Assembly (NCBI RefSeq): GCF_003947415.1
Contig: NZ_QHKL01000006.1
Location: 62,001-126,000 of the forward strand
Direction: 5' to 3'
Length of the DNA stretch: 64,000 nt
Source of the DNA: Amycolatopsis sp. WAC 01376
Lineage (GTDB): Bacteria > Actinomycetota > Actinomycetes > Mycobacteriales > Pseudonocardiaceae
Below the pieces are notes generated by a model. That model had not been told where the DNA came from, made no database searches, and saw nothing but the letters and a program-made list of their open reading frames with translations. The position numbers and the translations under genes are program-made. Positions within the stretch are counted from its first letter, which is position 1. Each line of letters begins with the position of its first letter. Below, one piece after another: positions 1-64,000 of this stretch.

Positions 1-1532
1 ACTGGTCGTTCCTGCTCGGCGAGATCGCGCTCTACAGCTTCATCATCCTGTTGCTGTCGGGTGTCTATCTCACGCTGTTCTTCGACCCCTCCATGGAGGA
101 GGTCGTCTACAACGGCAGCTACACCGGCCTGCAGGGCGTCGAGATGTCGCGGGCCTTCGCGACCACGCTGGACATCTCGTTCGACGTCCGCGGCGGTCTG
201 TTCGTCCGCCAGCTGCACCACTGGGCCGCGCTGATCTTCGTGGCTTCGATGATGGTGCACATGTTCCGGATCTTCTTCACCGGCGCGTTCCGTCGCCCGC
301 GTGAAGCGAACTGGGTCATCGGTGCGCTGCTGCTGGTCCTGGGCATGTTCGAAGGCTTCTTCGGCTACTCGCTCCCGGACGACCTGCTCTCCGGTACCGG
401 TATCCGCGCGACCCTGTCGGGCATCGTGCTCTCCGTGCCGGTCATGGGCACCTGGATCCACTGGGCGCTGTTCGGCGGGGAGTTCCCCGGCAACGAGATC
501 ATCCCGCGCCTGTACACGATCCACATCCTGCTGCTGCCGGGCATCATGCTCGGCCTGGTGGCCGCGCACCTTGCGCTGGTCTGGTACCAGAAGCACACGC
601 AGTTCCCCGGCGTGCGCCGCAAGGAGACCAACGTCGTCGGCGTCCGCATCATGCCGGTCTTCGCGCTCAAGGGCGGTGCGTTCTTCGCGCTGGTCACCGG
701 TGTCATCGCGCTGATGTCGGGCCTTTTCCAGATCAACCCGATCTGGAACATCGGCCCGTACAACGCGGCGCAGGTCTCGGCGGGTTCGCAGCCGGACTGG
801 TACATGGCCTGGGCCGACGGCATGCTGCGGATCTGGCCCGCGTGGGAGCTCTACCTCGGGAACTACACGGTCCCGGCGGTGTTCTTCCCCGGCGCGGTCG
901 GCATGCCACTGCTGATCGGCCTGCTGGTGATGTATCCCTGGATCGAGCGAAAGCTGTCCAAGGACACCGCGCACCACAACCTGCTGCAGCGTCCGCGCGA
1001 CGTCCCGGTGCGGACCTCGCTGGGCATCATGGCCCTGACGTTCTTCGCGGTCATCATGCTGTCGGGCTTCAACGACATCATCGCGTTCGCCTTCGACATC
1101 TCGCTGAACGCGACGACATGGGCGGGCCGGATCGGTGTCCTGCTGCTGCCGCCGATCGCGTACTACATCACCTACCGGATCTGCCTCGGCCTCCAGCGGG
1201 CCGACCGCGAGGTGCTCGAGCACGGTGTCGAAACCGGCATCATCAAGCGCCTGCCGCACGGTGAGTTCATCGAGATCCACCAGCCGCTCGGCCCGGTGGA
1301 CGACCACGGCCACGCGATCCCGCTCGAGTACCAGGGCGCGTCGGTGCCGAAGAAGATGAACAAGCTCGGCTCGGCGGGGCACGCCGTCGCCGGTTCGACC
1401 TGGTCCCCGGACCCGGTCGAGGAGACGATCGCGCTGGAGCGCGCCCGGTCCAACGGGCACGGCAACGGCAAGGTCGACGACATCGGTGGCGAGCCTTCGG
1501 AGGAGCGCAAGGAGATCACCTCCGGGCACTAG
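1..1532 (+). CDS. qcrB: Cytochrome bc1 (bcc) complex cytochrome b subunit, 5' truncated by window edge
   Basis: Membrane cytochrome b of the actinobacterial bcc complex, which oxidises menaquinol and feeds electrons through QcrA and QcrC to the aa3 oxidase. The frame is open to the left edge (first full codon at base 3), so the N-terminus lies outside. Paired histidines in the segments LHHWA/MVHMF and YTIH/AAHLAL fit the ligands of two b haems. The Qo-site motif appears as PDWY near base 790. Several further membrane segments follow, then a charged hydrophilic tail of roughly 100 residues, as is common in actinobacteria. qcrC and qcrA would be expected just upstream. The gene ends in a strong hairpin at 1547. 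Confidence 0.96.
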
Positions 1533-1546
1533 CCCGATAGACAACG

Positions 1547-1595
1547 CGTGAAGGCCCCCTTCCCTCGGTTCAGCCGAGGGAAGGGGGCCTTCACG
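1547..1595. terminator. Hairpin after qcrB (GTGAAGGCC family palindrome)
   Basis: Perfect 22-bp arms (1547-1568 and 1574-1595) with a 5-base loop, 15 bases after the qcrB stop. It lies between convergent genes and has no long T-tract. It belongs to a palindrome family with the outer motif GTGAAGGCC that recurs at 5470, 14991, 15054 and 51479. Probable bidirectional terminator. Confidence 0.75.
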
Positions 1596-1632
1596 GGCTT
1601 CAGGGCTTAGGGGTTCGGAGGGCGCCTCCGGA

Positions 1633-1687
1633 TGCAATGAACGGTCCTTTCCTTGCAAATTTTGCAAGGAAAGGACCGTTCATTGCA
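1633..1687. repeat. 55-nt perfect loopless palindrome (TGCAATGAA family)
   Basis: Two perfect 27-bp arms around a single central base. Outer motif TGCAATGAA and inner motif GCAAA are shared with the palindrome at 51739 and, more loosely, with 21553. It is the second palindrome in the qcrB/Lrp-type convergent gap and probably part of a tandem two-way terminator. Confidence 0.85.
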
Positions 1688-1708
1688 CGCGCGTCAGGGA
1701 AAAGAGGT

Positions 1709-1993
1709 TCAGGCGCCTTCGACGCCGATGTCGAACGCCGACTCGCTGTCGGCCTTCGAGTACGAGCGGAACGCGATGTGCGTGACCGTGCTCAGCACGC
1801 CGGGCACCTTGCCGATTTTCGCCGGGATCAGATCCGCGAGGTCCTCATGCGCGGCGACGCGGACCGAGGCGATCAGATCGACGTCGCCCGCGCAGGAGTA
1901 GACCTCGCGGACCCCCTCGATGTCCGCGATCGCCTGTGCCGCCTCGGGGATGGCATCGGCCTCGACCTGGATCAGCACGATCGCGGTGATCAC
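1709..1993 (-). CDS. Lrp/AsnC ligand-binding (RAM) domain-only protein
   Basis: 94-residue protein that is only the C-terminal RAM (ligand-binding, oligomerisation) domain of Lrp/AsnC regulators; the helix-turn-helix is absent. The sequence begins MITAIVLIQVEAD, shows the alternating strand-helix pattern of the domain, and includes the GDVDLIASVRV strand conserved in the family. The GTG start at 1993 has an AGGAGG ribosome site just upstream. Stand-alone RAM proteins are common in actinobacteria and are thought to sense small ligands such as amino acids or to modulate full-length Lrp proteins. The target here is unknown. It converges with qcrB. Confidence 0.85.
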   Translation of the reverse strand: MITAIVLIQVEADAIPEAAQAIADIEGVREVYSCAGDVDLIASVRVAAHEDLADLIPAKIGKVPGVLSTVTHIAFRSYSKADSESAFDIGVEGA

Positions 1994-2032
1994 TACAGCG
2001 CCTCCTACGTCAATGAATCCGGTGCCGAAATC

Positions 2033-3754
2033 CTAGCCCGCCACGCGTTCGAGTGCCGTCGCGCTCGACGCCAGGTCGAGCCATTCCTGCCAGCCGCCCG
2101 CCACGGCGGCGGGCTCCGCCCAGGGCTGCGTCGTGCGCACGAGCCGGACACCCGGGCGGGTCAGCCAGCGCAGGAGGATCTGGATCTCCTCCGGGATCGC
2201 GCCGAAGAGCGGACCGGGGCCGGGGATGACCGTCTCCGCGGAGGCCACGAGCATCTCGACCACCGGCATCGGCGGTACCCCGCGTCGTGCGACACCCGCC
2301 GACGCGAGCCTGCCGTACCGGATCACGGCCAGTTCCCAGCCGCCTTTCCCGTCCGGCCCGGCGGCGATCAGTTCCGGGATTCCGGCCAGCGCCGACTGAC
2401 GGTGCGCCCGGCCGACCGCGCGGATCAGCCCGGCCAGCTGGTCGCGATGCTGGGCGGCCTGTTCGTAGTGCTCCGCCTCGGAGAGCCGGGCGAGTTGCTC
2501 GGCGGCGGCTCGCAGCGGACGTCCGTCCGTCCCGGCGATGAGCCCGGACACCGCCAGCACACTCGGCCGGTACGCCTCGATCGTCTGCTGCCCGGCGCAC
2601 GGTGCTCCGCAGCGCCCGAGTTCGGCTAGGACACAGGGCGTTCCGTTCGGCGCGGTTGCCGAGATCCGCTGGGTGCACGTCCGCAGCCCCGAGGCGCCGG
2701 CGAGGGTGTCCGCGGCCGAGCGGGCGTCGGTCTGGGTGCGAAAGGGCCCCAGCATCCCGTCTCGCGGCATGCGGACCACCGAGAGGCGGGGGAACGCCTC
2801 CTCGGTCAGCGCGACCCACCAGGCGTGCCGTGGGTTCTTGGAACGGCGGTTGTACATGGGCCGGTGGGCGGCGATCAGCCGGAGTTCCCGGACCGCGGCT
2901 TCCAGCGCGTGCGCGCATTCGACCGCGTCGACCCGCTCGGCCAGCGCGACCATCTCCCGGATCCGTCCTCGGCTCTCCGATCCGGTGAAGTACTGCCGGA
3001 CCCGGCGGCGCAGGTCGGACGACGTCCCGACGTAGAGGACCTCGTCGCTCGGGCCGCGGAACAGGTAGACACCGGGCCTCGACGGCAGGTGCTCGGCCAG
3101 CGACCGTTTGCGGCGCTGGGCCGCCGTCACCTCGGGCAGGTAGTCCAGCAGCTCCTCGAGGGTGTGGACGCCGAGGTTGCCCACGCGTTCGAGCAGTGCG
3201 TGCAGCACGTCGACGGTGGCGCGCGCGTCCGCGAGCGCACGGTGGTTCGGTGTCGTGCGCGCCCCGAACAACGCGGCCAGCGCGGAAAGCCGGTAGCTGG
3301 GGGTCTCGTCGCGGGAGATGACCCGGCGGGCGAGCCGGACGGTGCACACGACGGCCGTCTTGGGCCAGCGGTAGCCGTGGCCCTCGCAGGCCGCGCGCAT
3401 GAAACCGGTGTCGAAGGGCGCGTTGTGCGCCACCAGCACGGCACCGGAGATGAACTCGAGGAACGCGGGCAGCACTCGCTCGATGCGGGGAGCGTCGTAG
3501 ACCATCGCGCTCGTGATGCCGGTGAGCTCGACGATCTGCGGCGGGATCGGCATCCCCGGATTGACGAAGGTGGCGAACTCGCCGACGATCTCGCCCGCGT
3601 GGACCTTGACGGCGCCGATCTCGGTGATCCCGTCCGGACCGGGTTTCGTCCCGGTGGTCTCCAGATCGAATACGACGAAAGTGGTGTCGCGCAAAGGGGT
3701 TCCGAGCTCGTCGAAGGCGAGTTGCGCCGCGCCGGGCCGCCGTCCGGTGTCCAT
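2033..3754 (-). CDS. DEDDh exonuclease-GIY-YIG nuclease fusion
   Basis: About 573 residues. The N-terminal ~180 residues form a DnaQ-like 3'-5' exonuclease with the DEDDh signature: FDLETTG, HNAPFDTGF and an H..D pair in HRALADA. Next comes a UvrC-like GIY-YIG endonuclease domain (PGVYLFRG...VLYVG, around residues 225-300), then a UvrC-like cysteine region (CVLAELGRCGAPC). This fusion is conserved in actinobacteria next to the qcr cluster and is presumed to act in DNA repair. The frame is open further upstream to 3856, but that start would overlap the divergent gene at 3851. ATG 3754 begins MDTGRRPGAAQ just before the exonuclease domain and is preferred. Confidence 0.9.
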   Translation of the reverse strand: MDTGRRPGAAQLAFDELGTPLRDTTFVVFDLETTGTKPGPDGITEIGAVKVHAGEIVGEFATFVNPGMPIPPQIVELTGITSAMVYDAPRIERVLPAFLEFISGAVLVAHNAPFDTGFMRAACEGHGYRWPKTAVVCTVRLARRVISRDETPSYRLSALAALFGARTTPNHRALADARATVDVLHALLERVGNLGVHTLEELLDYLPEVTAAQRRKRSLAEHLPSRPGVYLFRGPSDEVLYVGTSSDLRRRVRQYFTGSESRGRIREMVALAERVDAVECAHALEAAVRELRLIAAHRPMYNRRSKNPRHAWWVALTEEAFPRLSVVRMPRDGMLGPFRTQTDARSAADTLAGASGLRTCTQRISATAPNGTPCVLAELGRCGAPCAGQQTIEAYRPSVLAVSGLIAGTDGRPLRAAAEQLARLSEAEHYEQAAQHRDQLAGLIRAVGRAHRQSALAGIPELIAAGPDGKGGWELAVIRYGRLASAGVARRGVPPMPVVEMLVASAETVIPGPGPLFGAIPEEIQILLRWLTRPGVRLVRTTQPWAEPAAVAGGWQEWLDLASSATALERVAG

Positions 3755-3850
3755 GGTCGGGCACAGTAGGGGTGGGCACCGACAATCCCGGGAACGGCGC
3801 ACGCCGTCCCATCCAGCGCGCCCCGAGGCCATGGGGCCTACGCTGGAGCG

Positions 3851-5239
3851 ATGCAACCGCAGCCCGCAGAGCCCGAATCACCCGAGGACGCCACCGGTGG
3901 TCCCTCGGGTGTCGTGGCGTCGGCGGGCGCGGATGAGCCGTCCGACGAGGTACCGGCCGAAGGCTGGACGTCCTTGCCGGAGACCGTGCGGGAGCGGATC
4001 GCCGAGCTGGCGGCCGCAGCCGTCGGCAAACTGCCGGTCGCCGACGTGCCGAGGCAGCTCCGCCCGGTCGCGAAGTTCGCCCCGGCGAAACGCGCGAAAC
4101 TCGGCGGGGCGGCGTTGCTCGCCGCGCTGGGGGAGTCTTCGCAGTTCCGGGTCGCGGTCACCGAATGGCTGCGCGACCACCGCAAGGACGCTCTCGACCC
4201 GAACGCCCCCGATTCCGTCGCCGCCGCGGCCGCCTCCGTGCTCCTCGGCGAGGCCGGCGCGGCAGGACGGGTCCGGCTGGTGGCGAAGAACGCCGAGGAG
4301 ACGGCGTTGCGCGCCGAACGAGATGCCGCGCTGGCCCGCAACCAGCGGCTCGAGACCGAACTGGCCCAGCTGCGCGAAGAGTTGCGCGAGGCCAAGGAGA
4401 TCGCCGGTGGCGCGCGGGGTGAACGCGAGGCCGAGGTCGAAAAACTGTTGAAGCGCTTGCGAGAGCAAGGCGTCCAGCTGCGTCAGGCCAAGGACGCGGT
4501 CGCCGAGGCTCGCGCCGAAGTGGAGAGCGGCGGCGCCGAGAGCGCCGCGGAGATCAAGGCGCTGAAGGCCCAGCTGGACCGTGAGAGGCAGCGAGTCGCG
4601 GCCGAGCGGACGCGAGCGGAGAAGGCTGTCACCGACGCCGAGATCGCCCGTCAGTCCGCCCGCGAGGCGCGTCAGGCCGACGAGGTCAGGCTCGGGCTGC
4701 TGCTGGACACCATCGAAGGCGCCGTCGGCGGGCTCCGCCGGGAGCTTTCGGTGAGCGCGCGGGGCCAGCGCCCGGCGGACATGGTCCGCGGCGCGACGTC
4801 GGGCCTCGGGGCGGGCGGCAAGATCCAGGACGTCACCGCGCTCGACCGGCATCTCGCGCTGCCCAACGTGCACCTGATCGTCGACGGCTACAACGTCACG
4901 AAGACCGGTTACCCGGAACTGGCGCTTTCCGATCAGCGCGACCGGCTGATCCACCAGCTTTCCGCGCTCGCCGCGCGGACTTCGGCCGAGGTCACCGTCG
5001 TGTTCGACGGCGCCGGTGTGCTCTCCGTGCCCGCAGCCGTGCCGCGCGGGGTGCGGGTGCTGTTCTCCGAACGCGGCGTCCTCGCGGACGACGTCATCCG
5101 CTCCCTGGTCGCGGCCGAGCCGCCGGGGCGGCCGATGGTGGTCGCGAGCACGGACCGCGCGGTGGCGGACTCGGTGCGGCGCAAGGGCGCGCATCCGGTG
5201 CCGTCCGCGGTACTGGTGTCGCGGCTCAGCCGGGTCTGA
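3851..5239 (+). CDS. NYN (PIN-like) domain RNA-binding protein with long coiled coil
   Basis: 462 residues in three parts: a helical N-terminal region of ~120 residues, a long Glu/Arg/Ala-rich coiled coil (about residues 150-290), and a C-terminal NYN domain beginning LIVDGYNVTKTGYP. The NYN fold carries conserved acidic residues (the D of VDGYN, the D of VVFDGAG, D in LADDVIRS and STDRAV) that would bind metal in a PIN-type ribonuclease. Such proteins are conserved in actinobacteria, and RNA cleavage or binding is the family-based expectation. It diverges from the exonuclease gene. Start ATG 3851 is the only ATG before the conserved region. Confidence 0.85.
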   Translation: MQPQPAEPESPEDATGGPSGVVASAGADEPSDEVPAEGWTSLPETVRERIAELAAAAVGKLPVADVPRQLRPVAKFAPAKRAKLGGAALLAALGESSQFRVAVTEWLRDHRKDALDPNAPDSVAAAAASVLLGEAGAAGRVRLVAKNAEETALRAERDAALARNQRLETELAQLREELREAKEIAGGARGEREAEVEKLLKRLREQGVQLRQAKDAVAEARAEVESGGAESAAEIKALKAQLDRERQRVAAERTRAEKAVTDAEIARQSAREARQADEVRLGLLLDTIEGAVGGLRRELSVSARGQRPADMVRGATSGLGAGGKIQDVTALDRHLALPNVHLIVDGYNVTKTGYPELALSDQRDRLIHQLSALAARTSAEVTVVFDGAGVLSVPAAVPRGVRVLFSERGVLADDVIRSLVAAEPPGRPMVVASTDRAVADSVRRKGAHPVPSAVLVSRLSRV

Positions 5240-5275
5240 AGTGCGGTAGGGCGAGGTCCAGTACCGGCGATGTCA

Positions 5276-5384
5276 CGTGACTGACCGGACGACATGACCG
5301 CGACCGGGGTGTTCCGCCACGAGTCGTCCGTCCAATCACGCGTGTCGTCCCGCCCAACACGTGTGCCGTCCGGTCAGTCACGCG
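5276..5384. repeat. Degenerate 19-21 bp tandem repeats bounded by a 16-bp inverted repeat
   Basis: Three units starting CACG (5318-5336, 5337-5357, 5358-5378) contain GTCGTCC or GCCGTCC, and a fourth begins at 5379. The block is framed by a perfect 16-bp inverted repeat (5276-5291 and 5367-5382). It lies in a gene-free stretch of about 430 bases (5240-5670) between the NYN gene and a small ORF. Function unknown. Confidence 0.7.
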
Positions 5385-5469
5385 AAACCGCCACCCGCAC
5401 ACCGGCAGTAGGTACCTAAGCCACCCTTGACTCTGTTGGGCTGAAAGTCAGTCTCGTGTCAGGTGGTCG

Positions 5470-5524
5470 GTCCGTGAAGGCCTCCTTGAGGGACCCAGAG
5501 TCCCTCAAGGAGGCCTTCACGGAC
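5470..5524. terminator. 55-nt hairpin, 24-bp perfect arms
   Basis: Arms 5470-5493 and 5501-5524 are perfectly complementary around a 7-base loop. It carries the GTGAAGGCC outer motif of the window's palindrome family. It sits between two + strand genes, so it could end the NYN transcript. Confidence 0.75.
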
Positions 5525-5670
5525 TAGTGAGCGTTCCTCGCCCGGCGATCATGTCGCTCGACACGACACCTTTGCCTTACCTCTCGATGACCGTCCTTGC
5601 CGCTCACGAGGCCGAAACTGTCGGTGGTCGCTCTTAATGTGCACCTCACCACTGAAAGTGAGGAGTCGAG

Positions 5671-5913
5671 ATGGACGGCAAGGCCATCGCCGATATAGCG
5701 GATATAGAGACCTTCGTCATCGATTGCGACCGGTGCGCGGTCCGCGGTGACGCATGTCATGACTGTGTCGTCAGCGTCCTTCTCGGTGCGCCGCCCGCGC
5801 TCGAATGGGACGTCGACGAGCGGAGGGCGGTCGACGCGCTCGCGGAAGCCGGGATGATCCCGCGCCTCCGGATGGTCGAAATCGTGGGGCAGGAGCGCCG
5901 GAAATCCGCCTGA
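5671..5913 (+). CDS. Small conserved four-cysteine protein
   Basis: 80-residue protein of unknown function. Cysteines 19, 22, 29 and 32 form a CX2C-X6-CX2C cluster (CDRC...CHDC), which suggests bound zinc or a redox centre. An acidic N-terminus precedes it and a helical, basic C-terminus follows. No signal peptide or membrane segment is seen. The ATG start has a purine-rich GTGAGGAG site about 8 bases upstream. It lies upstream of the NlpC/P60 hydrolase on the same strand but is separated by a 445-base leader region, so co-transcription is uncertain. Confidence 0.75.
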   Translation: MDGKAIADIADIETFVIDCDRCAVRGDACHDCVVSVLLGAPPALEWDVDERRAVDALAEAGMIPRLRMVEIVGQERRKSA

Positions 5914-6189
5914 GACACGCCACGACCGGGGCATTCGACGAGTGGTCGATCCGATCGGGTGAACGGTAGGTAGTCGTGACCAGCCCCAGGATGTAACGCC
6001 TGTCACACCTTTCCGCTCATGCTGGTCCGAAGGTGTTTCGGCGCATCACGGAGAGTTTTTGCGCCTGCCATGGTGGACGTGGTGCCTGTGGTTTCGTAAC
6101 CTGTCCGAGATCTCGTGGCCGGAAGTCGTCGCCAGACGGCGACACGGGATCGCCACTGAAGCAGCTTTGTCGGGGAGTTGCGCCAGAAC

Positions 6190-6350
6190 CAGCCGTACGC
6201 CAAACCTGTTGCGATAGCACTCGGCCAGGCGCACGGCGGGAACGCGGGGAACCGCGCGGGCCTCACGGTCGGCGTCGCGGCTTCGCGGAAGAGGGCCCCC
6301 GACCTCTTCGTCCCGGGTTCTGAGTCGGTGGCCGACAGCAAAGGAGACAC
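6190..6350 (+). promoter_or_regulatory. Probable ydaO-type c-di-AMP riboswitch
   Basis: The leader of the NlpC/P60 gene holds segments resembling the ydaO/yuaA consensus in the right order: GCGGGGAACCGC near 6241-6257, then a CCTCTTCGTCCCG segment near 6302-6315 and CCGACAGC near 6333-6340, directly before the AAAGGAG ribosome site. Riboswitches of this class control cell-wall hydrolase genes (rpf, NlpC/P60) in actinobacteria, where c-di-AMP binding lowers expression. The match is by eye and the exact limits are uncertain. The rest of the 5914-6358 gap shows only a possible GTAAC/GTCAC direct repeat at 5993-6006. Confidence 0.65.
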
Positions 6351-6358
6351 GCGCGACC

Positions 6359-7411
6359 GTGCAGTCGCATCCAGTCAAGCGCGTGGTGTCAGGAGCTTTG
6401 GCCGCGGCCGCGGTGATCACCGCCGTAACGGTCGCCCAGCCTGCTGCCACTGCTGCCCCAGCCCCCGCCCTCCAACAGCCCCCGTCCGGTTCGGACGCTC
6501 TCGCCAAGTACCGCGACCTCGCGGCACAGGCGGAGAAGGCGAACGAAGACCTCCTCAAGGCGAAGGACGATCTCGCCGCGAAGCAGGCAGAACTCGACAA
6601 GGCCACGGCGGACGCCGCCGCCGCCAAGGACCTCGGTGTCAAGGCGGCCGGTGACGAGAAGACGTTCCAGGCCGAGGTGAACAAGTTCGCCGGTGCCTCC
6701 TTCACCAGCGGTGTGCAGCTGAACAAGCTGTCGTCGCTGCTGTCGGGCGCGTCGACCCAGGACTTCCTGGAGCGCTCCTCGGCGCTCGAGGTCCTGGCCG
6801 CGAACAAGAACACCGCCCTGACCAACCTGAGCGGTGCCGTCGCCCAGGCGGCTGTCGCGGCGAAGCAGGCGGCTGACGCCCAGAGCACGGCGACCGCCGC
6901 CCGTGACACGGCCGCCAAGCTGACCACGGACATCGAGGCGCGCCAGAAGACGCTGAACGACCAGCTGAAGGAGATTCAGCGGGCCAGCGGCAACCTGAGC
7001 ACCGCGGACCGCAATGCCCAGAAGGACAAGGGCGGCGCGTTCCCCAACCTGCCCGCTCCGGGTCCCGCCGCGGCGGCGGCCCTGTCGGCCGCCAAGAGCA
7101 AGCTCGGCAGCCCGTACGGCTGGGGCGACGTCGGCCCCTCGTCGTTCGACTGCTCGGGTCTGATGCTGTGGGCGTACAAGCAGGCCGGTCTCACCCTGCC
7201 GCGGTCGAGCCGTCAGCAGTCGACCTTCGGCGCTCCGGTGCAGAGGTCGCAGCTCCAGCCGGGCGACCTGGTGTTCTACAACTCGCCGGTTTCGCACGTA
7301 GGCATGTACGTCGGCAACGGCATGATGGTGCACGCGCCGACCACCGGTGACGTCGTCAAGGTGTCGCCGCTGCAGAACAACTACGTCGGAGCCCGTCGCC
7401 CGACCGCTTGA
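6359..7411 (+). CDS. Secreted NlpC/P60 peptidoglycan endopeptidase (RipA-like)
   Basis: 350-residue exported cell-wall hydrolase. A signal peptide (VKRVVSGALAAAAVITAVTVAQPAATAA) is followed by a ~170-residue coiled coil and a C-terminal NlpC/P60 domain. The catalytic Cys lies in SSFDCSGLMLWAY and the His in VSHVGMYVG, with a further polar residue downstream (HAPTTG). It is expected to cut the D-Glu-mDAP stem-peptide bond during growth and division, with the coiled coil mediating autoinhibition or localisation. GTG 6359 has AAAGGAG 12 bases upstream. A probable c-di-AMP riboswitch precedes it. pimB follows after a hairpin. Confidence 0.93.
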   Translation: MQSHPVKRVVSGALAAAAVITAVTVAQPAATAAPAPALQQPPSGSDALAKYRDLAAQAEKANEDLLKAKDDLAAKQAELDKATADAAAAKDLGVKAAGDEKTFQAEVNKFAGASFTSGVQLNKLSSLLSGASTQDFLERSSALEVLAANKNTALTNLSGAVAQAAVAAKQAADAQSTATAARDTAAKLTTDIEARQKTLNDQLKEIQRASGNLSTADRNAQKDKGGAFPNLPAPGPAAAAALSAAKSKLGSPYGWGDVGPSSFDCSGLMLWAYKQAGLTLPRSSRQQSTFGAPVQRSQLQPGDLVFYNSPVSHVGMYVGNGMMVHAPTTGDVVKVSPLQNNYVGARRPTA

Positions 7412-7422
7412 TCGAACACCCG

Positions 7423-7461
7423 AAAAGGGGCGGTACCGCGCGAGCGGTGCCGCCCCTTTCG
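7423..7461. terminator. Hairpin after the NlpC/P60 gene
   Basis: GC-rich inverted repeat with AAAGGGGCGG and CCGCCCCTTT arms, starting 11 bases after the NlpC/P60 stop and ending about 30 bases before pimB. It has the shape of an intrinsic terminator with one internal mismatch. Confidence 0.7.
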
Positions 7462-7489
7462 CCTGCGGAGGGCCAAGTAGCCTGCAGAG

Positions 7490-8647
7490 GTGCTGAGGAC
7501 CCTGCTGGTGACCAACGACTTCCCGCCCAGGCCAGGCGGCATCCAGAACTACCTGAACTCGCTGGCCACCCGCCTGCCCGCGGACGACCTCGTCGTCTAC
7601 GCGCCCTCCTGGGAATCGAGCACCGGTTCGCACGGCGAGTTCGACGCCGCCGCCCCCTTCGAGGTGGTGCGCCATCCGACGTCGCTCATGCTGCCGACAC
7701 CGGACGTTCTCAAGCGGGCCAAGGAGATCATGCGCGCCCGCGACTGCGAGGCCGTCTGGTTCGGCGCGGCCGCGCCGCTGGCGTTGCTCGGGCAGCCGCT
7801 GCGGGCCGCGGGCGCCCGCCGGGTGCTGGCGTCGACGCACGGCCACGAGGTCGGCTGGTCGATGCTTCCGGGTTCGCGGCAGGCGTTGCGCCGGATCGGC
7901 GACACCGTCGACGTGATCACCTACGTCAGCAAGTACACGCGCTCCCGGTTTTCGGCCGCCTTCGGCCCGATGGCGGGGCTGGAGATGCTCCCGTGTGGTG
8001 TCGACACCGCGCTTTACCGGCCGGACCCGGCGGCGGGCAAGGAAATCCGCGAGCGGCACGGTCTCGGCGATCGTCCGACGATCGTGTGCGTTTCGCGCCT
8101 GGTGCCGCGCAAGGGCCAGGACATGCTGATCAAGATCCTGCCCGAGCTCCGCAAACGGATCCCGGACGTGGCGCTGCTGCTCGTCGGCGGTGGCCCGTAC
8201 CGCAAGACGCTCACCGGGCTGGTCGAGGCGATGGGGGTCGAGGACAGCGTCGTCATCACCGGATCGGTGCCGTGGAAGGAGTTGCCCGCGCACTACAACG
8301 CCGGTGACGTCTTCGCGATGCCGGCGCGGACGCGCGGGAAGGGACTCGACGTCGAGGGCCTTGGCATCGTGTACCTGGAGGCTTCGGCGTCCGGGCTGCC
8401 GGTCGTCGCCGGGAATTCCGGGGGCGCGCCGGAAACGGTGCTGGACGAGGTCACCGGGCACGTCGTCGACGGCCGCGACGAGCAGCAGCTGCGAGAGACG
8501 CTGGCCGCGTTGCTGGCGGATCCGGTGCGGGCGCGGCGCATGGGGGCCGCCGGTCGCGAATGGGTCGGCGAGAACTGGCGGTGGGACACCATGGCGGGCA
8601 GGCTTTCCGGGCTGCTCGACGGCGATCCCGTCGCGGCCGTGCGCTGA
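7490..8647 (+). CDS. pimB: GDP-mannose-dependent PIM mannosyltransferase PimB'
   Basis: 385-residue GT4-family (GT-B fold) enzyme, equal in length to the mycobacterial PimB protein. It adds the second mannose to phosphatidylinositol mannoside at the cytoplasmic face of the membrane, on the route to PIMs and lipomannan. Evidence: N-terminal LLVTNDFPPRPGGIQNY glycine loop, the strand VCVSRLVPRKGQD, and the donor-binding EX7E region GLGIVYLEASASGLPVV...GGAPE. Its position after the NlpC/P60 gene matches mycobacterial gene order. GTG 7490 is the only start that preserves the N-terminal strand. It runs to within 4 bases of a convergent gene. Confidence 0.93.
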   Translation: MLRTLLVTNDFPPRPGGIQNYLNSLATRLPADDLVVYAPSWESSTGSHGEFDAAAPFEVVRHPTSLMLPTPDVLKRAKEIMRARDCEAVWFGAAAPLALLGQPLRAAGARRVLASTHGHEVGWSMLPGSRQALRRIGDTVDVITYVSKYTRSRFSAAFGPMAGLEMLPCGVDTALYRPDPAAGKEIRERHGLGDRPTIVCVSRLVPRKGQDMLIKILPELRKRIPDVALLLVGGGPYRKTLTGLVEAMGVEDSVVITGSVPWKELPAHYNAGDVFAMPARTRGKGLDVEGLGIVYLEASASGLPVVAGNSGGAPETVLDEVTGHVVDGRDEQQLRETLAALLADPVRARRMGAAGREWVGENWRWDTMAGRLSGLLDGDPVAAVR

Positions 8648-8651
8648 GCGG

Positions 8652-9275
8652 TCAGGGTTCGTAGCGCGCCGGGTGCTTCGGGTCGTCGACGCGGACCACC
8701 ACGTCGGACAGCGCCGCCGGGTCGACTTCCCGTTCGTAGCGCTCGTAGGCGGGGAGCGCCCATGCGTCCGGCACCCGCCGCTTGAGAGCGGCGGGCGAGA
8801 GCCACAGGTGCACGCTCAGGTCGAAAGCGAGCCCCGCGCCGAAGAGGAACTCGCCGTCCAGCAGGACGACGCCGCCTTCGGGCAGCTCGACGCGTTCGGC
8901 GCGGGTGGCGCGATCGCGGACCGGATCCCACAGCGACGGGAGGACCAGTCCGCTGCCGTCCTCGGCGAGCGGGTCGAGCACCTCGCGGCGCAGGGCGCCG
9001 AGGTCGAGCCAGTCGCTGTAGCGCGAGTCCGGATCCTGTTTGCCGCGTTCGAAACGCAGCGAGGCGGGACGGAGGAAGTCGTTCGCCGAGATCCGCAACG
9101 CCGCGTGACCGGCGATCCGCAGGGGATCGACCAGGGCGTCGGCGAGTTCTGTGGTGTTGGTCGCACCGGCCGCGCCGTCGACGGCGACCGCGATCCGGCG
9201 GCGGTCGGTGATCGCCGTGATGCGTTCGGTCAGTTCCGAGACCAGCAGAGCGGGAGAAATCGGACGGTAGCGCAC
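8652..9275 (-). CDS. Uridine kinase-like P-loop protein with degenerate Walker A
   Basis: 207 residues resembling actinobacterial uridine kinase-like proteins: an N-terminal strand IAVAVDGAAG, a nucleoside-site segment RISANDFLRPASLRFERGKQDPDSRY, and EGGVVLLDGEFLF as a Walker B-like strand. The expected GxxxxGK(S/T) loop reads GAAGATNTT, so the glycine and the catalytic lysine are both replaced (see findings). GTG 9275 has a GGAGGATC ribosome site. The open frame runs further upstream to 9824 but that part overlaps the SRPBCC gene in antisense. Phosphotransfer activity is doubtful; binding or an altered reaction is possible. Confidence 0.75.
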   Translation of the reverse strand: MRYRPISPALLVSELTERITAITDRRRIAVAVDGAAGATNTTELADALVDPLRIAGHAALRISANDFLRPASLRFERGKQDPDSRYSDWLDLGALRREVLDPLAEDGSGLVLPSLWDPVRDRATRAERVELPEGGVVLLDGEFLFGAGLAFDLSVHLWLSPAALKRRVPDAWALPAYERYEREVDPAALSDVVVRVDDPKHPARYEP

Positions 9276-9339
9276 GGAAAGAGATCCTCCACCCGGACCG
9301 GTGACCGTCGCACGGTACACCCGATGGGATGATGGCCCG

Positions 9340-9753
9340 GTGGCAAAAGCAACGGCCAAAACAGCCGGAAGTGGTTGGCAGGTAGGCGTTTCCCAGACGG
9401 TGCCGTACAACAGCACGCAGGTGTGGGACTTCCTGGTCGGACGTGAAGGCGTGGGCATCTGGCTCGGCCCCGGTGCCGAACTCGGCCACGAGCCGGGCGC
9501 GGGGTACGAGACGGCCAACGGGACGACCGGCGAGATCCGCCGTCGCTCCGAGGGCGACAAGCTCCGCCTGACCTGGCGGCCGAAGGACTGGGACCACGAC
9601 TCGACCCTGCAGATCACGGTGAGCGGCACCGAGCAGAAGACCACGCTCCGTTTCCACCAGGAATGGCTCGCGGGCGCCGACGAGCGCGAAGAACAGCGGG
9701 CATACTGGACCGAAGTGACCGAGCGAGTGGTGGCCGCGCTGGCCGAACGCTGA
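9340..9753 (+). CDS. SRPBCC (AHSA1/START-like) domain protein
   Basis: About 137 residues with the helix-grip fold of SRPBCC proteins: VSQTVPYNSTQVWDFLVG at the N-terminus, central strands, the motif LRLTWRPKDWDHDSTLQITV, and a long C-terminal helix after KTTLRFHQEWLAGADEREEQRAYW. Members bind hydrophobic ligands or act as AHSA1-like co-chaperones; the substrate here is unknown. An in-frame GTG at 9301 would add 13 residues. GTG 9340 is preferred because the upstream residues look unlike the family. Divergent from the uridine kinase-like gene; the P450 gene follows after 25 bases. Confidence 0.82.
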   Translation: MAKATAKTAGSGWQVGVSQTVPYNSTQVWDFLVGREGVGIWLGPGAELGHEPGAGYETANGTTGEIRRRSEGDKLRLTWRPKDWDHDSTLQITVSGTEQKTTLRFHQEWLAGADEREEQRAYWTEVTERVVAALAER

Positions 9754-9778
9754 CCGGCGCGCCGGGGGAGGCGTACCG

Positions 9779-10978
9779 ATGGGGGAACCGAAGAACCTGG
9801 CCTGGGATCTCGTCCAGGAACCACACCGGGTCTCGGCGCTGCTGCGCGAAGAGGGCCCGGCCCGCAAGGTCCGGATGCCGCGTGGCCTCGACGTCTGGAT
9901 CGTCACCGGATACGCCGAAGCCCGCGCGATCCTCGCGGATTCCCGCGTCGGCAAGGATCCGGTGGCCATCCGGCGGCTCTTCGAACGCGACGGCTTCGAA
10001 TCCGCGGCCGACAGCGCCGTACGCGCGCTCGGCGCGCACATGCTCAACACGGATCCGCCGGACCACACGCGGCTGCGCAAACTGGTCAACCAGGCCTTCA
10101 CCTCGCGCACCGTTTCCCGGCTGCGGCCGAGGATCGAGCAGATCACCGCGGAACTGCTGGACGGTATCGGCGACGCCGAACGCGTCGACCTCCTGCCGTC
10201 CTTCGCCGTCCCGTTGCCGATCCGGGTGATCTGCGAACTGCTCGGCGTCCACGCGGGCGACCAGCCGGCGTTCGCGACGTGGTCGAACACGATGCTCGCC
10301 TGGTCGACGCCCGAAGAGCTCCAAGCCGCGGCCGCGAAGATGCACGCGTACCTCGTCGACCTCATCGAAGAAAAGCGCGCCGAGCCCGCCGGCGACCTGC
10401 TTTCGGGCCTGATCCACGCCAGTGACGAAGGCGATTCGCTCGCCGCGGACGAATTGCTGGCCATGGCGTTCCTGCTGCTGGTGGCGGGGTTCGAGACGAC
10501 GGTCAACCTGATCGCGAACAGTGTCCTGGCGCTGCTCCGGGAGCCGGACCAGCTGGCCGCCCTCCGCGGGAATCCCGCCCTGCTGCCCGGCGCGGTCGAG
10601 GAGTTCCTGCGCTACGACGGCGCGATCCACCTGGCGACCATCCGGTTCACCAAGGAACCCGTGCCGGTCGGTGACGTCGAGATCCCGGCGGGCGAATTCG
10701 TGCTCGTCTCCCTGCTCGGCGCGAACCGGGACGCCGCGCGGTTCGAGGACCCGCACCGGCTGGACGTCACGCGGCCGGCCTCGGGGCATCTCGCGTTCGG
10801 GCACGGGATCCACTACTGCGTCGGCGCCCCGCTGGCCCGCCTGGAAGCCGAGATCGCCCTGCGCGGGCTGCTGGAGAGGTTCCCCGCCCTCGCCATGGGC
10901 GCCGAACCGGAAACCTTGCGGTGGAGGGAAAGCTCCCTCGTCCACGGCCTGGAAACCCTCCCTGTGCGCCTGCGCTGA
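9779..10978 (+). CDS. Cytochrome P450
   Basis: 399-residue soluble bacterial P450. The haem loop HLAFGHGIHYCVGAPLAR places the axial thiolate at Cys347. The I-helix oxygen-activation motif is AGFETT and a K-helix ExxR-like region lies near EEFLRYD. The sequence ANRDAARFEDPHRLDVTR is the usual meander region of CYP107-type enzymes. It would hydroxylate a small or macrolide-like substrate using external ferredoxin partners, none of which are encoded nearby. It is followed by bioA after 25 bases, so the two may share a transcript. A CYP107H (BioI)-like role in making the pimelate precursor is conceivable but not shown by sequence. Confidence 0.92.
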   Translation: MGEPKNLAWDLVQEPHRVSALLREEGPARKVRMPRGLDVWIVTGYAEARAILADSRVGKDPVAIRRLFERDGFESAADSAVRALGAHMLNTDPPDHTRLRKLVNQAFTSRTVSRLRPRIEQITAELLDGIGDAERVDLLPSFAVPLPIRVICELLGVHAGDQPAFATWSNTMLAWSTPEELQAAAAKMHAYLVDLIEEKRAEPAGDLLSGLIHASDEGDSLAADELLAMAFLLLVAGFETTVNLIANSVLALLREPDQLAALRGNPALLPGAVEEFLRYDGAIHLATIRFTKEPVPVGDVEIPAGEFVLVSLLGANRDAARFEDPHRLDVTRPASGHLAFGHGIHYCVGAPLARLEAEIALRGLLERFPALAMGAEPETLRWRESSLVHGLETLPVRLR

Positions 10979-11003
10979 GGAGGACGTGTCGTAGGGTCGC
11001 CGG

Positions 11004-12284
11004 ATGGACGCCGCCGAACTCCTCGCGCTCGACGCGGAACACGTCTGGCACCCGTACGGGCCGATGCCGAGCACGATCGATTCCCTGCTCGTGCGCGAGG
11101 CGAGCGGGGTCCGGCTCACCCTCGACGACGGTCGCGAGTTGATCGACGGCATGTCTTCGTGGTGGGCGGCGATCCACGGCTACCGGAACCCGGTGCTGGA
11201 CGCGGCGCTGGCCGAGCAGGCGGGCCGGATGAGTCACGTGATGTTCGGCGGGCTCACCCACGAACCCGCCATCATGCTGGCGAAGACGCTGGTCGACCTC
11301 GCCCCGGACGGGCTGCGGCACGTGTTCCTGTGCGATTCGGGGTCGGTGTCGGTCGAGGTCGCCGTCAAGATGTGCCTGCAGTACTGGCAGTCGGTGGGGC
11401 GCAAGGAAAAGCGGCGCCTGATGACCTGGCGCGGCGGCTACCACGGTGACACGTTCACGCCGATGAGCGTCTGCGATCCCGAGGGCGGGATGCACGCGCT
11501 GTGGCGCGGGATCCTGCCGGACCAGCTGTTCCTGCCCAAGCCGCCGGGTGGTTTCGCCGACGAGCCGGATCCGGCGTACCTCGACCTGCTCGCGACCGAG
11601 ATCGAACGGCACGCGGGCGAACTGGCCGCGATCATCGTCGAGCCCGTCGTGCAGGGCGCTGGCGGCATGCGGTTCCACCCGCCCGCGTACCTGCGCGCGC
11701 TGCGCGAGCTCACCGAGGCCAACGACGTCCTGCTCATCTTCGATGAGATCGCCACCGGTTTCGGCCGCACCGGCACGATGTTCGCCGCCGAACACGCCGG
11801 TGTCACGCCGGACGTCCTGTGCCTCGGCAAGGCGCTGACCGGTGGTTACCTCACGATGGCGGCGGCGCTGTGCACGCCGGAGATCGCCGACGGGATCTCG
11901 CGCGGTGAACTGCCGGTGCTGGCGCACGGCCCGACTTTCATGGCGAACCCGCTGTCCTCGGCCGTCGCCAACGCGTCGCTGGGGATCCTGGCCGAAGGCG
12001 GCTGGAAGTCCGACGTCCCACGGATCGAGGCCGCGCTGAAGGCCGGGCTCGAACCGGCTCGTGCGCTGTCTTCGGTCGCCGACGTGCGGGTGCTCGGCGC
12101 CATCGGCGTGGTGGAACTGGACCATCCCGTGGACATGGCGGTGGCGACCGAGGTCCTCACGGAGAACGGGGTCTGGCTGCGTCCGTTCCGGAACCTGATC
12201 TACACGATGCCGCCCTACATCTCCGAGGCGGACGACCTCGCCGCGATCACTTCCGCAATGGTCTCGGCCGCACGGAAAGCGTAA
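11004..12284 (+). CDS. bioA: Adenosylmethionine-8-amino-7-oxononanoate aminotransferase
   Basis: 426-residue PLP enzyme that converts KAPA to DAPA in biotin synthesis, using SAM as amino donor. Family signatures: HVWHPYGPM near the N-terminus, [13 protein letters not shown] (substrate site), the glycine-rich [40 protein letters not shown] with the PLP-binding Asp, and the Schiff-base lysine K276 in [10 protein letters not shown]. Length is normal. It is the first biotin gene of the window; bioD and bioB follow only after two SulP-carbonic anhydrase genes, and bioF is absent. Confidence 0.96.
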
Positions 12285-12523
12285 AAACGGCGAAATTCAG
12301 CACAAAGAGTGTGACTACGGCCACAGCAAACCGGAGAGGCCACGCTGGGTACAGAGCGTGGTCGCGTGTTGATCTTGGTCAAGCGAACGGGCGAGTCCGA
12401 TCGAGGTCCATCTCAGGTGGTTTGTCGCAAAAGCGTGGTTCGTCCTAGTTCCTCGGCGCACAAGCAAACCTGAGAAACCTTTGCGTAGCGGACTTTTGGG
12501 CGCCGATCGGGTTTCCTGCCCCC

Positions 12524-14782
12524 ATGATCGACTTCGTTGGTGACGAGCACGACACCGGGCCCCCGGGCCGCCGCAATCCCGCAAAGACCCTCCTGAAGAA
12601 CCTTCGCCACGACCTCCCGGCTTCGGTAGTCGTCTTCCTCGTGGCGGTCCCGCTCTCGCTCGGCGTCGCACACGCCGCCGGAGCCCCCTTGCTCGCCGGA
12701 CTCATCTCCGCCGTCGTCGGCGGAGTCGTCGCGAGCCTCTTCGGCGCCTCCGCCCTGCAAGTCAGCGGTCCCTCCGCCGCGCTGACCATCGTCATCGCGG
12801 AGACCATCTCGACCTTCGGCTGGGCCGCCACCTGCGCGATCACCGCCGCGGCGGGCGTGGTCCAGATCGTCTTCGGCGTCTGCCGCGTCGCCCGCGCCAC
12901 GCTGGTGATCTCGCCCGCCATCGTGCACGGCCTGCTCGCCGGGATCGGGCTGATCCTCGTCCTCGGCCAGCTGCACGTCGTACTCGGCGGAGCGGCGCAA
13001 GGCTCCACGATCGCGAACATCCTCGCGCTGCCGGGCCGGATCGTCGGCCACCACGACCAGGCCGCGCTGATCGGCGTCGTCACCGTCGGCGTCCTGCTGG
13101 CGTGGACCAGGATGCCGGCTTCCGTGCGCCGCGTCCCCGGTCCGCTCGCCGCCGTCGCGCTCGCGACCGGCCTTTCCGTCGCGGCGGGGATGGACCTGCC
13201 GCGCGTCGACCTCCCGAACGGCTTGCCGGGGCTGGGTTTCATCCCCGAGGTGCCGTCCGGGTCCATCGCGGCGATCATCGCCGCCGTCCTCTCCATCGCG
13301 CTCATCGCCAGCCTGGAGAGCCTGCTTTCCGCCGTCGCCATCGACAAACTGCGCGAAGGCCCGCGCACCGACCTCAACCGCGAACTGATCGGACAGGGCC
13401 TGGCGAACGCCGCGGCCGGTTCGCTCGGCGGATTCCCGGTCACCGGCGTCGTCGTGCGCACCATGACCAACTTCGAAGCGGGCGCCCGGACCAGGATGTC
13501 GGCGATCCTGCACAGCGCCTGGATCCTCGGCTGCTGCCTGTTCCTGGCAGGCGCGCTGCGGCTGATCCCGCTCGCCGCGCTCGCCGGTCTCCTCGTCTAC
13601 GTCGGCGCCAAACTGGTCAACCTCACCAATCTGCGTGAGGTCCGCCGCCACGGCGACCTGCCGGTCTACCTCGCGACCCTGCTCGGCGCGGTCGCCGTCA
13701 ACCTGCTCACCGGCGTCGCCGCGGGGATCGTGGTGGCGCTCGCGCTGATGCTGCGGCGGATGCTGTTCTCCGGGATCCACGTCGAACCGGACGGCCCGCG
13801 GACCCGTGTCGTCATCGAAGGCGCGCTCACTTTCCTTTCCGTGCCAAGGCTCACGAGCGTTCTGGCCGCAGTCCCCGGGCGTTCAGAGGTGACGCTGGAA
13901 CTGTTCGTCGACTACCTCGACCACGCCGCTTTCGACTGCCTGCGCGGCTGGCAGCGTGCGTACGAACGCGCCGGGGGCACCGTCGTCGTCGACGAGATCG
14001 GGCATCCGTGGTTCGGACGCGGCAAGGCGGGCGTGCCGACCGTGCGCCGCGGCGTCGCGTCCCGGGTGGTGCCGCGCTGGCTCGCGCCGTGGTCGCAATG
14101 GCAGGCCGAACACCTCGAACTGCCGAGCCAGCGCGGCGGCAGCGTCCCGTTGTGCCGTGGTGCTTCGGAGTTCCAGCGGCGGACGGCTCCGCTGCTGCGG
14201 AGCACCTGGGACGGGCTGGCGAACGGGCAGCGGCCGCATACCTTGTTCATCACCTGCGGCGACGCGCGGATCGTGCCGAACCTCATCACCACCAGCGGTC
14301 CGGGAGACCTGTTCACCGTGCGGAACATCGGAAACCTCGTCCCGCACGCCGGTGCCGACGCGGATTTCTCCGTGGGGGCGGCGATCGAGTACGCCGTCGG
14401 GTTGCTGCGGGTGCGGGAAGTGGTGGTGTGCGGGCATTCCGGCTGCGGTGCGATGAAGGCGCTGCTCGGGGACGCGCCCGCCGGGCTCACGCAACTGAGG
14501 GGCTGGCTGCGCCACGCCGAGGAAACCTTGCGGCGCAGGGAAAGGGAGGGACCGGTGCTGCTCGACGGTGCCCGTCCCGCGCACGAAAGCGATCAGCTCG
14601 CCCTGCACAACGTGGTGCAGCAACTGGAAAACCTGCGCTCGTATCCGGTCGTCGACGCGGCGCTGGCGCGTGGCGAACTCCGGCTCACGGGGATGTACTT
14701 CGACGTCGGCGAGGCGAACGTGTCCCTGCTCGACGAGGTGCCGCGGTCGTTCACCTCGGCCGCGACGCCGGTGAAGTCCTGA
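12524..14782 (+). CDS. SulP anion transporter-beta-carbonic anhydrase fusion (copy 1)
   Basis: 752 residues: SulP/SLC26 membrane domain (about residues 20-410), a STAS-like region (about 425-500, GALTFLSVPRLTSVL...LELFVDYLDHAAFD), and a C-terminal beta-carbonic anhydrase. Zinc ligands are visible as Cys578 and Asp580 (CGDAR), His638 and Cys641 (HSGCG). The natural reading is uptake of bicarbonate or another anion with local CO2/HCO3- interconversion. The second copy follows 560 bases downstream. The pair sits between bioA and bioD, and BioD consumes CO2 (see findings). The 12285-12523 gap shows only a weak 7-bp-arm hairpin at 12340. Confidence 0.92.
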   Translation: MIDFVGDEHDTGPPGRRNPAKTLLKNLRHDLPASVVVFLVAVPLSLGVAHAAGAPLLAGLISAVVGGVVASLFGASALQVSGPSAALTIVIAETISTFGWAATCAITAAAGVVQIVFGVCRVARATLVISPAIVHGLLAGIGLILVLGQLHVVLGGAAQGSTIANILALPGRIVGHHDQAALIGVVTVGVLLAWTRMPASVRRVPGPLAAVALATGLSVAAGMDLPRVDLPNGLPGLGFIPEVPSGSIAAIIAAVLSIALIASLESLLSAVAIDKLREGPRTDLNRELIGQGLANAAAGSLGGFPVTGVVVRTMTNFEAGARTRMSAILHSAWILGCCLFLAGALRLIPLAALAGLLVYVGAKLVNLTNLREVRRHGDLPVYLATLLGAVAVNLLTGVAAGIVVALALMLRRMLFSGIHVEPDGPRTRVVIEGALTFLSVPRLTSVLAAVPGRSEVTLELFVDYLDHAAFDCLRGWQRAYERAGGTVVVDEIGHPWFGRGKAGVPTVRRGVASRVVPRWLAPWSQWQAEHLELPSQRGGSVPLCRGASEFQRRTAPLLRSTWDGLANGQRPHTLFITCGDARIVPNLITTSGPGDLFTVRNIGNLVPHAGADADFSVGAAIEYAVGLLRVREVVVCGHSGCGAMKALLGDAPAGLTQLRGWLRHAEETLRRREREGPVLLDGARPAHESDQLALHNVVQQLENLRSYPVVDAALARGELRLTGMYFDVGEANVSLLDEVPRSFTSAATPVKS

Positions 14783-14800
14783 GCGCGTAACGGGTTGGGG

Positions 14801-14857
14801 ATGGTTGCGAAAGCCACTTTCGCAACCATCAACGTTGCGAAAGTGGCTTTCGCAACG
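14801..14857. repeat. Double GTTGCGAAAG hairpin forming a larger palindrome
   Basis: Two small hairpins (14801-14829 and 14833-14857), each with GTTGCGAAAG arms and a 3-base loop. Their loops are complementary (CCA and TGG), so the two units together also form a long 23-bp-arm palindrome. A single unit of the same family occurs at 59770. Confidence 0.8.
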
Positions 14858-14899
14858 TCCTTGCCTGGCAGGACCGGGCTTCGAGGGTCGGGATCGCAG

Positions 14900-15100
14900 G
14901 TCGTGAAGGACTCCTTGCCTACCTTGAGGGTAGGAAGGGGCCCCTCGCGTCATGCCGGGCTGAGCTCGGCCCGAGCCAAGGCAGACCCGCGCGTGAAGGC
15001 CCCCTTCCCTCGGCTCAGCCGAGGAAACTCGACCTTCACGCCAGCCCGAGTATATGAAGGCCCCCATCCTTGCGCCTAGGTACAGGAAGGGGGCCTTCAT
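14900..15100. repeat. Cluster of decayed GTGAAGGCC-family palindromes
   Basis: Three imperfect palindromes follow one another: about 14900-14950 (poorly paired), 14991-15041 (right arm altered), and 15054-15100 (left arm altered, ends ATGAAGG/CCTTCAT). They lie in the 560-base gap between the two SulP genes (14783-15343). The remainder of the gap (15101-15343) shows no further element beyond a possible promoter near 15285-15304. Confidence 0.65.
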
Positions 15101-15343
15101 GTACTTCAGGCAGCACGCAGGAAGCGCCGCAGGTCACCCGAATCGCCACTCACGACCGGCCGAGCTGACCGGGCGGCCGACCGATACATCCCAGGATTCG
15201 GGAGCCCGTAAGGCTTTTCGCAACACGGAGGACATCTTCGGGCAACAAACTGAGCCGAAAGTGGGCCACGCCACCTGACAGTAGGGTGATATTCACTCGA
15301 TAGGGTGGTGCATATCGGACAATTCACCAGTTACCTGGTGATC

Positions 15344-17551
15344 ATGATGGTGATCATCAAAAAACCTCTCGCCGTGCTCCGGCACGACCTGCCCGCCTCG
15401 CTGGTGGTGTTCCTCGTCGCCGTCCCGCTCTCACTCGGGATCGCTCTCGCGTCGGGGGCGCCGATCGTCGCGGGGTTGATCGCCGCCGTGGTGGGAGGTG
15501 TGGTCGCCGGAGCCCTCGGCGGCTCCCCGCTTCAGGTCAGCGGTCCGGCCGCCGGGTTGACGGTGATCATGGCCGAAACCATCGCGACCTTCGGCTGGGC
15601 GACCACTTGTGCGATCACCGTCGTCGCGGGCGCGCTCCAGATCCTGCTCGGGCTGAGCCGTATCGCCCGCGCGGCGCTCGCGATCTCGCCCGCCATCGTC
15701 CACGGCATGCTCGCCGGTATCGGCGTCACGATCGTCCTCGGCCAGCTCCATGTCGTACTGGGCGGAACGGCACAGAGTTCGGCGCTCAAGAACATCGCCG
15801 AACTGCCCGCGCAGATCGTCGGCCACCACGACACCGCCGCGTTGATCGGCGTGCTCACCATCGGCATCCTGCTGCTGTGGCCGCGGCTTCCGCGGTCCGT
15901 CCGCAAGGTGCCCGGCCCGCTCGCCGCGATCGCGCTGGTGACCGTGCTGTCCGTCGCCACCGGGATGACCCTGCCCCGCGTCAACCTGCCGGGTGACCTG
16001 CTCAACATCCGCTTCGCGCCCGAATTCCCGGACGCGGGCTGGGGCGCGTTCGCCGTCGCGGTCATCACCATCGCGCTGATCGCCAGCGTGGAAAGCCTGC
16101 TGTCGGCCGTCGCCGTCGACAAGATGCACACCGGACCGCGGTCGAACCTCGACCGAGAACTGATCGGGCAGGGCGCCGCGAACATGACCTCCGGCGCGTT
16201 GGGCGGGCTCCCGGTCACCGGTGTGATCGTCCGAAGCTCCACCAACGTCGCCGCCGGCGCCCGCACCCGGGTGTCCGCGATCCTGCACGGCGTCTGGATT
16301 TTGGTGTTCGTCGCCGCGTTCGCCGGGCTGATCCAGAACATCCCGCTCGCGGCGCTGGCGGGACTGCTCGTCCACGTCGGCGCGAAACTGGTCAACCCCG
16401 GCCATATGAAGCAGGTCCTCAAACACGGTGATCTGGGGCTGTACCTGGTGACACTCGCCGGTGTCGTCGTCTTCGACCTGCTCACCGGCGTCCTGCTCGG
16501 TATCGCGCTTTCGGTGTTGCTGATGCTGCGGCGCACCGTGTGGTCCGGGATCCACGCCGAACGCGACGGTGACGAATGGCGCGTCGTCGTCGAAGGTGTC
16601 CTGACGTTCCTCTCGGTGCCGAGGCTCAGCCGGGTGCTCGCGACCGTGCCCGACGGCGCGAAGGTGACCCTGGAGCTGGTCGTCGACTACCTCGACCACG
16701 CCGCTTTCGAGAGCCTTTCGAACTGGCAGCAGGCGCACGAACGCTCCGGCGGGCAGGTGACCGTCGACGAGGTCGGGCATCCGTGGTTCGCCAACGGCAA
16801 ATCCGGCGATCCCACGCTGACCAGGACGGCCGCGATGCGTTCGGTGCCGCGGTTCCTCGCGCCGTGGTCCGACTGGCAGGCCAAGGACGTCGAGGTGCCA
16901 GGACAGCGCGGCGGACCCACCCGGCGCGGGGCGACCGAGTTCCAGCGGCGCACGGCCGCGCTCATGCAACCAGCGCTCAGCAAGCTGGCGGGCGGCCAGT
17001 CGCCGCACACCCTGTTCATCACCTGCGGCGACGCGCGGATCGTGCCGAACATGATCACCACGAGCGGCCCCGGTGACCTGTTCACCGTCCGCAACATCGG
17101 CAACCTGGTGCCCGCCCGGCGGGCCGACCCGTCGATGGGTGCCACCGTCGAGTTCGCCGTCGGCGTGCTGAAGGTGCGAGAGATCGTGGTCTGCGGGCAT
17201 TCCGGCTGCGGCGCGATGCAGGCGCTGTCCACCGGCGCCCCCGACGGCGCGCCGATGCTGGCTTCGTGGCTGCGGCACGCCGAGCCGAGCGCGCATCGCG
17301 ACGTCCCGGTGACCCTCGACGGCGAACGCCCGGAGAGGCACGTCGATCGGCTGGCGCTCCAGAACGTGCTTCAGCAGCTGGAGCACCTGCGCCACTATCC
17401 GCTGATCGCCGAGGCGGAGGCACGCGGCGAACTGCATCTGACCGGGATGTACTTCGACGTCGGGGCGGCGCAGGTCTACCTGTCGGACGACGAGAGCCCG
17501 GCGTTCGCCCCGGTCGGCGTCGTTGCCGCTGTGCCCGAACAGGGGAGCTGA
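15344..17551 (+). CDS. SulP anion transporter-beta-carbonic anhydrase fusion (copy 2)
   Basis: About 735 residues, collinear with and clearly similar to copy 1 throughout: SulP domain starting LRHDLPASLVVFLVAVPLSLG, STAS-like region (GVLTFLSVPRLSRVL...LELVVDYLDHAAFE) and beta-carbonic anhydrase with Cys561 and Asp563 (CGDAR), His619 and Cys622 (HSGCG). All zinc ligands are kept in both copies, which argues for two functional proteins rather than a decaying duplicate. The start is uncertain: ATG 15344 or 15347, or a GTG at 15305 giving 13 more residues. bioD begins 48 bases downstream. Confidence 0.92.
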   Translation: MMVIIKKPLAVLRHDLPASLVVFLVAVPLSLGIALASGAPIVAGLIAAVVGGVVAGALGGSPLQVSGPAAGLTVIMAETIATFGWATTCAITVVAGALQILLGLSRIARAALAISPAIVHGMLAGIGVTIVLGQLHVVLGGTAQSSALKNIAELPAQIVGHHDTAALIGVLTIGILLLWPRLPRSVRKVPGPLAAIALVTVLSVATGMTLPRVNLPGDLLNIRFAPEFPDAGWGAFAVAVITIALIASVESLLSAVAVDKMHTGPRSNLDRELIGQGAANMTSGALGGLPVTGVIVRSSTNVAAGARTRVSAILHGVWILVFVAAFAGLIQNIPLAALAGLLVHVGAKLVNPGHMKQVLKHGDLGLYLVTLAGVVVFDLLTGVLLGIALSVLLMLRRTVWSGIHAERDGDEWRVVVEGVLTFLSVPRLSRVLATVPDGAKVTLELVVDYLDHAAFESLSNWQQAHERSGGQVTVDEVGHPWFANGKSGDPTLTRTAAMRSVPRFLAPWSDWQAKDVEVPGQRGGPTRRGATEFQRRTAALMQPALSKLAGGQSPHTLFITCGDARIVPNMITTSGPGDLFTVRNIGNLVPARRADPSMGATVEFAVGVLKVREIVVCGHSGCGAMQALSTGAPDGAPMLASWLRHAEPSAHRDVPVTLDGERPERHVDRLALQNVLQQLEHLRHYPLIAEAEARGELHLTGMYFDVGAAQVYLSDDESPAFAPVGVVAAVPEQGS

Positions 17552-17599
17552 CGGTCCCGTTCAGCCGTCCTCCACCCCGACCCACTAAGTTCAACGCAC

Positions 17600-18322
17600 G
17601 TGAGCATGCTGGTCATGACCGGCACCGGTACGGGTGTCGGCAAGACGATCTCCACCGCCGCCATCGCCGCGCTGGCCGCCGGTCAGGGCCAACGCGTCGC
17701 CGTGCTGAAACCGGCGCAGACCGGGGTCGGCCCGGACGAGCCGGGTGATCTCGCCGACGTGCTCCGGCTCGCCGGTCCGGTCACCACCCGTGAGCTGCGG
17801 CGATACCCGGATCCGCTGTCGCCGGAGGCGGCGGCCAGGCTCTCGGGACTGCCGACGCTCGGGCCGAGTGAGATCGCCGCCGCGGCGAGCGACCTCAACG
17901 GCGAACACGACCTCACCCTGATCGAGGGCGCGGGCGGCCTGCTGGTCCGGTTCGACGCCGACGGGGCCACGCTGGCCGACGTCGCGTGGTCGCTCGGCGC
18001 GCTGGTCATCCTCGTGGCCGAGGCCGGGCTGGGCACGCTCAACGCGACCGCGCTGACCGCCGAGGTCGCGACCAAACGCGGGCTCACCGTGGCCGGGGTG
18101 ATCATCGGCTCGTGGCCGGAGGAGCCGGATCTGGCGGCCGTGTCGAACCTGCGTGACCTGACGGTCGCCGCCGGCGCCCCGTTGCTGGGCGTGCTGCCCG
18201 CCGGGCTGGGCAACGCCACTCCCGAGGAGTTCGCGGACCGGGCCAGGGCCGGCCTCTCGCCGTGGTTCGGCGGGGAGTTCGACCCGGAATGCTTCGTCGG
18301 CCAGGCGTCGGCCAAGAAGTGA
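17600..18322 (+). CDS. bioD: Dethiobiotin synthetase
   Basis: 240-residue ATP-dependent carboxylase that closes the ureido ring of dethiobiotin from DAPA and CO2. The N-terminal P-loop reads TGTGTGVGKT, followed by VAVLKPAQTGV (substrate lysine) and LTLIEGAGGLLV (family signature, metal and DAPA site). Size is typical. Start GTG 17600 begins VSMLVMTGTG. It is 48 bases after SulP-CA copy 2 and 84 bases before bioB, consistent with one transcript; the neighbouring carbonic anhydrase domains could govern its CO2 supply. Confidence 0.95.
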   Translation: MSMLVMTGTGTGVGKTISTAAIAALAAGQGQRVAVLKPAQTGVGPDEPGDLADVLRLAGPVTTRELRRYPDPLSPEAAARLSGLPTLGPSEIAAAASDLNGEHDLTLIEGAGGLLVRFDADGATLADVAWSLGALVILVAEAGLGTLNATALTAEVATKRGLTVAGVIIGSWPEEPDLAAVSNLRDLTVAAGAPLLGVLPAGLGNATPEEFADRARAGLSPWFGGEFDPECFVGQASAKK

Positions 18323-18406
18323 CCTGCGTCGCTGTGGCCGAGCCGCCCGGTCGTGCACGATGATGTGCCTTTGCTTCACCGCCCCACCCCGAACAGGAGC
18401 CGCCCC

Positions 18407-19423
18407 GTGACCACAGCCCCGGAGACCGTCGACATCCTCGCCGTGGCGCGCGACCAGGTCCTCGAGCGTGGTGTCGGACTCGCCGAAGAGCAGATCCTCG
18501 AAGTCCTGCGGCTCGACGACGACCACCTGACCGACCTGCTGGCGCTGGCCCACGAGGTCCGGATGCGCTGGTGCGGCCCCGAGGTCGAGGTCGAGGGCAT
18601 CATCAGCCTCAAGACCGGCGGCTGCCCCGAGGACTGCCACTTCTGCTCGCAGTCCGGTCGGTTCCCGACGCCGGTGCGTTCGGCGTGGCTGGACATCCCC
18701 GGCCTGGTCAAGGCCGCCCGCCAGACCGCGGAGACCGGTGCGACCGAGTTCTGCATCGTCGCCGCCGTCCGCGGCCCCGACAAGCGGCTGCTCTCGCAGG
18801 TCCGCGAGGGGATCAAGGCCATCCGCGAGGACGGCAACGACATCCAGATCGCCTGCTCGCTCGGCATGCTCACCCAGGAGCAGGTCGACGAACTCGTCGA
18901 GATGGGCGTGCACCGCTACAACCACAACCTGGAGACCGCGCGGTCGCATTTCGCGAACGTCGTCACCACGCACACGTGGGAAGAGCGCTGGGAGACCCTG
19001 CGCATGATCCGCGAGGCGGGCATGGAGGTCTGCTGCGGCGGCATCATCGGCATGGGGGAGAGCATCGAGCAGCGCGCCGAGTTCGCCGCGCAGCTGGCCG
19101 AGCTGAACCCCGACGAGTGCACGATGAACTTCCTCATCCCGCAGCCGGGTACGCCGTACGAGGGATACGAGATCGTCGAGGGCAAGGACGCGCTGCGCAC
19201 CGTGGCCGCGTTCCGGCTGGCGATGCCCCGTCCGCTGCTCCGCTTCTCCGGCGGCCGTGAGCTGACCTTCGGCGACCTCGGCACCAAACAGGGCATGCTC
19301 GGCGGCATCAACGCGATCATCGTCGGCAACTACCTGACCAACCTCGGCCGCCCGGCCACCGCGGACCTGGAGATGCTCGACGAGCTGAAGATGCCGGTGA
19401 AGGCGATCAGTGACGTCCTCTGA
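18407..19423 (+). CDS. bioB: Biotin synthase (radical SAM)
   Basis: 338-residue radical SAM enzyme inserting sulfur into dethiobiotin. The 4Fe-4S/SAM motif is CPEDCHFC with Cys73, Cys77 and Cys80. Other conserved pieces: [33 protein letters not shown] and the C-terminal [19 protein letters not shown] 18407 has an ACAGGAG site 7 bases upstream; the frame is open to 18353 but those residues look non-coding. Its stop overlaps the next gene (bsaP) by 14 bases, so the two are translationally coupled. Confidence 0.96.
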
Positions 19424-19613
19424 CCGGCCCGCGTTCTGCGTCCACTGTGGACAGCCGTCCGACGCCGGCGCGGAACATCCCGCTTGTCACAACCCGAGAA
19501 CGGCACTCGAACCGCCGCGCTACTGCACGTACTGCGCGCGGCGGATGGTCGTCCAGATCACCCCGGTGGGCTGGACGGCCAAGTGCAGCCGCCACGGCTC
19601 GCTCGACGGCTGA
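19410..19613 (+). CDS. bsaP: Biotin synthase auxiliary protein BsaP
   Basis: 67-residue cysteine-rich protein with CVHC, a lone C of PACHN, CTYC and CSRHG. This pattern and the position overlapping the 3' end of bioB match actinobacterial BsaP (Rv1590 family), a protein needed for biotin synthase function in mycobacteria. The N-terminus [10 protein letters not shown] is short and polar. Overlap with bioB implies paired production. A 54-bp perfect palindrome follows its stop by 10 bases. The family assignment is from motif pattern and context. Confidence 0.85.
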
Positions 19614-19623
19614 CTTCCCGCAA

Positions 19624-19677
19624 TTCGTCCTCTGAATGCGGTAGTTGCGCGCGCAACTACCGCATTCAGAGGACGAA
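19624..19677. repeat. 54-bp perfect palindrome with no loop (GTCCTCTG family)
   Basis: Arms 19624-19650 and 19651-19677 are exact reverse complements, 27 bp each, with no spacer. It is 10 bases after bsaP and upstream of a + strand gene. Shares GTCCTCTG, ATGCG and GCAACTAC with the palindrome at 57200. Likely ends the bio transcript. Confidence 0.85.
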
Positions 19678-19752
19678 ACGCGGTGGAGGCGCGTGCGCTG
19701 GGGGCGTCATTGGTTACGCTCTGCACAAGCAGCTCGAGGGAGGAGTCCGGGG

Positions 19753-20358
19753 TTGGGCGAGACGACCGGTAAACCGGCGCACCTGTCTTCCAGCGTGCCC
19801 GACCCCTGGTCGGTGCCCGTGCTGCCGAGGCCGCGCCGTCCGTTCCCCAAGGTCGTCGTCAAGGCCGACCTGCTGCCGGCGGTGAGCGTCCTGTCCACAG
19901 CGGGACTGCTCGGCTTCCCGCTGGCCTGGCTGTGGGCGCGGCTCGCGCCGCCACAGCGGATGCGGGTGATCAACGACCGCGGCGGCCTCGCCCCGCTGGA
20001 ACTGGAGAGCTGGCATCGCTTCGACGACCTGGCCGTCTACGGTTTCCTCGCGCTCGGCGCCGGGCTGCTGATCGGCATCGTGACCTGGCTGCTGCGGGAA
20101 CGCCGCGGCCCGGTCGTGCTGATCGCCGCGACCGGCGGCGCGACCCTCGCGGGCTGGCTGGGGACGACGATGGGGGTCGCGTTCGCCAACGGCCGCTACG
20201 AGATCGCCTCGACGCCCGCCGTCGGCGACGTCATCGCGAAGGCGCCGCAGATCGAATCCCCGTGGATCATGCTCGCCGCGCCGCTGATGACCACGCTGGC
20301 CTACACGCTGCTGACCGCGTGGAACGGACGGGAAGACCTGGGTCGCCGCCTCGGCTGA
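19753..20358 (+). CDS. DUF2567-type membrane protein
   Basis: About 201 residues of unknown function. Four membrane segments can be seen: LLPAVSVLSTAGLLGFPLAWLW, VYGFLALGAGLLIGIVTWLL, VVLIAATGGATLAGWLGTTMG and WIMLAAPLMTTLAYTLLTAW, with a ~40-residue loop after the first. Position right after bsaP matches the DUF2567 protein next to bioB-bsaP in mycobacteria. TTG 19753 has a GGGAGGAG site; the longer frame from 19645 would run through the 19624 palindrome and is rejected. An indirect link to biotin metabolism is possible but unproven. Confidence 0.78.
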   Translation: MGETTGKPAHLSSSVPDPWSVPVLPRPRRPFPKVVVKADLLPAVSVLSTAGLLGFPLAWLWARLAPPQRMRVINDRGGLAPLELESWHRFDDLAVYGFLALGAGLLIGIVTWLLRERRGPVVLIAATGGATLAGWLGTTMGVAFANGRYEIASTPAVGDVIAKAPQIESPWIMLAAPLMTTLAYTLLTAWNGREDLGRRLG

Positions 20359-20404
20359 CGAATTTCCTCTAGGGTGGCCGGCAACTTCTCTAGGGGGCTC
20401 TCTC

Positions 20405-21463
20405 TTGACCGACGACATCGAGGTTTCCCGGCACAACGCCGTCCGGTTCCCGGGCATCAGCCCGCGCGCCTACGAACACCCCGTCGACCGCGGCGCCTTG
20501 GCCACCTTGCGCGCGGTTCCCGGATTCGCGCAGGTCGTGAAGGCGGTTTCCGGTTTCTACGCCGAACGCGGCGAGCGGCTCATGGCGCTCGCGTCCGGAA
20601 TCCGGGTCGGCCCGACGCAGTATCCGGAGCTCGACAAGCTGCGCAACGAATGCGCCGAGACACTCGACCTCGACCGCGTGCCGAACCTGTTCGTCGCCCG
20701 CAGCCCCGAGGTCAACGCGCAGACGATCGGCATGGACGAGCCGTTCATCGTGCTCAACACCGCGGCCGTCGAGGCGATGGACCTCGCGTCGCTGCGGTTC
20801 GTGATCGGGCACGAGATGGGGCACGTGCTGTCCGGGCACGCGGTGTACCGCACGATCCTGCTGCGGCTGATCGGCCTGCAGATGTCGATGTCGTGGACGC
20901 CGGTGAGCGCGATCGGCATCCGCGTCGTCATCGCCGCGCTGCGCGAGTGGTACCGCAAGGCCGAACTGTCCTGCGACCGCGCCGGGCTGCTGTGCTCGCA
21001 GGATCCGACGGCGGCGCTGCGCTCGCAGATCCTGGTCGCGGGCGGGATCGACCCGTCGAAGATCGACATCCCGGCGTTCCTGAAGCAGGCGGCGGAATAC
21101 GAGTCGGTCGAGGACATCCGCGACAGCTACCTGAAGCTGCGCTACGTCGAGACGATGTCGCATCCGCTGGCCGTCGTGCGCGCCGCGCAACTGCAGAAGT
21201 GGGCCGCGTCGGAGGACTACCGGGCGATCCTGGCGGGCGAGTACCCGCGCCGGGACGCGGACGCGCCGTCGTCCACCTGGACCGACGACCTGAAGTCGGC
21301 CGCGAAGTCGTACAAGGATTCCTGGAACAGCTCGGCCGACCCGCTGACGAAGGTGTTCAGCGACGTCGGCGAGGCGGTGTCCGGGGCGGCGGGCAAGGTG
21401 TGGAGCAAGTTCGGCGGGGGCAACGGTTCGGACGAGGAGCCGGCGCCGGAGTCGGGTAAGTAG
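20405..21463 (+). CDS. M48-family zinc metalloprotease
   Basis: 352 residues. The zinc motif HEMGH is at residues 136-140 (VIGHEMGHVLSGHAVY), and the third ligand is probably the Glu of KAELSCDRAGLLCS. There is a weakly hydrophobic stretch after the HEMGH helix but no signal peptide, so a cytoplasmic or membrane-peripheral protease related to HtpX/YggG is likely. The last ~80 residues are low-complexity and charged. TTG 20405 is the only start close to the conserved N-terminus and has an AGGGGGCT site. Substrate unknown. It converges with the LON-domain gene. Confidence 0.88.
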   Translation: MTDDIEVSRHNAVRFPGISPRAYEHPVDRGALATLRAVPGFAQVVKAVSGFYAERGERLMALASGIRVGPTQYPELDKLRNECAETLDLDRVPNLFVARSPEVNAQTIGMDEPFIVLNTAAVEAMDLASLRFVIGHEMGHVLSGHAVYRTILLRLIGLQMSMSWTPVSAIGIRVVIAALREWYRKAELSCDRAGLLCSQDPTAALRSQILVAGGIDPSKIDIPAFLKQAAEYESVEDIRDSYLKLRYVETMSHPLAVVRAAQLQKWAASEDYRAILAGEYPRRDADAPSSTWTDDLKSAAKSYKDSWNSSADPLTKVFSDVGEAVSGAAGKVWSKFGGGNGSDEEPAPESGK

Positions 21464-21473
21464 CGTCTCGCAA

Positions 21474-21530
21474 GTGTCATGAAAGGGTCGTTCAGGACGT
21501 TTCTTGTCCTGAACGACCCTTTCATGACAC
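21474..21530. terminator. Hairpin after M48 gene, 25-bp perfect arms
   Basis: Arms 21474-21498 and 21506-21530 are exact complements around a 7-base loop with a TTTCTT core. It starts 10 bases after the M48 stop, in the convergent gap with the LON-domain gene. Confidence 0.8.
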
Positions 21531-21552
21531 GGGGCAGAACCTCGCGCGTGCC

Positions 21553-21599
21553 ATGAACGGTCCGTTCCTTGCAAATTTTGCAAGGAACGGTCCGTTCAT
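21553..21599. repeat. 47-nt palindrome, TGCAATGAA-family relative
   Basis: 23-bp perfect arms around one central base. Inner TTCCTTGCAAA is identical to the palindrome at 1633, whereas the middle differs by a base change made on both arms (GGTCCG against GGTCCT with its complement). Second palindrome in this convergent gap. Confidence 0.82.
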
Positions 21600-21615
21600 A
21601 GCGCTTGAGCGGCGC

Positions 21616-22332
21616 TCAGTTCAGGTTCGAGGGGCGGGTGAACTCGCCGAGTTCCCCCGGCGGCATCGGGACCGCGCCGAGAGTGCTGAGGAACCCGGCC
21701 TCCCGCGTCAGCAACCGGCACGCGATCCGCAGCCGCCGCAGCGGATTGGTCTCCTCCAGCAGGCGCTGCCGGTCCTCCAGCGGGAGCAGGCAGTCCGCGG
21801 TGAGCCGGTAGGCGAGGGCCGCGATGTCGCCGTCCTCGGGCGGGGTGGTCCAGTCGTCGGCGTCCCAGGCGGATTCGCAGTAGCGCCGGTGCGCGGCCTT
21901 CGCGACGTCGGCGAGCCTGTTCACGGTGTCGCCGGGCACCGTGGCGACCTGGTCGTCGGGCACCCACTCGACCGAGCCGATCAGGTACGGCGCGGAAACG
22001 CGGTCGATCTCGAGCAGCCGGAACCGGCGCCGCGCGGTGGTGACGACGTCGAATCTGCCGTCCGGCAGCCGTTTCGCCTCGCGCAGCACCGTGCTGCAGC
22101 CGACTTCGTGGACGTGCTCCGGCCCGCTGACCTCCCTGACCATCGCCGAACGCAGCGCGATCACCCCGAACTCGCGGTCCGGGATGACCTCGCCGACGAG
22201 GTCCGCCATCAGCTGCCGGTACCGCGGTTCGAAGATGTGCAACGGAAGGTGTGTTCCGGGCAGAAGCACGGTCTGTAGCGGGAACAGCGGCAAGATCGCC
22301 TTCCCGGTGGACTCCTCGCTCGGCTCGGTCAC
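21616..22332 (-). CDS. LON substrate-binding (N-terminal) domain protein
   Basis: 238 residues made only of the Lon N-terminal domain, with no ATPase or protease part. The start of the domain is evident: LPLFPLQTVLLPGTHLPLHIFEPRYRQLMADL, followed by EFGVIALRS and the EVGCSTVLREAKRLPDGRFDVVTTARRRFRLL segment, then a helical C-terminus. Such stand-alone proteins resemble PUA-like fold domains and cereblon; a role in substrate recognition is assumed. GTG 22332 begins VTEPSEEST. Upstream lies the nrtR-like gene on the same strand (40 bases), so both may be co-transcribed. Confidence 0.88.
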   Translation of the reverse strand: MTEPSEESTGKAILPLFPLQTVLLPGTHLPLHIFEPRYRQLMADLVGEVIPDREFGVIALRSAMVREVSGPEHVHEVGCSTVLREAKRLPDGRFDVVTTARRRFRLLEIDRVSAPYLIGSVEWVPDDQVATVPGDTVNRLADVAKAAHRRYCESAWDADDWTTPPEDGDIAALAYRLTADCLLPLEDRQRLLEETNPLRRLRIACRLLTREAGFLSTLGAVPMPPGELGEFTRPSNLN

Positions 22333-22372
22333 CCGTTCAAGGTACGGGGACCGCGAGGACTTCGCAGGACGG

Positions 22373-23071
22373 TCACTTCCGGGCGGGCGGGCGGAACACC
22401 GCGAACGGGTCGGTGATCTGCATCCCCTTGCCCGCGAAGGAGAAGAGCGCCGCCGGACGGCCGCCGCTGCGGCCCGGCGGGGCGGTGTGCCCGGTGGGCA
22501 GGAGCAGTCCGCGCCGGGACAGCACACGCTGCAGGTTCGTCGCGGACACCCGGTAACCCAGCGCAGCCGAGTACAGCCCCCGCAACGCCGATACGGTGAA
22601 CTCTTCCGGGGCGAGCGCGAACCCGAGATTCGTGTAGCAGAGCTTCGAGCGGAGCCGGTCCCGCGCGCGCAGCACGATGGACTCGTGGTCGAACGCCGTC
22701 CGCGGCAGCGCGGAGACGTCGTGCCATTCGGTGTCTTCCGGGATCTCGGGGTCCACATCGGACGGTACGAGGCCGAGGAACGCCGTCGCGACGACGCGTG
22801 GGCCCGGCACCCGGTCCGGCGCGCTGAAGACCGCCAGTTGCTCCACATGCTTCAACTGGCGTACGTCGACCTTCTCCGCGAGCTGCCGCCGGATGGACGC
22901 CTCGACGTCTTCATCCGGGCGAAGCCTTCCGCCGGGAAGAGACCAGCGGCCCAGATGGGGATCGAGCGCGCGCCGCCACAGCAGGACCCGGAGTGTGTCC
23001 GAGCGCACTTGCAGGACCGCTCCCAAAACCTCGTGGGCGAGGGGGGTCTGGGTGTTAAGATGACTTCGCAC
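22373..23071 (-). CDS. nrtR: NrtR-like NUDIX-HTH transcriptional regulator of NAD synthesis
   Basis: 232 residues. The N-terminal ~130 residues are a NUDIX domain (GRWSLPGGRLRPDEDVEASIRRQLAEKV); the usual REXXEE of active hydrolases appears as RRQLAEK, so the fold probably senses ADP-ribose or a related metabolite instead of hydrolysing it. The C-terminal half is a winged helix (FTVSALRGLYSAALGYRVSATNLQRVLSRRGLL), the NrtR arrangement. It is divergent from nadABC, with a 27-bp palindrome in the promoter that overlaps its own GTG start. Together this points to control of de novo NAD synthesis and of itself. Confidence 0.85.
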   Translation of the reverse strand: MRSHLNTQTPLAHEVLGAVLQVRSDTLRVLLWRRALDPHLGRWSLPGGRLRPDEDVEASIRRQLAEKVDVRQLKHVEQLAVFSAPDRVPGPRVVATAFLGLVPSDVDPEIPEDTEWHDVSALPRTAFDHESIVLRARDRLRSKLCYTNLGFALAPEEFTVSALRGLYSAALGYRVSATNLQRVLSRRGLLLPTGHTAPPGRSGGRPAALFSFAGKGMQITDPFAVFRPPARK

Positions 23072-23097
23072 GGTTTTCGATTATAAGGCGAAAACCG
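23071..23097. promoter_or_regulatory. Putative NrtR operator
   Basis: Perfect 9-bp inverted repeat CGGTTTTCG (23071-23079) / CGAAAACCG (23089-23097) with a 9-base AT-rich centre, in the short gap between the nrtR-like start and nadA (23123). One arm begins at the nrtR start codon, so binding would block both promoters. Confidence 0.7.
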
Positions 23098-23122
23098 GAG
23101 ACAGGTCCAGGAGGGCCAGACG

Positions 23123-24133
23123 ATGACGAGCACGTGTGAGAACGATCTGACCCCGTACGGCGGAGTTGTCGCCGACGCCGCTTGGGCGGAGGAGGTGCGG
23201 AGCCTCGCTCGCAAGCGCGACGCCGTCCTGCTCGCGCACAACTACCAGGTCCCCGAGATCCAGGACATCGCCGATTTCACCGGCGATTCCCTCGCGCTCA
23301 GCCGCATCGCGGCGAGCAGCGACGCGTCCACCATCGTCTTCTGCGGCGTGCACTTCATGGCCGAGACGGCGAAGATCCTGGCGCCGGAGAAGACGGTCCT
23401 GATCCCGGACGCGCGAGCGGGCTGCTCGCTCGCGGACTCGATCACCGGCGACCAGCTGCGCGCCTGGAAGGCCGAGCATCCCGGCGCCGTCGTCGTCTCG
23501 TACGTGAACACCACGGCCGAGGTCAAGGCGGAGACCGACATCTGCTGCACCTCGTCGAACGCCATCGACGTGGTCGCCTCCATCCCCGCTGACCAGGAGG
23601 TTCTGTTCCTGCCGGACCAGTTCCTCGGCGCACACGTGAAGCGGGTGACCGGCCGGGGGAACATGCACATCTGGGCGGGCGAGTGCCACGTGCACGCCGG
23701 GATCAACGGCGCGGAGCTGGCCGAGCGGGCCGCGGAGAACCCGGACGCAGACCTGTTCATCCACCCGGAATGCGGCTGCGCGACGTCGGCGCTGTATCTG
23801 GCGGGCGAGGGCGCGGTCGCCCCCGAGCGGGTCAAGATCCTCTCGACCGGCGACATGGTCCACGCCGCCCGTGACACCAAGGCGAAGTCGGTGCTCGTCG
23901 CCACCGAGATCGGGATGATCCACCAGCTGCGCAAGGCCGCGCCGGAGATCGACTTCCGCGCCGTGAACGACCGGGCGTCCTGCCGGTACATGAAGATGAT
24001 CACGCCCGCCGCCCTGTTGCGGTCGCTGCGCGAGGGTGCCGACGAGGTCCACGTCGACGTCGAGACCGCCGCCCGTGCCCGCGCTTCCGTGCGGCGCATG
24101 ATCGAGATCGGGCAGCCTGGCGGCGGAGAATGA
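23123..24133 (+). CDS. nadA: Quinolinate synthase
   Basis: 336-residue 4Fe-4S enzyme condensing iminoaspartate with dihydroxyacetone phosphate to quinolinate. Conserved pieces: [67 protein letters not shown] and HPECGC; the cysteines of GCSLAD, CTSSN and ECGC include the cluster ligands. ATG 23123 has a CAGGAGGG site 12 bases upstream. First gene of the nadABC operon; its stop overlaps nadB by 4 bases (ATGA). Confidence 0.97.
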
Positions 24134-25785
24134 CCGACCCGGTTACCGCCCTTCAGGCGAAAACCCATCCGGTGTGGGAGGCCGCCGCCGATCTCGTGGT
24201 GATCGGCAGCGGGGTCGCCGGGCTCACCGCCGCGCTGCGCGCGCGGGAGCTCGGACTGCACGTCCTGGTGGTCACCAAGGCGGCGGTCTCCGACGGGAAC
24301 ACCCGCTGGGCGCAGGGCGAGGTCGCGGTCGTGCTGGAGGGTGAGCACGAGCGAGGCGACTCGGTCGGCAAGCACGCGGCCGACACGCTCACCGCGGGCG
24401 CCGGCCTCTGCGACGAGGACGCGGTCCGATCGATCATCGCCGGTGGCCCGGCCGCGGTGGCCAGGTTGCGGGCGGAGGGCGCCCGCTTCGACCCGGCCGT
24501 CGAAGGCCGCGACGAACTGGCGCGCACTCGCGAAGGTGGCCACAGCGCTTTCCGTGTCATCCACGCCGGTGGCGACGCAACCGGCGCGGAGGTCGAGCGG
24601 ACGCTGGTCGCGAAGGCCGGTGACCGGCGGATCCCGGTGCTGGAGCACCACATCGCCGTCGACGCGATCCGCACGCCCGCGGGCGAGGTCGTCGGCGTGA
24701 CCGTCCTGGACCACAACGGTGTGCCCGGTGCCGTCCGGGCGCAGGCGGTGCTGCTGGCCAGCGGCGGGCTGGGGCAGCTCTATCAGGCGACGTCGAATCC
24801 GGAGATCGCCACGGGGGACGGGCTCGCGCTCGCGTTGCGCGCGGGGGCGCAGGTCGCGGACGTCGAGTTCGTCCAGTTCCACCCGACGGTCCTGTTCACG
24901 CCCGGCGCGCGCGGCCGCCTCCCGCTGGTCACCGAGGCGGTGCGCGGCGAGGGCGCGACCCTGCACGACGCGACGGGCGCCTCGGTCATGCGCGGGGTGC
25001 ATCCGCTCGGTGATCTCGCGCCCCGCGACGTCGTGTCGGCGGCGATCACGCGCCGGATGGTGCGGGCGCCCGGCGGTATCGACGACCACGTTTTCCTCGA
25101 TGCGACAGGGATCTCCGGGTTCGCCAAGCGATTCCCGACCGTGCACGCGGCGTGCTCGGCGATCGGGCTGGATCCGGCGAAGGACCCGATCCCGGTCACA
25201 CCGGCGGCGCATTTCGCCTGCGGCGGTGTGGTGACCACTGTGGACGGACGCTCCGGCGTTCGCGGTCTCTACGCGGCGGGCGAGGTCGCGAGGACCGGCC
25301 TGCACGGCGCGAATCGCCTGGCCTCCAACAGTTTGCTCGAAGGACTCGTCGTCGGGCAGCGGGTGGCGGAGGCGGTCGCCATCGATCTCGCCGCCGGTTT
25401 GCTGGCCGACCCGCGCCGCGGTGTGCTCTTGCCTCCGGCGAAAGTCGCGGTGGCCGACCGTGACGCGCTGCAGCGTGCGATGAGCCGCTACGCCGCGATC
25501 GGCCGGGACGCCGAAGGACTTTCGGTCGTCGGTTCGGTGCTGGATCTTTCGGTGATCGAGAGTCCTTTGTGGACGCCTCGGATCGTGGAGGACGCGGCGC
25601 TCACCTTGGTGGCGGAGGCCTTGGTCGCGGCGGCCGCACGCCGGACGGAATCCCGCGGCTGCCACGTGCGGACCGATTTCCCCGAACGTGACGACAACGT
25701 CTGGCAACGCGGCCAGCTCATCCGGCTCAGCCCGTCCGGGCAGCCGGTACTGGCCGATCCGATCGCTTTGGAGGGTGTGGCATGA
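24130..25785 (+). CDS. nadB: L-aspartate oxidase
   Basis: 551-residue FAD enzyme making iminoaspartate from aspartate, working with NadA. The FAD loop is [17 protein letters not shown], then [19 protein letters not shown], the active-site region [11 protein letters not shown] and [47 protein letters not shown]. The C-terminal helical domain is somewhat divergent but the length is normal. 4-base overlaps with nadA and nadC (both ATGA) indicate a tightly coupled operon. Confidence 0.97.
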
Positions 25786-26672
25786 GCGAATTCTCCCCGT
25801 GGGTCACCAAGGCGCTGGCCGATCACGGTCTCGACGTCCCCGATGTGCACCGTGTGGTCACCACGGCTTTGGCCGAGGATCTGCGGTACGGGCCCGACGC
25901 GACGACGAACGCCACCGTGCCCGAGTCCGCGACCGCGCTGGCCGAACTCACGCCGAGGACGGCCGGGGTGGTCGCCGGGATCCCGGTGGCGCTGGCGGTG
26001 TTCGACCTCGTGCTCGGTTCGGAGCTGGAGATCCTGGCCGCCCGCGCCGACGGCGACCGGCTGACCGCCGGCGAACCCGCGCTGGTGCTCCGCGGTCCGG
26101 TGCGTGGCCTGCTCACCGCCGAACGCACCGCGCTGAACCTGCTGTGCCATCTGTCCGGCATCGCCTCCGCGACCGCCGCCTGGGTGAGCGCCCTGGAGGG
26201 GACCGGTTGCCGGGTCAGGGATTCGCGCAAGACCCTGCCCGGACTGCGGTTGCTGGAGAAGTACGCGGTCCGCGCGGGCGGCGGGGTGAACCACCGGCTC
26301 GGCCTCGGTGACGCCGTGCTGATCAAGGACAACCACGTGGTCGCGGCCGGTTCGGTGACCGCGGCGCTCGCCGCCGCCCGCGAGCACGCGCCCGAACTGC
26401 ACTGCGAGGTCGAGGTCGACGACCTCGACCAGTTGGAGGAGGCGCTCGCCGCGGGAGCCGACGAGGTGCTGCTGGACAACTTCACGCCCGACGAATGCGC
26501 AAAGGCCGTCGACAGGCGTGACGAGGTCTCGCCGAAGACCCGGCTGGAATCCTCGGGCGGCCTGCGGCTGGACGTGGCGCGGGCGTACGCGGAGTCCGGT
26601 GTGGATTTCCTCGCCGTCGGAGCACTCACGCATTCCTCACCCGCGCTCGACCTCGGGATGGACCTCCGCTGA
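25782..26672 (+). CDS. nadC: Nicotinate-nucleotide pyrophosphorylase (quinolinate phosphoribosyltransferase)
   Basis: 296-residue type II phosphoribosyltransferase converting quinolinate and PRPP to nicotinate mononucleotide. Family pieces: AERTALNLLCHLSGIAS, RDSRKTLPGLRLLEKYAV, GGGVNHRLGLGDAVLIKDNHV, VEVDDLDQLEEAL and LLDNF, with ESSGGLRLDVARAYAESGVDFLAVGALTHS near the C-terminus. Last gene of the nad operon; the pseudo-mycosin gene follows 46 bases later on the same strand. Confidence 0.97.
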   Translation: MSEFSPWVTKALADHGLDVPDVHRVVTTALAEDLRYGPDATTNATVPESATALAELTPRTAGVVAGIPVALAVFDLVLGSELEILAARADGDRLTAGEPALVLRGPVRGLLTAERTALNLLCHLSGIASATAAWVSALEGTGCRVRDSRKTLPGLRLLEKYAVRAGGGVNHRLGLGDAVLIKDNHVVAAGSVTAALAAAREHAPELHCEVEVDDLDQLEEALAAGADEVLLDNFTPDECAKAVDRRDEVSPKTRLESSGGLRLDVARAYAESGVDFLAVGALTHSSPALDLGMDLR

Positions 26673-26718
26673 CCTCCGACAGTAGGATTCCCTTGTGTGA
26701 CAAGGGGATTCTGGAGGA

Positions 26719-27888
26719 ATGGTGGGCTTTGCCGGTAAAACTGCCGTCGCGGGATGCGTCGCTTTCATGGCATCGCTCGGCATCGGAGTCCCGGCGACGG
26801 CGGTCGCCGAGCAGTGCGCGAATCCGACGGGTACCTACACCGCCGCCGTTCCGTGGGGACAGCGGCTGATCGACCCCGTGCGGATCTGGCCGCTGTCGCG
26901 CGGCACCGGCCAGCTGGTCGCGGTGATCGGCACCGGGGTCGACGGCGGCAACGGCCAGTTCGCGGCCGGTCAGCTCGTCGGCGGCCAGGGCACCACGGCC
27001 GACGACTGCGACGGCCGGGGCACGATCGCCGCCGGGATCGTCGGCGCGCAACCGGATCCGTCCACGACGTTCACCGGGATCGCGCCCGGTGCCAAGATCC
27101 TGCCGATCCGGTACACGCAGGTGAACGGCGGCGGCGATCCCGGGCAGCTCGCGTCCGCCATCGAAACCGCGCTGAGCCGCGGCGCCGGGATCATCCTGAT
27201 CGCCGTCCCCGCGGCCGCCGACAGTCCCGCGCTGACCGGCGCCGTCTCGCGTGCGAGGGAGAAGGGCGCGCTGATCGTCTCTCCCGCCGCGGGGACGCAG
27301 CAGGGCCAGACGTCCTACCCGACCGCGACGCCAGGGGTGCTCGCCGTGGGGTCGACGAACCAGACCGGTGCGGCGGTGCAGACGGAATCCGGTTCGTACG
27401 TGGGGATTTCCGCGCCCGGCGCCGAACTGGTCAGCACCTCCGCCGGCGCGGGCGGGACGGTGGCGCATCGGTGGCCGGTGAGCGACCCGAGCCTGGCCGC
27501 CGCGCATGTCGCCGGTGTCGCCGCGCTCGTGCGCGCGTATCACCCGGAGCTGTCGCCGGAGCAGGTCGTCGCCCGGCTGACGCTGACCGCGCACCGTGGT
27601 CCGGGCGGCGGTCACGATCCCCGGCGGGGCTGGGGCGCGATCGACGCCTACGCCGCCGTTTCCGCCTCGATCCCGGCCGGTACACCCGGCCCGGGAGGAC
27701 CGCCGAGCGTCGCTCCGGACACCTTCGTCGTCCCCGCCGCCGCGCCCGCCCGAGCCAACGCGGACAAGGTTTCCGGCGTACTCGCCATCGCCGGGGTGGC
27801 CGCCGCCATCGCGGCGGGCGTGGTGGTGGCCGCGGTCCGGCGAGGCAAACGCCGGGGCTGGAAGCCGTCACGGTTCCGCGCCTCGTGA
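26719..27888 (+). CDS. Mycosin-like S8 protein with broken catalytic triad (pseudo-mycosin)
   Basis: 389-residue membrane-anchored subtilisin-fold protein of the type VII secretion mycosin (MycP) type: signal peptide (ending around ATAVAEQ), S8 domain, proline-rich linker and a C-terminal membrane helix (VLAIAGVAAAIAAGVVVAA) with a basic tail. The fold motifs are all present but two catalytic residues are replaced. The Asp motif DTGV reads GTGV (Gly71), the HGT motif reads RGT (Arg100), and only Ser258 in the GTS-equivalent DPSLAAAHVAG is retained. MycP proteins also stabilise the ESX membrane complex without proteolysis, which may be its role. GGAGGA directly abuts ATG 26719, an unusual spacing. 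Confidence 0.88.
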   Translation: MVGFAGKTAVAGCVAFMASLGIGVPATAVAEQCANPTGTYTAAVPWGQRLIDPVRIWPLSRGTGQLVAVIGTGVDGGNGQFAAGQLVGGQGTTADDCDGRGTIAAGIVGAQPDPSTTFTGIAPGAKILPIRYTQVNGGGDPGQLASAIETALSRGAGIILIAVPAAADSPALTGAVSRAREKGALIVSPAAGTQQGQTSYPTATPGVLAVGSTNQTGAAVQTESGSYVGISAPGAELVSTSAGAGGTVAHRWPVSDPSLAAAHVAGVAALVRAYHPELSPEQVVARLTLTAHRGPGGGHDPRRGWGAIDAYAAVSASIPAGTPGPGGPPSVAPDTFVVPAAAPARANADKVSGVLAIAGVAAAIAAGVVVAAVRRGKRRGWKPSRFRAS

Positions 27889-27930
27889 GCGGCAGCGGTG
27901 TACTGGGGGACACCGCCACCGCTCACGAGG
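27881..27930. terminator. Hairpin overlapping the pseudo-mycosin stop codon
   Basis: 21-bp arms with two adjacent mismatches (CCTCGTGAGCGG...CCGCTCACGAGG) around an 8-base loop. It includes the TGA at 27886-27888 and is followed by TCTTTTCG. Lies in a convergent junction. Confidence 0.7.
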
Positions 27931-27951
27931 TCTTTTCGCGACCCCCTGGGT

Positions 27952-28329
27952 TTAGGGGACGGGTACGCAGGCAGTCGAGCCCACGATGGCCACGCCGTCG
28001 CCGACGCGGGAGACGTGCACATTGAAGTCGGCGCCGTCGCGGCTGAACTGCGCGATCAGCTCACGCTGGTTGCTGCGGTCGCGTGTGCGCCAGCCCTGGT
28101 TTTCCATCAGGGGCAGGACGACGTCGACGAGGGTGCGGACCGCGTCGGACGCGTCGTCCACGCGGAGGCCGTACTGCCAGCAGAGCGACCGGCCCGGCTG
28201 AGCCGGGTCGCAGTCCAGTTCGCCTTCCACGGTGCGCTCCGCGGCGGTGCCGAAGGTGCCCGCGACGCCGTCGATGACCGCTGCCAGGTCTTCGGCCAGC
28301 GGGTCGAGCGCGGTGTTCGTGGTGATCAT
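27952..28329 (-). CDS. Hypothetical ESX-locus protein, 125 aa
   Basis: Not recognised as a named family. 125 residues, soluble, without signal peptide or membrane helix. Two cysteines (DCDPAQPGRSLCW) and a final ACVPVP could form a disulfide. The rest alternates helix (LAEDLAAVIDGVAGTF, AVRTLVDVVLPLMENQGW) with strands (ELIAQFSRDGADFNVHVSRVGDGVAIVGS), like small two-layer proteins found beside ESX genes. It is on the same strand as, and downstream of, the DUF1023 gene but a hairpin at 28352 separates them. A chaperone or immunity role is only a guess. Confidence 0.75.
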   Translation of the reverse strand: MITTNTALDPLAEDLAAVIDGVAGTFGTAAERTVEGELDCDPAQPGRSLCWQYGLRVDDASDAVRTLVDVVLPLMENQGWRTRDRSNQRELIAQFSRDGADFNVHVSRVGDGVAIVGSTACVPVP

Positions 28330-28351
28330 GACAAACCTTCAGTCTCTGTCG

Positions 28352-28387
28352 GTGAACCCGCTATTGGAATCGACACAGCGGGTTCAC
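28352..28387. terminator. Hairpin downstream of the DUF1023 gene
   Basis: Perfect 11-bp arms (GTGAACCCGCT at 28352-28362, complement at 28377-28387) with a 14-base loop. On the minus strand it comes after the DUF1023 stop at 28435. Confidence 0.6.
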
Positions 28388-28434
28388 GCGTGTGGCCGAC
28401 TCCCGCTGTACTCCTCTGCTCCGCCACTCATCCA

Positions 28435-29781
28435 TCACAAGCCTCGTCCGACGCCTTCGATGGCCATCTCGCGCAGCGAGCCGCCGGTGAAGCCTTCGTG
28501 CGTGACCGCGCCGCCGGTGATCACACCGTAGATGTTGTTCCACGAATCGGAACCCGGCTTCAGCACACCGCTGTGGGAATCGAAGCCCCACTGCAGGTCG
28601 CCGTCCGCGTCGCGGCCGGTTTCCAGTTCGACGACGCCGGGGAAGCGGTCGGGGTCCGCTCCGTGCCCGGCGCCGAGCCATTCGAAGAGGCCCGCGTTGC
28701 CCTGCGCGACCACGATCGGGTCGAAGGGGGCCGTCATGGAGTAGCGCTGCACACCGGCCTGGCTGACCGGGAGGTCGTCCGGGCTCCAGATCCCGTGGCC
28801 CATCCCCGCGGACTCGACGTGCAGAACCTGATCGGCCCTGAGCCCGAGCTGCTCCGCGAGCCCCACGGTCGCGCCGCCGTAGCTGTGCCCGACGGCGGTG
28901 ACCACGACACCCGGGCCGGCGTGGCTGTCGATCTGGCCGCGTAGTTCGTCGCCGAACGCCTTGAGATCGGGCGCCATGGTCTGCGCGTAATGCGCGGCGG
29001 GCCCTTCGGTGATGACGTTCTGCGGGAAGACCCCGTCGGCCCAGACCACCATCGCGGTCCGCCCGGTGGCGTCCGCGGCGACCAGGCTCTTGCCGAGGTC
29101 GGCGTAGCTCTGGAAGTTGTCGAACGAGGTGTTGACGCCGGGGACGAACAACCCGACGTTGCGGGTGCCCGGTTCGATCCGGCCGACCAGTTCGGCGATC
29201 CGCCCGTTACCGGACGGATCGAACCGCAGGATCTGCCGGTCGTTGGCGAGAATGTCCTCGTACAACGCGATCCGGGTGCGCGCGTTCGCGATGTCGTCGG
29301 CTTTTCCGCCGTGTGCAAGGAGGTTCGCGAGCCGCTCGCGTTCGGAGGTCAGCGCGTCGGCGACCTTCGTGCGGTTCTGGGCGATCGCGGTCGCCCAGGA
29401 TCCGGTGTCGGCCGCGCCGCCGACGCCCGCCGGATTCCCGGCCTTGGGCAACGGGTTCTCCGGCATGAGCGCCCGGTACGAAGCGGCGACCTGGACGTCG
29501 GCGCGCCGGTAACCGCCCGCCGCGGAGGTGAGTCCCTGATGGATCACCGTCGCCTTGGTGATCCGGCCGTCGAGTTTGCCCGCGACGTCCTTGATCGTCT
29601 TGGTGTACGTCGCCGATGCCGCGCCGGAAGCGGAAACCTGGCCGAACGCGGCGGCGGGGACGTTTTCACCCGCCAGCGCGGTCTGCGCGGTCTTGAGCAC
29701 GCCGGCACGCTGTTCGAGTTCCGCCGCCGCCGCTTCGAGCCTGGTGGGGGCGACTCGGTAACCGCCCGCACTGGATGCCAT
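28435..29781 (-). CDS. ESX-type N-domain plus DUF1023 alpha/beta hydrolase
   Basis: 448 residues. The N-terminal ~105 residues form a helical hairpin like ESX substrates and end in a YxxxD export signal, YRRAD (in AAGGYRRADVQVAAS). After a linker, a DUF1023 alpha/beta-hydrolase domain follows, with the nucleophile elbow GHSYGG and upstream pieces FVPGVNTSFDN and TAMVVWADG. The likely fate is export through the neighbouring type VII system as an extracellular esterase or lipase. GTG 29784 immediately precedes ATG 29781; the ATG is chosen. It lies 30 bases after the PPE-like gene on the same strand. Confidence 0.85.
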   Translation of the reverse strand: MASSAGGYRVAPTRLEAAAAELEQRAGVLKTAQTALAGENVPAAAFGQVSASGAASATYTKTIKDVAGKLDGRITKATVIHQGLTSAAGGYRRADVQVAASYRALMPENPLPKAGNPAGVGGAADTGSWATAIAQNRTKVADALTSERERLANLLAHGGKADDIANARTRIALYEDILANDRQILRFDPSGNGRIAELVGRIEPGTRNVGLFVPGVNTSFDNFQSYADLGKSLVAADATGRTAMVVWADGVFPQNVITEGPAAHYAQTMAPDLKAFGDELRGQIDSHAGPGVVVTAVGHSYGGATVGLAEQLGLRADQVLHVESAGMGHGIWSPDDLPVSQAGVQRYSMTAPFDPIVVAQGNAGLFEWLGAGHGADPDRFPGVVELETGRDADGDLQWGFDSHSGVLKPGSDSWNNIYGVITGGAVTHEGFTGGSLREMAIEGVGRGL

Positions 29782-29811
29782 CACCGAGCCGCCTCTCCTG
29801 GTCGGAAAAGA

Positions 29812-31113
29812 TCAGTACTGTTCGGGCTCTTCGCCGAGCACGGCGGGAGCGACCGGGGACGACTGACCCCAGACGTTCTCGGTCTCCACGAGCCACGGCG
29901 GGATGCGCCGTCCGGAACCCATGTCGCCGCCCGCGCCCATGCCCATCGGCATCATGGGCATCATCGGCATCGCGCCCTTGGCCGCCGCCGCGCCCGCCGC
30001 ACCGGCGGCCCCGCCCGCGAGCCCGCTCATCGCGCTGCCCGAGCCGCCGTCGCCCGCCAGACCGGAGAACGCGGCAGGCACCTCGCCGGGACCGGAGACC
30101 CCGCCGCCACCGATCGCGCCGCCGTCCAGCGAAGGCGCGCCACCACCGCCGATCGGGATACCGCCACCGGCCCCGCCCGCGGTCGCGCCCGCCCCACCGG
30201 CGCCGCCACCGCCGATCTCGCCGTCCTTCTTCTCGTCCTTGGGGTTCTTGCCGTTGGCCCAGCCCGGCACCCGCGGCATGATCGAGCCGAACCGGCCGAA
30301 CGCGGCGGCCGAGGCCGCGGCGAGACCGGCGGTGAACATGTCGCCGAACAACGGGTTCGACTTGGGGACCTGGCCCGGCTGCCCGGTGGTGGGCGGCGTG
30401 GAGCCGTCCGAAGGCAGCGGATGCGTGTTGTCACCCGGCACCACACCCACACCGGGTGTTCCGCCGATGTTGTTGCCGACCGAGCCACCCGGGGCGGTGC
30501 CGCCACCGGTGACCGGCGGCGGGGTGACGGCGTTCGGCGAGGCCGGAATGGACTCTTCCGCCGTCGAGTACTCGCCCGCGAGCTGGGTCATCACCACGAT
30601 CGCCTTGCTGTGCGCCGCGCTGGCCGCGCCCGCGGCCTGTTGCTGCGCTTCGACGTTCGCGATGGCCTGCTGCCGTTGCTGCGCGGCGTTGATGATCGTC
30701 GCCTGCGACGAATCCGGCGGCAGCAGCGGCGGATTGACGGCCAGCGCGAGGTCGGCGGGGGCGACGTCGGGCACCGCGACCGGCGGGGGCATCTCCTTCT
30801 TGGCCTTCACCAGCGCGTCCGCCGCGTCCTCGAGGAGGTTGTTCATCGCGTGCGCGGTCTGGGCGACCTTGCGGATGCCACCGACCAGGTCGGTGATCAT
30901 CGTGTGGTACTTGTCGGCGGCGCCGCCGGTCCAGCTGCCGGAGAAGTCCTTCAGCTCACCGGTCAGGTTCTCGGCCTGTTCGAACAGGCCGGAGCCGGTG
31001 GACTGCCATTTGTGGGCCGCGTGACGCGCCGTGTTCGGGTCGCCCGACTGCAGCATCGCGTAGAGCTGCTGGTGCGAGTACGCGGCGAAGTTCGTGTGCG
31101 CGGTCTCGGTCAT
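29812..31113 (-). CDS. PPE-like ESX secreted protein with Gly/Pro-rich tail
   Basis: 433 residues. The N-terminal ~170 residues are helical with a WTGG turn (FSGSWTGGAADKYH) as in WXG/PPE folds; the middle is glutamine and alanine rich helix (AAQQRQQAIANVEAQQQAAG); the long C-terminal region is glycine/proline rich, contains the run MPMMPMMPMGMG, and ends in the motif PPWLVETENVWG found at the end of many PPE-like proteins of Pseudonocardiaceae. Probably exported with the partner protein encoded just upstream, whose stop overlaps its start by 4 bases. Function outside the cell unknown. Confidence 0.82.
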   Translation of the reverse strand: MTETAHTNFAAYSHQQLYAMLQSGDPNTARHAAHKWQSTGSGLFEQAENLTGELKDFSGSWTGGAADKYHTMITDLVGGIRKVAQTAHAMNNLLEDAADALVKAKKEMPPPVAVPDVAPADLALAVNPPLLPPDSSQATIINAAQQRQQAIANVEAQQQAAGAASAAHSKAIVVMTQLAGEYSTAEESIPASPNAVTPPPVTGGGTAPGGSVGNNIGGTPGVGVVPGDNTHPLPSDGSTPPTTGQPGQVPKSNPLFGDMFTAGLAAASAAAFGRFGSIMPRVPGWANGKNPKDEKKDGEIGGGGAGGAGATAGGAGGGIPIGGGGAPSLDGGAIGGGGVSGPGEVPAAFSGLAGDGGSGSAMSGLAGGAAGAAGAAAAKGAMPMMPMMPMGMGAGGDMGSGRRIPPWLVETENVWGQSSPVAPAVLGEEPEQY

Positions 31114-31514
31114 CCCTTGTTCCCCCCGCCGTTCGAGCCGCTGTTACCGCCCAGCACGCCCCCGAGGGCGTTGAGCAGCGGATCGAGCAGCCCGGTCTGC
31201 TGACTCGAGTGGTTCATGTCGCCCGCCACCGAATCGTCGGCCGCCGCGTAGCCGTCGGCGACGGTCGTGGTGACGTCCTGCGCGAAGGTGATCGCGCCCT
31301 TGACCTGGTCCAGCAGCCCCTGCATCTCGGCGACGGCCGCCTGGTGCGCCTTGTTGAGTGAACCCGCCTCCCCGAACTCGCCGAACAGCAGCGGTTGTTC
31401 GCTCAGGGTCAGCAGGAAGTCGTTCGGCTTGGACATCGCGTGGATCTGGGTCTCCAGTTCCCGCACGAAGTCCTTCAGTGATTCCAGATGGACGTAGTAC
31501 GAGTGGTCTTGCAT
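31110..31514 (-). CDS. Helical ESX partner protein with YxxxD motif
   Basis: 134-residue helical protein, coupled by a 4-base ATGA overlap to the PPE-like gene, as PE genes are to PPE genes. After two long helices it carries YAAAD (in ADGYAAADDSVAG), matching the type VII export signal YxxxD/E, followed by a low-complexity Gly/Asn tail. It probably heterodimerises with the PPE-like product. Start ATG 31514 (MQDHSYYVHL) is preferred over the upstream start at 31568, which adds a basic stretch reaching into the 31572 hairpin region. Confidence 0.78.
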   Translation of the reverse strand: MQDHSYYVHLESLKDFVRELETQIHAMSKPNDFLLTLSEQPLLFGEFGEAGSLNKAHQAAVAEMQGLLDQVKGAITFAQDVTTTVADGYAAADDSVAGDMNHSSQQTGLLDPLLNALGGVLGGNSGSNGGGNKG

Positions 31515-31571
31515 TGATCCCGGCTCTCTCGTGAACGGCCACGCCGACAAGGGGACGACAACGCGCAAAGC

Positions 31572-31612
31572 CGGCCGGCCGGTGCCGAGGGGGTGAAAGC
31601 ACCGGCCGGCCG
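31572..31612. terminator. GC-rich hairpin between the esx pair and the PPE-type genes
   Basis: Perfect 14-bp arms (CGGCCGGCCGGTGC at 31572-31585, complement at 31599-31612) with a 13-base loop, just after the WXG100 stop at 31625 on the minus strand. Could be a partial terminator that makes esx transcripts more abundant than those of the genes beyond. Confidence 0.65.
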
Positions 31613-31624
31613 ACGGATGGGGGA

Positions 31625-31927
31625 TCAGCCGGCGAACAGGCCCTGGTTACGATTCTCCAGGCTGTGCTGGAGATCGTGGGCGTCGCCGACCTTGCCACCG
31701 AACTGCGCGATGATCGCCACGATGTCCGCGGTGGCCTGGCGCAGGCGGGTTTCAGACGCACGGGCCGCTTCACCGGCGGAGCTGCCGGAGGCGTACCAGG
31801 TCTGGGTGATCGGCTGCAGGTTCGTGTGCAGCTGTTCGAGCTGGGACGTGAGCGCCTTGGCCTTGGCGGCCAGCGAGGCCGAGCTGTGCTGCAGCGCGGC
31901 GAAGTTGATTTCGACGACGTCAGCCAT
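31625..31927 (-). CDS. WXG100 family protein (EsxB-like)
   Basis: 100-residue helix-turn-helix WXG100 protein; the turn motif appears as TWYASGSSAGE, that is W-x-x-x-G instead of strict WXG. No YxxxD signal is seen in its C-terminus, whereas its partner has one, so it may be the non-signalling member of the heterodimer. ATG 31927 (MADVVEINFAALQ) with an AGAGGACC site. It is 21 bases downstream of the other small esx gene on the same strand. Confidence 0.9.
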   Translation of the reverse strand: MADVVEINFAALQHSSASLAAKAKALTSQLEQLHTNLQPITQTWYASGSSAGEAARASETRLRQATADIVAIIAQFGGKVGDAHDLQHSLENRNQGLFAG

Positions 31928-31948
31928 GATTGGTGGTCCTCTCGCGGA

Positions 31949-32290
31949 TCAAGGGTTGAGCCGGTGGAACACGGTCTGGTCGACGGTTCCGCTGACCCCG
32001 GTCAGGCTTTCCCGGACCTGCTCGTCACCCGAGTTGTAGTTCCGGTTGCTCTCGTGCACGAGGCGCGACATCGTGTTGAGCTCGTTCACGGCGATGGTCA
32101 TCTTCTCCTGCAGACGGCGCTGCAGATCCCAGAACGCGACCGCCTGGTCACCCTTGTAGTTGTGCAGGGTCTGGGTCAGCTCGCTCTCCAAGCTGGCCAT
32201 CGTGGTCTTGGCGTTCGACGCGGTTTCCTCGAACCCCTGGACGGCGCGCGCCATCGCAGCTGCGTCTGCCTGATATCCCGTACCGGTCAT
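31949..32290 (-). CDS. WXG100 family protein (EsxA-like) with YxxxD signal
   Basis: 113-residue helical hairpin protein. The turn region reads YKGDQAVAFWD, where the WXG tryptophan is replaced by YKG. After helix 2 comes YNSGD (in NRNYNSGDEQVR), a match to the YxxxD type VII export signal. ATG 32290 has a GAGGAGGT ribosome site 8 bases upstream. First gene of the minus-strand ESX substrate operon; expected to pair with the 100-residue product downstream and leave through EccC recognition. The longer open frame upstream to 32674 is antisense to the membrane protein and is rejected. Confidence 0.9.
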   Translation of the reverse strand: MTGTGYQADAAAMARAVQGFEETASNAKTTMASLESELTQTLHNYKGDQAVAFWDLQRRLQEKMTIAVNELNTMSRLVHESNRNYNSGDEQVRESLTGVSGTVDQTVFHRLNP

Positions 32291-32483
32291 TGATGGCCAC
32301 CTCCTCTCATCTCGCTGGAAATCCCGGTGAGCACCAGGGGACGCCCTGTCTGCTCTTGTGAAGGACACGCTAGAAAACAGGGGAGTCCGGTCAAACGGCA
32401 CAACTGCCGGTCGCAGTGACGGCACTATTACCCACAGGTCGTCGGTAGGGCCTTCCCCACCATCGATCAGGGGGAGTACTCCA

Positions 32484-33473
32484 GTGTCCGGACCGGCGCC
32501 TCCCGGCACCCTCGAACCCATGGTGGACAAGGGTTCCAGGACAGTACTGCATCGGCCGCTGATGATCTTGGCGGCGGCGATGGCGGTGCTCGGGGTGATC
32601 GCGCTCGGCGGTCTCGTTTTCGACGATCGCAGCCTCGTCAACGCACCCATCTGGCTCAAACCGCTCAAATTCACGATTTCCGTGGGGCTCTACGCGGTGA
32701 CCCTTGCCTGGCTGATCGGGCAGCTCACGCGGGGCAAACGGCTCGGCTGGTGGCTCGGGACGGTGTTCGCGGCCGGCCTCGGCCTGGACATGGCGCTGCT
32801 GTTCTGGCAGGTCATCGTCCGCGGCAGGACACTCCACTTCAACCAGGCGACCCCGGCCGATCAGTGGATCAACAACATGGTCGCGAACGGTGCCTTCACC
32901 GGATGGGCGGCGACGGTGGCCATCGCGGTTCTCCTGCTGTTCCAACGTCTTCCCGACCGGGCGATGAACTCCGCGTTGCGCGCGGGTGCCGCGTTGTCCG
33001 TCGCCGGCATCGGGATCGCGCTGCTGATGTTCGGGGCGAACGAACAGCAGAAAGCCCAGTTCCGCTCCGGCGAACGGCCGTCGATCGTCGGTGCCCACGC
33101 GGTCGGCGTGCCCGACGGCGGCCCGGGGCTGCCGGTGCTGGGCTGGAGCACCGTGGGCGGGGACATGCGGATCCCGCACTTCTTCGGCATCCACGCGATC
33201 CAGGTGCTGCCGCTGCTCGCTTTCGGGCTGCTCAAGCTCGCCAGGCGGTATCCGGTGCTGGAATCGGAGTTCGTGCGGCGGAATCTGGTCCGGACCGCTT
33301 CGGTGGGCTTCGCGGGGCTGCTGGTGCTGCTCACCTGGCAGGCTCAGCGCGGGCAGTCCATCGTGCACCCCGATTTCTGGACGCTGGTCGCGGGCGCCGG
33401 GATCATCGCCGTCGTGGCCGCCGGCTCGGCGCTTTCGCTCCGGACGAGGCGGCCGATGCATCAGCTGCGGTGA
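32484..33473 (+). CDS. Multi-spanning membrane protein of unknown function
   Basis: About 329 residues with at least seven hydrophobic segments, including LMILAAAMAVLGVIALGGLVF, FTISVGLYAVTLAWLIG, LGTVFAAGLGLDMALLFWQV, GWAATVAIAVLLLF and VGFAGLLVLLTW. A conserved-looking NAPIWLKPLKF segment follows the first helix. No transporter family is recognised. GTG 32484 has an AGGGGGAG site 7 bases upstream and is preferred over ATG 32520 or the frame start at 32358. Divergent from the esx operon; no evident ESX link. Confidence 0.78.
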   Translation: MSGPAPPGTLEPMVDKGSRTVLHRPLMILAAAMAVLGVIALGGLVFDDRSLVNAPIWLKPLKFTISVGLYAVTLAWLIGQLTRGKRLGWWLGTVFAAGLGLDMALLFWQVIVRGRTLHFNQATPADQWINNMVANGAFTGWAATVAIAVLLLFQRLPDRAMNSALRAGAALSVAGIGIALLMFGANEQQKAQFRSGERPSIVGAHAVGVPDGGPGLPVLGWSTVGGDMRIPHFFGIHAIQVLPLLAFGLLKLARRYPVLESEFVRRNLVRTASVGFAGLLVLLTWQAQRGQSIVHPDFWTLVAGAGIIAVVAAGSALSLRTRRPMHQLR

Positions 33474-33541
33474 GCCGCCGCGAAATCCAGTCGGGACTTC
33501 CTTCGGGATCGGATAGTTTCCGGTTGATGAAGGGGGTAGGC

Positions 33542-34291
33542 GTGCACAAGACACGTACATTTCGGCGGTTTTCGGGCGTGGCGTTCACCGCCGCGGTAGT
33601 GCTGATCGGCGGGACGGCTTGTTCGTCGGCTTCGCCGGACGCGGGGGCTTCGGCGGCACCGGAGTCCTTCGGCCCGGCGGGATATCGCGGGCTGACGCCG
33701 GGGATGGCCAAGGGTGCCGCGTTGGCGGACGGGAAGCTCGCCACGGCACCGACGTCCACTTTGGATGGTTGCGCCGATTTTTCCTACGCGGGCGGCCCGG
33801 CACCCGACCCGGCACGGATGAAGGCGGAGGCGGACGCCGAGACCAAGGCCAAGGAGCTGAACAAGAAGGCCGACGAACTCCAGGCCGATCCGAAGCCGGG
33901 CGCCTCCGCCGAGGAGAGCGCCAAGGCGGCGGAGAAGTCCGCCAACGACACCCGGTTGTTCGCCGACGCCGCTCAGGCGTCCGCTGATCTGGCGGGCAAG
34001 CGGGAGGAACGTGACAAGGCCTTCGTGGCCGCCGGTGGTGCCTCGTTCGGCAAGGACGGGCTGCGTGAACTCGCCGCTCCTGCGGACGCGAAGACGGCGG
34101 AAGGGATCGGTGCCGGTTCGTCACTGGCCGAACTCAAGGCGGCCTACGACGCCAAGGGGTTGAAGGTCGGCGACAACGGCCGGTTCCAGGTTTCTGTCGA
34201 CGGAAAGCCTGGCTGGGTCTACGAGTTCACCGTCGACGGGGAGAAGGTCGGCTCGGTGTCGATGATCGACCCGAAGTCGAAGTGTGCCTGA
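33542..34291 (+). CDS. Secreted, possibly lipid-anchored, helical protein
   Basis: About 249 residues. The N-terminal signal (FSGVAFTAAVVLIGGTACSS) ends in a cysteine with a weak lipobox (GTAC). The mature protein has a charged helical centre (KAEADAETKAKELNKKADEL) and a C-terminal beta-rich part (VGDNGRFQVSVDGKPGWVYEFTVDGEKVGSVSMIDPKSKC). GTG 33542 has an ideal AGGGGG site 6 bases upstream, better than the ATG at 33527. Family not recognised; an envelope-located protein is likely. It converges with the S1 protease gene across a strong hairpin. Confidence 0.78.
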   Translation: MHKTRTFRRFSGVAFTAAVVLIGGTACSSASPDAGASAAPESFGPAGYRGLTPGMAKGAALADGKLATAPTSTLDGCADFSYAGGPAPDPARMKAEADAETKAKELNKKADELQADPKPGASAEESAKAAEKSANDTRLFADAAQASADLAGKREERDKAFVAAGGASFGKDGLRELAAPADAKTAEGIGAGSSLAELKAAYDAKGLKVGDNGRFQVSVDGKPGWVYEFTVDGEKVGSVSMIDPKSKCA

Positions 34292-34310
34292 GCTATCCGG
34301 TTCTCGGGCA

Positions 34311-34348
34311 GGGCGAAGGGCCGTTCGTTTCCGAACGGCCCTTCGCCC
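34311..34348. terminator. Bidirectional terminator hairpin
   Basis: Perfect 17-bp GC-rich arms (34311-34327 and 34332-34348) with a TTTC loop, 20 bases after the secreted protein's stop and 7 bases before the S1 protease stop, between convergent genes. Confidence 0.8.
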
Positions 34349-34354
34349 GTCTTC

Positions 34355-35059
34355 TCAGACTCCCGCGGTGGTGCGGATCCAGTCGCGGCTCGCCGCGACG
34401 CTGGCGTAGTTCTGGGTGCCCTGCGGGTTCGTGCCGGAGTTGCTGCCGGTCGAGCAGACGCCGACCTGGACGCCGTTCGAAAGCTGCGGGCCGCCCGAGT
34501 CGCCGTGCCAAGCCGAACCGTTGACGCCGACGCTGGCGATGGCCTGGCCGCCGTACGCGTCGCTGCTGGTTCCGGTGATGCGGACGTTGGCCGTCTTCAG
34601 GACGCTCGACGGCGGGTTGTTGCCCTGCGTGCGGCCCCAGCCGTAGATCTGGTTCGTGGTGCCGTTGGCCGGGTTCGCGGTGCCGAGCTTCATGTACGTC
34701 GTGCTGACCGCGGTCGTGAGATGCAGCAGGGCGATGTCGCCGCTCGGGGCCGCTTTCTGCTGGTCGACGTCGGCCTCGGTGCCCTGGTTCAGGTTGACGT
34801 TACCGACCTTGACGTGCATGCCGGGCTTGTTGAGGCAGTGCTTCGCGGTGAGGACCCACTGCGGGGCGATGATCGTGCCGGAGCAGTTGAAGCCGCCGAA
34901 CGCGGTGGCGTCGTCCCAGTAGATCTGGGCGCCCCACGGCGCGGAACTCACGGTGCCGCCGCCGATGATGTCCTGGCCCGCGTTCGCGGCGGGGGTGGCG
35001 GCGAGGGTCAGCGCAGCGGCGGCGCTCGCCACCGTTGCGACGATTTTGGACATACGCAT
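34355..35059 (-). CDS. Secreted trypsin-like serine protease (S1)
   Basis: 234-residue exported protease. Signal peptide VATVASAAAALTLAATPAANA, then the mature-type start IIGGGTVSSAPW. The triad is intact: His in LTAKHC, Asp in GDIALLHL and Ser in GDSGGP. Cysteine pairs NCSG/KHC fit the usual disulfide. The S1-pocket region reads NGSAWHGDSGGPQLSNGVQVGVCS, with no acidic residue clearly visible at the specificity position, so trypsin-like cleavage after Arg/Lys is unsure. ATG 35059 or 35053 could both serve. A LacI-type palindrome lies 42 bases upstream of the start. Confidence 0.92.
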   Translation of the reverse strand: MRMSKIVATVASAAAALTLAATPAANAGQDIIGGGTVSSAPWGAQIYWDDATAFGGFNCSGTIIAPQWVLTAKHCLNKPGMHVKVGNVNLNQGTEADVDQQKAAPSGDIALLHLTTAVSTTYMKLGTANPANGTTNQIYGWGRTQGNNPPSSVLKTANVRITGTSSDAYGGQAIASVGVNGSAWHGDSGGPQLSNGVQVGVCSTGSNSGTNPQGTQNYASVAASRDWIRTTAGV

Positions 35060-35100
35060 GAATACGCCCTTCGGCCTGCGTCGGGGAGTTCGCTTCGAGT

Positions 35101-35113
35101 TGAAACGGTTTCA
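35101..35113. promoter_or_regulatory. LacI-type operator-like palindrome upstream of the S1 protease
   Basis: TGAAACGGTTTCA, 6-bp arms around one base, resembling LacI/CcpA-family operators, in the protease promoter region. A second palindrome CTACCG/CGGTAG (35146-35161) lies further upstream. The 35060-35322 gap otherwise shows nothing. Confidence 0.45.
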
Positions 35114-35322
35114 CCAAGTTAGGCGGCGGTAAGGGTTTTAGTAACCTACCGAAGTCGGTAGACGATGCGAGGAAAGTAGTGGGCCGTCCGAGTGGGTCTC
35201 CTTGAGGAAAGCGAGTTCTGCGCGAATTTCAGAATTGGGTGGATACGGCCCTTTGCCGTGGACGTCCGTTGTATCCGAATTCCCCCGGGCGTTGCTTGCC
35301 TGCCGGTGTCTAGGGTGTTCGC

Positions 35323-35844
35323 GTGACGACAGTGATCGTGTTGAACGGCGGCTCCAGTTCGGGTAAGTCGGGGATCGCCAGGTGCCTGCAGGCGGTGCTG
35401 CCGGATCCATGGCTCACCCTCGGCGTGGACACCTTGATCGACGCCATGCCGTCCACGGTGGACGACGGGATCGACTTCGCGGCGGACGGTGGAGTGAGTG
35501 TCGGATCCGGTTTCCAGCGGCTCGAAAACGCGTGGATGGCCGGTGTCGCGGCGATGGTCCGGGCCGGGGCCCGGGTCATCATCGACGACGCCTTCCTGGG
35601 TGGGGCCGCGTCGCAGCTGCGGTGGCGTGACGCGTTGGACGGACTCGACGTCCTGTGGGTCGGGGTCCGGTGTGACGGCGTCGTGGCCGCCGGGCGGGAA
35701 ATGGCGCGCGGGGATCGGGTCACGGGGATGGCGGAGGCGCAGGCCGAAATCGTGCATCGAGGCGTGGTTTACGACTTCGAAGTGGACACGGGGGTGAACG
35801 AAGCCTTGGCCTGCGCGCGGGAGATCGCCGCACGGGTCGGGTGA
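35323..35844 (+). CDS. Chloramphenicol phosphotransferase-like P-loop kinase
   Basis: 173 residues beginning with a Walker A loop, [18 protein letters not shown], then [11 protein letters not shown], where the Asp is the catalytic base in chloramphenicol 3-O-phosphotransferase (CPT) of Streptomyces venezuelae. DDAFLGG follows as a Walker B-like strand and [28 protein letters not shown] near the end carries the LID arginine. True CPT activity is not certain, as the family includes kinases of unknown substrate. GTG 35323. It converges with the HNH gene. Confidence 0.85.
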
Positions 35845-35948
35845 TCCACACTCGCGAGCACGCTCCAAAGTGGACGTAGCCGTTACGGCCATGGCTGAGC
35901 CACGGAGGCGCCTCCTGAGGAGCCTTCGTCGAAGTCGGGCGGCACGCT

Positions 35949-37118
35949 TCAGAAGGGTGGGGTGTCGTCTTCTGGTTGGGGTCGTGGGTCGTGGAGTGGT
36001 TCGGGGGTGGTGGTGTAGGTGCGGCGGGTGGGGGTGGTGATGGTCATGCCGCCGTTGCCGGTGGGGGTTGCTGTCCAGCCGGGTTCTTCTTTGAGGAGGT
36101 TGTGGGTTGTGCAGGCGGCGTGGCAGTTGTGGTGGTCGGTGGTGCCGTTGCGGGCCCAGGTGGTGATGTGGTCGATCTCGGAGAATTCGGCGGGCCGGTG
36201 GCAGCCGGGGTGGGTGCATTCGCGGTCTCGGGCTTTGATCAGGCGGGCGAGTGAGGCGGGGGATCGGTAGGTGCCGGGGCTGGCTTCGAGGAGTTGGCCG
36301 GTGGTGGGGTCGGTGATCAGCCGGGACCAGGTGGAGCCGGGGTCGGCGGCGATTTCGCGGACGAGCCAGCCGGGGATGGGGCCGTAGCCGGCGAGGGTGG
36401 CGGGGTCCTCGCGGGCACCGGCCAGGGTGAGCAGGTCGACGTAGACGTGGACGTGCGCGCGGGGTGTGCCGTGGCCGTCTTCGGCGAGGAGTCGTTCGGC
36501 GAAGAGGTCGGCGCGGTGTTGATCGAGGGTGCGGGATGGGTCGTTTCTGCGGCGGGTTTTGGCGGCGTGGCTCAGTGACGCGTAGATCGAGCTGGCGACC
36601 TCGGCGGGGAGCCACCCCGACAGTTTCGACATGGTGTCGTCTTCGTGTTCCAGGGCGATGTGCCGTAGGGCGCGTTTGTTCGCGGCGCGTTCCCGGTGAC
36701 CGTCGGGATCGAATTTCTGTACCGCGTGATCCACCGATTTCCGGATCGCCCCAGGGTCACGGTCGGCGAGACGACCGGCCATCCAGGCGTCCACCTGGGC
36801 GGCGATCTCACGGGTCAGCTGACTGACCTTCGACGCCTTGAACAGATCGATGTCGCCTCTTTCCAGTGCCGCCAACGTGTTCGGCAACCGCCCCACTAAG
36901 GCACATGAGGTTTCGACCAGCAGATACGCCTGATTACGGGAGACCGAGAAGGCCAAAGCGACCTCCTCGGTCACCGATCTTCGGGAACCACCCACCGCGG
37001 CGAAACCGGCTATCGCACGCACCTGACGCCCCTGCGCCCGACGAAGCACCAGCTCCTCGCCACAAGCGGTATCCAGAAGACGAGCGGATTTCGAATTGAA
37101 AGCAAAAGATGTGGTCAT
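35949..37118 (-). CDS. DUF222-HNH endonuclease (13E12 repeat family)
   Basis: 389 residues: N-terminal DUF222 helical domain (about 1-260) and a C-terminal HNH nuclease with CTHPGCHRPAEFSEIDHITTWARNGTTDHHNCHAACTTHN, in which the DH pair, the central Asn and the final His are the expected catalytic and metal residues. Proteins of this type are the 13E12 repeat family of mycobacteria, present in many copies and linked to mobile elements. Its codon use (many ACC, CAC, ACA) looks different from its neighbours. ATG 37118 (MTTSFAFNSKS) is preferred to 37130. It lies 125 bases from an element with terminal inverted repeats. Confidence 0.9.
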   Translation of the reverse strand: MTTSFAFNSKSARLLDTACGEELVLRRAQGRQVRAIAGFAAVGGSRRSVTEEVALAFSVSRNQAYLLVETSCALVGRLPNTLAALERGDIDLFKASKVSQLTREIAAQVDAWMAGRLADRDPGAIRKSVDHAVQKFDPDGHRERAANKRALRHIALEHEDDTMSKLSGWLPAEVASSIYASLSHAAKTRRRNDPSRTLDQHRADLFAERLLAEDGHGTPRAHVHVYVDLLTLAGAREDPATLAGYGPIPGWLVREIAADPGSTWSRLITDPTTGQLLEASPGTYRSPASLARLIKARDRECTHPGCHRPAEFSEIDHITTWARNGTTDHHNCHAACTTHNLLKEEPGWTATPTGNGGMTITTPTRRTYTTTPEPLHDPRPQPEDDTPPF

Positions 37119-37201
37119 GACCAAGATCATACTCGAACTGATGTTCGACCGCCACTGAATCGACGCCTTTCGTTCGGTCGCCTAGTGCGCAGCGAGATTC
37201 C

Positions 37202-37225
37202 CTTGAGGGATAAGGGAAATGTGGC
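37202..37225. repeat. Degenerate copy of the GGGCAAACGTG dispersed repeat
   Basis: CTTGAGGGATAAGGG followed by AAATGTGGCGGGG resembles the repeats at 51403, 51686 and 59742. Weak match. It lies between the HNH gene and the inverted-repeat element. Confidence 0.35.
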
Positions 37226-37243
37226 GGGGAAGGGCCGGATCCT

Positions 37244-37624
37244 ATGCCATGTAGCTTAAGTTGATCTTGGACGGCGCTTTTATCGCAAGTGGCGACGGTC
37301 GCCGCAGGTCAAGCGCTCGGTTGCCCTGGCCAGCGGGACCTGGCGCGCCCGTAGTGTCCACTGTGGACAAATTTCGATGACTGAATGTCCTATTGATGAT
37401 GAAATGGTCGGTTTTGCCAAGGGGTCGTGAGTGGCAAAGGTCGTTCTAACCCTCATTGCCGCTCACGACCCCCTCTCGCAGCTGCGCAAAGCATCCAAAT
37501 CGGGCACTCGGATCCGGACTGTCGTCCCGTGTGGACAGTCGCGCCTCGGGTCCACTGCCGGTTACTTGTCCGGCTTGATCGAGCAGGCGGCCGCCGCTCA
37601 AGATCAACTTAAGCTACGTGGCAT
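37244..37624. mobile_element. 381-bp MITE-like element with 26-bp terminal inverted repeats
   Basis: Left end 37244-37269 and right end 37599-37624 are inverted copies matching at 25 of 26 positions (core CTTAAGTTGATCTTG). No protein-coding gene lies inside; a hairpin repeat (37421-37472) does. No clear target-site duplication is visible, so insertion as a unit is not proven. It fills most of the gene-free stretch 37119-37732 between the HNH gene and eccC. Confidence 0.6.
37421..37545. repeat. Intergenic element E1, copy 1
   Basis: 17-bp arms with one mismatch (37421-37437, 37456-37472) enclosing an 18-base loop that includes GTTCTAACCCTCA, followed by AATCGGGCACTC and GTCCCGTGTGGACA. The same layout occurs at 59569-59690. 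Confidence 0.7.
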
Positions 37625-37732
37625 TGGGGTCGGGCCTGGGGCTATCAAAGAGATCTGGCGCATTCGTGGCGTGAACAGCGGACAGATCCAGTGCCATGGG
37701 CCCAACCCTCCCGACAGGCGGACCCCACGGTA

Positions 37733-40700
37733 TTAGTCCTCCACAGGCTTCGTCCAGGCCACCTGCACCAGCCCCGTCCCGTGCCGCCGCGAGACCAGCA
37801 CACCCCGCCCCGCAGGCTGCGGCCCCGGCTTGACCTCCCCGAGCAGCGCCCCTTCGTCGCGCGACCCGGACATCACCAAGCCCGGAGAACCCAGCTCGCG
37901 GATCCGTTGCAGCACAGGCTCGAACAGCGAGCGCCCGGCCCCGCCGCTCCCGCGCGCGATGACGAGGTGGAGCCCGATGTCCCTCGCCTGCGGCAGGAAT
38001 TCCAGCAGCGGCAGCAACGGGTTCCGGCCAACGGTCGCGACCATTTCGTAGTCGTCGACGAGCACGAACAGTTCCGGGCCCCGCCACCAAGACCGGTTCC
38101 GCAGCTGTTCCGGCTTGACGTCCGCGCCGGGGAGCCGGTTCCGCATGGCCTGCTGGCATTGGTCGATCAGCCCGGTCAGCACGGTTTCGGAACCCGCGTA
38201 ACCGAGCAGGTGCGAATCCGGCACCGCACCCAGCATCCCTCGCCGATAGTCGGCGACGACGATCGCGGCCTCTTCCGCCGAGTACTTCGACACGATGCCT
38301 TGCGCGATCGCGCGCAGGAGCGAGCTCTTGCCGGATTCCACGTCACCGAAGGCCAGGAAGTGCGGTTCGGTGGCGAAGTCGAGGTACACCGGCCGCAGGT
38401 TCGATTCCGCGATGCCGAGCGTGACCTGTTTGCGCGGCCCGGCTTCCAGCGAGTCCAGCGGGACCTCGGGAGGAAGCAGCCGAACCTGCGGAGCCGCCGC
38501 ACGATTCCAGGCCGCCGAAATCCGGCGGTTCAGATCCAGGCCACCGGCGCCGACGGTATCCGGCCGCTGATCCGAGTCGATCCGCGGCAGTGCCGCGAGG
38601 AAATGCAGTTTGTCCGCGGTCAGCCCGCGTCCCGGCCGGTCGGCGGGGACGTTCTGCGCGATCTTGCGGTCGATCAGCGAGTCCGCCGGTTCACCGAGCC
38701 GCAGTTCGAATTTGGTGCCGATCGCGTCGCGCAGCGGCGCCCGCATGCCCATCCACTGGTTGATCGAGACGACGACGTGGATGCCGAAACCGAGCCCGCG
38801 CGACGCCAGACTGGTGATCTGTTCCTCCAGCTGTTCGTATTCCTGGCGGATCGTGGTCCAGTTGTCCACGAACAGGAAGACGTCGCCGAATTCGCGGCCC
38901 TCCGTGCTCTCCCGGAACTCCGAACGCCGCTGGCGGAACGTCGTGATCGACTCGATCCCGTTGGCGGAGAAGAATTCCTCACGCTGTTCGAGCAGGGTCG
39001 TCAGTTCCGCCACCACGCGGCGGCAGCGCTGGGCGTCGCGCCTGGTCGCGTAGCCGGACACGTGGGGCAGCCCGGCGATCGGCGCCAGCGCGCCACCGCC
39101 CATGTCCAGCACGAACAGCTGGACCTCTTCCGGAGTGTGGGTGAGCGCGAGCATCGCGGCGATGTCACGCATCAGTGTGCTCTTGCCGCTCTGCGGCGCC
39201 CCGACGATCAGCGCGTGCCCGGCGGCACCGGAGAAATCGGCCCACAGCATGTCGCGCCGCTGCTCGAAGGGCTTGTCCACCAAGGCGACGGGGATCATCA
39301 GCTTGCCGTTGCCGCCCCAGCCCAGCGGGCACAGACCGCGTTCGGGATCTTCGCCGAGCGGCGGCAGCAGCTGGTCAAGGGTCGGCGGTTCGGCCAGCGG
39401 CGGAAGCCAGATCTGGTGCGCCTCCGGGCCTTGGCCTTCGAGCCGCGAGATCATCGCGCCGATGATCGTCTCGCCGGTGCCCTTTTCGACCGGCTCTTCG
39501 GCCTCGACGGTCACCGGGATCTCCACCGGCGCCAGCGTGAACGGCATCAGGCCGAGGCTCTGGCCGTCCTTGCGCACGATCTTGCTGCGCGGCGGCAGTT
39601 CCCCCGAGACGTACGCGGCCTTGAGCCGGATGAGGGTGTCGTTGTCGGACTTCAGATACGCCGAACCCGGCACGGGCGGCAGCTGATAGGCGTCCGCGAC
39701 GCCCAGCACGGCGCGGCTTTCCGACGCGGAGAAGGTCCGCAGGCCGATCCGGTACGACAGATGCGAATCCAGCCCGCGCAGCCGTCCCTCCTCCAGCCGC
39801 TGCGAAGCCAGCAGAAGGTGGATCCCGAGACTCCGCCCCAGCCGCCCGATCGCGACGAACAGGTCGATGAACTCCGGCCGCGACGACAGCAGCTCGCTGA
39901 ATTCGTCGATGATCACCAGCAGCGACGGCAGCGGCCGCAGGTTGGCACCGGATTCCCTGGCCTTTTCGTAGTCCCGCACCGACGCGTAGTTCCCGGCGGC
40001 GTGCAGGAGTTCCTGACGCCGCAACAGTTCGCCGTTCAGCGCGTCCGCCATGCGGTCGACCAGCGCGAGATCGTCGGACAGGTTGGTGATGACGGCGCAG
40101 GTGTGCGGCAGCCCGGTCATCCCGGCGAAGGTCGCCCCACCCTTGAAGTCGATCAGCGCGAGGTTCAGCTTCTCCGACGAATGCGTGACGGCGAGCGCGG
40201 TGACCAGCGTCCGCAGCAGCTCGCTCTTGCCGGATCCGGTCGCGCCGATGACCAGCCCGTGCGGCCCCATCCCGCCTTCGGCCGATTCCTTCAGGTCGAG
40301 GTCGACCGGCCTGCCATCGGGGTTGACGCCCAGCGGGATCCGCAGCCGGTCGCGCGCGGACCGCGGCGCCCAGGTGACGGCCGTGTCGGTGTCGCGCGGG
40401 TCGCCGATGCCGAGCAGCCCGGCCAGCCCGAAGGTCGCCGACATCGGCGCCTCGCTGACCACCGCCGACCCTTGGAACAGGGGCGTCAGCATCCGCGAGA
40501 GCGCCTCGGCGGCCCCGCGGTCCAAGGTGTCCGGCATGCCGAGGAAACCGAGCCGCTGCTCCGTCGCGTCGCCGACGACCATCCCGAGCTGCTCCGGGCT
40601 CATGTGCAGGCTCAGCAGCCGTTCCGACGACACGGATCGCGGCTGCTCCGTGCCGATCTCCACCACGGTGACGCCGAGCCTGCCCTCTTCGGCGACGAGC

Positions 40701-41674
40701 CGCGAGTCGCCGAGGGTGTGCCCGCCGTCCACGATGACGACGATCTGGGGCAGGTCCAGCCGGGCATCCGGCCGCCGGGTGAACGCGGGCCGGTCGCCGA
40801 GGTCGGGGCCGAGGAGGTCGGCGAGTTTCCCGGAGTCGGCGTCGACGAGCCGTCGCGGACCGGCGGCGTCGGCGGCGGTGGAGGCCACATGCGGCAGCCA
40901 CTTCGCCCATTCCCAGTCGTGCAGCCGGTCGTCGTTGACGCAGAGCGCGATCCGCAGGTCGCCGGGTGAGTGGAAGGTCGCGAGCTGGGTCAGCAGCGCC
41001 CGCGCGGTCCCGAGCGTGTCCGGGCGGCGGCCGGACAGGCTGACCTGCGCGAACGACCGCAGCGAGACCGCGACCGGAAGTCCGTCGACCGTCGAATAGG
41101 TCCGGATGAAGTGCTTGAGGTTCGTCGAGCACACCGGGTCGAGGTCTTCCAGCGGCACGGTCTGCGGCGCCTTCAACGGCGTCGCGAGCCGCTGCGGGCC
41201 CGTCCCGACGCGCACCTGCCCGAACTGCGGGTCGGACCGGCGGCGATCCCACAGCTTCCCCGTCTCGATGTACGCCCACAGATCGGCGGGGTCGGGCTGC
41301 AACGCCGCCATCGCCGCGCGCTGGTTGTCCGCGATCTCCCGCACCTGGCCGCGAAGACCGGTCAGATACCGCTGGTAGTCCCGGCGTTCCTCGTTGATCT
41401 GCGCCTTCTTCGCCGCGCCACCGCGCCCGAGCGACATCACGACCATGCCCACCATCGCGGTGAGGAACAACGCGCCGAAGATGTAGGTCATCACCCCGCC
41501 GTCGCGTCCGATGTAGACGAACGACATGGCGCCCATGCCCAGCATCATCGGCATGAACATCAGCAGCTGCATGGCTCCGCCGGACGAGCCCTTCGGCAGC
41601 ATCGGCGGGGACTGCAGGACGATTTCACCGGGCTGCTCGCCCAGGGCCGGCAGGCGGTCGCGAGTGGCGCTCAT
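37733..41674 (-). CDS. eccC: Type VII secretion ATPase EccC (fused EccCa-EccCb)
   Basis: 1313-residue motor of the ESX membrane complex. Two N-terminal membrane helices (MLMFMPMMLGMGAMSFVYIG and IFGALFLTAMVGMVVM) precede three FtsK/SpoIIIE ATPase domains. Walker A loops: GATGSGKSEL near residue 475, GAPQSGKSTL near 822 and GDVESGKSSL near 1110. Walker B acidic pairs occur in LLVIIDEF, VFLFVDNW and LFVLVDDY. In domain 2 the Walker B reads VDNW, so its hydrolysis may be weak, as the second and third domains of EccC mostly bind substrate. One ORF holds all three, unlike split EccCa/EccCb. ATG 41674. It stands apart from eccB/D/E and faces away from them. Confidence 0.97.
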   Translation of the reverse strand: MSATRDRLPALGEQPGEIVLQSPPMLPKGSSGGAMQLLMFMPMMLGMGAMSFVYIGRDGGVMTYIFGALFLTAMVGMVVMSLGRGGAAKKAQINEERRDYQRYLTGLRGQVREIADNQRAAMAALQPDPADLWAYIETGKLWDRRRSDPQFGQVRVGTGPQRLATPLKAPQTVPLEDLDPVCSTNLKHFIRTYSTVDGLPVAVSLRSFAQVSLSGRRPDTLGTARALLTQLATFHSPGDLRIALCVNDDRLHDWEWAKWLPHVASTAADAAGPRRLVDADSGKLADLLGPDLGDRPAFTRRPDARLDLPQIVVIVDGGHTLGDSRLVAEEGRLGVTVVEIGTEQPRSVSSERLLSLHMSPEQLGMVVGDATEQRLGFLGMPDTLDRGAAEALSRMLTPLFQGSAVVSEAPMSATFGLAGLLGIGDPRDTDTAVTWAPRSARDRLRIPLGVNPDGRPVDLDLKESAEGGMGPHGLVIGATGSGKSELLRTLVTALAVTHSSEKLNLALIDFKGGATFAGMTGLPHTCAVITNLSDDLALVDRMADALNGELLRRQELLHAAGNYASVRDYEKARESGANLRPLPSLLVIIDEFSELLSSRPEFIDLFVAIGRLGRSLGIHLLLASQRLEEGRLRGLDSHLSYRIGLRTFSASESRAVLGVADAYQLPPVPGSAYLKSDNDTLIRLKAAYVSGELPPRSKIVRKDGQSLGLMPFTLAPVEIPVTVEAEEPVEKGTGETIIGAMISRLEGQGPEAHQIWLPPLAEPPTLDQLLPPLGEDPERGLCPLGWGGNGKLMIPVALVDKPFEQRRDMLWADFSGAAGHALIVGAPQSGKSTLMRDIAAMLALTHTPEEVQLFVLDMGGGALAPIAGLPHVSGYATRRDAQRCRRVVAELTTLLEQREEFFSANGIESITTFRQRRSEFRESTEGREFGDVFLFVDNWTTIRQEYEQLEEQITSLASRGLGFGIHVVVSINQWMGMRAPLRDAIGTKFELRLGEPADSLIDRKIAQNVPADRPGRGLTADKLHFLAALPRIDSDQRPDTVGAGGLDLNRRISAAWNRAAAPQVRLLPPEVPLDSLEAGPRKQVTLGIAESNLRPVYLDFATEPHFLAFGDVESGKSSLLRAIAQGIVSKYSAEEAAIVVADYRRGMLGAVPDSHLLGYAGSETVLTGLIDQCQQAMRNRLPGADVKPEQLRNRSWWRGPELFVLVDDYEMVATVGRNPLLPLLEFLPQARDIGLHLVIARGSGGAGRSLFEPVLQRIRELGSPGLVMSGSRDEGALLGEVKPGPQPAGRGVLVSRRHGTGLVQVAWTKPVED

Positions 41675-41830
41675 CAGGGTCTTTCTGGCCGCTTGTGGGT
41701 AATCCTGCCGATCATTCTGGCCACTCGTGCCGCCCCTGCGGTGGGTACTTTTGCCGTCCGCTCGCGTCTGGTGGCGAACTTACGCTGCTCGAACAGTCGC
41801 AGGCGTGGGGGAAACGAGAGAAGGAGAGCC

Positions 41831-42610
41831 ATGGTCGGCACGGGCGAGTACCGGGCGGAGCCCGAGGCCATGCGCTCGGCGGTCGGAAACCTCGGCGGCA
41901 TCATCATGCAGGGCATCAATGTCGTCGGCGACCTCGAACGCACCGTCCTGCAGCCGATGTCGTTCGCCACCTTCGGCAGCGCGGTGGCCGCGGCCAACAC
42001 GGCCATGCAGAGCCAGCAGGTGGTCGCGGTCCGCACCCTCCTGCAACTTCTGCAGCAGATCAACGGCTTCATCAAGAGCAGCGCCGACGCCTACCAGGCC
42101 GCGGACGAGGCGGTCGCGGGTGGCTACGGCGGCCGTCCCGGCGGCGGCGCCGGATCGACGTCGTCGTCGATCTGGGGGAATTCGCACGCCTCCGAACTGG
42201 CGACGCTGGCCATCAACGACAGCGCCGGCGGCGAGGGCGAGCCGTCTTCGGTCGGCAATGTGCTGCGCTACCTGGGGGACGCGCGGCTGGGACAGCTCGG
42301 CGACCACCCGATCACCGACACGCGGTTCCACGGCGTCTCGGACTTCAACGACTGGCTGGCCGGTGACGCCGACAACCAGGCGCGGGTCGGGGTCATCGAG
42401 GTCTACGCCGGCACGGCGCGCAACTTCGGCGACGTACCCGGCGGGGTGCACAGCGGTGACGTCGTCGTGGTCGAACCGCTCCTGTTCTCCGACCGCAAGC
42501 CGGTCATCGCCATCGCCGGAGAGGGCGGGCTGCTCTACAACCACGGAATCGTCGACGCGGACATCAACGGCCTGGCGAAGGTCAGTGTCTACCGCCCGGC
42601 TTCCGTCTGA
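41831..42610 (+). CDS. ESX-locus protein with N-terminal export-type helices and novel C-domain
   Basis: 259 residues. The first ~95 residues are helical and end in YQAAD (SADAYQAADEAVAGG), a YxxxD export signal match. A Gly/Ser linker follows, then a ~150-residue C-terminal domain of alternating strands (RVGVIEVYAGTARNF, GDVVVVEPLLFSDRKPVIAIAGEGGLLYNHG) with no family recognised. ATG 41831 has AAGGAG 6 bases upstream. First gene of a seven-gene + strand run ending with eccD, divergent from eccC over 156 bases. Likely an exported substrate or a lumen-facing component. Confidence 0.78.
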   Translation: MVGTGEYRAEPEAMRSAVGNLGGIIMQGINVVGDLERTVLQPMSFATFGSAVAAANTAMQSQQVVAVRTLLQLLQQINGFIKSSADAYQAADEAVAGGYGGRPGGGAGSTSSSIWGNSHASELATLAINDSAGGEGEPSSVGNVLRYLGDARLGQLGDHPITDTRFHGVSDFNDWLAGDADNQARVGVIEVYAGTARNFGDVPGGVHSGDVVVVEPLLFSDRKPVIAIAGEGGLLYNHGIVDADINGLAKVSVYRPASV

Positions 42611-42631
42611 CTTCCGGCCTGAGGAGCGACC

Positions 42632-43678
42632 ATGCTGACTTATCCGAATTCCAGCGCGATGGACGCCACGGCGTCCTCGGGCGGGCCGATCACCATCCTG
42701 CCGCAGATCCTCACCGGGCAGCCGGAGCAGATCGCCAAGCACGTGCTCGAGGTGCTCAAGAAGGCCAACGAGTTCCTCACCATGTACAACGAGGTGACGA
42801 AGGCCGCCGAGCAGCTGGGCAAGATCTGGTCCGGCGCCGCGTCGGACTCCGCGCTGAAGAAGATCACCGACTCCCTGAACTCGCTGAACAAGATCATCCA
42901 GGTCGTGCAGAAGGGTGCCGAACTGCTCGGCGTCGCCGGGACGCTGATCAAGACCGCCCAGGCCGCCTACAAAGCGGTGGTGTCGGCGGTGAACCCGACG
43001 GTCGCCGGCCTGATGTCGAATCCGTGGACCTACGGCGCCGCTGTCGCGCTTTCCACCGCCACCAGTGCTTCGCTGCGCGCGTTCATCACCGCGATCGGCG
43101 CGTTGCTGAAGGCGCTCGGCGTGGTCGACCTCGCCAACCAGATCACCCAGATCGCCACCATCATCGGCGAAGTCCAGAAACTGTTCGGGCACAACGACGC
43201 CGGTGACAACGGCGCCGCGGGCAACTCGGCGGTCTCGGGCACCCCGATCACCAATCCGCAGGCGCCGGGCTCGGTCGCCAGCGGTTCGGGACAGGCCGCC
43301 GTCGGTGGCTCCGGCGGAGGCGCTTCCGGCGGTGGCACGACGCCGGGCGAGACGCCGCCGTTCACCCAGTACCGGCCGCCCGCGCTGGGCGGCAACGGTT
43401 CCCAGGGCAACTGGCCGGGTGGCGCGGACGCCTGGATCCCGGTGGACAGACCTTCGGGCGGTGGCGCGGGTTCCGGCTCCGGCGGCGGTGCGCTGCCGAG
43501 CGCGGGCAACGGGAACACGGTCACCATCACCACCGACCTGAGCACCGGCAAGTCCACCGTGCAGGCGCCGGGCGGGCAGGACATCGATATCGACATCGAC
43601 ATGAACTACGGCGGCAAGCACTTCGAGCAGCACATCGACATTGACGCGGGTGCGGATTCACCGGCGAAGGGCAGGTAG
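42632..43678 (+). CDS. Putative ESX-exported helical protein with glycine-rich region
   Basis: 348 residues. N-terminal helices carry a WSG turn (AEQLGKIWSGAASDSALKK), the classical WXG100 motif. A long hydrophobic helical region follows (VSAVNPTVAGLMSNPWTYGAAVALSTATSASLRAFITAIGALLKALG) that could insert in a membrane. Then comes a Gly/Ser/Pro-rich low-complexity linker and a short beta-rich end (NTVTITTDLSTGKSTVQAPGG). Nothing identifies a specific activity. It is 21 bases after the previous gene and 2 bases before the next, so they are co-transcribed. Confidence 0.75.
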   Translation: MLTYPNSSAMDATASSGGPITILPQILTGQPEQIAKHVLEVLKKANEFLTMYNEVTKAAEQLGKIWSGAASDSALKKITDSLNSLNKIIQVVQKGAELLGVAGTLIKTAQAAYKAVVSAVNPTVAGLMSNPWTYGAAVALSTATSASLRAFITAIGALLKALGVVDLANQITQIATIIGEVQKLFGHNDAGDNGAAGNSAVSGTPITNPQAPGSVASGSGQAAVGGSGGGASGGGTTPGETPPFTQYRPPALGGNGSQGNWPGGADAWIPVDRPSGGGAGSGSGGGALPSAGNGNTVTITTDLSTGKSTVQAPGGQDIDIDIDMNYGGKHFEQHIDIDAGADSPAKGR

Positions 43679-43680
43679 CC

Positions 43681-45045
43681 GTGTGGGGGAGCGGTGTGGT
43701 CGACGCGTCGGGCGTCGTCAGTTCGATTCTGTCGAATTACCGGCGGCTCGTGGTCGAGTACCAGCGGCGGGTCACCGGTGATCCCGCCGCGCTGAACGCG
43801 GCGAGCCAGCGGTGCGGCGAGCGGGCGTCGACGGTTTCAGGTCGCGCGGAGGAGATCGGCAAGGCGGCCAAGGCGCTCAACGCGTCCTGGGAAGGCGACG
43901 CGTACGTCGCATTCTCCACCTCCGCCGCGAAACTGAGCCAAGAACTCGGCGAGCTCGGCACGAAACTGGGCGACCAGTCGAACCGGCTACGGGGAGGCGC
44001 GCAGGCCCTGCAGGGCGCGAAGTCCTGTGTGGACTCGATCCTCGCCCAGTTCGACCAGTACGCCGCGCAGCTCACCAGTCAGGCGCGGACGGCGAACGCG
44101 AACGCGGTCAACGCTTTCATCTCCGCCGCCCGGCAGCTCGGCGAACGCGCCGCGCAGGCGGCACAGGAGATCGCGGACGAACTGAGCGAGGAACTCGCGC
44201 GGCTGTTCCCGCCGGAGGGCACCGGCCGGATCGAGCACGAACTGGGCAAATGGGGCCGCGGACCGTTGTACTGGCTCAACGGAGAAGCGCTCGACGGCCG
44301 CAGGCGGCCGCGCTCGCATCCGTCGTGGTTCGGCAATTCCGGCTGGAAGAAGCTCACCTGGGACGGTCTCGAAGGCACGCGCGCCCCGCGTGCGGGTGAC
44401 ACGCCGTTCGGCAGGCCGAAGCCGGAAGGCCTGCGTGACAAGGCCTGGAACAGCACCGAGATCACCTACGCGAAATGGAAGCAGGAACAAGACGGCTTCA
44501 CCCCGGGCTGGGACGCCAAGGTCTCCTCGCAGGGCTGGGACCTCAAGGCGTCCGGGCACGCCGAATTGGCCGCGTTCAAGGAAGAACTCGAACGCAAGGG
44601 CGAATGGGGCGTCGCTTCGGGCAGCGCCAAGGGGACCGCGTTCGTCGGCGGTGAGGTGAACGGCTCGCTCCAGGCGGGCGCGCACGGTGTCGGCGTGCAC
44701 GCCAACGCCTTCGTCGGCGGCAAGATCGAAGGCGAACTCGCGGCCGACGTGGCCGGGGTGGGCGTCGGCGCGAGCGGAACCCTCCAATATGGACTCGGCG
44801 CGCAGCTCGACGGCCAGGCCGTTTACGACGCGGGACACATCAAGGTCGACTTCAAGGCCGGTGTCGCGCTCGGCCTCGGCGCCGGGATCGGCGCGAAGAT
44901 CGACATCGACCTGCCGAAGATCGCGGACACCGTCGGCGAGTACGGCGGCGCGGCCGTCGACGCGGTGAGCGGCGCGGCGGGCGAGGCGGCGGACGCCGTC
45001 GGCGAGGCATGGGACGACGCGATCACCTACGTGGGCACGTGGTGA
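43681..45045 (+). CDS. ESX-type protein with WEG helical domain and repetitive beta-rich C-terminus
   Basis: 454 residues. The N-terminal ~180 residues are a helical hairpin with WEG (LNASWEGDAYVAFS), as in WXG100 proteins, then an amphipathic coiled coil. After a basic linker with several tryptophans, residues about 310-425 form a repeating Gly/Val/Ala pattern of alternating residues, such as HGVGVHANAFVGGKIEGEL and GVGVGASGTLQYGLGAQLDG, reminiscent of amphipathic beta-strands. It could be a toxin or pore-like effector; no known toxin domain was identified. GTG 43681. Its stop overlaps the next gene start (GTGA). Confidence 0.75.
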   Translation: MWGSGVVDASGVVSSILSNYRRLVVEYQRRVTGDPAALNAASQRCGERASTVSGRAEEIGKAAKALNASWEGDAYVAFSTSAAKLSQELGELGTKLGDQSNRLRGGAQALQGAKSCVDSILAQFDQYAAQLTSQARTANANAVNAFISAARQLGERAAQAAQEIADELSEELARLFPPEGTGRIEHELGKWGRGPLYWLNGEALDGRRRPRSHPSWFGNSGWKKLTWDGLEGTRAPRAGDTPFGRPKPEGLRDKAWNSTEITYAKWKQEQDGFTPGWDAKVSSQGWDLKASGHAELAAFKEELERKGEWGVASGSAKGTAFVGGEVNGSLQAGAHGVGVHANAFVGGKIEGELAADVAGVGVGASGTLQYGLGAQLDGQAVYDAGHIKVDFKAGVALGLGAGIGAKIDIDLPKIADTVGEYGGAAVDAVSGAAGEAADAVGEAWDDAITYVGTW

Positions 45046-45560
45046 GCGGGATGAGCACGGAGGACCGGGTCTCCCTCCCGCTGGGCTTCGACATCCCCGA
45101 GGGCTGGGTGCCCGTCGAGCCGTCGTCCGTCGGCGCCGACGGCGCGGTCTTCGTGGCGGTGCACTCCGCGCCGGACGGCGAGTTCACCCCCAACATCACC
45201 CTGAGCGTCGGGCAACGGCCGGACCGGGCGCGGATCACCGACATCGCCGACGAGGCCGTCGAACGCCTCGGCCGGTCGATGGCTGCCCTCGAACTGGTGC
45301 GGCGCAAGGAGATCGGCACTCCGGTCGCGCCGGGGGTGACGCAGGTGCTGCGCATCCGCACCGGCGAAGGACAGGATCTCGTACAGACGCAGGTGCAGCT
45401 GACCGTGCCGGGGGCGAGCCCGGCCGACCGGCTGATCCTCCAGATCGCCTGCACCGCGACACCCGAGGCGGCCCGTGGCCTCGGCGACGACTTCCGGCGG
45501 TTCGTGGGCAGCGTCCACGTCCGGCGGGATGCCACCGCAGATGAAGGAGAAGACTCGTGA
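45042..45560 (+). CDS. LpqN/PsbP-fold-like protein
   Basis: About 172 residues without a signal peptide. The pattern (LGFDIPEGWVPVEPSSVG...FVAVHSAPDGEFTPNITLSVGQRPD...DEAVERL, then LRIRTGEGQDLVQTQVQLTVPGASPADRLILQIACTATPEAARGLGDDFRRFVGSV) resembles the LpqN/PsbP/Mog1 beta-sandwich fold often encoded in ESX and envelope loci. A scaffold or chaperone for secretion is plausible. GTG 45042 overlaps the previous stop; ATG 45051 is an alternative start. Its own stop overlaps the YbaB-like gene. Confidence 0.7.
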   Translation: MSGMSTEDRVSLPLGFDIPEGWVPVEPSSVGADGAVFVAVHSAPDGEFTPNITLSVGQRPDRARITDIADEAVERLGRSMAALELVRRKEIGTPVAPGVTQVLRIRTGEGQDLVQTQVQLTVPGASPADRLILQIACTATPEAARGLGDDFRRFVGSVHVRRDATADEGEDS

Positions 45561-45886
45561 CCACCGACCCCTACGCCATGCCGGACATGGACGAGCTGCT
45601 GGACCAGGTCCGTAAGCAGACCGAAGAGGTGCAGCGCATCCAGCGTTCGGTCGAGGCGATGGAGGTCAAGGCGCACTCGCGGCAGAACGAAGTCACTGTC
45701 GTGCTGCGCGGAGACGGCCGCTTCACCTCGATCGACATCGACCCGCGCGCACTGCGTCAGTACGACGCGCGCAACATCTCGGAGATCGTGCTGGAGGCGG
45801 TCAACAACGGGCTCCAGAAGCTGGCCGAGGCCAGCAACGCCAAATTCGCGCCCGTCATCGAGTCCGCCAAGTCGATCGAAGCATGA
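45557..45886 (+). CDS. YbaB/EbfC-family-like small protein (EspL type)
   Basis: 109 residues with the YbaB layout: N-terminal helix (MDELLDQVRKQTEEVQRIQRSVEAMEVKAHS), strands (NEVTVVLRGDGRFTSIDIDPRALR) and a C-terminal helix (ISEIVLEAVNNGLQKLAEASNAKF). Inside ESX loci such proteins (EspL-like) are thought to act as dimeric chaperones for secretion substrates instead of as nucleoid proteins. GTG 45557 and the stop each overlap their neighbours by 4 bases, so this gene lies inside a translationally coupled chain with eccD. Confidence 0.83.
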   Translation: MTTDPYAMPDMDELLDQVRKQTEEVQRIQRSVEAMEVKAHSRQNEVTVVLRGDGRFTSIDIDPRALRQYDARNISEIVLEAVNNGLQKLAEASNAKFAPVIESAKSIEA

Positions 45887-47259
45887 CGGCCGCGATCGCG
45901 GGCTCCACCCGGCGCGTCACGGTGGTGACACCGCGGGCGCGTGTCGACGTGGCGCTGCCGCAGCAGAGCACGTTCGCCGAACTCGTCCCGCAGCTCGTGC
46001 GGCTCGCGGGTGCTTCGGGGCAGGCGTCGGCCGAGCATCCCGGCTGGGTGCTGTCCCGGCTCGGCGGCGCTCCGCTCGCGCTCGGGCTCACGGTCGCCGC
46101 GGCGCAGGTGCGCGACGGCGAAGTCCTCCATCTGACCCCGCGGGAACGCCCGCGGGGTCCGCTGCTGTTCGACGACGTCGTCGATTCGATCGCGAGCGTC
46201 GCCGAGTCGGGCACCGGGCGGTGGGGACCGTCGGTGGCGCGCAAGGCGGGCATCGTCGCGTCCGTGGTCCTGCTGCTCGCCGGTGGACTGCTGGTGCAGG
46301 CGGCGGCGTCCGGGAGTGTGCTGGCGCCGATCGGCACCGGACTTCTCGCGCTGGTACTGGTGCTGGGCGGCGGCGCGCTGAGCCGCGCGTACGGCGACGC
46401 GGAGGCAGGCGCGGCCGGCGCGCTCGCCGGGGTCGGCGCGGCACTGCTGGCCGGGATGTCGATCCTGCCGCCGCATCCGCTGTTCTCGCTGTCGGCAGGA
46501 CCGCTGGCCGCCGGGCTCGCGGTGGTGACCGTCTACGGCGTGATCGCGGCCGTTTCGGTGGCGGACCGGCTGCCGTGGTTCGTCGCGGTGACGGTGTCGG
46601 CCGGGCTCGGCGCGATCACCACCGCCATCGTCCTGCTGGCCGACGTCCGCCCGGTTTCGGCGGCCGCCGTGGTCGCCGTCGTGGCGACGGCGCTGGCCGC
46701 GGTCGCGCCGATGATGGCGCTGCGGCTCGGCAGGCTCCCGTTGCCCAGGGTGCCCGACGACATGGACGCGTTCCGTGCCGACGAGGACCCCTCGCTCGGC
46801 GAGGACATGGTCGGCGGGACGACTTACGCGCAGGCGTTGCTGACCGGGCTGCTCGTCGCGCTCGGACTCGTCGTGGTCTCGGCTTCGGTGGTCCTGTCGT
46901 CTTCCGGCGGGGCTTGGGAAGCGGGCTTGTGCGCGCTGCTGGGTCTGGCGCTGATGCTGCGCTCGCGCGCCTTCGCGGGCCGCTCGCAGCGGGTCGTGCT
47001 CATCGGTTTCGGCGCGGCGGCCTTGGCGGCGGCCGGTTTCTGGCTCGCCGCGAGCGGGCCGCGTTCGTTCGTCTTCGCCGCGGGCTGTGCCGTCGTCGTC
47101 GCGGCGGGCGTCTGTCTCACCTACGCGACGCGTGTCGCGAAGGGACGTCGTTCTCCGTACTGGGCAAGGACTCTCGACATCGTGGAGTTCCTGGTGCTGC
47201 TCTCGCTGATCCCGTTCGTCGGCATGATCGCGGGCGTCTACGAAGCCGTACGCGGCTGA
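45883..47259 (+). CDS. eccD: Type VII secretion membrane protein EccD
   Basis: 458 residues: a ubiquitin-like N-terminal domain of ~95 residues (RRVTVVTPRARVDVALPQQSTFAELVPQLV...EVLHLTP) followed by about eleven membrane helices. EccD forms the large dimeric membrane ring of each ESX protomer and contacts EccC through its ubiquitin-like domain. Size matches the family. The start overlaps the YbaB-like stop by 4 bases (ATGA). It converges with eccE across a hairpin at 47277. Confidence 0.93.
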   Translation: MTAAIAGSTRRVTVVTPRARVDVALPQQSTFAELVPQLVRLAGASGQASAEHPGWVLSRLGGAPLALGLTVAAAQVRDGEVLHLTPRERPRGPLLFDDVVDSIASVAESGTGRWGPSVARKAGIVASVVLLLAGGLLVQAAASGSVLAPIGTGLLALVLVLGGGALSRAYGDAEAGAAGALAGVGAALLAGMSILPPHPLFSLSAGPLAAGLAVVTVYGVIAAVSVADRLPWFVAVTVSAGLGAITTAIVLLADVRPVSAAAVVAVVATALAAVAPMMALRLGRLPLPRVPDDMDAFRADEDPSLGEDMVGGTTYAQALLTGLLVALGLVVVSASVVLSSSGGAWEAGLCALLGLALMLRSRAFAGRSQRVVLIGFGAAALAAAGFWLAASGPRSFVFAAGCAVVVAAGVCLTYATRVAKGRRSPYWARTLDIVEFLVLLSLIPFVGMIAGVYEAVRG

Positions 47260-47276
47260 CGCTCATCACGCGTTAC

Positions 47277-47330
47277 GTCCGTGGAGGACTCCTTCCCTAC
47301 CCTCAGAGAAGAAAGGAGTCCTCCACGGAC
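47277..47330. terminator. Hairpin between eccD and eccE
   Basis: 20-bp arms matching at 19 positions (GTCCGTGGAGGACTCCTT / complement) with a 14-base loop, 18 bases after eccD and 8 before the eccE stop. Bidirectional terminator in a convergent junction. Confidence 0.75.
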
Positions 47331-47337
47331 CGTCCCC

Positions 47338-48411
47338 TCAGTTCTCCAGCGCCAGCGGCAGGGTCCGCCGGACCGCCGCCGCGTGCCGTCCGTGCAGCGG
47401 GATCACCGCGACCCCGCTCGGCCGCACGGTCTCCGCCCCAGGCCGCCCGCCGACCCGGATGGTCACTTCGGACTTCTCCCGTCCGCCAGGCGTCCGGTGC
47501 AGCGTGTACGAAGTCGCGGTGAACGCAGATCCGGGGACGTGAAGATCCAGCGTCCGCGCGAGATCCCGTTCGGACCGTGGCCGGTAGCAGACCTGCGACG
47601 CGCCGCCCCAGTCCCAGGAGCGCCAGCCGTTCACCGGCGCGCCCTGGCCGTGCCCGAGCGCGACGCGCAGTTCTTCCGCCACTTCACCGGCTTCGAGCAC
47701 GGTGCTCTCGAATCCGGCCTCGGCCAGCGTGCCCATCAGTCTCAGCGCCGCGCAGGCGGTGCTCCGCAGTGCGCCGAGTTCCCCGCCGCCGCGGGCGAGC
47801 GCCGCGATCGGCGCGTTCTCGGGCCGGTACCGGACGGTGAGCCAGCGGACGCGGAGCACGGACTGTCCATTGGGGACGGTCCAGGTCAGCAGTTGCGCGC
47901 TGGACAAAGGGATCCCGGTGCCCGCGAAGGCCTCGCGCAGAATGGCGACGAGGGTGTCCGGCCCGGGTGCCATGGCGCCGGGGGTGAGCCGCACGATGGC
48001 GCTCCAGCCGTCGCTGACCTCGGCGACACCGAAGCGGTTGCCCGCGCGGTCGACGTGCTGGCGTACCCGGGCGGGACCGGCGAGCCGGTGCAGCGGATCG
48101 GGGACCTTGTTCTTGTCGCGGCGTTTCAGCCGGTAACCGGCCCAGGTGAGCAGCCAGCCCGCGAGGTGACGGCCGGCGAAGCGGACCGACGTCGTCAGCA
48201 CGAGGACGCCGGCGACGGCGGTGATGCTGATCTGCGCGGCGAGGGGGATCCCGTCCACGGTGAAGGCCAGGAGGATCGCGATCCCGGCGATCTCCCAGAG
48301 CGCCGCCTGCAGCGGGCGGATCGGCAGCAGCCAGGGCAGCGGCGCCGCGCCCGCGACACCGCGCGCTGGAGCCCGGTCCTGGACCGGGCGGGCCGGGGCT
48401 TCAACCGACAA
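47338..48411 (-). CDS. eccE: Type VII secretion protein EccE
   Basis: 357 residues: two N-terminal membrane helices (LWEIAGIAILLAFTVDG and ISITAVAGVLVLTTSVRF) and a soluble domain with WSAIVRLTPGAMAPG and the C-terminal repeats characteristic of EccE. EccE stabilises the periphery of the ESX complex. TTG 48411 has a strong GGAGGAGGGG site; the longer frame upstream crosses the divergent promoter. It is oriented opposite to eccD and divergent from eccB, with 146 bases between the starts. Confidence 0.85.
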   Translation of the reverse strand: MSVEAPARPVQDRAPARGVAGAAPLPWLLPIRPLQAALWEIAGIAILLAFTVDGIPLAAQISITAVAGVLVLTTSVRFAGRHLAGWLLTWAGYRLKRRDKNKVPDPLHRLAGPARVRQHVDRAGNRFGVAEVSDGWSAIVRLTPGAMAPGPDTLVAILREAFAGTGIPLSSAQLLTWTVPNGQSVLRVRWLTVRYRPENAPIAALARGGGELGALRSTACAALRLMGTLAEAGFESTVLEAGEVAEELRVALGHGQGAPVNGWRSWDWGGASQVCYRPRSERDLARTLDLHVPGSAFTATSYTLHRTPGGREKSEVTIRVGGRPGAETVRPSGVAVIPLHGRHAAAVRRTLPLALEN

Positions 48412-48557
48412 GGAATTCCCCTCCTCCGTGCACGCGCCCGACGGTAGCCGCGCCCCGCGCGGGGGAGGGGCGTAAAAAATACCCTCACCGCGAACCGGGC
48501 CCAGACCTAACGTGAGCACCCTCGAACGGGTGGGCACGAACGGCGGGGGACGGGAGC

Positions 48558-49979
48558 GTGTGGACGCAGCGGGACCAGATCCAGGCCTACCAATTCCTCC
48601 GCAGGAGACTGGTTTCGGCACTGGTCTCGGCTGACGCCAACCATCCGGTCGCCCCGAGCCGCAGGCTGGTCATCGGAACCTTGTGCGGCCTCGGCGTCGC
48701 ACTGCTGGTCACCGCGGTGTTCGGCGTGATCGGCCTGCTGAACCCTTCCGGCGGCAAGGATTGGCTGGCGGGCGGCAAGGTGATCGTCGAGGAGGGCACC
48801 GGCGCGCGCTACATCCTCGGCCAGGACGGCGCGCTGCACCCGGTGCTCAATTACGCCTCCGCGCGGTTGATGGCGGGCGGCAACGGCGAGGCCACCGTGA
48901 CCGTCCCTTCCGACAAGCTCGCGAAGGCGCCGCGCGGTTCGCAGATCGGCATTCCCGGCGCGCCCGATTCGCTGCCCGCGGCGGCCGCGCTGGTGAACAC
49001 CCCGTGGACGAGCTGCACGCGGACCACCCAGGACGCGCCCGCGTCGGCCGAACCGGAGACGACGGTGCTCCTCGGCGCACCCGCCGCCGGGGTCGACCTG
49101 CCGAGGGACCAGGCCGTCGTGGTCCGCGTCCCCGAGGGAGAGCGCTATCTCGTGACGGCGGGGCGCCGCTACAAGCTCACCCCGGAAGCCGCCACGGCGT
49201 TGCAGTTCGACACCTATCCGGCGATCGCGGTGTCGTCCCGGTGGATCGGCACCGTCGCCGCCGGACGCGATCTGGCCTACCGCGCGGTCGAAGACGCCGG
49301 ACGGCCCGGCCCGAAGGTCGGCGGCACCGCGACGAAGGTCGGTTCGGTGCTCGGCGTCGTCGACGCGATGGCGACACCGGGCAACGCGACGTCGTACTAC
49401 CTCGTCCACGCCGAAGGGCTCGAACCGATCGGCCAGACCGAGGCGAGCCTGCTGATCAACACGCCGCAGAACGCGGACGCCTACACCGGTGTCCCGGCGC
49501 CCGTCGCGGTGCGCGCGGCCGACGTCGCCGCGGTGCCGAAGGTCGGCACCGCGAGGGCGGGCGGGGCCGATCCCGCGGAGTATCCGGACCGGATCCCGCG
49601 AAAAGCACCCGTTACCGGACAGTCCGTGACGTTATGCGCGCAGGGTTCTCGAATCGTTATCTCCGCACAGGTCCCGTTGCCGCAAGGTGCGAAGGCGATC
49701 CCGGTGACGGCGCGGACGGACGCGTTGGTCGCCGACGCGGTTTTCGTGCCTCCGTCGGGAGGCGCGGTGGTGGCGGAATCCGGTTCCGGCACGGTTTACG
49801 TCGTGACCGACACGGGCTTGAAGTACCCGGTGGCGAGCAGTGAGGCACTCGCTTCCCTCGGATACGGCCAAGCCGAACGGCAACCGGTTCCGAATGGATT
49901 ACTGGCGCTGGTGCCACGCGGACCCGCGCTGGATCCGGCGCAGGCGGGCCGTGCGGTGTCCGCGGGTGGGACGGGGTGA
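48558..49979 (+). CDS. eccB: Type VII secretion protein EccB
   Basis: 473 residues with one N-terminal membrane helix (LVIGTLCGLGVALLVTAVFGVIGLL, about residues 35-59) and a large extracytoplasmic part containing the EccB repeat motifs (GARYILGQDGALHPVLNYASARL; GTVYVVTDTGLKYPVASSEAL). The N-terminus TQRDQIQAYQFLRRRLVSALV before the helix is typical. EccB forms the outer lumen of the ESX complex. GTG 48558 has a GGGGACGGGAG site. Its stop overlaps the first response regulator by 4 bases (GTGA). Confidence 0.94.
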   Translation: MWTQRDQIQAYQFLRRRLVSALVSADANHPVAPSRRLVIGTLCGLGVALLVTAVFGVIGLLNPSGGKDWLAGGKVIVEEGTGARYILGQDGALHPVLNYASARLMAGGNGEATVTVPSDKLAKAPRGSQIGIPGAPDSLPAAAALVNTPWTSCTRTTQDAPASAEPETTVLLGAPAAGVDLPRDQAVVVRVPEGERYLVTAGRRYKLTPEAATALQFDTYPAIAVSSRWIGTVAAGRDLAYRAVEDAGRPGPKVGGTATKVGSVLGVVDAMATPGNATSYYLVHAEGLEPIGQTEASLLINTPQNADAYTGVPAPVAVRAADVAAVPKVGTARAGGADPAEYPDRIPRKAPVTGQSVTLCAQGSRIVISAQVPLPQGAKAIPVTARTDALVADAVFVPPSGGAVVAESGSGTVYVVTDTGLKYPVASSEALASLGYGQAERQPVPNGLLALVPRGPALDPAQAGRAVSAGGTG

Positions 49980-50716
49980 GCGGAAACGTGCAGATGACTG
50001 AAGACAGGCCGGAGACCGACCGGGTCGACGTCGCGGTGATCGAAGATCATCCGTTGTACCGGCACGCCGTGGTCCGGGTCCTCACCGAGGCCGAAGGGAT
50101 CGAACTGGGCGCGGTGGTCGATTCGGTCGCCAGGTTCCACGTCCATCCGCAGCCGCCCGGCAGCGTGGTGCTGCTCGACCTCGGTCTGCCGGGGATCGCC
50201 GGAGCGGCGGCCGTGCTCCAGGTGTGCGAACTGGGGCATCACGTGCTCGTGGTGTCCGCGCAGGCGGAACCCGAGCAGGTGCTCGGCGCGATCGCCGCCG
50301 GTGCCAAGGGATTCCTGTCCAAGGACGTCGACGTCGACGAGCTGCTGATCGCGATCAGGACGGTCGCGCAGGGCCGGGCCTATGTTTCCGCGGTGGTGGC
50401 CGGAATGATCATCAAGGACAACGCCGACCGTCCCGTGCCTGCTCCGGACGTCGCGCTTTCCGCGCGCGAGAAGCAGGTCCTGCGGCTCGTCGCGGCAGGC
50501 GAACGCGACGTCGACATCGCCCGCATCCTCGGTATCGGAGTCCGGACCGTTCGCGGTTATCTGGACCGGATCCGTGACAAACTCGGAGAGAGAAGGCGGG
50601 CCGGTCTGGTCCGCAAGGCCATCCAGCTCGGGCTCGCGTCTCCGCCGGAGGTGCCCGGCCCATCTCGGCCGGTCGTACCCCGCGCCGACGCGGGCGGATT
50701 CGAAGGACGCCGGTGA
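49976..50716 (+). CDS. NarL/LuxR-type response regulator 1
   Basis: 246 residues: receiver domain with acidic pair IEDH (Glu23, Asp24), phospho-acceptor Asp68 in VVLLDLGLPG and Lys in KGFLSKDV, then a GerE-type HTH (LSAREKQVLRLVAAGERDVDIARILGIGVRTVRGYL). The first ~18 residues are a polar extension, and the last ~30 are a Pro-rich tail absent from the second copy. No histidine kinase is encoded nearby. Its GTG start overlaps the eccB stop by 4 bases, so it is made with the secretion apparatus. Confidence 0.9.
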   Translation: MSGNVQMTEDRPETDRVDVAVIEDHPLYRHAVVRVLTEAEGIELGAVVDSVARFHVHPQPPGSVVLLDLGLPGIAGAAAVLQVCELGHHVLVVSAQAEPEQVLGAIAAGAKGFLSKDVDVDELLIAIRTVAQGRAYVSAVVAGMIIKDNADRPVPAPDVALSAREKQVLRLVAAGERDVDIARILGIGVRTVRGYLDRIRDKLGERRRAGLVRKAIQLGLASPPEVPGPSRPVVPRADAGGFEGRR

Positions 50717-51369
50717 ACGCAGACGAGCAGCAGCCGAAACGCATCATGCCGATCAATGTCGGGGTGATCGAAGATCATCCGCTGTACCGGGACGCCGTCG
50801 CGCGTGTCCTCACCGAAGCGCCCGACATCGAGCTGGGCGCCGTCGCCGACTCCGTCGCGCGGTTCGCCGTCCAGGAGCAGCCTCCCGGCAGCGTCGTCGT
50901 CCTCGACCTCAAGCTGCGCGGGGTCCAGGACGCCGCCGCGGTCCTCGAAGTGGGACAGATGGGGCACAAGGTGCTCGTGGTGTCCGCGCACGCCGAGCAG
51001 CCCGAGGTACTGGGCGCGATGCAGGCCGGGGCGAAGGGCTTCCTGTCCAAGGACGTCGACGGCGACGAACTCCTGCGCGCCATCCGCACCATCGCCGACG
51101 ACAACGCGTACGTGTCCCCGACGCTGGCCGGAATGATCATCCAGGACAGCGAGGACCGCCACGCCGGGCCCAAGATCGTCCTGTCCGAACGGGAAAAGCA
51201 GGTCCTGCGGCTGGTCGCGGCAGGCGAACGCGACGTCGACGTGGCGGAGATCCTGAACATCAGCGTGCGGACGGTGCGGTCCTACCTCGACCGGATCCGG
51301 GACAAGACCGGGGAACGGCGGCGGGCCGGATTCGTGCGGGTGGCGATCCGGGAAGGGCTGCTGCGGTAG
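50713..51369 (+). CDS. NarL/LuxR-type response regulator 2 (paralogue of 1)
   Basis: 218 residues, strongly similar to the preceding gene: acidic pair IEDH, phospho-acceptor Asp65 in VVVLDLKLRG, GFLSKDVDGDELL, and a GerE HTH (LSEREKQVLRLVAAGERDVDVAEILNISVRTVRSYL). The recognition-helix region differs (GIGVRTVRGYLDRIRDKLG versus NISVRTVRSYLDRIRDKTG), so the two may bind related but not identical sites or heterodimerise. GTG 50713 overlaps the first copy's stop by 4 bases. Confidence 0.9.
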   Translation: MNADEQQPKRIMPINVGVIEDHPLYRDAVARVLTEAPDIELGAVADSVARFAVQEQPPGSVVVLDLKLRGVQDAAAVLEVGQMGHKVLVVSAHAEQPEVLGAMQAGAKGFLSKDVDGDELLRAIRTIADDNAYVSPTLAGMIIQDSEDRHAGPKIVLSEREKQVLRLVAAGERDVDVAEILNISVRTVRSYLDRIRDKTGERRRAGFVRVAIREGLLR

Positions 51370-51402
51370 CCGCTTCGGGCTCGGCTCGGCTCGGTTGTGC
51401 GC

Positions 51403-51432
51403 TTATTGAAGGGTAGGGCAAACGTGTCGTGG
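51403..51432 (+). repeat. Dispersed repeat R1, left copy
   Basis: 30-bp repeat with core GGGCAAACGTGTCGTGG, inverted relative to the copy at 51686 (28 of 30 positions match). It flanks the palindromes at 51479 and 51594. Confidence 0.7.
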
Positions 51433-51478
51433 CTCGGGCCTGAGTGTGGCATCCAGTCACGCGAGCTACGCCTTGCCA

Positions 51479-51537
51479 AAGTACATGAAGGCCCCCTTCC
51501 TTGCGCTAGACGCAAGGAAGGGGGCCTTCATGTACTT
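51479..51537. terminator. 27-bp-arm hairpin after response regulator 2
   Basis: Perfect arms 51479-51505 and 51511-51537 with a 5-base loop (CTAGA). GTGAAGGCC-type family with outer AAGTACATGAAGG. Convergent gap with the SMP-30 gene; the stretch 51370-51895 holds no gene, only this and the repeats that follow. Confidence 0.8.
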
Positions 51538-51593
51538 CACGACCAACCGCCGAGGCCACAGCCGCCCCACCGTCACCAGGGATCACATCTGAC

Positions 51594-51648
51594 GGTAGCG
51601 AAAGCCTCCTTCACTACCCTCAGAGTAGGCAAGGAGGCCCTCACTACC
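51594..51648. repeat. Imperfect palindrome
   Basis: Long arms GGTAGCGAAAGCCTCCTT and complement with several mismatches; a decayed palindrome of the same cluster. Confidence 0.55.
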
Positions 51649-51685
51649 AGGAGAACGCGTACGCAGCAGCGACACCGGCCCCGCA

Positions 51686-51715
51686 CCACGACACGTTTGC
51701 CCTTCCCCTCAATAA
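51686..51715 (-). repeat. Dispersed repeat R1, right (inverted) copy
   Basis: Reverse complement of the 51403 repeat at 28 of 30 positions. Together they bound a 313-bp segment holding two palindromes. Confidence 0.7.
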
Positions 51716-51738
51716 CCCGTCAGTCGGGGCTGAAAGAC

Positions 51739-51793
51739 TGCAATGAAGGGGCCTTTCATAGCAAAATTTGCTATGAAAGGCCCCTTCATTGCA
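51739..51793. repeat. 55-nt perfect loopless palindrome (TGCAATGAA family)
   Basis: 27-bp perfect arms around one central base. Outer TGCAATGAA and inner GCAAA are the same as at 1633, while the middle of both arms differs in a matched way. Probable two-way terminator with 51479. Confidence 0.85.
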
Positions 51794-51895
51794 CGCTTCC
51801 CAAGCCTGGTGCGGGGCCCCGGCCGGGGAGTACGTGAAGGACGCCTTCACCGCATGGGAAGCGGCGAAGGTCCCTTTCGCGTCGCCGTCACCGCG

Positions 51896-52792
51896 CTAAA
51901 CGCGGGGTCCCGAGAAGTTCACCCGCAGCGTGTACACCGAACTGGACGCGGTGATGAACAGATCGTTCCGCCGCGGCCCGCCGAAGGTCAGGTTCGAACA
52001 GACCTTCGGCACCCGCAGCTTCCCGATCCGCGTGCCGTCGGGCGCGAAGCAGTGCAGACCGTCGTGCGCGGCGGCCCAGACCCGGCCCGCGGCGTCCAGG
52101 CGCACGCCGTCGAAACCGCCGGCGTCGGAGGTCGCGAAGACCTCGCCCCCGGAAAGCAGCCCGTCTGCCACCGAGAAAACCCTGATGTGGCTGGGGTTCT
52201 GGCGCGTGTCCACGATGTAGAGCCGTGCTTCGTCCACCGAGAACGCGAGCCCGTTCGGACGCGAGAAATCGTCCGCGACGATCCGCACGGAACCGTCCAC
52301 CGGGTCTGCGCGGTAGACGTGGCAGGCGCCGATCTCGCTTTCCGCCTGATGGCCTTCGTAGTCGCTGTCGATCCCGTAACTGGGGTCGGTGAACCAGATC
52401 GCGCCGTCCGAGGATTCGACGACGTCGTTGGGGCTGTTGAACCTCTTGCCCTGATAGGTCTCCGCGAGGACGGTGGTCGTACCGTCGTGTTCGGTACGCG
52501 TCACCCGGCGGTTGCCCTGCTCGCAGCTGACGAGCCTGCCCTGACGGTCGACGGTGTGCCCGTTGTGGAATCCGGCGGGCTCCCGGAACACGCCGACCGC
52601 GCCCGTGGTCTCGTCCCACCGCAGGACGCGGTCGTTCGGGATGTCGCTGAACACGAGGTACCGGCCTGCCGGGAAGTAGGCGGGCCCCTCGGTCCACCGG
52701 CAGCCCGTGTGCAGGCGCCGCATCCACTCGTCCCCGTTGACGCGGGCGAACCGCTCGTCGAGGACTTCGAAGTGTGCCTTGACCATGTCCAT
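51896..52792 (-). CDS. SMP-30/gluconolactonase-like beta-propeller hydrolase
   Basis: 298 residues of six-bladed propeller type: GCRWTEGPAYFPAGRYLVFSDI (Glu metal ligand in TEGP), FNSPNDVVESSDGAIWFTDPSYG (Asn and Asp ligands), SRPNGLAFSVDEARLYIVDT (Asp), and repeated FDGVRLDAAGRVWAA blades. Members hydrolyse sugar or other lactones with a divalent metal; substrate not identifiable. ATG 52792 (MDMVKAHFEV). Divergent from an Lrp-type gene with a palindrome between them, suggesting local control. Confidence 0.9.
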   Translation of the reverse strand: MDMVKAHFEVLDERFARVNGDEWMRRLHTGCRWTEGPAYFPAGRYLVFSDIPNDRVLRWDETTGAVGVFREPAGFHNGHTVDRQGRLVSCEQGNRRVTRTEHDGTTTVLAETYQGKRFNSPNDVVESSDGAIWFTDPSYGIDSDYEGHQAESEIGACHVYRADPVDGSVRIVADDFSRPNGLAFSVDEARLYIVDTRQNPSHIRVFSVADGLLSGGEVFATSDAGGFDGVRLDAAGRVWAAAHDGLHCFAPDGTRIGKLRVPKVCSNLTFGGPRRNDLFITASSSVYTLRVNFSGPRV

Positions 52793-52827
52793 GGAAACCC
52801 CAGTGTTCCGAATGAGATATTGCGATC

Positions 52828-52849
52828 ATCATGAACCGCTGAACATGAT
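52828..52849. promoter_or_regulatory. Operator-like palindrome in the SMP-30/Lrp promoter
   Basis: ATCATG (52828-52833) and CATGAT (52844-52849) with a 10-base centre in the 68-base gap between divergent genes. Fits an Lrp-type site controlling both. Confidence 0.6.
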
Positions 52850-52860
52850 ATGGTCAACCC

Positions 52861-53349
52861 GTGGATGACGTGGATCGCATATTGCTCACGGAGTTGCAGC
52901 AGGACGCGACTCAGGCGTACGCCGCGCTCGGCAAGGCGGTCGGGCTGTCGGCGGGCGCCGCGCACGAGCGGGTCCGCAAACTACGCGAACAGGGCGTCAT
53001 CCGGCGCACGACCGTCGACGTCGATCCGGCGGCGGTCGGTCGCGGGGTGATGGCGTTCGTGCTGATCGAGGCGGGCTCGTGGATGGGCGACTCGCCGACC
53101 AAGGCCGCGCTGGAGGCGCTGCCGGAGGTCGTGGAGGCACACATCATCGCGGGCCCGGCCTCGCTGCTGGTGAAGGTGCGCACGCCGACCACCGAGGAAC
53201 TCCAGGCGTCACTGCGCAGGCTGTACGCCATCGAGGGCGTCACCGGGACGCAGACGATCGTCGTGCTCGAATCCTTCTTCGAACGCTCCGTGAACGCTAC
53301 AGGCGACGGTTCACCAGAACGCCCGTCGCCGCCCGCGCCTTCCCGCTGA
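52861..53349 (+). CDS. Lrp/AsnC-family transcriptional regulator
   Basis: 162 residues: HTH (DRILLTELQQDATQAYAALGKAVGLSAGAAHERVRKLREQGVIRR) and RAM ligand domain (VMAFVLIEAGSW...VVEAHIIAGPASLLVKVRTPTTEELQASLRRLYAIEGVTGTQTIVVLESFF), with a short Pro/Ser-rich tail. GTG 52861. It probably controls the divergent SMP-30 gene and itself. Its 3' end overlaps the convergent nitrilase-type gene by 53 bases, with no terminator between them. Confidence 0.92.
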   Translation: MDDVDRILLTELQQDATQAYAALGKAVGLSAGAAHERVRKLREQGVIRRTTVDVDPAAVGRGVMAFVLIEAGSWMGDSPTKAALEALPEVVEAHIIAGPASLLVKVRTPTTEELQASLRRLYAIEGVTGTQTIVVLESFFERSVNATGDGSPERPSPPAPSR

Positions 53350-54091
53350 CCGCGGGATCCAGGTCGACGACCACCAGTTCCGGCCCGGGGCCCAGCTGCG
53401 TGTGGACGCGGCCGAAACCGTCGGACACCGTGGAGTAGCCGATCCCGGTCGGCGCCTTCGGGTTCACCGGGGTCGAGGTCGTGGCCGGATCGGCCTGCCC
53501 GCAGCCGAGGACCCAGCAGCCGGAGTCGAGCGCGCGGGCGCGCACGAGTACCTCCCACTGCTCGCGTTTGCCCTCGCCCGCGCCCCAGGACGTCGGCACG
53601 AGGACGATGTCGGCGCCGTCGTCGGCCAGCTTCCGGAACAGCTCCGGGAAGCGGATGTCGTAACAGGTCGCGAGGCCGAACGTGACCCCGTCGACCTCGA
53701 AGGTCGCGGACGTGGTGCCGGGGGCGACCGTGTCGGATTCGGCGAACCCGAAGGCGTCGTACAGATGGATCTTGTCGTAACCGAAGTGGTGTCCGGCGCC
53801 GGTGACGAGCAGGGTGTTGCTCACGCGGCCGTCCGGCGACGGCGTGAACATGCCCGCGACGACCACCACACCGTGTTCTTCCGCGATGGACGCCACAGCG
53901 GACGCCCACGGTCCGTCCAAAGGTTGCGCCACGGGTCCGAGCGGGATGCCGAAGCGCGCCATCGCCGCTTCGGGGAACACCACGATCCGCGCGCCGTCGG
54001 CCGCCGCGGCCGCCACGCCTTCGCGAATCGGCTTCAGGTTCGTTTCGGGATCCTCGGCGGCCGTGAGCTGGCACAACCCGATTCGCGGCAC
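53297..54091 (-). CDS. Carbon-nitrogen hydrolase (nitrilase superfamily)
   Basis: About 264 residues with the nitrilase triad: Glu in VVFPEAAMARF, Lys in YDKIHLYDAF and Cys in ATCYDIRFPEL. The YDKIHLYDAFGFAESDTVAPG region resembles Nit1/Nit2-type omega-amidases or deaminated-glutathione amidases. GTG 54091 (VPRIGLCQLTA) has a strong GAGGGAGG site and matches the family N-terminus; ATG 54106 and GTG 54124 are longer alternatives. Divergent from hisD. Confidence 0.9.
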   Translation of the reverse strand: MPRIGLCQLTAAEDPETNLKPIREGVAAAAADGARIVVFPEAAMARFGIPLGPVAQPLDGPWASAVASIAEEHGVVVVAGMFTPSPDGRVSNTLLVTGAGHHFGYDKIHLYDAFGFAESDTVAPGTTSATFEVDGVTFGLATCYDIRFPELFRKLADDGADIVLVPTSWGAGEGKREQWEVLVRARALDSGCWVLGCGQADPATTSTPVNPKAPTGIGYSTVSDGFGRVHTQLGPGPELVVVDLDPAVSGKARAATGVLVNRRL

Positions 54092-54175
54092 GGCCGCCTC
54101 CCTCATCGTGGGATCGCTGGTCACCACCCCAGTGTGCCTGCTCGGGGCGATCGGGCCACCTCGTACCCTTGACCC

Positions 54176-57194
<3,019 letters not shown>

Positions 57195-57199
57195 CCCCC

Positions 57200-57261
57200 G
57201 CATTTAGTCCTCTGGATGCGTTCCTTGCGTGTGCAACTACCGCATCCAGAGGACTAAATGC
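57200..57261. terminator. Palindrome after hisB (GTCCTCTG family)
   Basis: Perfect 21-bp arms (57200-57220, 57241-57261) with a 20-base loop. It is a half-decayed relative of the loopless palindrome at 19624: the right half keeps GCAACTAC, but the matching part of the left half has changed. Convergent junction hisB/RibD-like gene. Confidence 0.75.
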
Positions 57262-57826
57262 GTCCGGCGGGCTTGTAGGTGTTGAGGAGCACGCCGGAGG
57301 GGGTCGCGGTGGTGCCGGTGAACTCCAAGGACTGTGCCGGGGTTCCGTCCGCGAAGAAACGCTTGCCTGTGCCCAAAAGGAGCGGGTAGACGGCCAGCAG
57401 GACCTCGTCCGCGAGGCCGTTTTCGAGCAGCGTCGAGGTCAGGGTGGAGCTGCCCGAGAGAACGAGGTCGGGGCCGTCTTGAGCCTTGATCCGGCGGACG
57501 TCCTCGGCGACGTTCGGGCCGAGCCCTTCGAACGGGCCCCATTTCAGGCTTTCCGGCCGGTGGGTGACGACATACTTCGTCGCCGCCTTGAGCCGGTCGG
57601 CGAGCGGATCGCTCGGTGCGTCCGGCCAGTAGTCCGACCAGATGTCGTAGGTGCGGCGGCCGAGCAGCAGGTCGAAGGCTTCACCGTGCGCGGCCGTGAC
57701 GGCGTCCCGGCCTTCGGGTGTCCGATAGGGCATGTTCCAGCCGCTGTAAGGGAAGCCATTCTCATCGGTGGAGTGCTGGATCACGCCGTCGAGCGAGACG
57801 TGTTCGATGATCTTGAGTTTTCTCAT
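57254..57826 (-). CDS. RibD C-terminal/dihydrofolate reductase-like protein
   Basis: 190 residues of the DHFR-like RibD C-terminal family: KLKIIEHVSLDGVIQ at the start, FDLLLGRRTYDIWSDYW, GPDLVLSGSSTLTSTLLENGLADEVLLAVYPLLLGTGKRFF and a C-terminal FTGTTATPSGVLLNTYKPAG. It probably uses NADPH on a pteridine- or flavin-like substrate that cannot be deduced. It is last in a three-gene set; its ATG overlaps the SRPBCC stop by one base (TAATG). Confidence 0.88.
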   Translation of the reverse strand: MRKLKIIEHVSLDGVIQHSTDENGFPYSGWNMPYRTPEGRDAVTAAHGEAFDLLLGRRTYDIWSDYWPDAPSDPLADRLKAATKYVVTHRPESLKWGPFEGLGPNVAEDVRRIKAQDGPDLVLSGSSTLTSTLLENGLADEVLLAVYPLLLGTGKRFFADGTPAQSLEFTGTTATPSGVLLNTYKPAGRI

Positions 57827-58296
57827 TACGCCTCCAGCAGTGCGTCGAGTTGGGGCAACGCCGCGCGGAATCCCTCTTCCATCCCCGGAATCGTCTTCTC
57901 CATGGCTTCGACACTGGAAAACCGCGTGACGTGGATCAGGCGCGACCCCGTCGGTGTCGTCTCGAAGGAGAACGTCATCGAGGAAGGCATGTCCTCGTCC
58001 GCGGCGTTGTCTTCACCGTCTTCCGCCTCGAACGAGTCGATGGGGTTCACCGCGGTGAACTTCCACGAGTTGGCCCATTTCTCCCCGTTCGGCCCGGACA
58101 GGAAGTACTCGGCGCGGCCGCCGACCCGGAAATCGTGATGGGTGAAGGTGGCGGGCGCGAAAGGTGGCCCCCAAAAGCGCTCGAGTTGCCGTGGATCGGC
58201 CCAAGCCTCCCAAAGGCGTTTTCGGGGAACGGGGAAGTCCGCCACGAGGGTGAGGCTGAGCTGTTCGGGGTCTTTGGTGACCGAGGTGATCGGCAT
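57826..58296 (-). CDS. SRPBCC/AHSA1-like protein
   Basis: 156 residues: SLTLVADFPVPRKRLWEAWADPRQLERFWGPP, HHDFRVGGRAEYFLSGPNGEKW, central strands and a C-terminal helix SVEAMEKTIPGMEEGFRAALPQLDALLEA. AHSA1-like proteins paired with an ArsR regulator are a common actinobacterial arrangement, and the ArsR gene lies directly upstream. ATG 58296 is preferred over the longer frame. Confidence 0.9.
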   Translation of the reverse strand: MPITSVTKDPEQLSLTLVADFPVPRKRLWEAWADPRQLERFWGPPFAPATFTHHDFRVGGRAEYFLSGPNGEKWANSWKFTAVNPIDSFEAEDGEDNAADEDMPSSMTFSFETTPTGSRLIHVTRFSSVEAMEKTIPGMEEGFRAALPQLDALLEA

Positions 58297-58298
58297 CG

Positions 58299-58637
58299 TC
58301 AGTTTCCTTCCCGCAGGACATCGTCGAGCTGCGCCACACGTTGGCGCCAAAGGACTTCGTAGGAGTCGAGAAGTTCGCCGGCGCGCTGGAGCCGCGCGCG
58401 GTCGGTCGAGACCAGCTGCTCACGGCCGTTGGCACGTTTGCGCACGAGACCCGCGCGCTCCAGCACTGCGACGTGCTTTTGCACGGCGGCGAAACTCATC
58501 TCGTACCGCGCGGCGAGGTCGGACACCGACGGCGCTTCCGCGATCGCCCGCGCCAGGATGTCGCGGCGCGTGCCGTCGGCCAAGGCGCGGAACAGCTGGT
58601 TGAGCGACTCCTCGCTCTCCTCCAGAAGTACAACCAT
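58299..58637 (-). CDS. ArsR-family transcriptional regulator
   Basis: 112-residue winged-helix repressor: LFRALADGTRRDILARAIAEAPSVSDLAARYEMSFAAVQKHVAVLERAGLVRKRANGREQLVSTD. No metal-binding cysteines are seen, so it is of the non-metal type associated with AHSA1 proteins. Its ATG lies in the centre of a 20-bp palindrome. First gene of the operon with the SRPBCC and RibD-like genes. Confidence 0.92.
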   Translation of the reverse strand: MVVLLEESEESLNQLFRALADGTRRDILARAIAEAPSVSDLAARYEMSFAAVQKHVAVLERAGLVRKRANGREQLVSTDRARLQRAGELLDSYEVLWRQRVAQLDDVLREGN

Positions 58638-58647
58638 GTGGTTGTAC
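58628..58647. promoter_or_regulatory. ArsR operator over the start codon
   Basis: Perfect 9-bp arms GTACAACCA / TGGTTGTAC around TG, containing the ArsR ATG (58635-58637). Autorepression site; the transcript may be leaderless. Confidence 0.7.
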
Positions 58648-58724
58648 GTTAGCCGTGCCCGGTCGCGAGGGCAAGGCCCGGCCCGGCGCGGTTGCGGTGG
58701 CGGACGTGTGGCAGGGTGGCGGTC

Positions 58725-58880
58725 GTGAGTAACACGACCATCGCTGTGCTGCTGTTCGCGCTCGGCGGCTTCCTGATCGGCGGCGTCTACGCGACCTGGA
58801 AGAGCGTCAAGTTCATGGCCGTCGTGCTGGGGATCGGCGCGGTGCTGGCCATCGGCGGCGCCATCGCCTGGCTCGCCTGA
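58725..58880 (+). CDS. Small two-helix membrane protein, 51 aa
   Basis: 51 residues almost entirely hydrophobic: TTIAVLLFALGGFLIGGVYATW and FMAVVLGIGAVLAIGGAIAWLA separated by KSVK. GTG 58725. Divergent from the ArsR gene. Function unknown; the short intervening distance to the NADAR gene (43 bases) allows co-transcription. Confidence 0.65.
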   Translation: MSNTTIAVLLFALGGFLIGGVYATWKSVKFMAVVLGIGAVLAIGGAIAWLA

Positions 58881-58923
58881 GCGCTGTCCGGTAATTCGGC
58901 TGCGCGCCGCGACGACGGCGAGC

Positions 58924-59490
58924 ATGCTGTCCGGCATGTCCGGAAACCCGCGCTCGGTCGCCGAGGTCGTCCGGCTCCAGCGATCGGGGAGCCGCGTCAA
59001 GTTCCTGTTCTTCTGGGGCCATCAGCCCCGGCGTGACGGCACGATCGGGCCGGAATGCTTCAGCCAGTGGTGGCCCGCCCGGTTCGCCGCCGACGGCGAA
59101 ACCTTCTCGACGGCCGAGCACTACATGATGTGGCGCAAAGCCGTTCTGTTCGACGACGCCGAGAGCGCGGCGCGAATCCTCGGCTCCCGGCATCCGCGTG
59201 AGGCCAAGGCGCTGGGCCGCGAAGTGCGGGGATTCGAGCAGGGCCGCTGGGAAGACGAGCGCTACGGCATCGTCGTCGACGGAACGATCGCGAAGTTCGG
59301 GCAGCACCCGGAACTGCGCGACTTCCTGCTCGGAACCAAGAACCGTGTGCTGGTCGAGGCCAGCCCGCTCGACGCCATCTGGGGGATCGGGATCGCCGCC
59401 GACCACCCGCAGGTCGAGAACGCGGAACGCTGGCGCGGCCTGAACCTGCTCGGCTTCGCACTGGGAGAGGCCCGCGCGGCGCTCGCCTGA
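58924..59490 (+). CDS. NADAR (YbiA-like) family protein
   Basis: 188 residues with the NADAR signature: FLFFWGHQPR, FSQWWPARF, FSTAEHYMMWRKAVLFDDAESAARIL, and IWGIGIAADHPQVENAERWRGLNLLG. Family members act on ADP-ribosylated or ribosylated substrates as N-glycosidases. ATG 58924 or 58936 may serve as start. It converges with the MMPL gene over a gene-free 313-base gap (59491-59803) containing repeats. Confidence 0.9.
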   Translation: MLSGMSGNPRSVAEVVRLQRSGSRVKFLFFWGHQPRRDGTIGPECFSQWWPARFAADGETFSTAEHYMMWRKAVLFDDAESAARILGSRHPREAKALGREVRGFEQGRWEDERYGIVVDGTIAKFGQHPELRDFLLGTKNRVLVEASPLDAIWGIGIAADHPQVENAERWRGLNLLGFALGEARAALA

Positions 59491-59568
59491 GTACGTGGTG
59501 GACCCGGGCAAGGAGCCTCACCTGACTCTTGACTGCGCCCGATTTGGGTGACTTGCACGGTTTCGCGA

Positions 59569-59690
59569 GGGGGTCGTGGGTGATTTGGGTTGTTCTAACC
59601 CTCATTATCACTCACGACCCCCCGCAGAAACGTACATAGCGGAAGCAATCGGACACTCAATCGCCCGGCGGTGTCCCTTGTGGACACTGA
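59569..59690. repeat. Intergenic element E1, copy 2
   Basis: 16-bp arms with one mismatch (59569-59584, 59607-59622) around a loop containing GTTCTAACCCTCATT, then AATCGGACACTC and GTCCCTTGTGGACA, in the same order as at 37421-37545. Confidence 0.7.
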
Positions 59691-59741
59691 AGCCCCGCCG
59701 GCGTCCACCCTGGCGTCCAGCGCAGTGAAGGGGGCCCGTAC

Positions 59742-59769
59742 TCATTGAGGGGTAAGGCAAACGTGGCAT
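59742..59769 (+). repeat. Dispersed repeat R1, third copy
   Basis: TCATTGAGGGGTAAGG then CAAACGTGGCATG, related to the inverted pair at 51403/51686. It directly abuts the palindrome at 59770. Confidence 0.6.
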
Positions 59770-59792
59770 GTTGCGAAAGTGGCTTTCGCAAC
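59770..59792. terminator. GTTGCGAAAG hairpin
   Basis: Perfect 10-bp arms GTTGCGAAAG with TGG loop; the same unit as in 14801-14857. Precedes the MMPL stop by 11 bases. Confidence 0.65.
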
Positions 59793-59803
59793 CTTCAACG
59801 GCG

Positions 59804-61984
59804 CTACTTCGAGGCGTCGACCAGCTCCCGCTCGTCAGGAGCGTCCAGCTGCTTCGCGAGCTTCTCGCCTTCGACGTCGACGTCCGGCAGTACCCGGTCC
59901 AGCCACTTCGGCAGCCACCAGGCACCGCGTCCGAGCAGGGACATCAGTGCCGGCACGATGGTCATCCGGATCACGAACGCGTCGACGAGCACGCCGAAGG
60001 CCAGCGCGAACCCGATCGACTGGATCAGTGAGGACTCCGCGAGGACGAATCCGGCGAACACGCTGATCATGATCAACGCGGCGGCGACCACGACGCGGGA
60101 GCCGTGCCGGAAGCCGGTGACCATCGCCTGCTGCGGGTCGGCGCCGTGGACGTATTCCTCCCGCATCCGCGTCACCAGGAACACCTGGTAGTCCATCGCG
60201 AGCCCGAACAGTACACCGATCAGCAGGATCGGCAGCATGCTCATGATCGGCCCGGTCGTCTTCACCCCGAGCAGGTCGGTGAGCCAGCCCCACTGGAACA
60301 CCGCCACCACGGCGCCGAACGTCGCGACCACGGAGCCGAGGAAGCCCAGCGTCGCCTTCAGCGGGACCACGATCGACCGGAACACCAGCATCAGCAACAG
60401 GAACGCGAGCCCGACGATCAGCGCGAGATAGGGCAGCATCGCGTCGGCGAGTTTCTCCGAGACGTCGATGTTGGCCGCGGTCTGGCCGGTCACCGCCAGC
60501 GAGGCGCCGGTGGCCGTGCCCAGTTTCGCGTTCAGGCCGCGGATGTCGCTGACGAGGTCTTCGGTCGCGGTGCTGCTCGGGCCGCTCTTCGGGATGACGG
60601 TCAGCAGCGCCAGGTCACCGGCCCGGTTGACCTTCGGCGGCGTGACGATCGGGCGTTCGGGGAGGCCGCCGATATCCGTGGCCGCCTGCTGGAGCGCGGC
60701 CTGGCGGTCGGTGCTGCCCGCGAGGTCGACGACGATCACGAGCGGTCCGTTCGCGCCTTCGCCGAAGCTGCGGGCGACGGTGTCGTAGGCCTTGCGCTGG
60801 GTGGTGTCCGGCGCGGCGGTGCTGTCGTTCGGCAGGCCGAGCTGCATGCTCGCGGCGGGCACGGCGACGATCGCGAGCCCGGCGATCGCGGCGATCAGCA
60901 CCGGGATCCGGTGCCGGGCCACGAAACGTGCCCAGCGCTCGCCGTGCGTCGTCGCGTTTTCCTTGCGGCGCAGGCGGATCTTGCCACCCGCCAGTTTGCC
61001 GCCCGCGAACCCGAGGATGGCGGGCAGCAGGGTCAGCGCGATGACGACCGCGATGGCGACGGTGATCGCCGCGGCGACGCCCATCTCGCCGAGGAACGGG
61101 ATGCCGACGACGGTCAGGCCGGCCAGCGCGATGATCACGGTCAGCCCGGCGAACACCACGGCGGAGCCCGCCGTGCCGGTGGCGCGTCCGGCGGCTTCCT
61201 CCGGATCTCGGCCGATCGTCAGTTCGTGCCGATAGCGGGAGACGATGAAGAGCGCGTAGTCGATGCCGACGGCGAGGCCGATCATCAGCGCGAGCACCGG
61301 CGTGTTCGTGTTCAGTTCGAGGAAACCGGACGCCGTCGTGATGCCCGCCATGCCGATGCCGACGCCGATGAGCGCGGTCAGCAGCGGGATCCCGGCCGCG
61401 AGCAGCGAGCCGAAGGTGATGATCAGGACGACGGCGGCGACGGCGACACCGAGGCCTTCGGTGGCGTTCGTGGCGGGCATCGCCTGGACGGCGTCACCGC
61501 CGAACTCCACCGTGTACCCGGCGGCCTTGGCGGAATCCGCCGCGGCCATCAGGCCGTCACGGTCGGCGTCGGTGAGCTCGAAGCCCTGCACGCGGTAGCT
61601 GACCTGGGCCAGCGCCACGTGCTTGTCGGGCGAGATCGCCTGCGCCTGCAGCGGGTCGACCACGCCGGCGACCTTCGGCGCGTCCTTGAGCCCCGTGACG
61701 AGGCGCGCGATCGCCGCCTGTCCGCCGGCGTCGGTGATGTCACCGGGCGTCGAGATGACGACACGCGCGGTCGCGCCGCCGGCGGCGGCTTCGGGGAATC
61801 GGTCGGCGAGCTGGTCGATCGCCTTCTGCGACTCGGTGCCGGGGATGGTCACCGAGTTCGAAAGCTGGCCGGACAGAGTCAGCGCACCCGCGCCGAGGGC
61901 CACCAGGAGGACGGCCCACACCGCCGTCACCAGTGCCCGGCGCCGGAACGAGAACCGGCCCAGTCGGTACAGGAAGCTGGCCAC
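59804..61984 (-). CDS. MMPL/RND-family transporter
   Basis: 726 residues with the MMPL layout: N-terminal helix, a large extracytoplasmic domain (about 40-190), six helices including GVGIGMAGITTASGF and ALMIGLAVGIDYALFIVSRYRHEL (conserved acidic residue of the proton pathway), a second extracytoplasmic domain and six more helices with LFGLAMDYQVFLVTRMREEYVHG. It would export lipids or drugs by proton exchange. GTG 61984. Divergent from a TetR gene across three operator-like boxes, so drug or ligand induction is likely. Confidence 0.95.
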   Translation of the reverse strand: MASFLYRLGRFSFRRRALVTAVWAVLLVALGAGALTLSGQLSNSVTIPGTESQKAIDQLADRFPEAAAGGATARVVISTPGDITDAGGQAAIARLVTGLKDAPKVAGVVDPLQAQAISPDKHVALAQVSYRVQGFELTDADRDGLMAAADSAKAAGYTVEFGGDAVQAMPATNATEGLGVAVAAVVLIITFGSLLAAGIPLLTALIGVGIGMAGITTASGFLELNTNTPVLALMIGLAVGIDYALFIVSRYRHELTIGRDPEEAAGRATGTAGSAVVFAGLTVIIALAGLTVVGIPFLGEMGVAAAITVAIAVVIALTLLPAILGFAGGKLAGGKIRLRRKENATTHGERWARFVARHRIPVLIAAIAGLAIVAVPAASMQLGLPNDSTAAPDTTQRKAYDTVARSFGEGANGPLVIVVDLAGSTDRQAALQQAATDIGGLPERPIVTPPKVNRAGDLALLTVIPKSGPSSTATEDLVSDIRGLNAKLGTATGASLAVTGQTAANIDVSEKLADAMLPYLALIVGLAFLLLMLVFRSIVVPLKATLGFLGSVVATFGAVVAVFQWGWLTDLLGVKTTGPIMSMLPILLIGVLFGLAMDYQVFLVTRMREEYVHGADPQQAMVTGFRHGSRVVVAAALIMISVFAGFVLAESSLIQSIGFALAFGVLVDAFVIRMTIVPALMSLLGRGAWWLPKWLDRVLPDVDVEGEKLAKQLDAPDERELVDASK

Positions 61985-62021
61985 GAAAGTCTCCCGTTCA
62001 CTCGTTCAGGTTCATTCCAAG

Positions 62022-62084
62022 CTAGCCGATCGGCTAGGGTGCTACAAGCCGATCGGCAAGTGTGTGACTAGCCGCACGGCTAGT
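62022..62084. promoter_or_regulatory. Three-box TetR operator region
   Basis: Palindromes CTAGCCGATCGGCTAG (62022-62037), GCCGATCGGC (62048-62057) and ACTAGCCGCACGGCTAGT (62067-62084) lie between the MMPL start (61984) and the TetR start (62145). They share GCCG/CGGC half-sites and are probably bound by the TetR protein. Confidence 0.75.
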
Positions 62085-62144
62085 ACTCGTTTGGCTCGGC
62101 GGGCTCGCTTGACGTAACCTCCGACGGCTGAACGAGGAGGGAAC

Positions 62145-62714
62145 ATGGACGTCGTCCAGGCGGAGGACACCCGCACGCGGCTACTGCGCACGGCGTTGGG
62201 GTTGTTCACCGAACACGGCGTGGAAGGCACCTCGCTGCAGATGATCGCGGACGCCCTGGGGGTCACCAAGGCGGCCGTCTACTACCACTTCAAGACGAAG
62301 GCGGAGATCACCGAGTCCGTCGCCGAACCCGTCCTGCGCGAGCTGGAGGGCATCGTCGACGACGCCCGCGCCCAGCGCACCCGCGGCGCGCAGATCGACC
62401 ATCTCCTGGACGGCTTCGTCGACCTCGTGGTGCGCCACCGGGCGCTGGTCGCCCTGTTCTCCAGCGACCCCGGCATCGCGCGGGCGGTCGAAAAATCCGT
62501 CCACCGCTCGGAAAGCTTCAAGAACCGGCTGCTGGAGATCCTGGTCGGCCCGGAGCCGGACGTGCTGGGGATGGTCACGGCGCAGGTGCTCCTCGCCGGT
62601 ATCGCCCTCGCCGGCGGCTCGCCCGAGGTCGCCTCGCTCGACGACGAGACGCTGCGCGAAACGCTCCTCAGCGTCGGCCGCAAGCTCTACAACCGTCCGC
62701 GCCGCCGCTCGTGA
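62145..62714 (+). CDS. TetR-family transcriptional regulator
   Basis: 189 residues. N-terminal HTH: TRTRLLRTALGLFTEHGVEGTSLQMIADALGVTKAAVYYHFKTKAEI; the C-terminal ligand domain is helical and unassigned. ATG 62145 with GAGGAGGG nearby. Expected to repress the divergent MMPL transporter and itself through the three-box operator. Confidence 0.95.
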   Translation: MDVVQAEDTRTRLLRTALGLFTEHGVEGTSLQMIADALGVTKAAVYYHFKTKAEITESVAEPVLRELEGIVDDARAQRTRGAQIDHLLDGFVDLVVRHRALVALFSSDPGIARAVEKSVHRSESFKNRLLEILVGPEPDVLGMVTAQVLLAGIALAGGSPEVASLDDETLRETLLSVGRKLYNRPRRRS

Positions 62715-62760
62715 CCGATGTGTTCAAGACAGGCGTCGCGATCCGCGCGACCCTGTAGGC

Positions 62761-63633
62761 ATGAACATCGATCTGAACGGCGTGGCCACCTTCATGGCCA
62801 CCCAGGCCCGGCTGCTCGACAAGCGGCGCTTCGAGGTCCTTTACCGCGACGGCGACCCGGCGGCGGTGCTCGCCGCGCTGGAGGGATACCGCAACCCTGA
62901 CGGCGGTTACGGCCACGGGCTCGAACCCGACTGCCGCTCGGCGACCAGCCAGCCCGGCGGCGCGCTGCACGCTTTCGAGGTCTTCGCCGACGCCGGCCCG
63001 GCGACCAGCCCGCGGGCGGCCGAACTGTGCGACTGGCTCACCTCGATCTCCTTGCCGGACGGCGGTATCCCGTTCGCTCTGCCGATGCCGGACCCGGCGG
63101 GCAGCGCGCCTTTCTGGGCCAGTGCGGACTCTTCCGTCTCCTCGCTGCAGATCACCGCGATCGTCGCGGTCACCGCGCACCGCGTGGCCGCGCACGATCC
63201 CGCGGTCGCCGCGCATCCCTGGCTCGCGAAGGCCACGCGCTACTGCCTCGACGAGATCGAGAAGCTCGACGAGGCGCCGCACGCGCTCGTGCTCGCCTTC
63301 GCGATGAAGCTGGTGGACGCGCTCGGCGACACGCGACTGGTCGAGAAACTCGGCCGGTTCGTCCCGGACGACGGGGTGGTCGCCGTCGGCGGCGGGATCG
63401 AGGGCGAGGCCATGCGCCCGCTCGACTTCGCGCCGGAACCCGGCGGCCCGGCGCGGAAGCTCTTCCGGCCGGAGGTCGTCGAGGCGGATCTGCGGCGGGT
63501 GGCCGACGGACAGCACGACGACGGCGGCTGGCGGGTCGACTACACGAGCTATTCGCCCGCCGCCGCGCTGGAGTGGAACGGGCTGTTCACCGTGAGCATG
63601 TTGTCGCTGCTGCGGCGCAACGGTCTCGTCTGA
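62761..63633 (+). CDS. Terpene cyclase/prenyltransferase-fold-like protein
   Basis: 290 residues of unknown function, predicted alpha/alpha-barrel. Repeats of the QW-like type occur: GYRNPDGGYGHGLEPDCRSATSQPGGALHAF, LTSISLPDGGIPFALP and ADGQHDDGGWRVDYTSYSPAAALEWNGL, which resemble the repeat motifs of squalene-hopene cyclases. No DxDD cyclase motif is visible, so an enzymatic role is unsure; a structural or ligand-binding role is possible. ATG 62761. Its stop directly abuts the convergent kptA. Confidence 0.75.
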   Translation: MNIDLNGVATFMATQARLLDKRRFEVLYRDGDPAAVLAALEGYRNPDGGYGHGLEPDCRSATSQPGGALHAFEVFADAGPATSPRAAELCDWLTSISLPDGGIPFALPMPDPAGSAPFWASADSSVSSLQITAIVAVTAHRVAAHDPAVAAHPWLAKATRYCLDEIEKLDEAPHALVLAFAMKLVDALGDTRLVEKLGRFVPDDGVVAVGGGIEGEAMRPLDFAPEPGGPARKLFRPEVVEADLRRVADGQHDDGGWRVDYTSYSPAAALEWNGLFTVSMLSLLRRNGLV

Positions 63634-64000
63634 TCAGGGCAGACGGCGCAGGAACTCCGGCGGAACGGTGGCGGTGAGCCAGACGCCGTTCGCGCTCACC
63701 TGGAATTCGTGTCCGGCGGCGGACATCCGCCGTGCGTCCACGGCGAGCAGGACCGGGGCGCCGCGGCGCGCCCCGACGGTCCGCGCCGTGTCCACGGTCG
63801 CCGAGAGGTGCACGGCATGCCGCTTCATCGGCCGGAGTCCCTCGTACATGATCGCGTCGAGGAACCGGGAAACCGTGCCGTGATAGAGCACGTCCGGCGG
63901 GATGGCGGCGGGCAGCGCGAGGTCGACGGCGACGCTGTGTCCCTGGCTGGCGCGGATCCGCAGGCCGTCGTCATCGAAGGCGAAGCGTCTTTTGTCGTTG
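63634..64000 (-). CDS. kptA: RNA 2'-phosphotransferase (Tpt1/KptA), 5' truncated by window edge
   Basis: C-terminal ~122 residues of a KptA-type enzyme that moves a 2'-phosphate from RNA to NAD+. The visible part, read on the minus strand, includes [57 protein letters not shown] and the C-terminal [31 protein letters not shown]. The RASQGHS arginine and serine and the YHGT histidine correspond to the NAD-binding residues. The frame continues past base 64000, so the N-terminus is outside. Confidence 0.93.

Follow-up and report, generated by a model that had tools for sequence, protein, structure and literature searches.

A mycosin relative lacking catalytic residues, conserved within an ESX locus of Amycolatopsis

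The window analyzed here, a stretch of 64,000 nucleotides from Amycolatopsis sp. WAC 01376, carries a complete ESX (type VII) locus between nadABC and hisD, with eccC, eccD, eccB, eccE, several WXG100-type proteins, a trypsin-like protease, two response regulators, and a mycosin-like protein hereafter called the pseudo-mycosin. The features, in window positions, are the following.

25782..26672, + strand: nadC, the upstream neighbor (seen in all 20 Amycolatopsis stretches and in none of the 14 from other genera)
26685..26712, + strand: imperfect inverted repeat just upstream of the pseudo-mycosin start, present with small changes in 16 close loci
26719..27888, + strand: pseudo-mycosin of 389 aa, comprising a signal-like N-terminus, an N-terminal extension, an S8 domain that lacks the catalytic Asp and His, and a C-terminal helix with a basic tail
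26929..26931, + strand: codon 71, Gly, at the site of the catalytic Asp
27004..27024, + strand: codons 96 to 102, DCDGRGT, with Arg100 (27016-27018) at the site of the catalytic His
27292..27294, + strand: codon 192, Gly, at the site of the oxyanion-hole Asn
27490..27492, + strand: codon 258, Ser, at the nucleophile site
29812..31113, - strand: WXG100/PPE-like protein, a probable substrate
31625..31927, - strand: small WXG100-like protein of 100 aa, scoring 25.1 bits against a Pfam cut-off of 27.3
31949..32296, - strand: WXG100 protein, its start placed from the extent of matches in relatives
34355..35059, - strand: trypsin-like (S1) protease; N-terminus signal-like, His, Asp, and Ser all present (motifs by eye)
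37733..41674, - strand: eccC ATPase, three Walker A motifs
43681..45045, + strand: large WXG100-domain protein
45557..45886, + strand: YbaB-family protein
45883..47259, + strand: eccD
47338..48495, - strand: eccE, putative start
48558..49979, + strand: eccB
49976..51369, + strand: two LuxR-type response regulators, with a related pair close to the pseudo-mycosin in 11 of the 14 loci from other genera

The N-terminus of the pseudo-mycosin is hydrophobic, as read from the sequence, and the predicted model contains a helix at residues 348 to 378; the protein is probably exported and anchored by this C-terminal helix. The initial annotation had reported GTGV in place of DTGV and RGT in place of HGT, and both replacements are indeed there (Gly71 and Arg100). 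The oxyanion Asn is lost too (Gly192), and three of the four catalytic-site residues are thus gone in the window protein, Ser258 being kept. The S8 fold, also described as preserved, is borne out by the predicted model, which agrees with a mycosin-type fold, although ordinary subtilisins score nearly equally. Compared with MycP1, MycP3, and MycP5 (TIGR03921, PF00082), the pseudo-mycosin lacks Asp, His, and the oxyanion Asn, and its TIGR03921 score of 234.7 bits is below the NCBIfam equivalog cut-off of 278.75 bits. By eye, this protein has only short counterparts of the long MycP1 and MycP3 loops, as does C21, an intact paralog from the same genome. The pseudo-mycosin is encoded together with eccB, eccC, and eccD, as is a MycP, but does not have the Asp-His-Ser triad expected of the family (G71, R100, S258). 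Given the outcome of these membership comparisons, classification as an active mycosin would be inappropriate; by descent the protein is a pseudoprotease branch of the mycosin family, and protease activity is presumably absent.

Homologs were aligned as a set of 121 sequences, namely the window protein together with the best 120 of 600 matches. DCDGRGT with Arg100 is found in all 121, whereas Asp71 is found in none (Gly in 116, Ala in 3, Ser in 2), nor is the oxyanion Asn; position 258 is Ser in 31 and Gly in 79. Intact triads in orthologs, which the initial annotation had named beforehand as the mark of a recent lesion, occur in 0 of the 121 and in 0 of 14 loci of other genera. These 14 loci, covering 14 of 20 non-Amycolatopsis genomes with a match, all encode DCDGRGT, with Gly (10) or Ala (4) at the Asp site and Ser258 in a single case. 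In contrast, the best 120 of 2049 homologs of the intact paralog C21 show D-H-N-S in 119, with a gap at Asp in 1. Since the three homolog lists (best 120 each of 600, 195, and 2049, close duplicates counted) were drawn with three different queries, the numbers of intact and damaged mycosins in them do not equal the natural proportion.

The loss of three of four catalytic-site residues and a match below the NCBIfam cut-off would be the marks of a recent lesion or a decaying pseudogene. We regard this explanation as extremely improbable and rejected it, because the same losses run throughout the homologs (0 of 121 intact) and the nonsynonymous-to-synonymous ratio omega is low (0.15); moreover, reading frames are without stops in 53 Amycolatopsis matches and in 36 of 38 places listed in the family search, one gene, that of genome G049, being frameshifted. 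Residual or nonstandard catalysis through Ser258 or another nucleophile is very improbable as well: Ser258 is present in the window protein, but Ser is absent from 90 of the 121 sequences, and all of them have other residues in place of His and the oxyanion Asn. Accordingly, the earlier statement that Ser is the sole survivor holds for the window protein, while the weight placed on this Ser does not find support among the homologs. There is good support for regarding the absence of the catalytic residues as fixed and selected.

A DNA pattern for DCDGRGT matched 8 of 394 genomes of the class, with a mycosin-length protein match only in the window and in genome G365. The latter, from the same order as the window genome, has a mycosin-like gene (L101) in which, by eye, Asp and Asn are kept, His is changed to Arg within DCDGRGT, and Gly occupies the Ser site.

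The pseudo-mycosin is under purifying selection, with a median omega of 0.15 (120 pairs, 16 close loci) and of 0.107 for residues 31 to 316. Arg100 is encoded by CGC (15), CGG (13), or AGG (1) in 29 of 29 loci tried; these are 29 of 30 Amycolatopsis loci, L067 being left out as cut by a contig end, and the choice of strand required GRGT, which all 29 passed. Among 35 nonredundant rows, DCDGRGT, with an entropy of 0, leads the scored heptads, and variability at position 258 exceeds that of ~83% of core positions. The rows were picked by Arg at position 100, so its invariance within them follows from the choice; independent of this choice are the count of 121 of 121 (best 120 of 600 matches with the window protein) and the finding that the same 35 rows group together at 98% in a tree of 106 of 244 rows from which the active-site columns had been removed. 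Because DCDGRGT is the most conserved heptad and position 258 is among the more variable core sites, the nucleophile site is, to judge from the aligned homologs, drifting while the His-to-Arg change is held.

The fixed Arg100 suggests that the old active site still matters, either structurally or for docking, and its invariance exceeds what a pure scaffold should require and could point to a specific role of the site. The dead groove might thus bind a substrate, partner, or ligand without cutting it (docking, gating, or sensing), with Arg100 at the center, an alternative that we consider unlikely but to be taken seriously. Apart from the conservation of DCDGRGT, this would fit six further positions, N78, D98, P141, P164, G196, and E223, each of which is invariant across the 35 clade rows and shared by no more than a quarter of 18 intact rows, as well as the inward orientation of the MycP5 active sites toward the secretion chamber (PMC8131196). 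A precedent would be CspC of Clostridioides difficile, described as a subtilisin-like pseudoprotease with a signaling role in spore germination (PMC6636752), which likewise retains a function, although CspC is a soluble spore protein outside any secretion system. On the other hand, a bulky residue in the substrate groove of MycP1 or MycP5 is reported to leave secretion working (PMC5082899), the conserved block also includes residues common to intact mycosins, and no ligand is known.

The gene is closely tied to its ESX machine. Relatives at 90 to 95% identity come from ten genome records, all of them Amycolatopsis. Among 60 Amycolatopsis genomes, 53 have an orthologue of the pseudo-mycosin (at least 60% identity) and 52 have the cognate eccB (at least 62% identity); the same 7 genomes lack both, and one assembly of 190 contigs (G045) has the pseudo-mycosin gene without a detected cognate eccB. 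All 52 genomes with the cognate eccB also match the pseudo-mycosin, the match being frameshifted in G049 and shortened in G002 and G050. In these 60 genomes, the pseudo-mycosin is retained wherever the cognate machine is retained. The interruption in G049 lies near the N-terminus, and this single case, which goes in the expected direction, could be a sequencing error. G049 is also the one genome seen in which no eccC or eccD match lies between nadA and hisD, its ESX locus (L112) consisting of eccB and regulators.

Family-wide, 37 of 249 genomes, in 9 of 46 genera, match the pseudo-mycosin at E values up to 1e-60. In Amycolatopsis, nadC lies upstream of the gene, up to ~1.5 kb away, in all 10 close and all 10 distant stretches. 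The other genera have nadC in 0 of 14 stretches, while eccB and response regulators are near the gene in 11 of 14 and eccC in 13 of 14. As these genera keep ESX genes nearby but no nadC, the pseudo-mycosin is tied to the ESX locus and not to nad.

Alternatively, cutting could have passed to the trypsin-like protein at 34355-35059, whose catalytic residues are in place behind a signal-like N-terminus. Nine of the 10 close stretches carry its gene (the remaining one stops short of the site), as do 8 of 10 distant Amycolatopsis stretches, which made a general stand-in protease look strong within the genus. Nevertheless, none of the 14 stretches from other genera gave a match, and neither did L110 or L112, and the general form of this idea was rejected on the count of 0 of 14; the search in other genera covered 20-kb stretches with the window trypsin as the query at E 1e-6, so that a distant or far-off protease would be missed. 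Since genera without a match have equally dead mycosins, the trypsin is at best an Amycolatopsis addition, and we hold such a handover to be improbable.

One mycosin is encoded in the ESX locus of the window, and tblastn searches with four mycosin queries (1e-6) gave one mycosin place in each of 34 gene-bearing stretches (24 of 20,000 bases and 10 of 11 to 21 kb). Genome-wide, EccB, EccC (over the cut-off), and EccD are each encoded at four places, with one mycosin per ESX locus. The search for an active paralog that the initial annotation had proposed yielded two mycosins, C11 and C21, that keep D, H, N, and S, which the window mycosin does not, lacking Asp, His, and Asn. The fourth mycosin, C23 (L097:11689-12825, - strand), keeps Asp and His and has lost the oxyanion Asn and Ser, a state complementary to that of the window protein. 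Similar states occur among its listed homologs (best 120 of 195) in Amycolatopsis, Lentzea, Crossiella, Actinosynnema, Streptomyces, and Kitasatospora.

The C23 clade, with homologs from Streptomyces, Kitasatospora, and Lentzea, thus also consists of mycosins that have lost catalytic-site residues, but differs from the window clade in that Asp is kept in 42 and His in 48 of 52 nonredundant rows, while Asn is gone and Ser is gone in many rows. Two rows of the C23 type, P0195 and P0213, have Arg at the His site as well. Trees were built on thinned sets of 106 of 244 rows, 103 rows, and 56 rows; the 56-row tree omits the outgroup row out_L007, whose branch of 6.28 in the 103-row tree reflects a wrong reading frame, and the outgroup L015, for which no usable frame was obtained, is absent from the 103-row tree. 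In the 56-row tree, 50 mycosin rows and 6 outgroup rows are split at 99/97, and the pseudo-mycosin groups with the mycosins. The window clade (9 rows, named Amycolatopsis, Kutzneria, and Micromonospora) is monophyletic at 100/100 inside the mycosins, and the C23 clade (21 rows) is separate at 100/97. Parsimony requires at least three changes between intact and damaged states, with row P0222 included, although such counts do not tell gain from loss. A single joint clade of both damaged groups is allowed (AU p 0.376), and on these sequences catalysis was likely lost independently in the two.

The five Mycobacterium tuberculosis mycosins are described in a commentary as having an Asp-His-Ser triad (PMC5156307). 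Mycosins are needed for the stability of the ESX complex, yet protease-dead MycP1 and MycP5 still support secretion, and ESX-1 even oversecretes; MycP5 itself, according to the same authors, is possibly inactive despite having all features for activity (PMC5082899). In the ESX-5 structure, MycP5 trimers cap the EccB5 chamber with their active sites facing inward and stabilize the complex, and without MycP5 the periplasmic assembly of EccB5 is disrupted (PMC8131196). The passages on mycP in an Amycolatopsis genome paper present it as an S8 peptidase, with no remark on its residues (PMC11004387). The open-license literature searched yielded no description of a mycosin that is inactive in nature, although one may be in print elsewhere.

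Taken with these reports, the pseudo-mycosin is probably a catalytically dead mycosin of one ESX lineage, fixed long ago, that serves as the periplasmic clamp of its own EccB/C/D/E complex. Because the catalytic loss is kept in every close relative examined, it probably holds the export machine together without cutting. Like MycP5 in ESX-5, it would join EccB dimers into a cap over the secretion chamber, with no cleavage of substrates, and Arg100 may be a structural replacement within the former active site. EccB binding and the clamp role are assigned here by analogy with MycP5, and the simplest reading would be that this lineage retains the clamp function alone. The purely structural mycosin proposed in the initial annotation is supported in part: it agrees with the published MycP data, and a docking or gating role may exist as well. 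The closest laboratory counterparts are the protease-dead mutants MycP1 S354A and MycP5 S461A (van Winden 2016, PMC5082899), in which the machine still secretes, as is only expected here; those are single engineered changes, whereas the pseudo-mycosin represents a natural fixed state in which other residues have been lost.

ESX secretion requires MycP, while in laboratory mutants it proceeds without the protease activity (PMC5082899), which leaves the purpose of mycosin proteolysis open. A lineage in which the protein persists after loss of its catalytic residues offers a natural test of structural versus proteolytic function without engineering, here in soil actinomycetes and within a cell that contains both intact and damaged mycosins. 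It is tempting to go further and to propose, tentatively, that obligately protease-free ESX machines exist in actinobacteria; that the invariant-Arg clade has acquired a new, selected role for the former active site as an Arg-centered structural or docking site facing the chamber; that catalysis was lost in at least two lineages; and that two damaged mycosins are present beside two intact ones in a single cell. We consider this combined view possible, with the balance against it.

A difference in the third EccC Walker A motif between damaged and intact systems was considered and rejected, the aligned site being GK[ST] in all four EccC proteins of the genome. The WXG100/PPE-like protein at 29812-31113 shows weak similarity to EspB_PPE, below the cut-off; EspB is a known substrate of MycP1 (PMC5082899). 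The inverted repeat at 26685-26712, a candidate operator, leader hairpin, or nadC terminator, is of the type GAATTCCCTTGT-GTG-ACAAGGGAATTC, imperfect in the window, and lies directly 5' of the start in 16 close loci, while a different inverted repeat occupies the same spot in many of 13 more distant Amycolatopsis loci.
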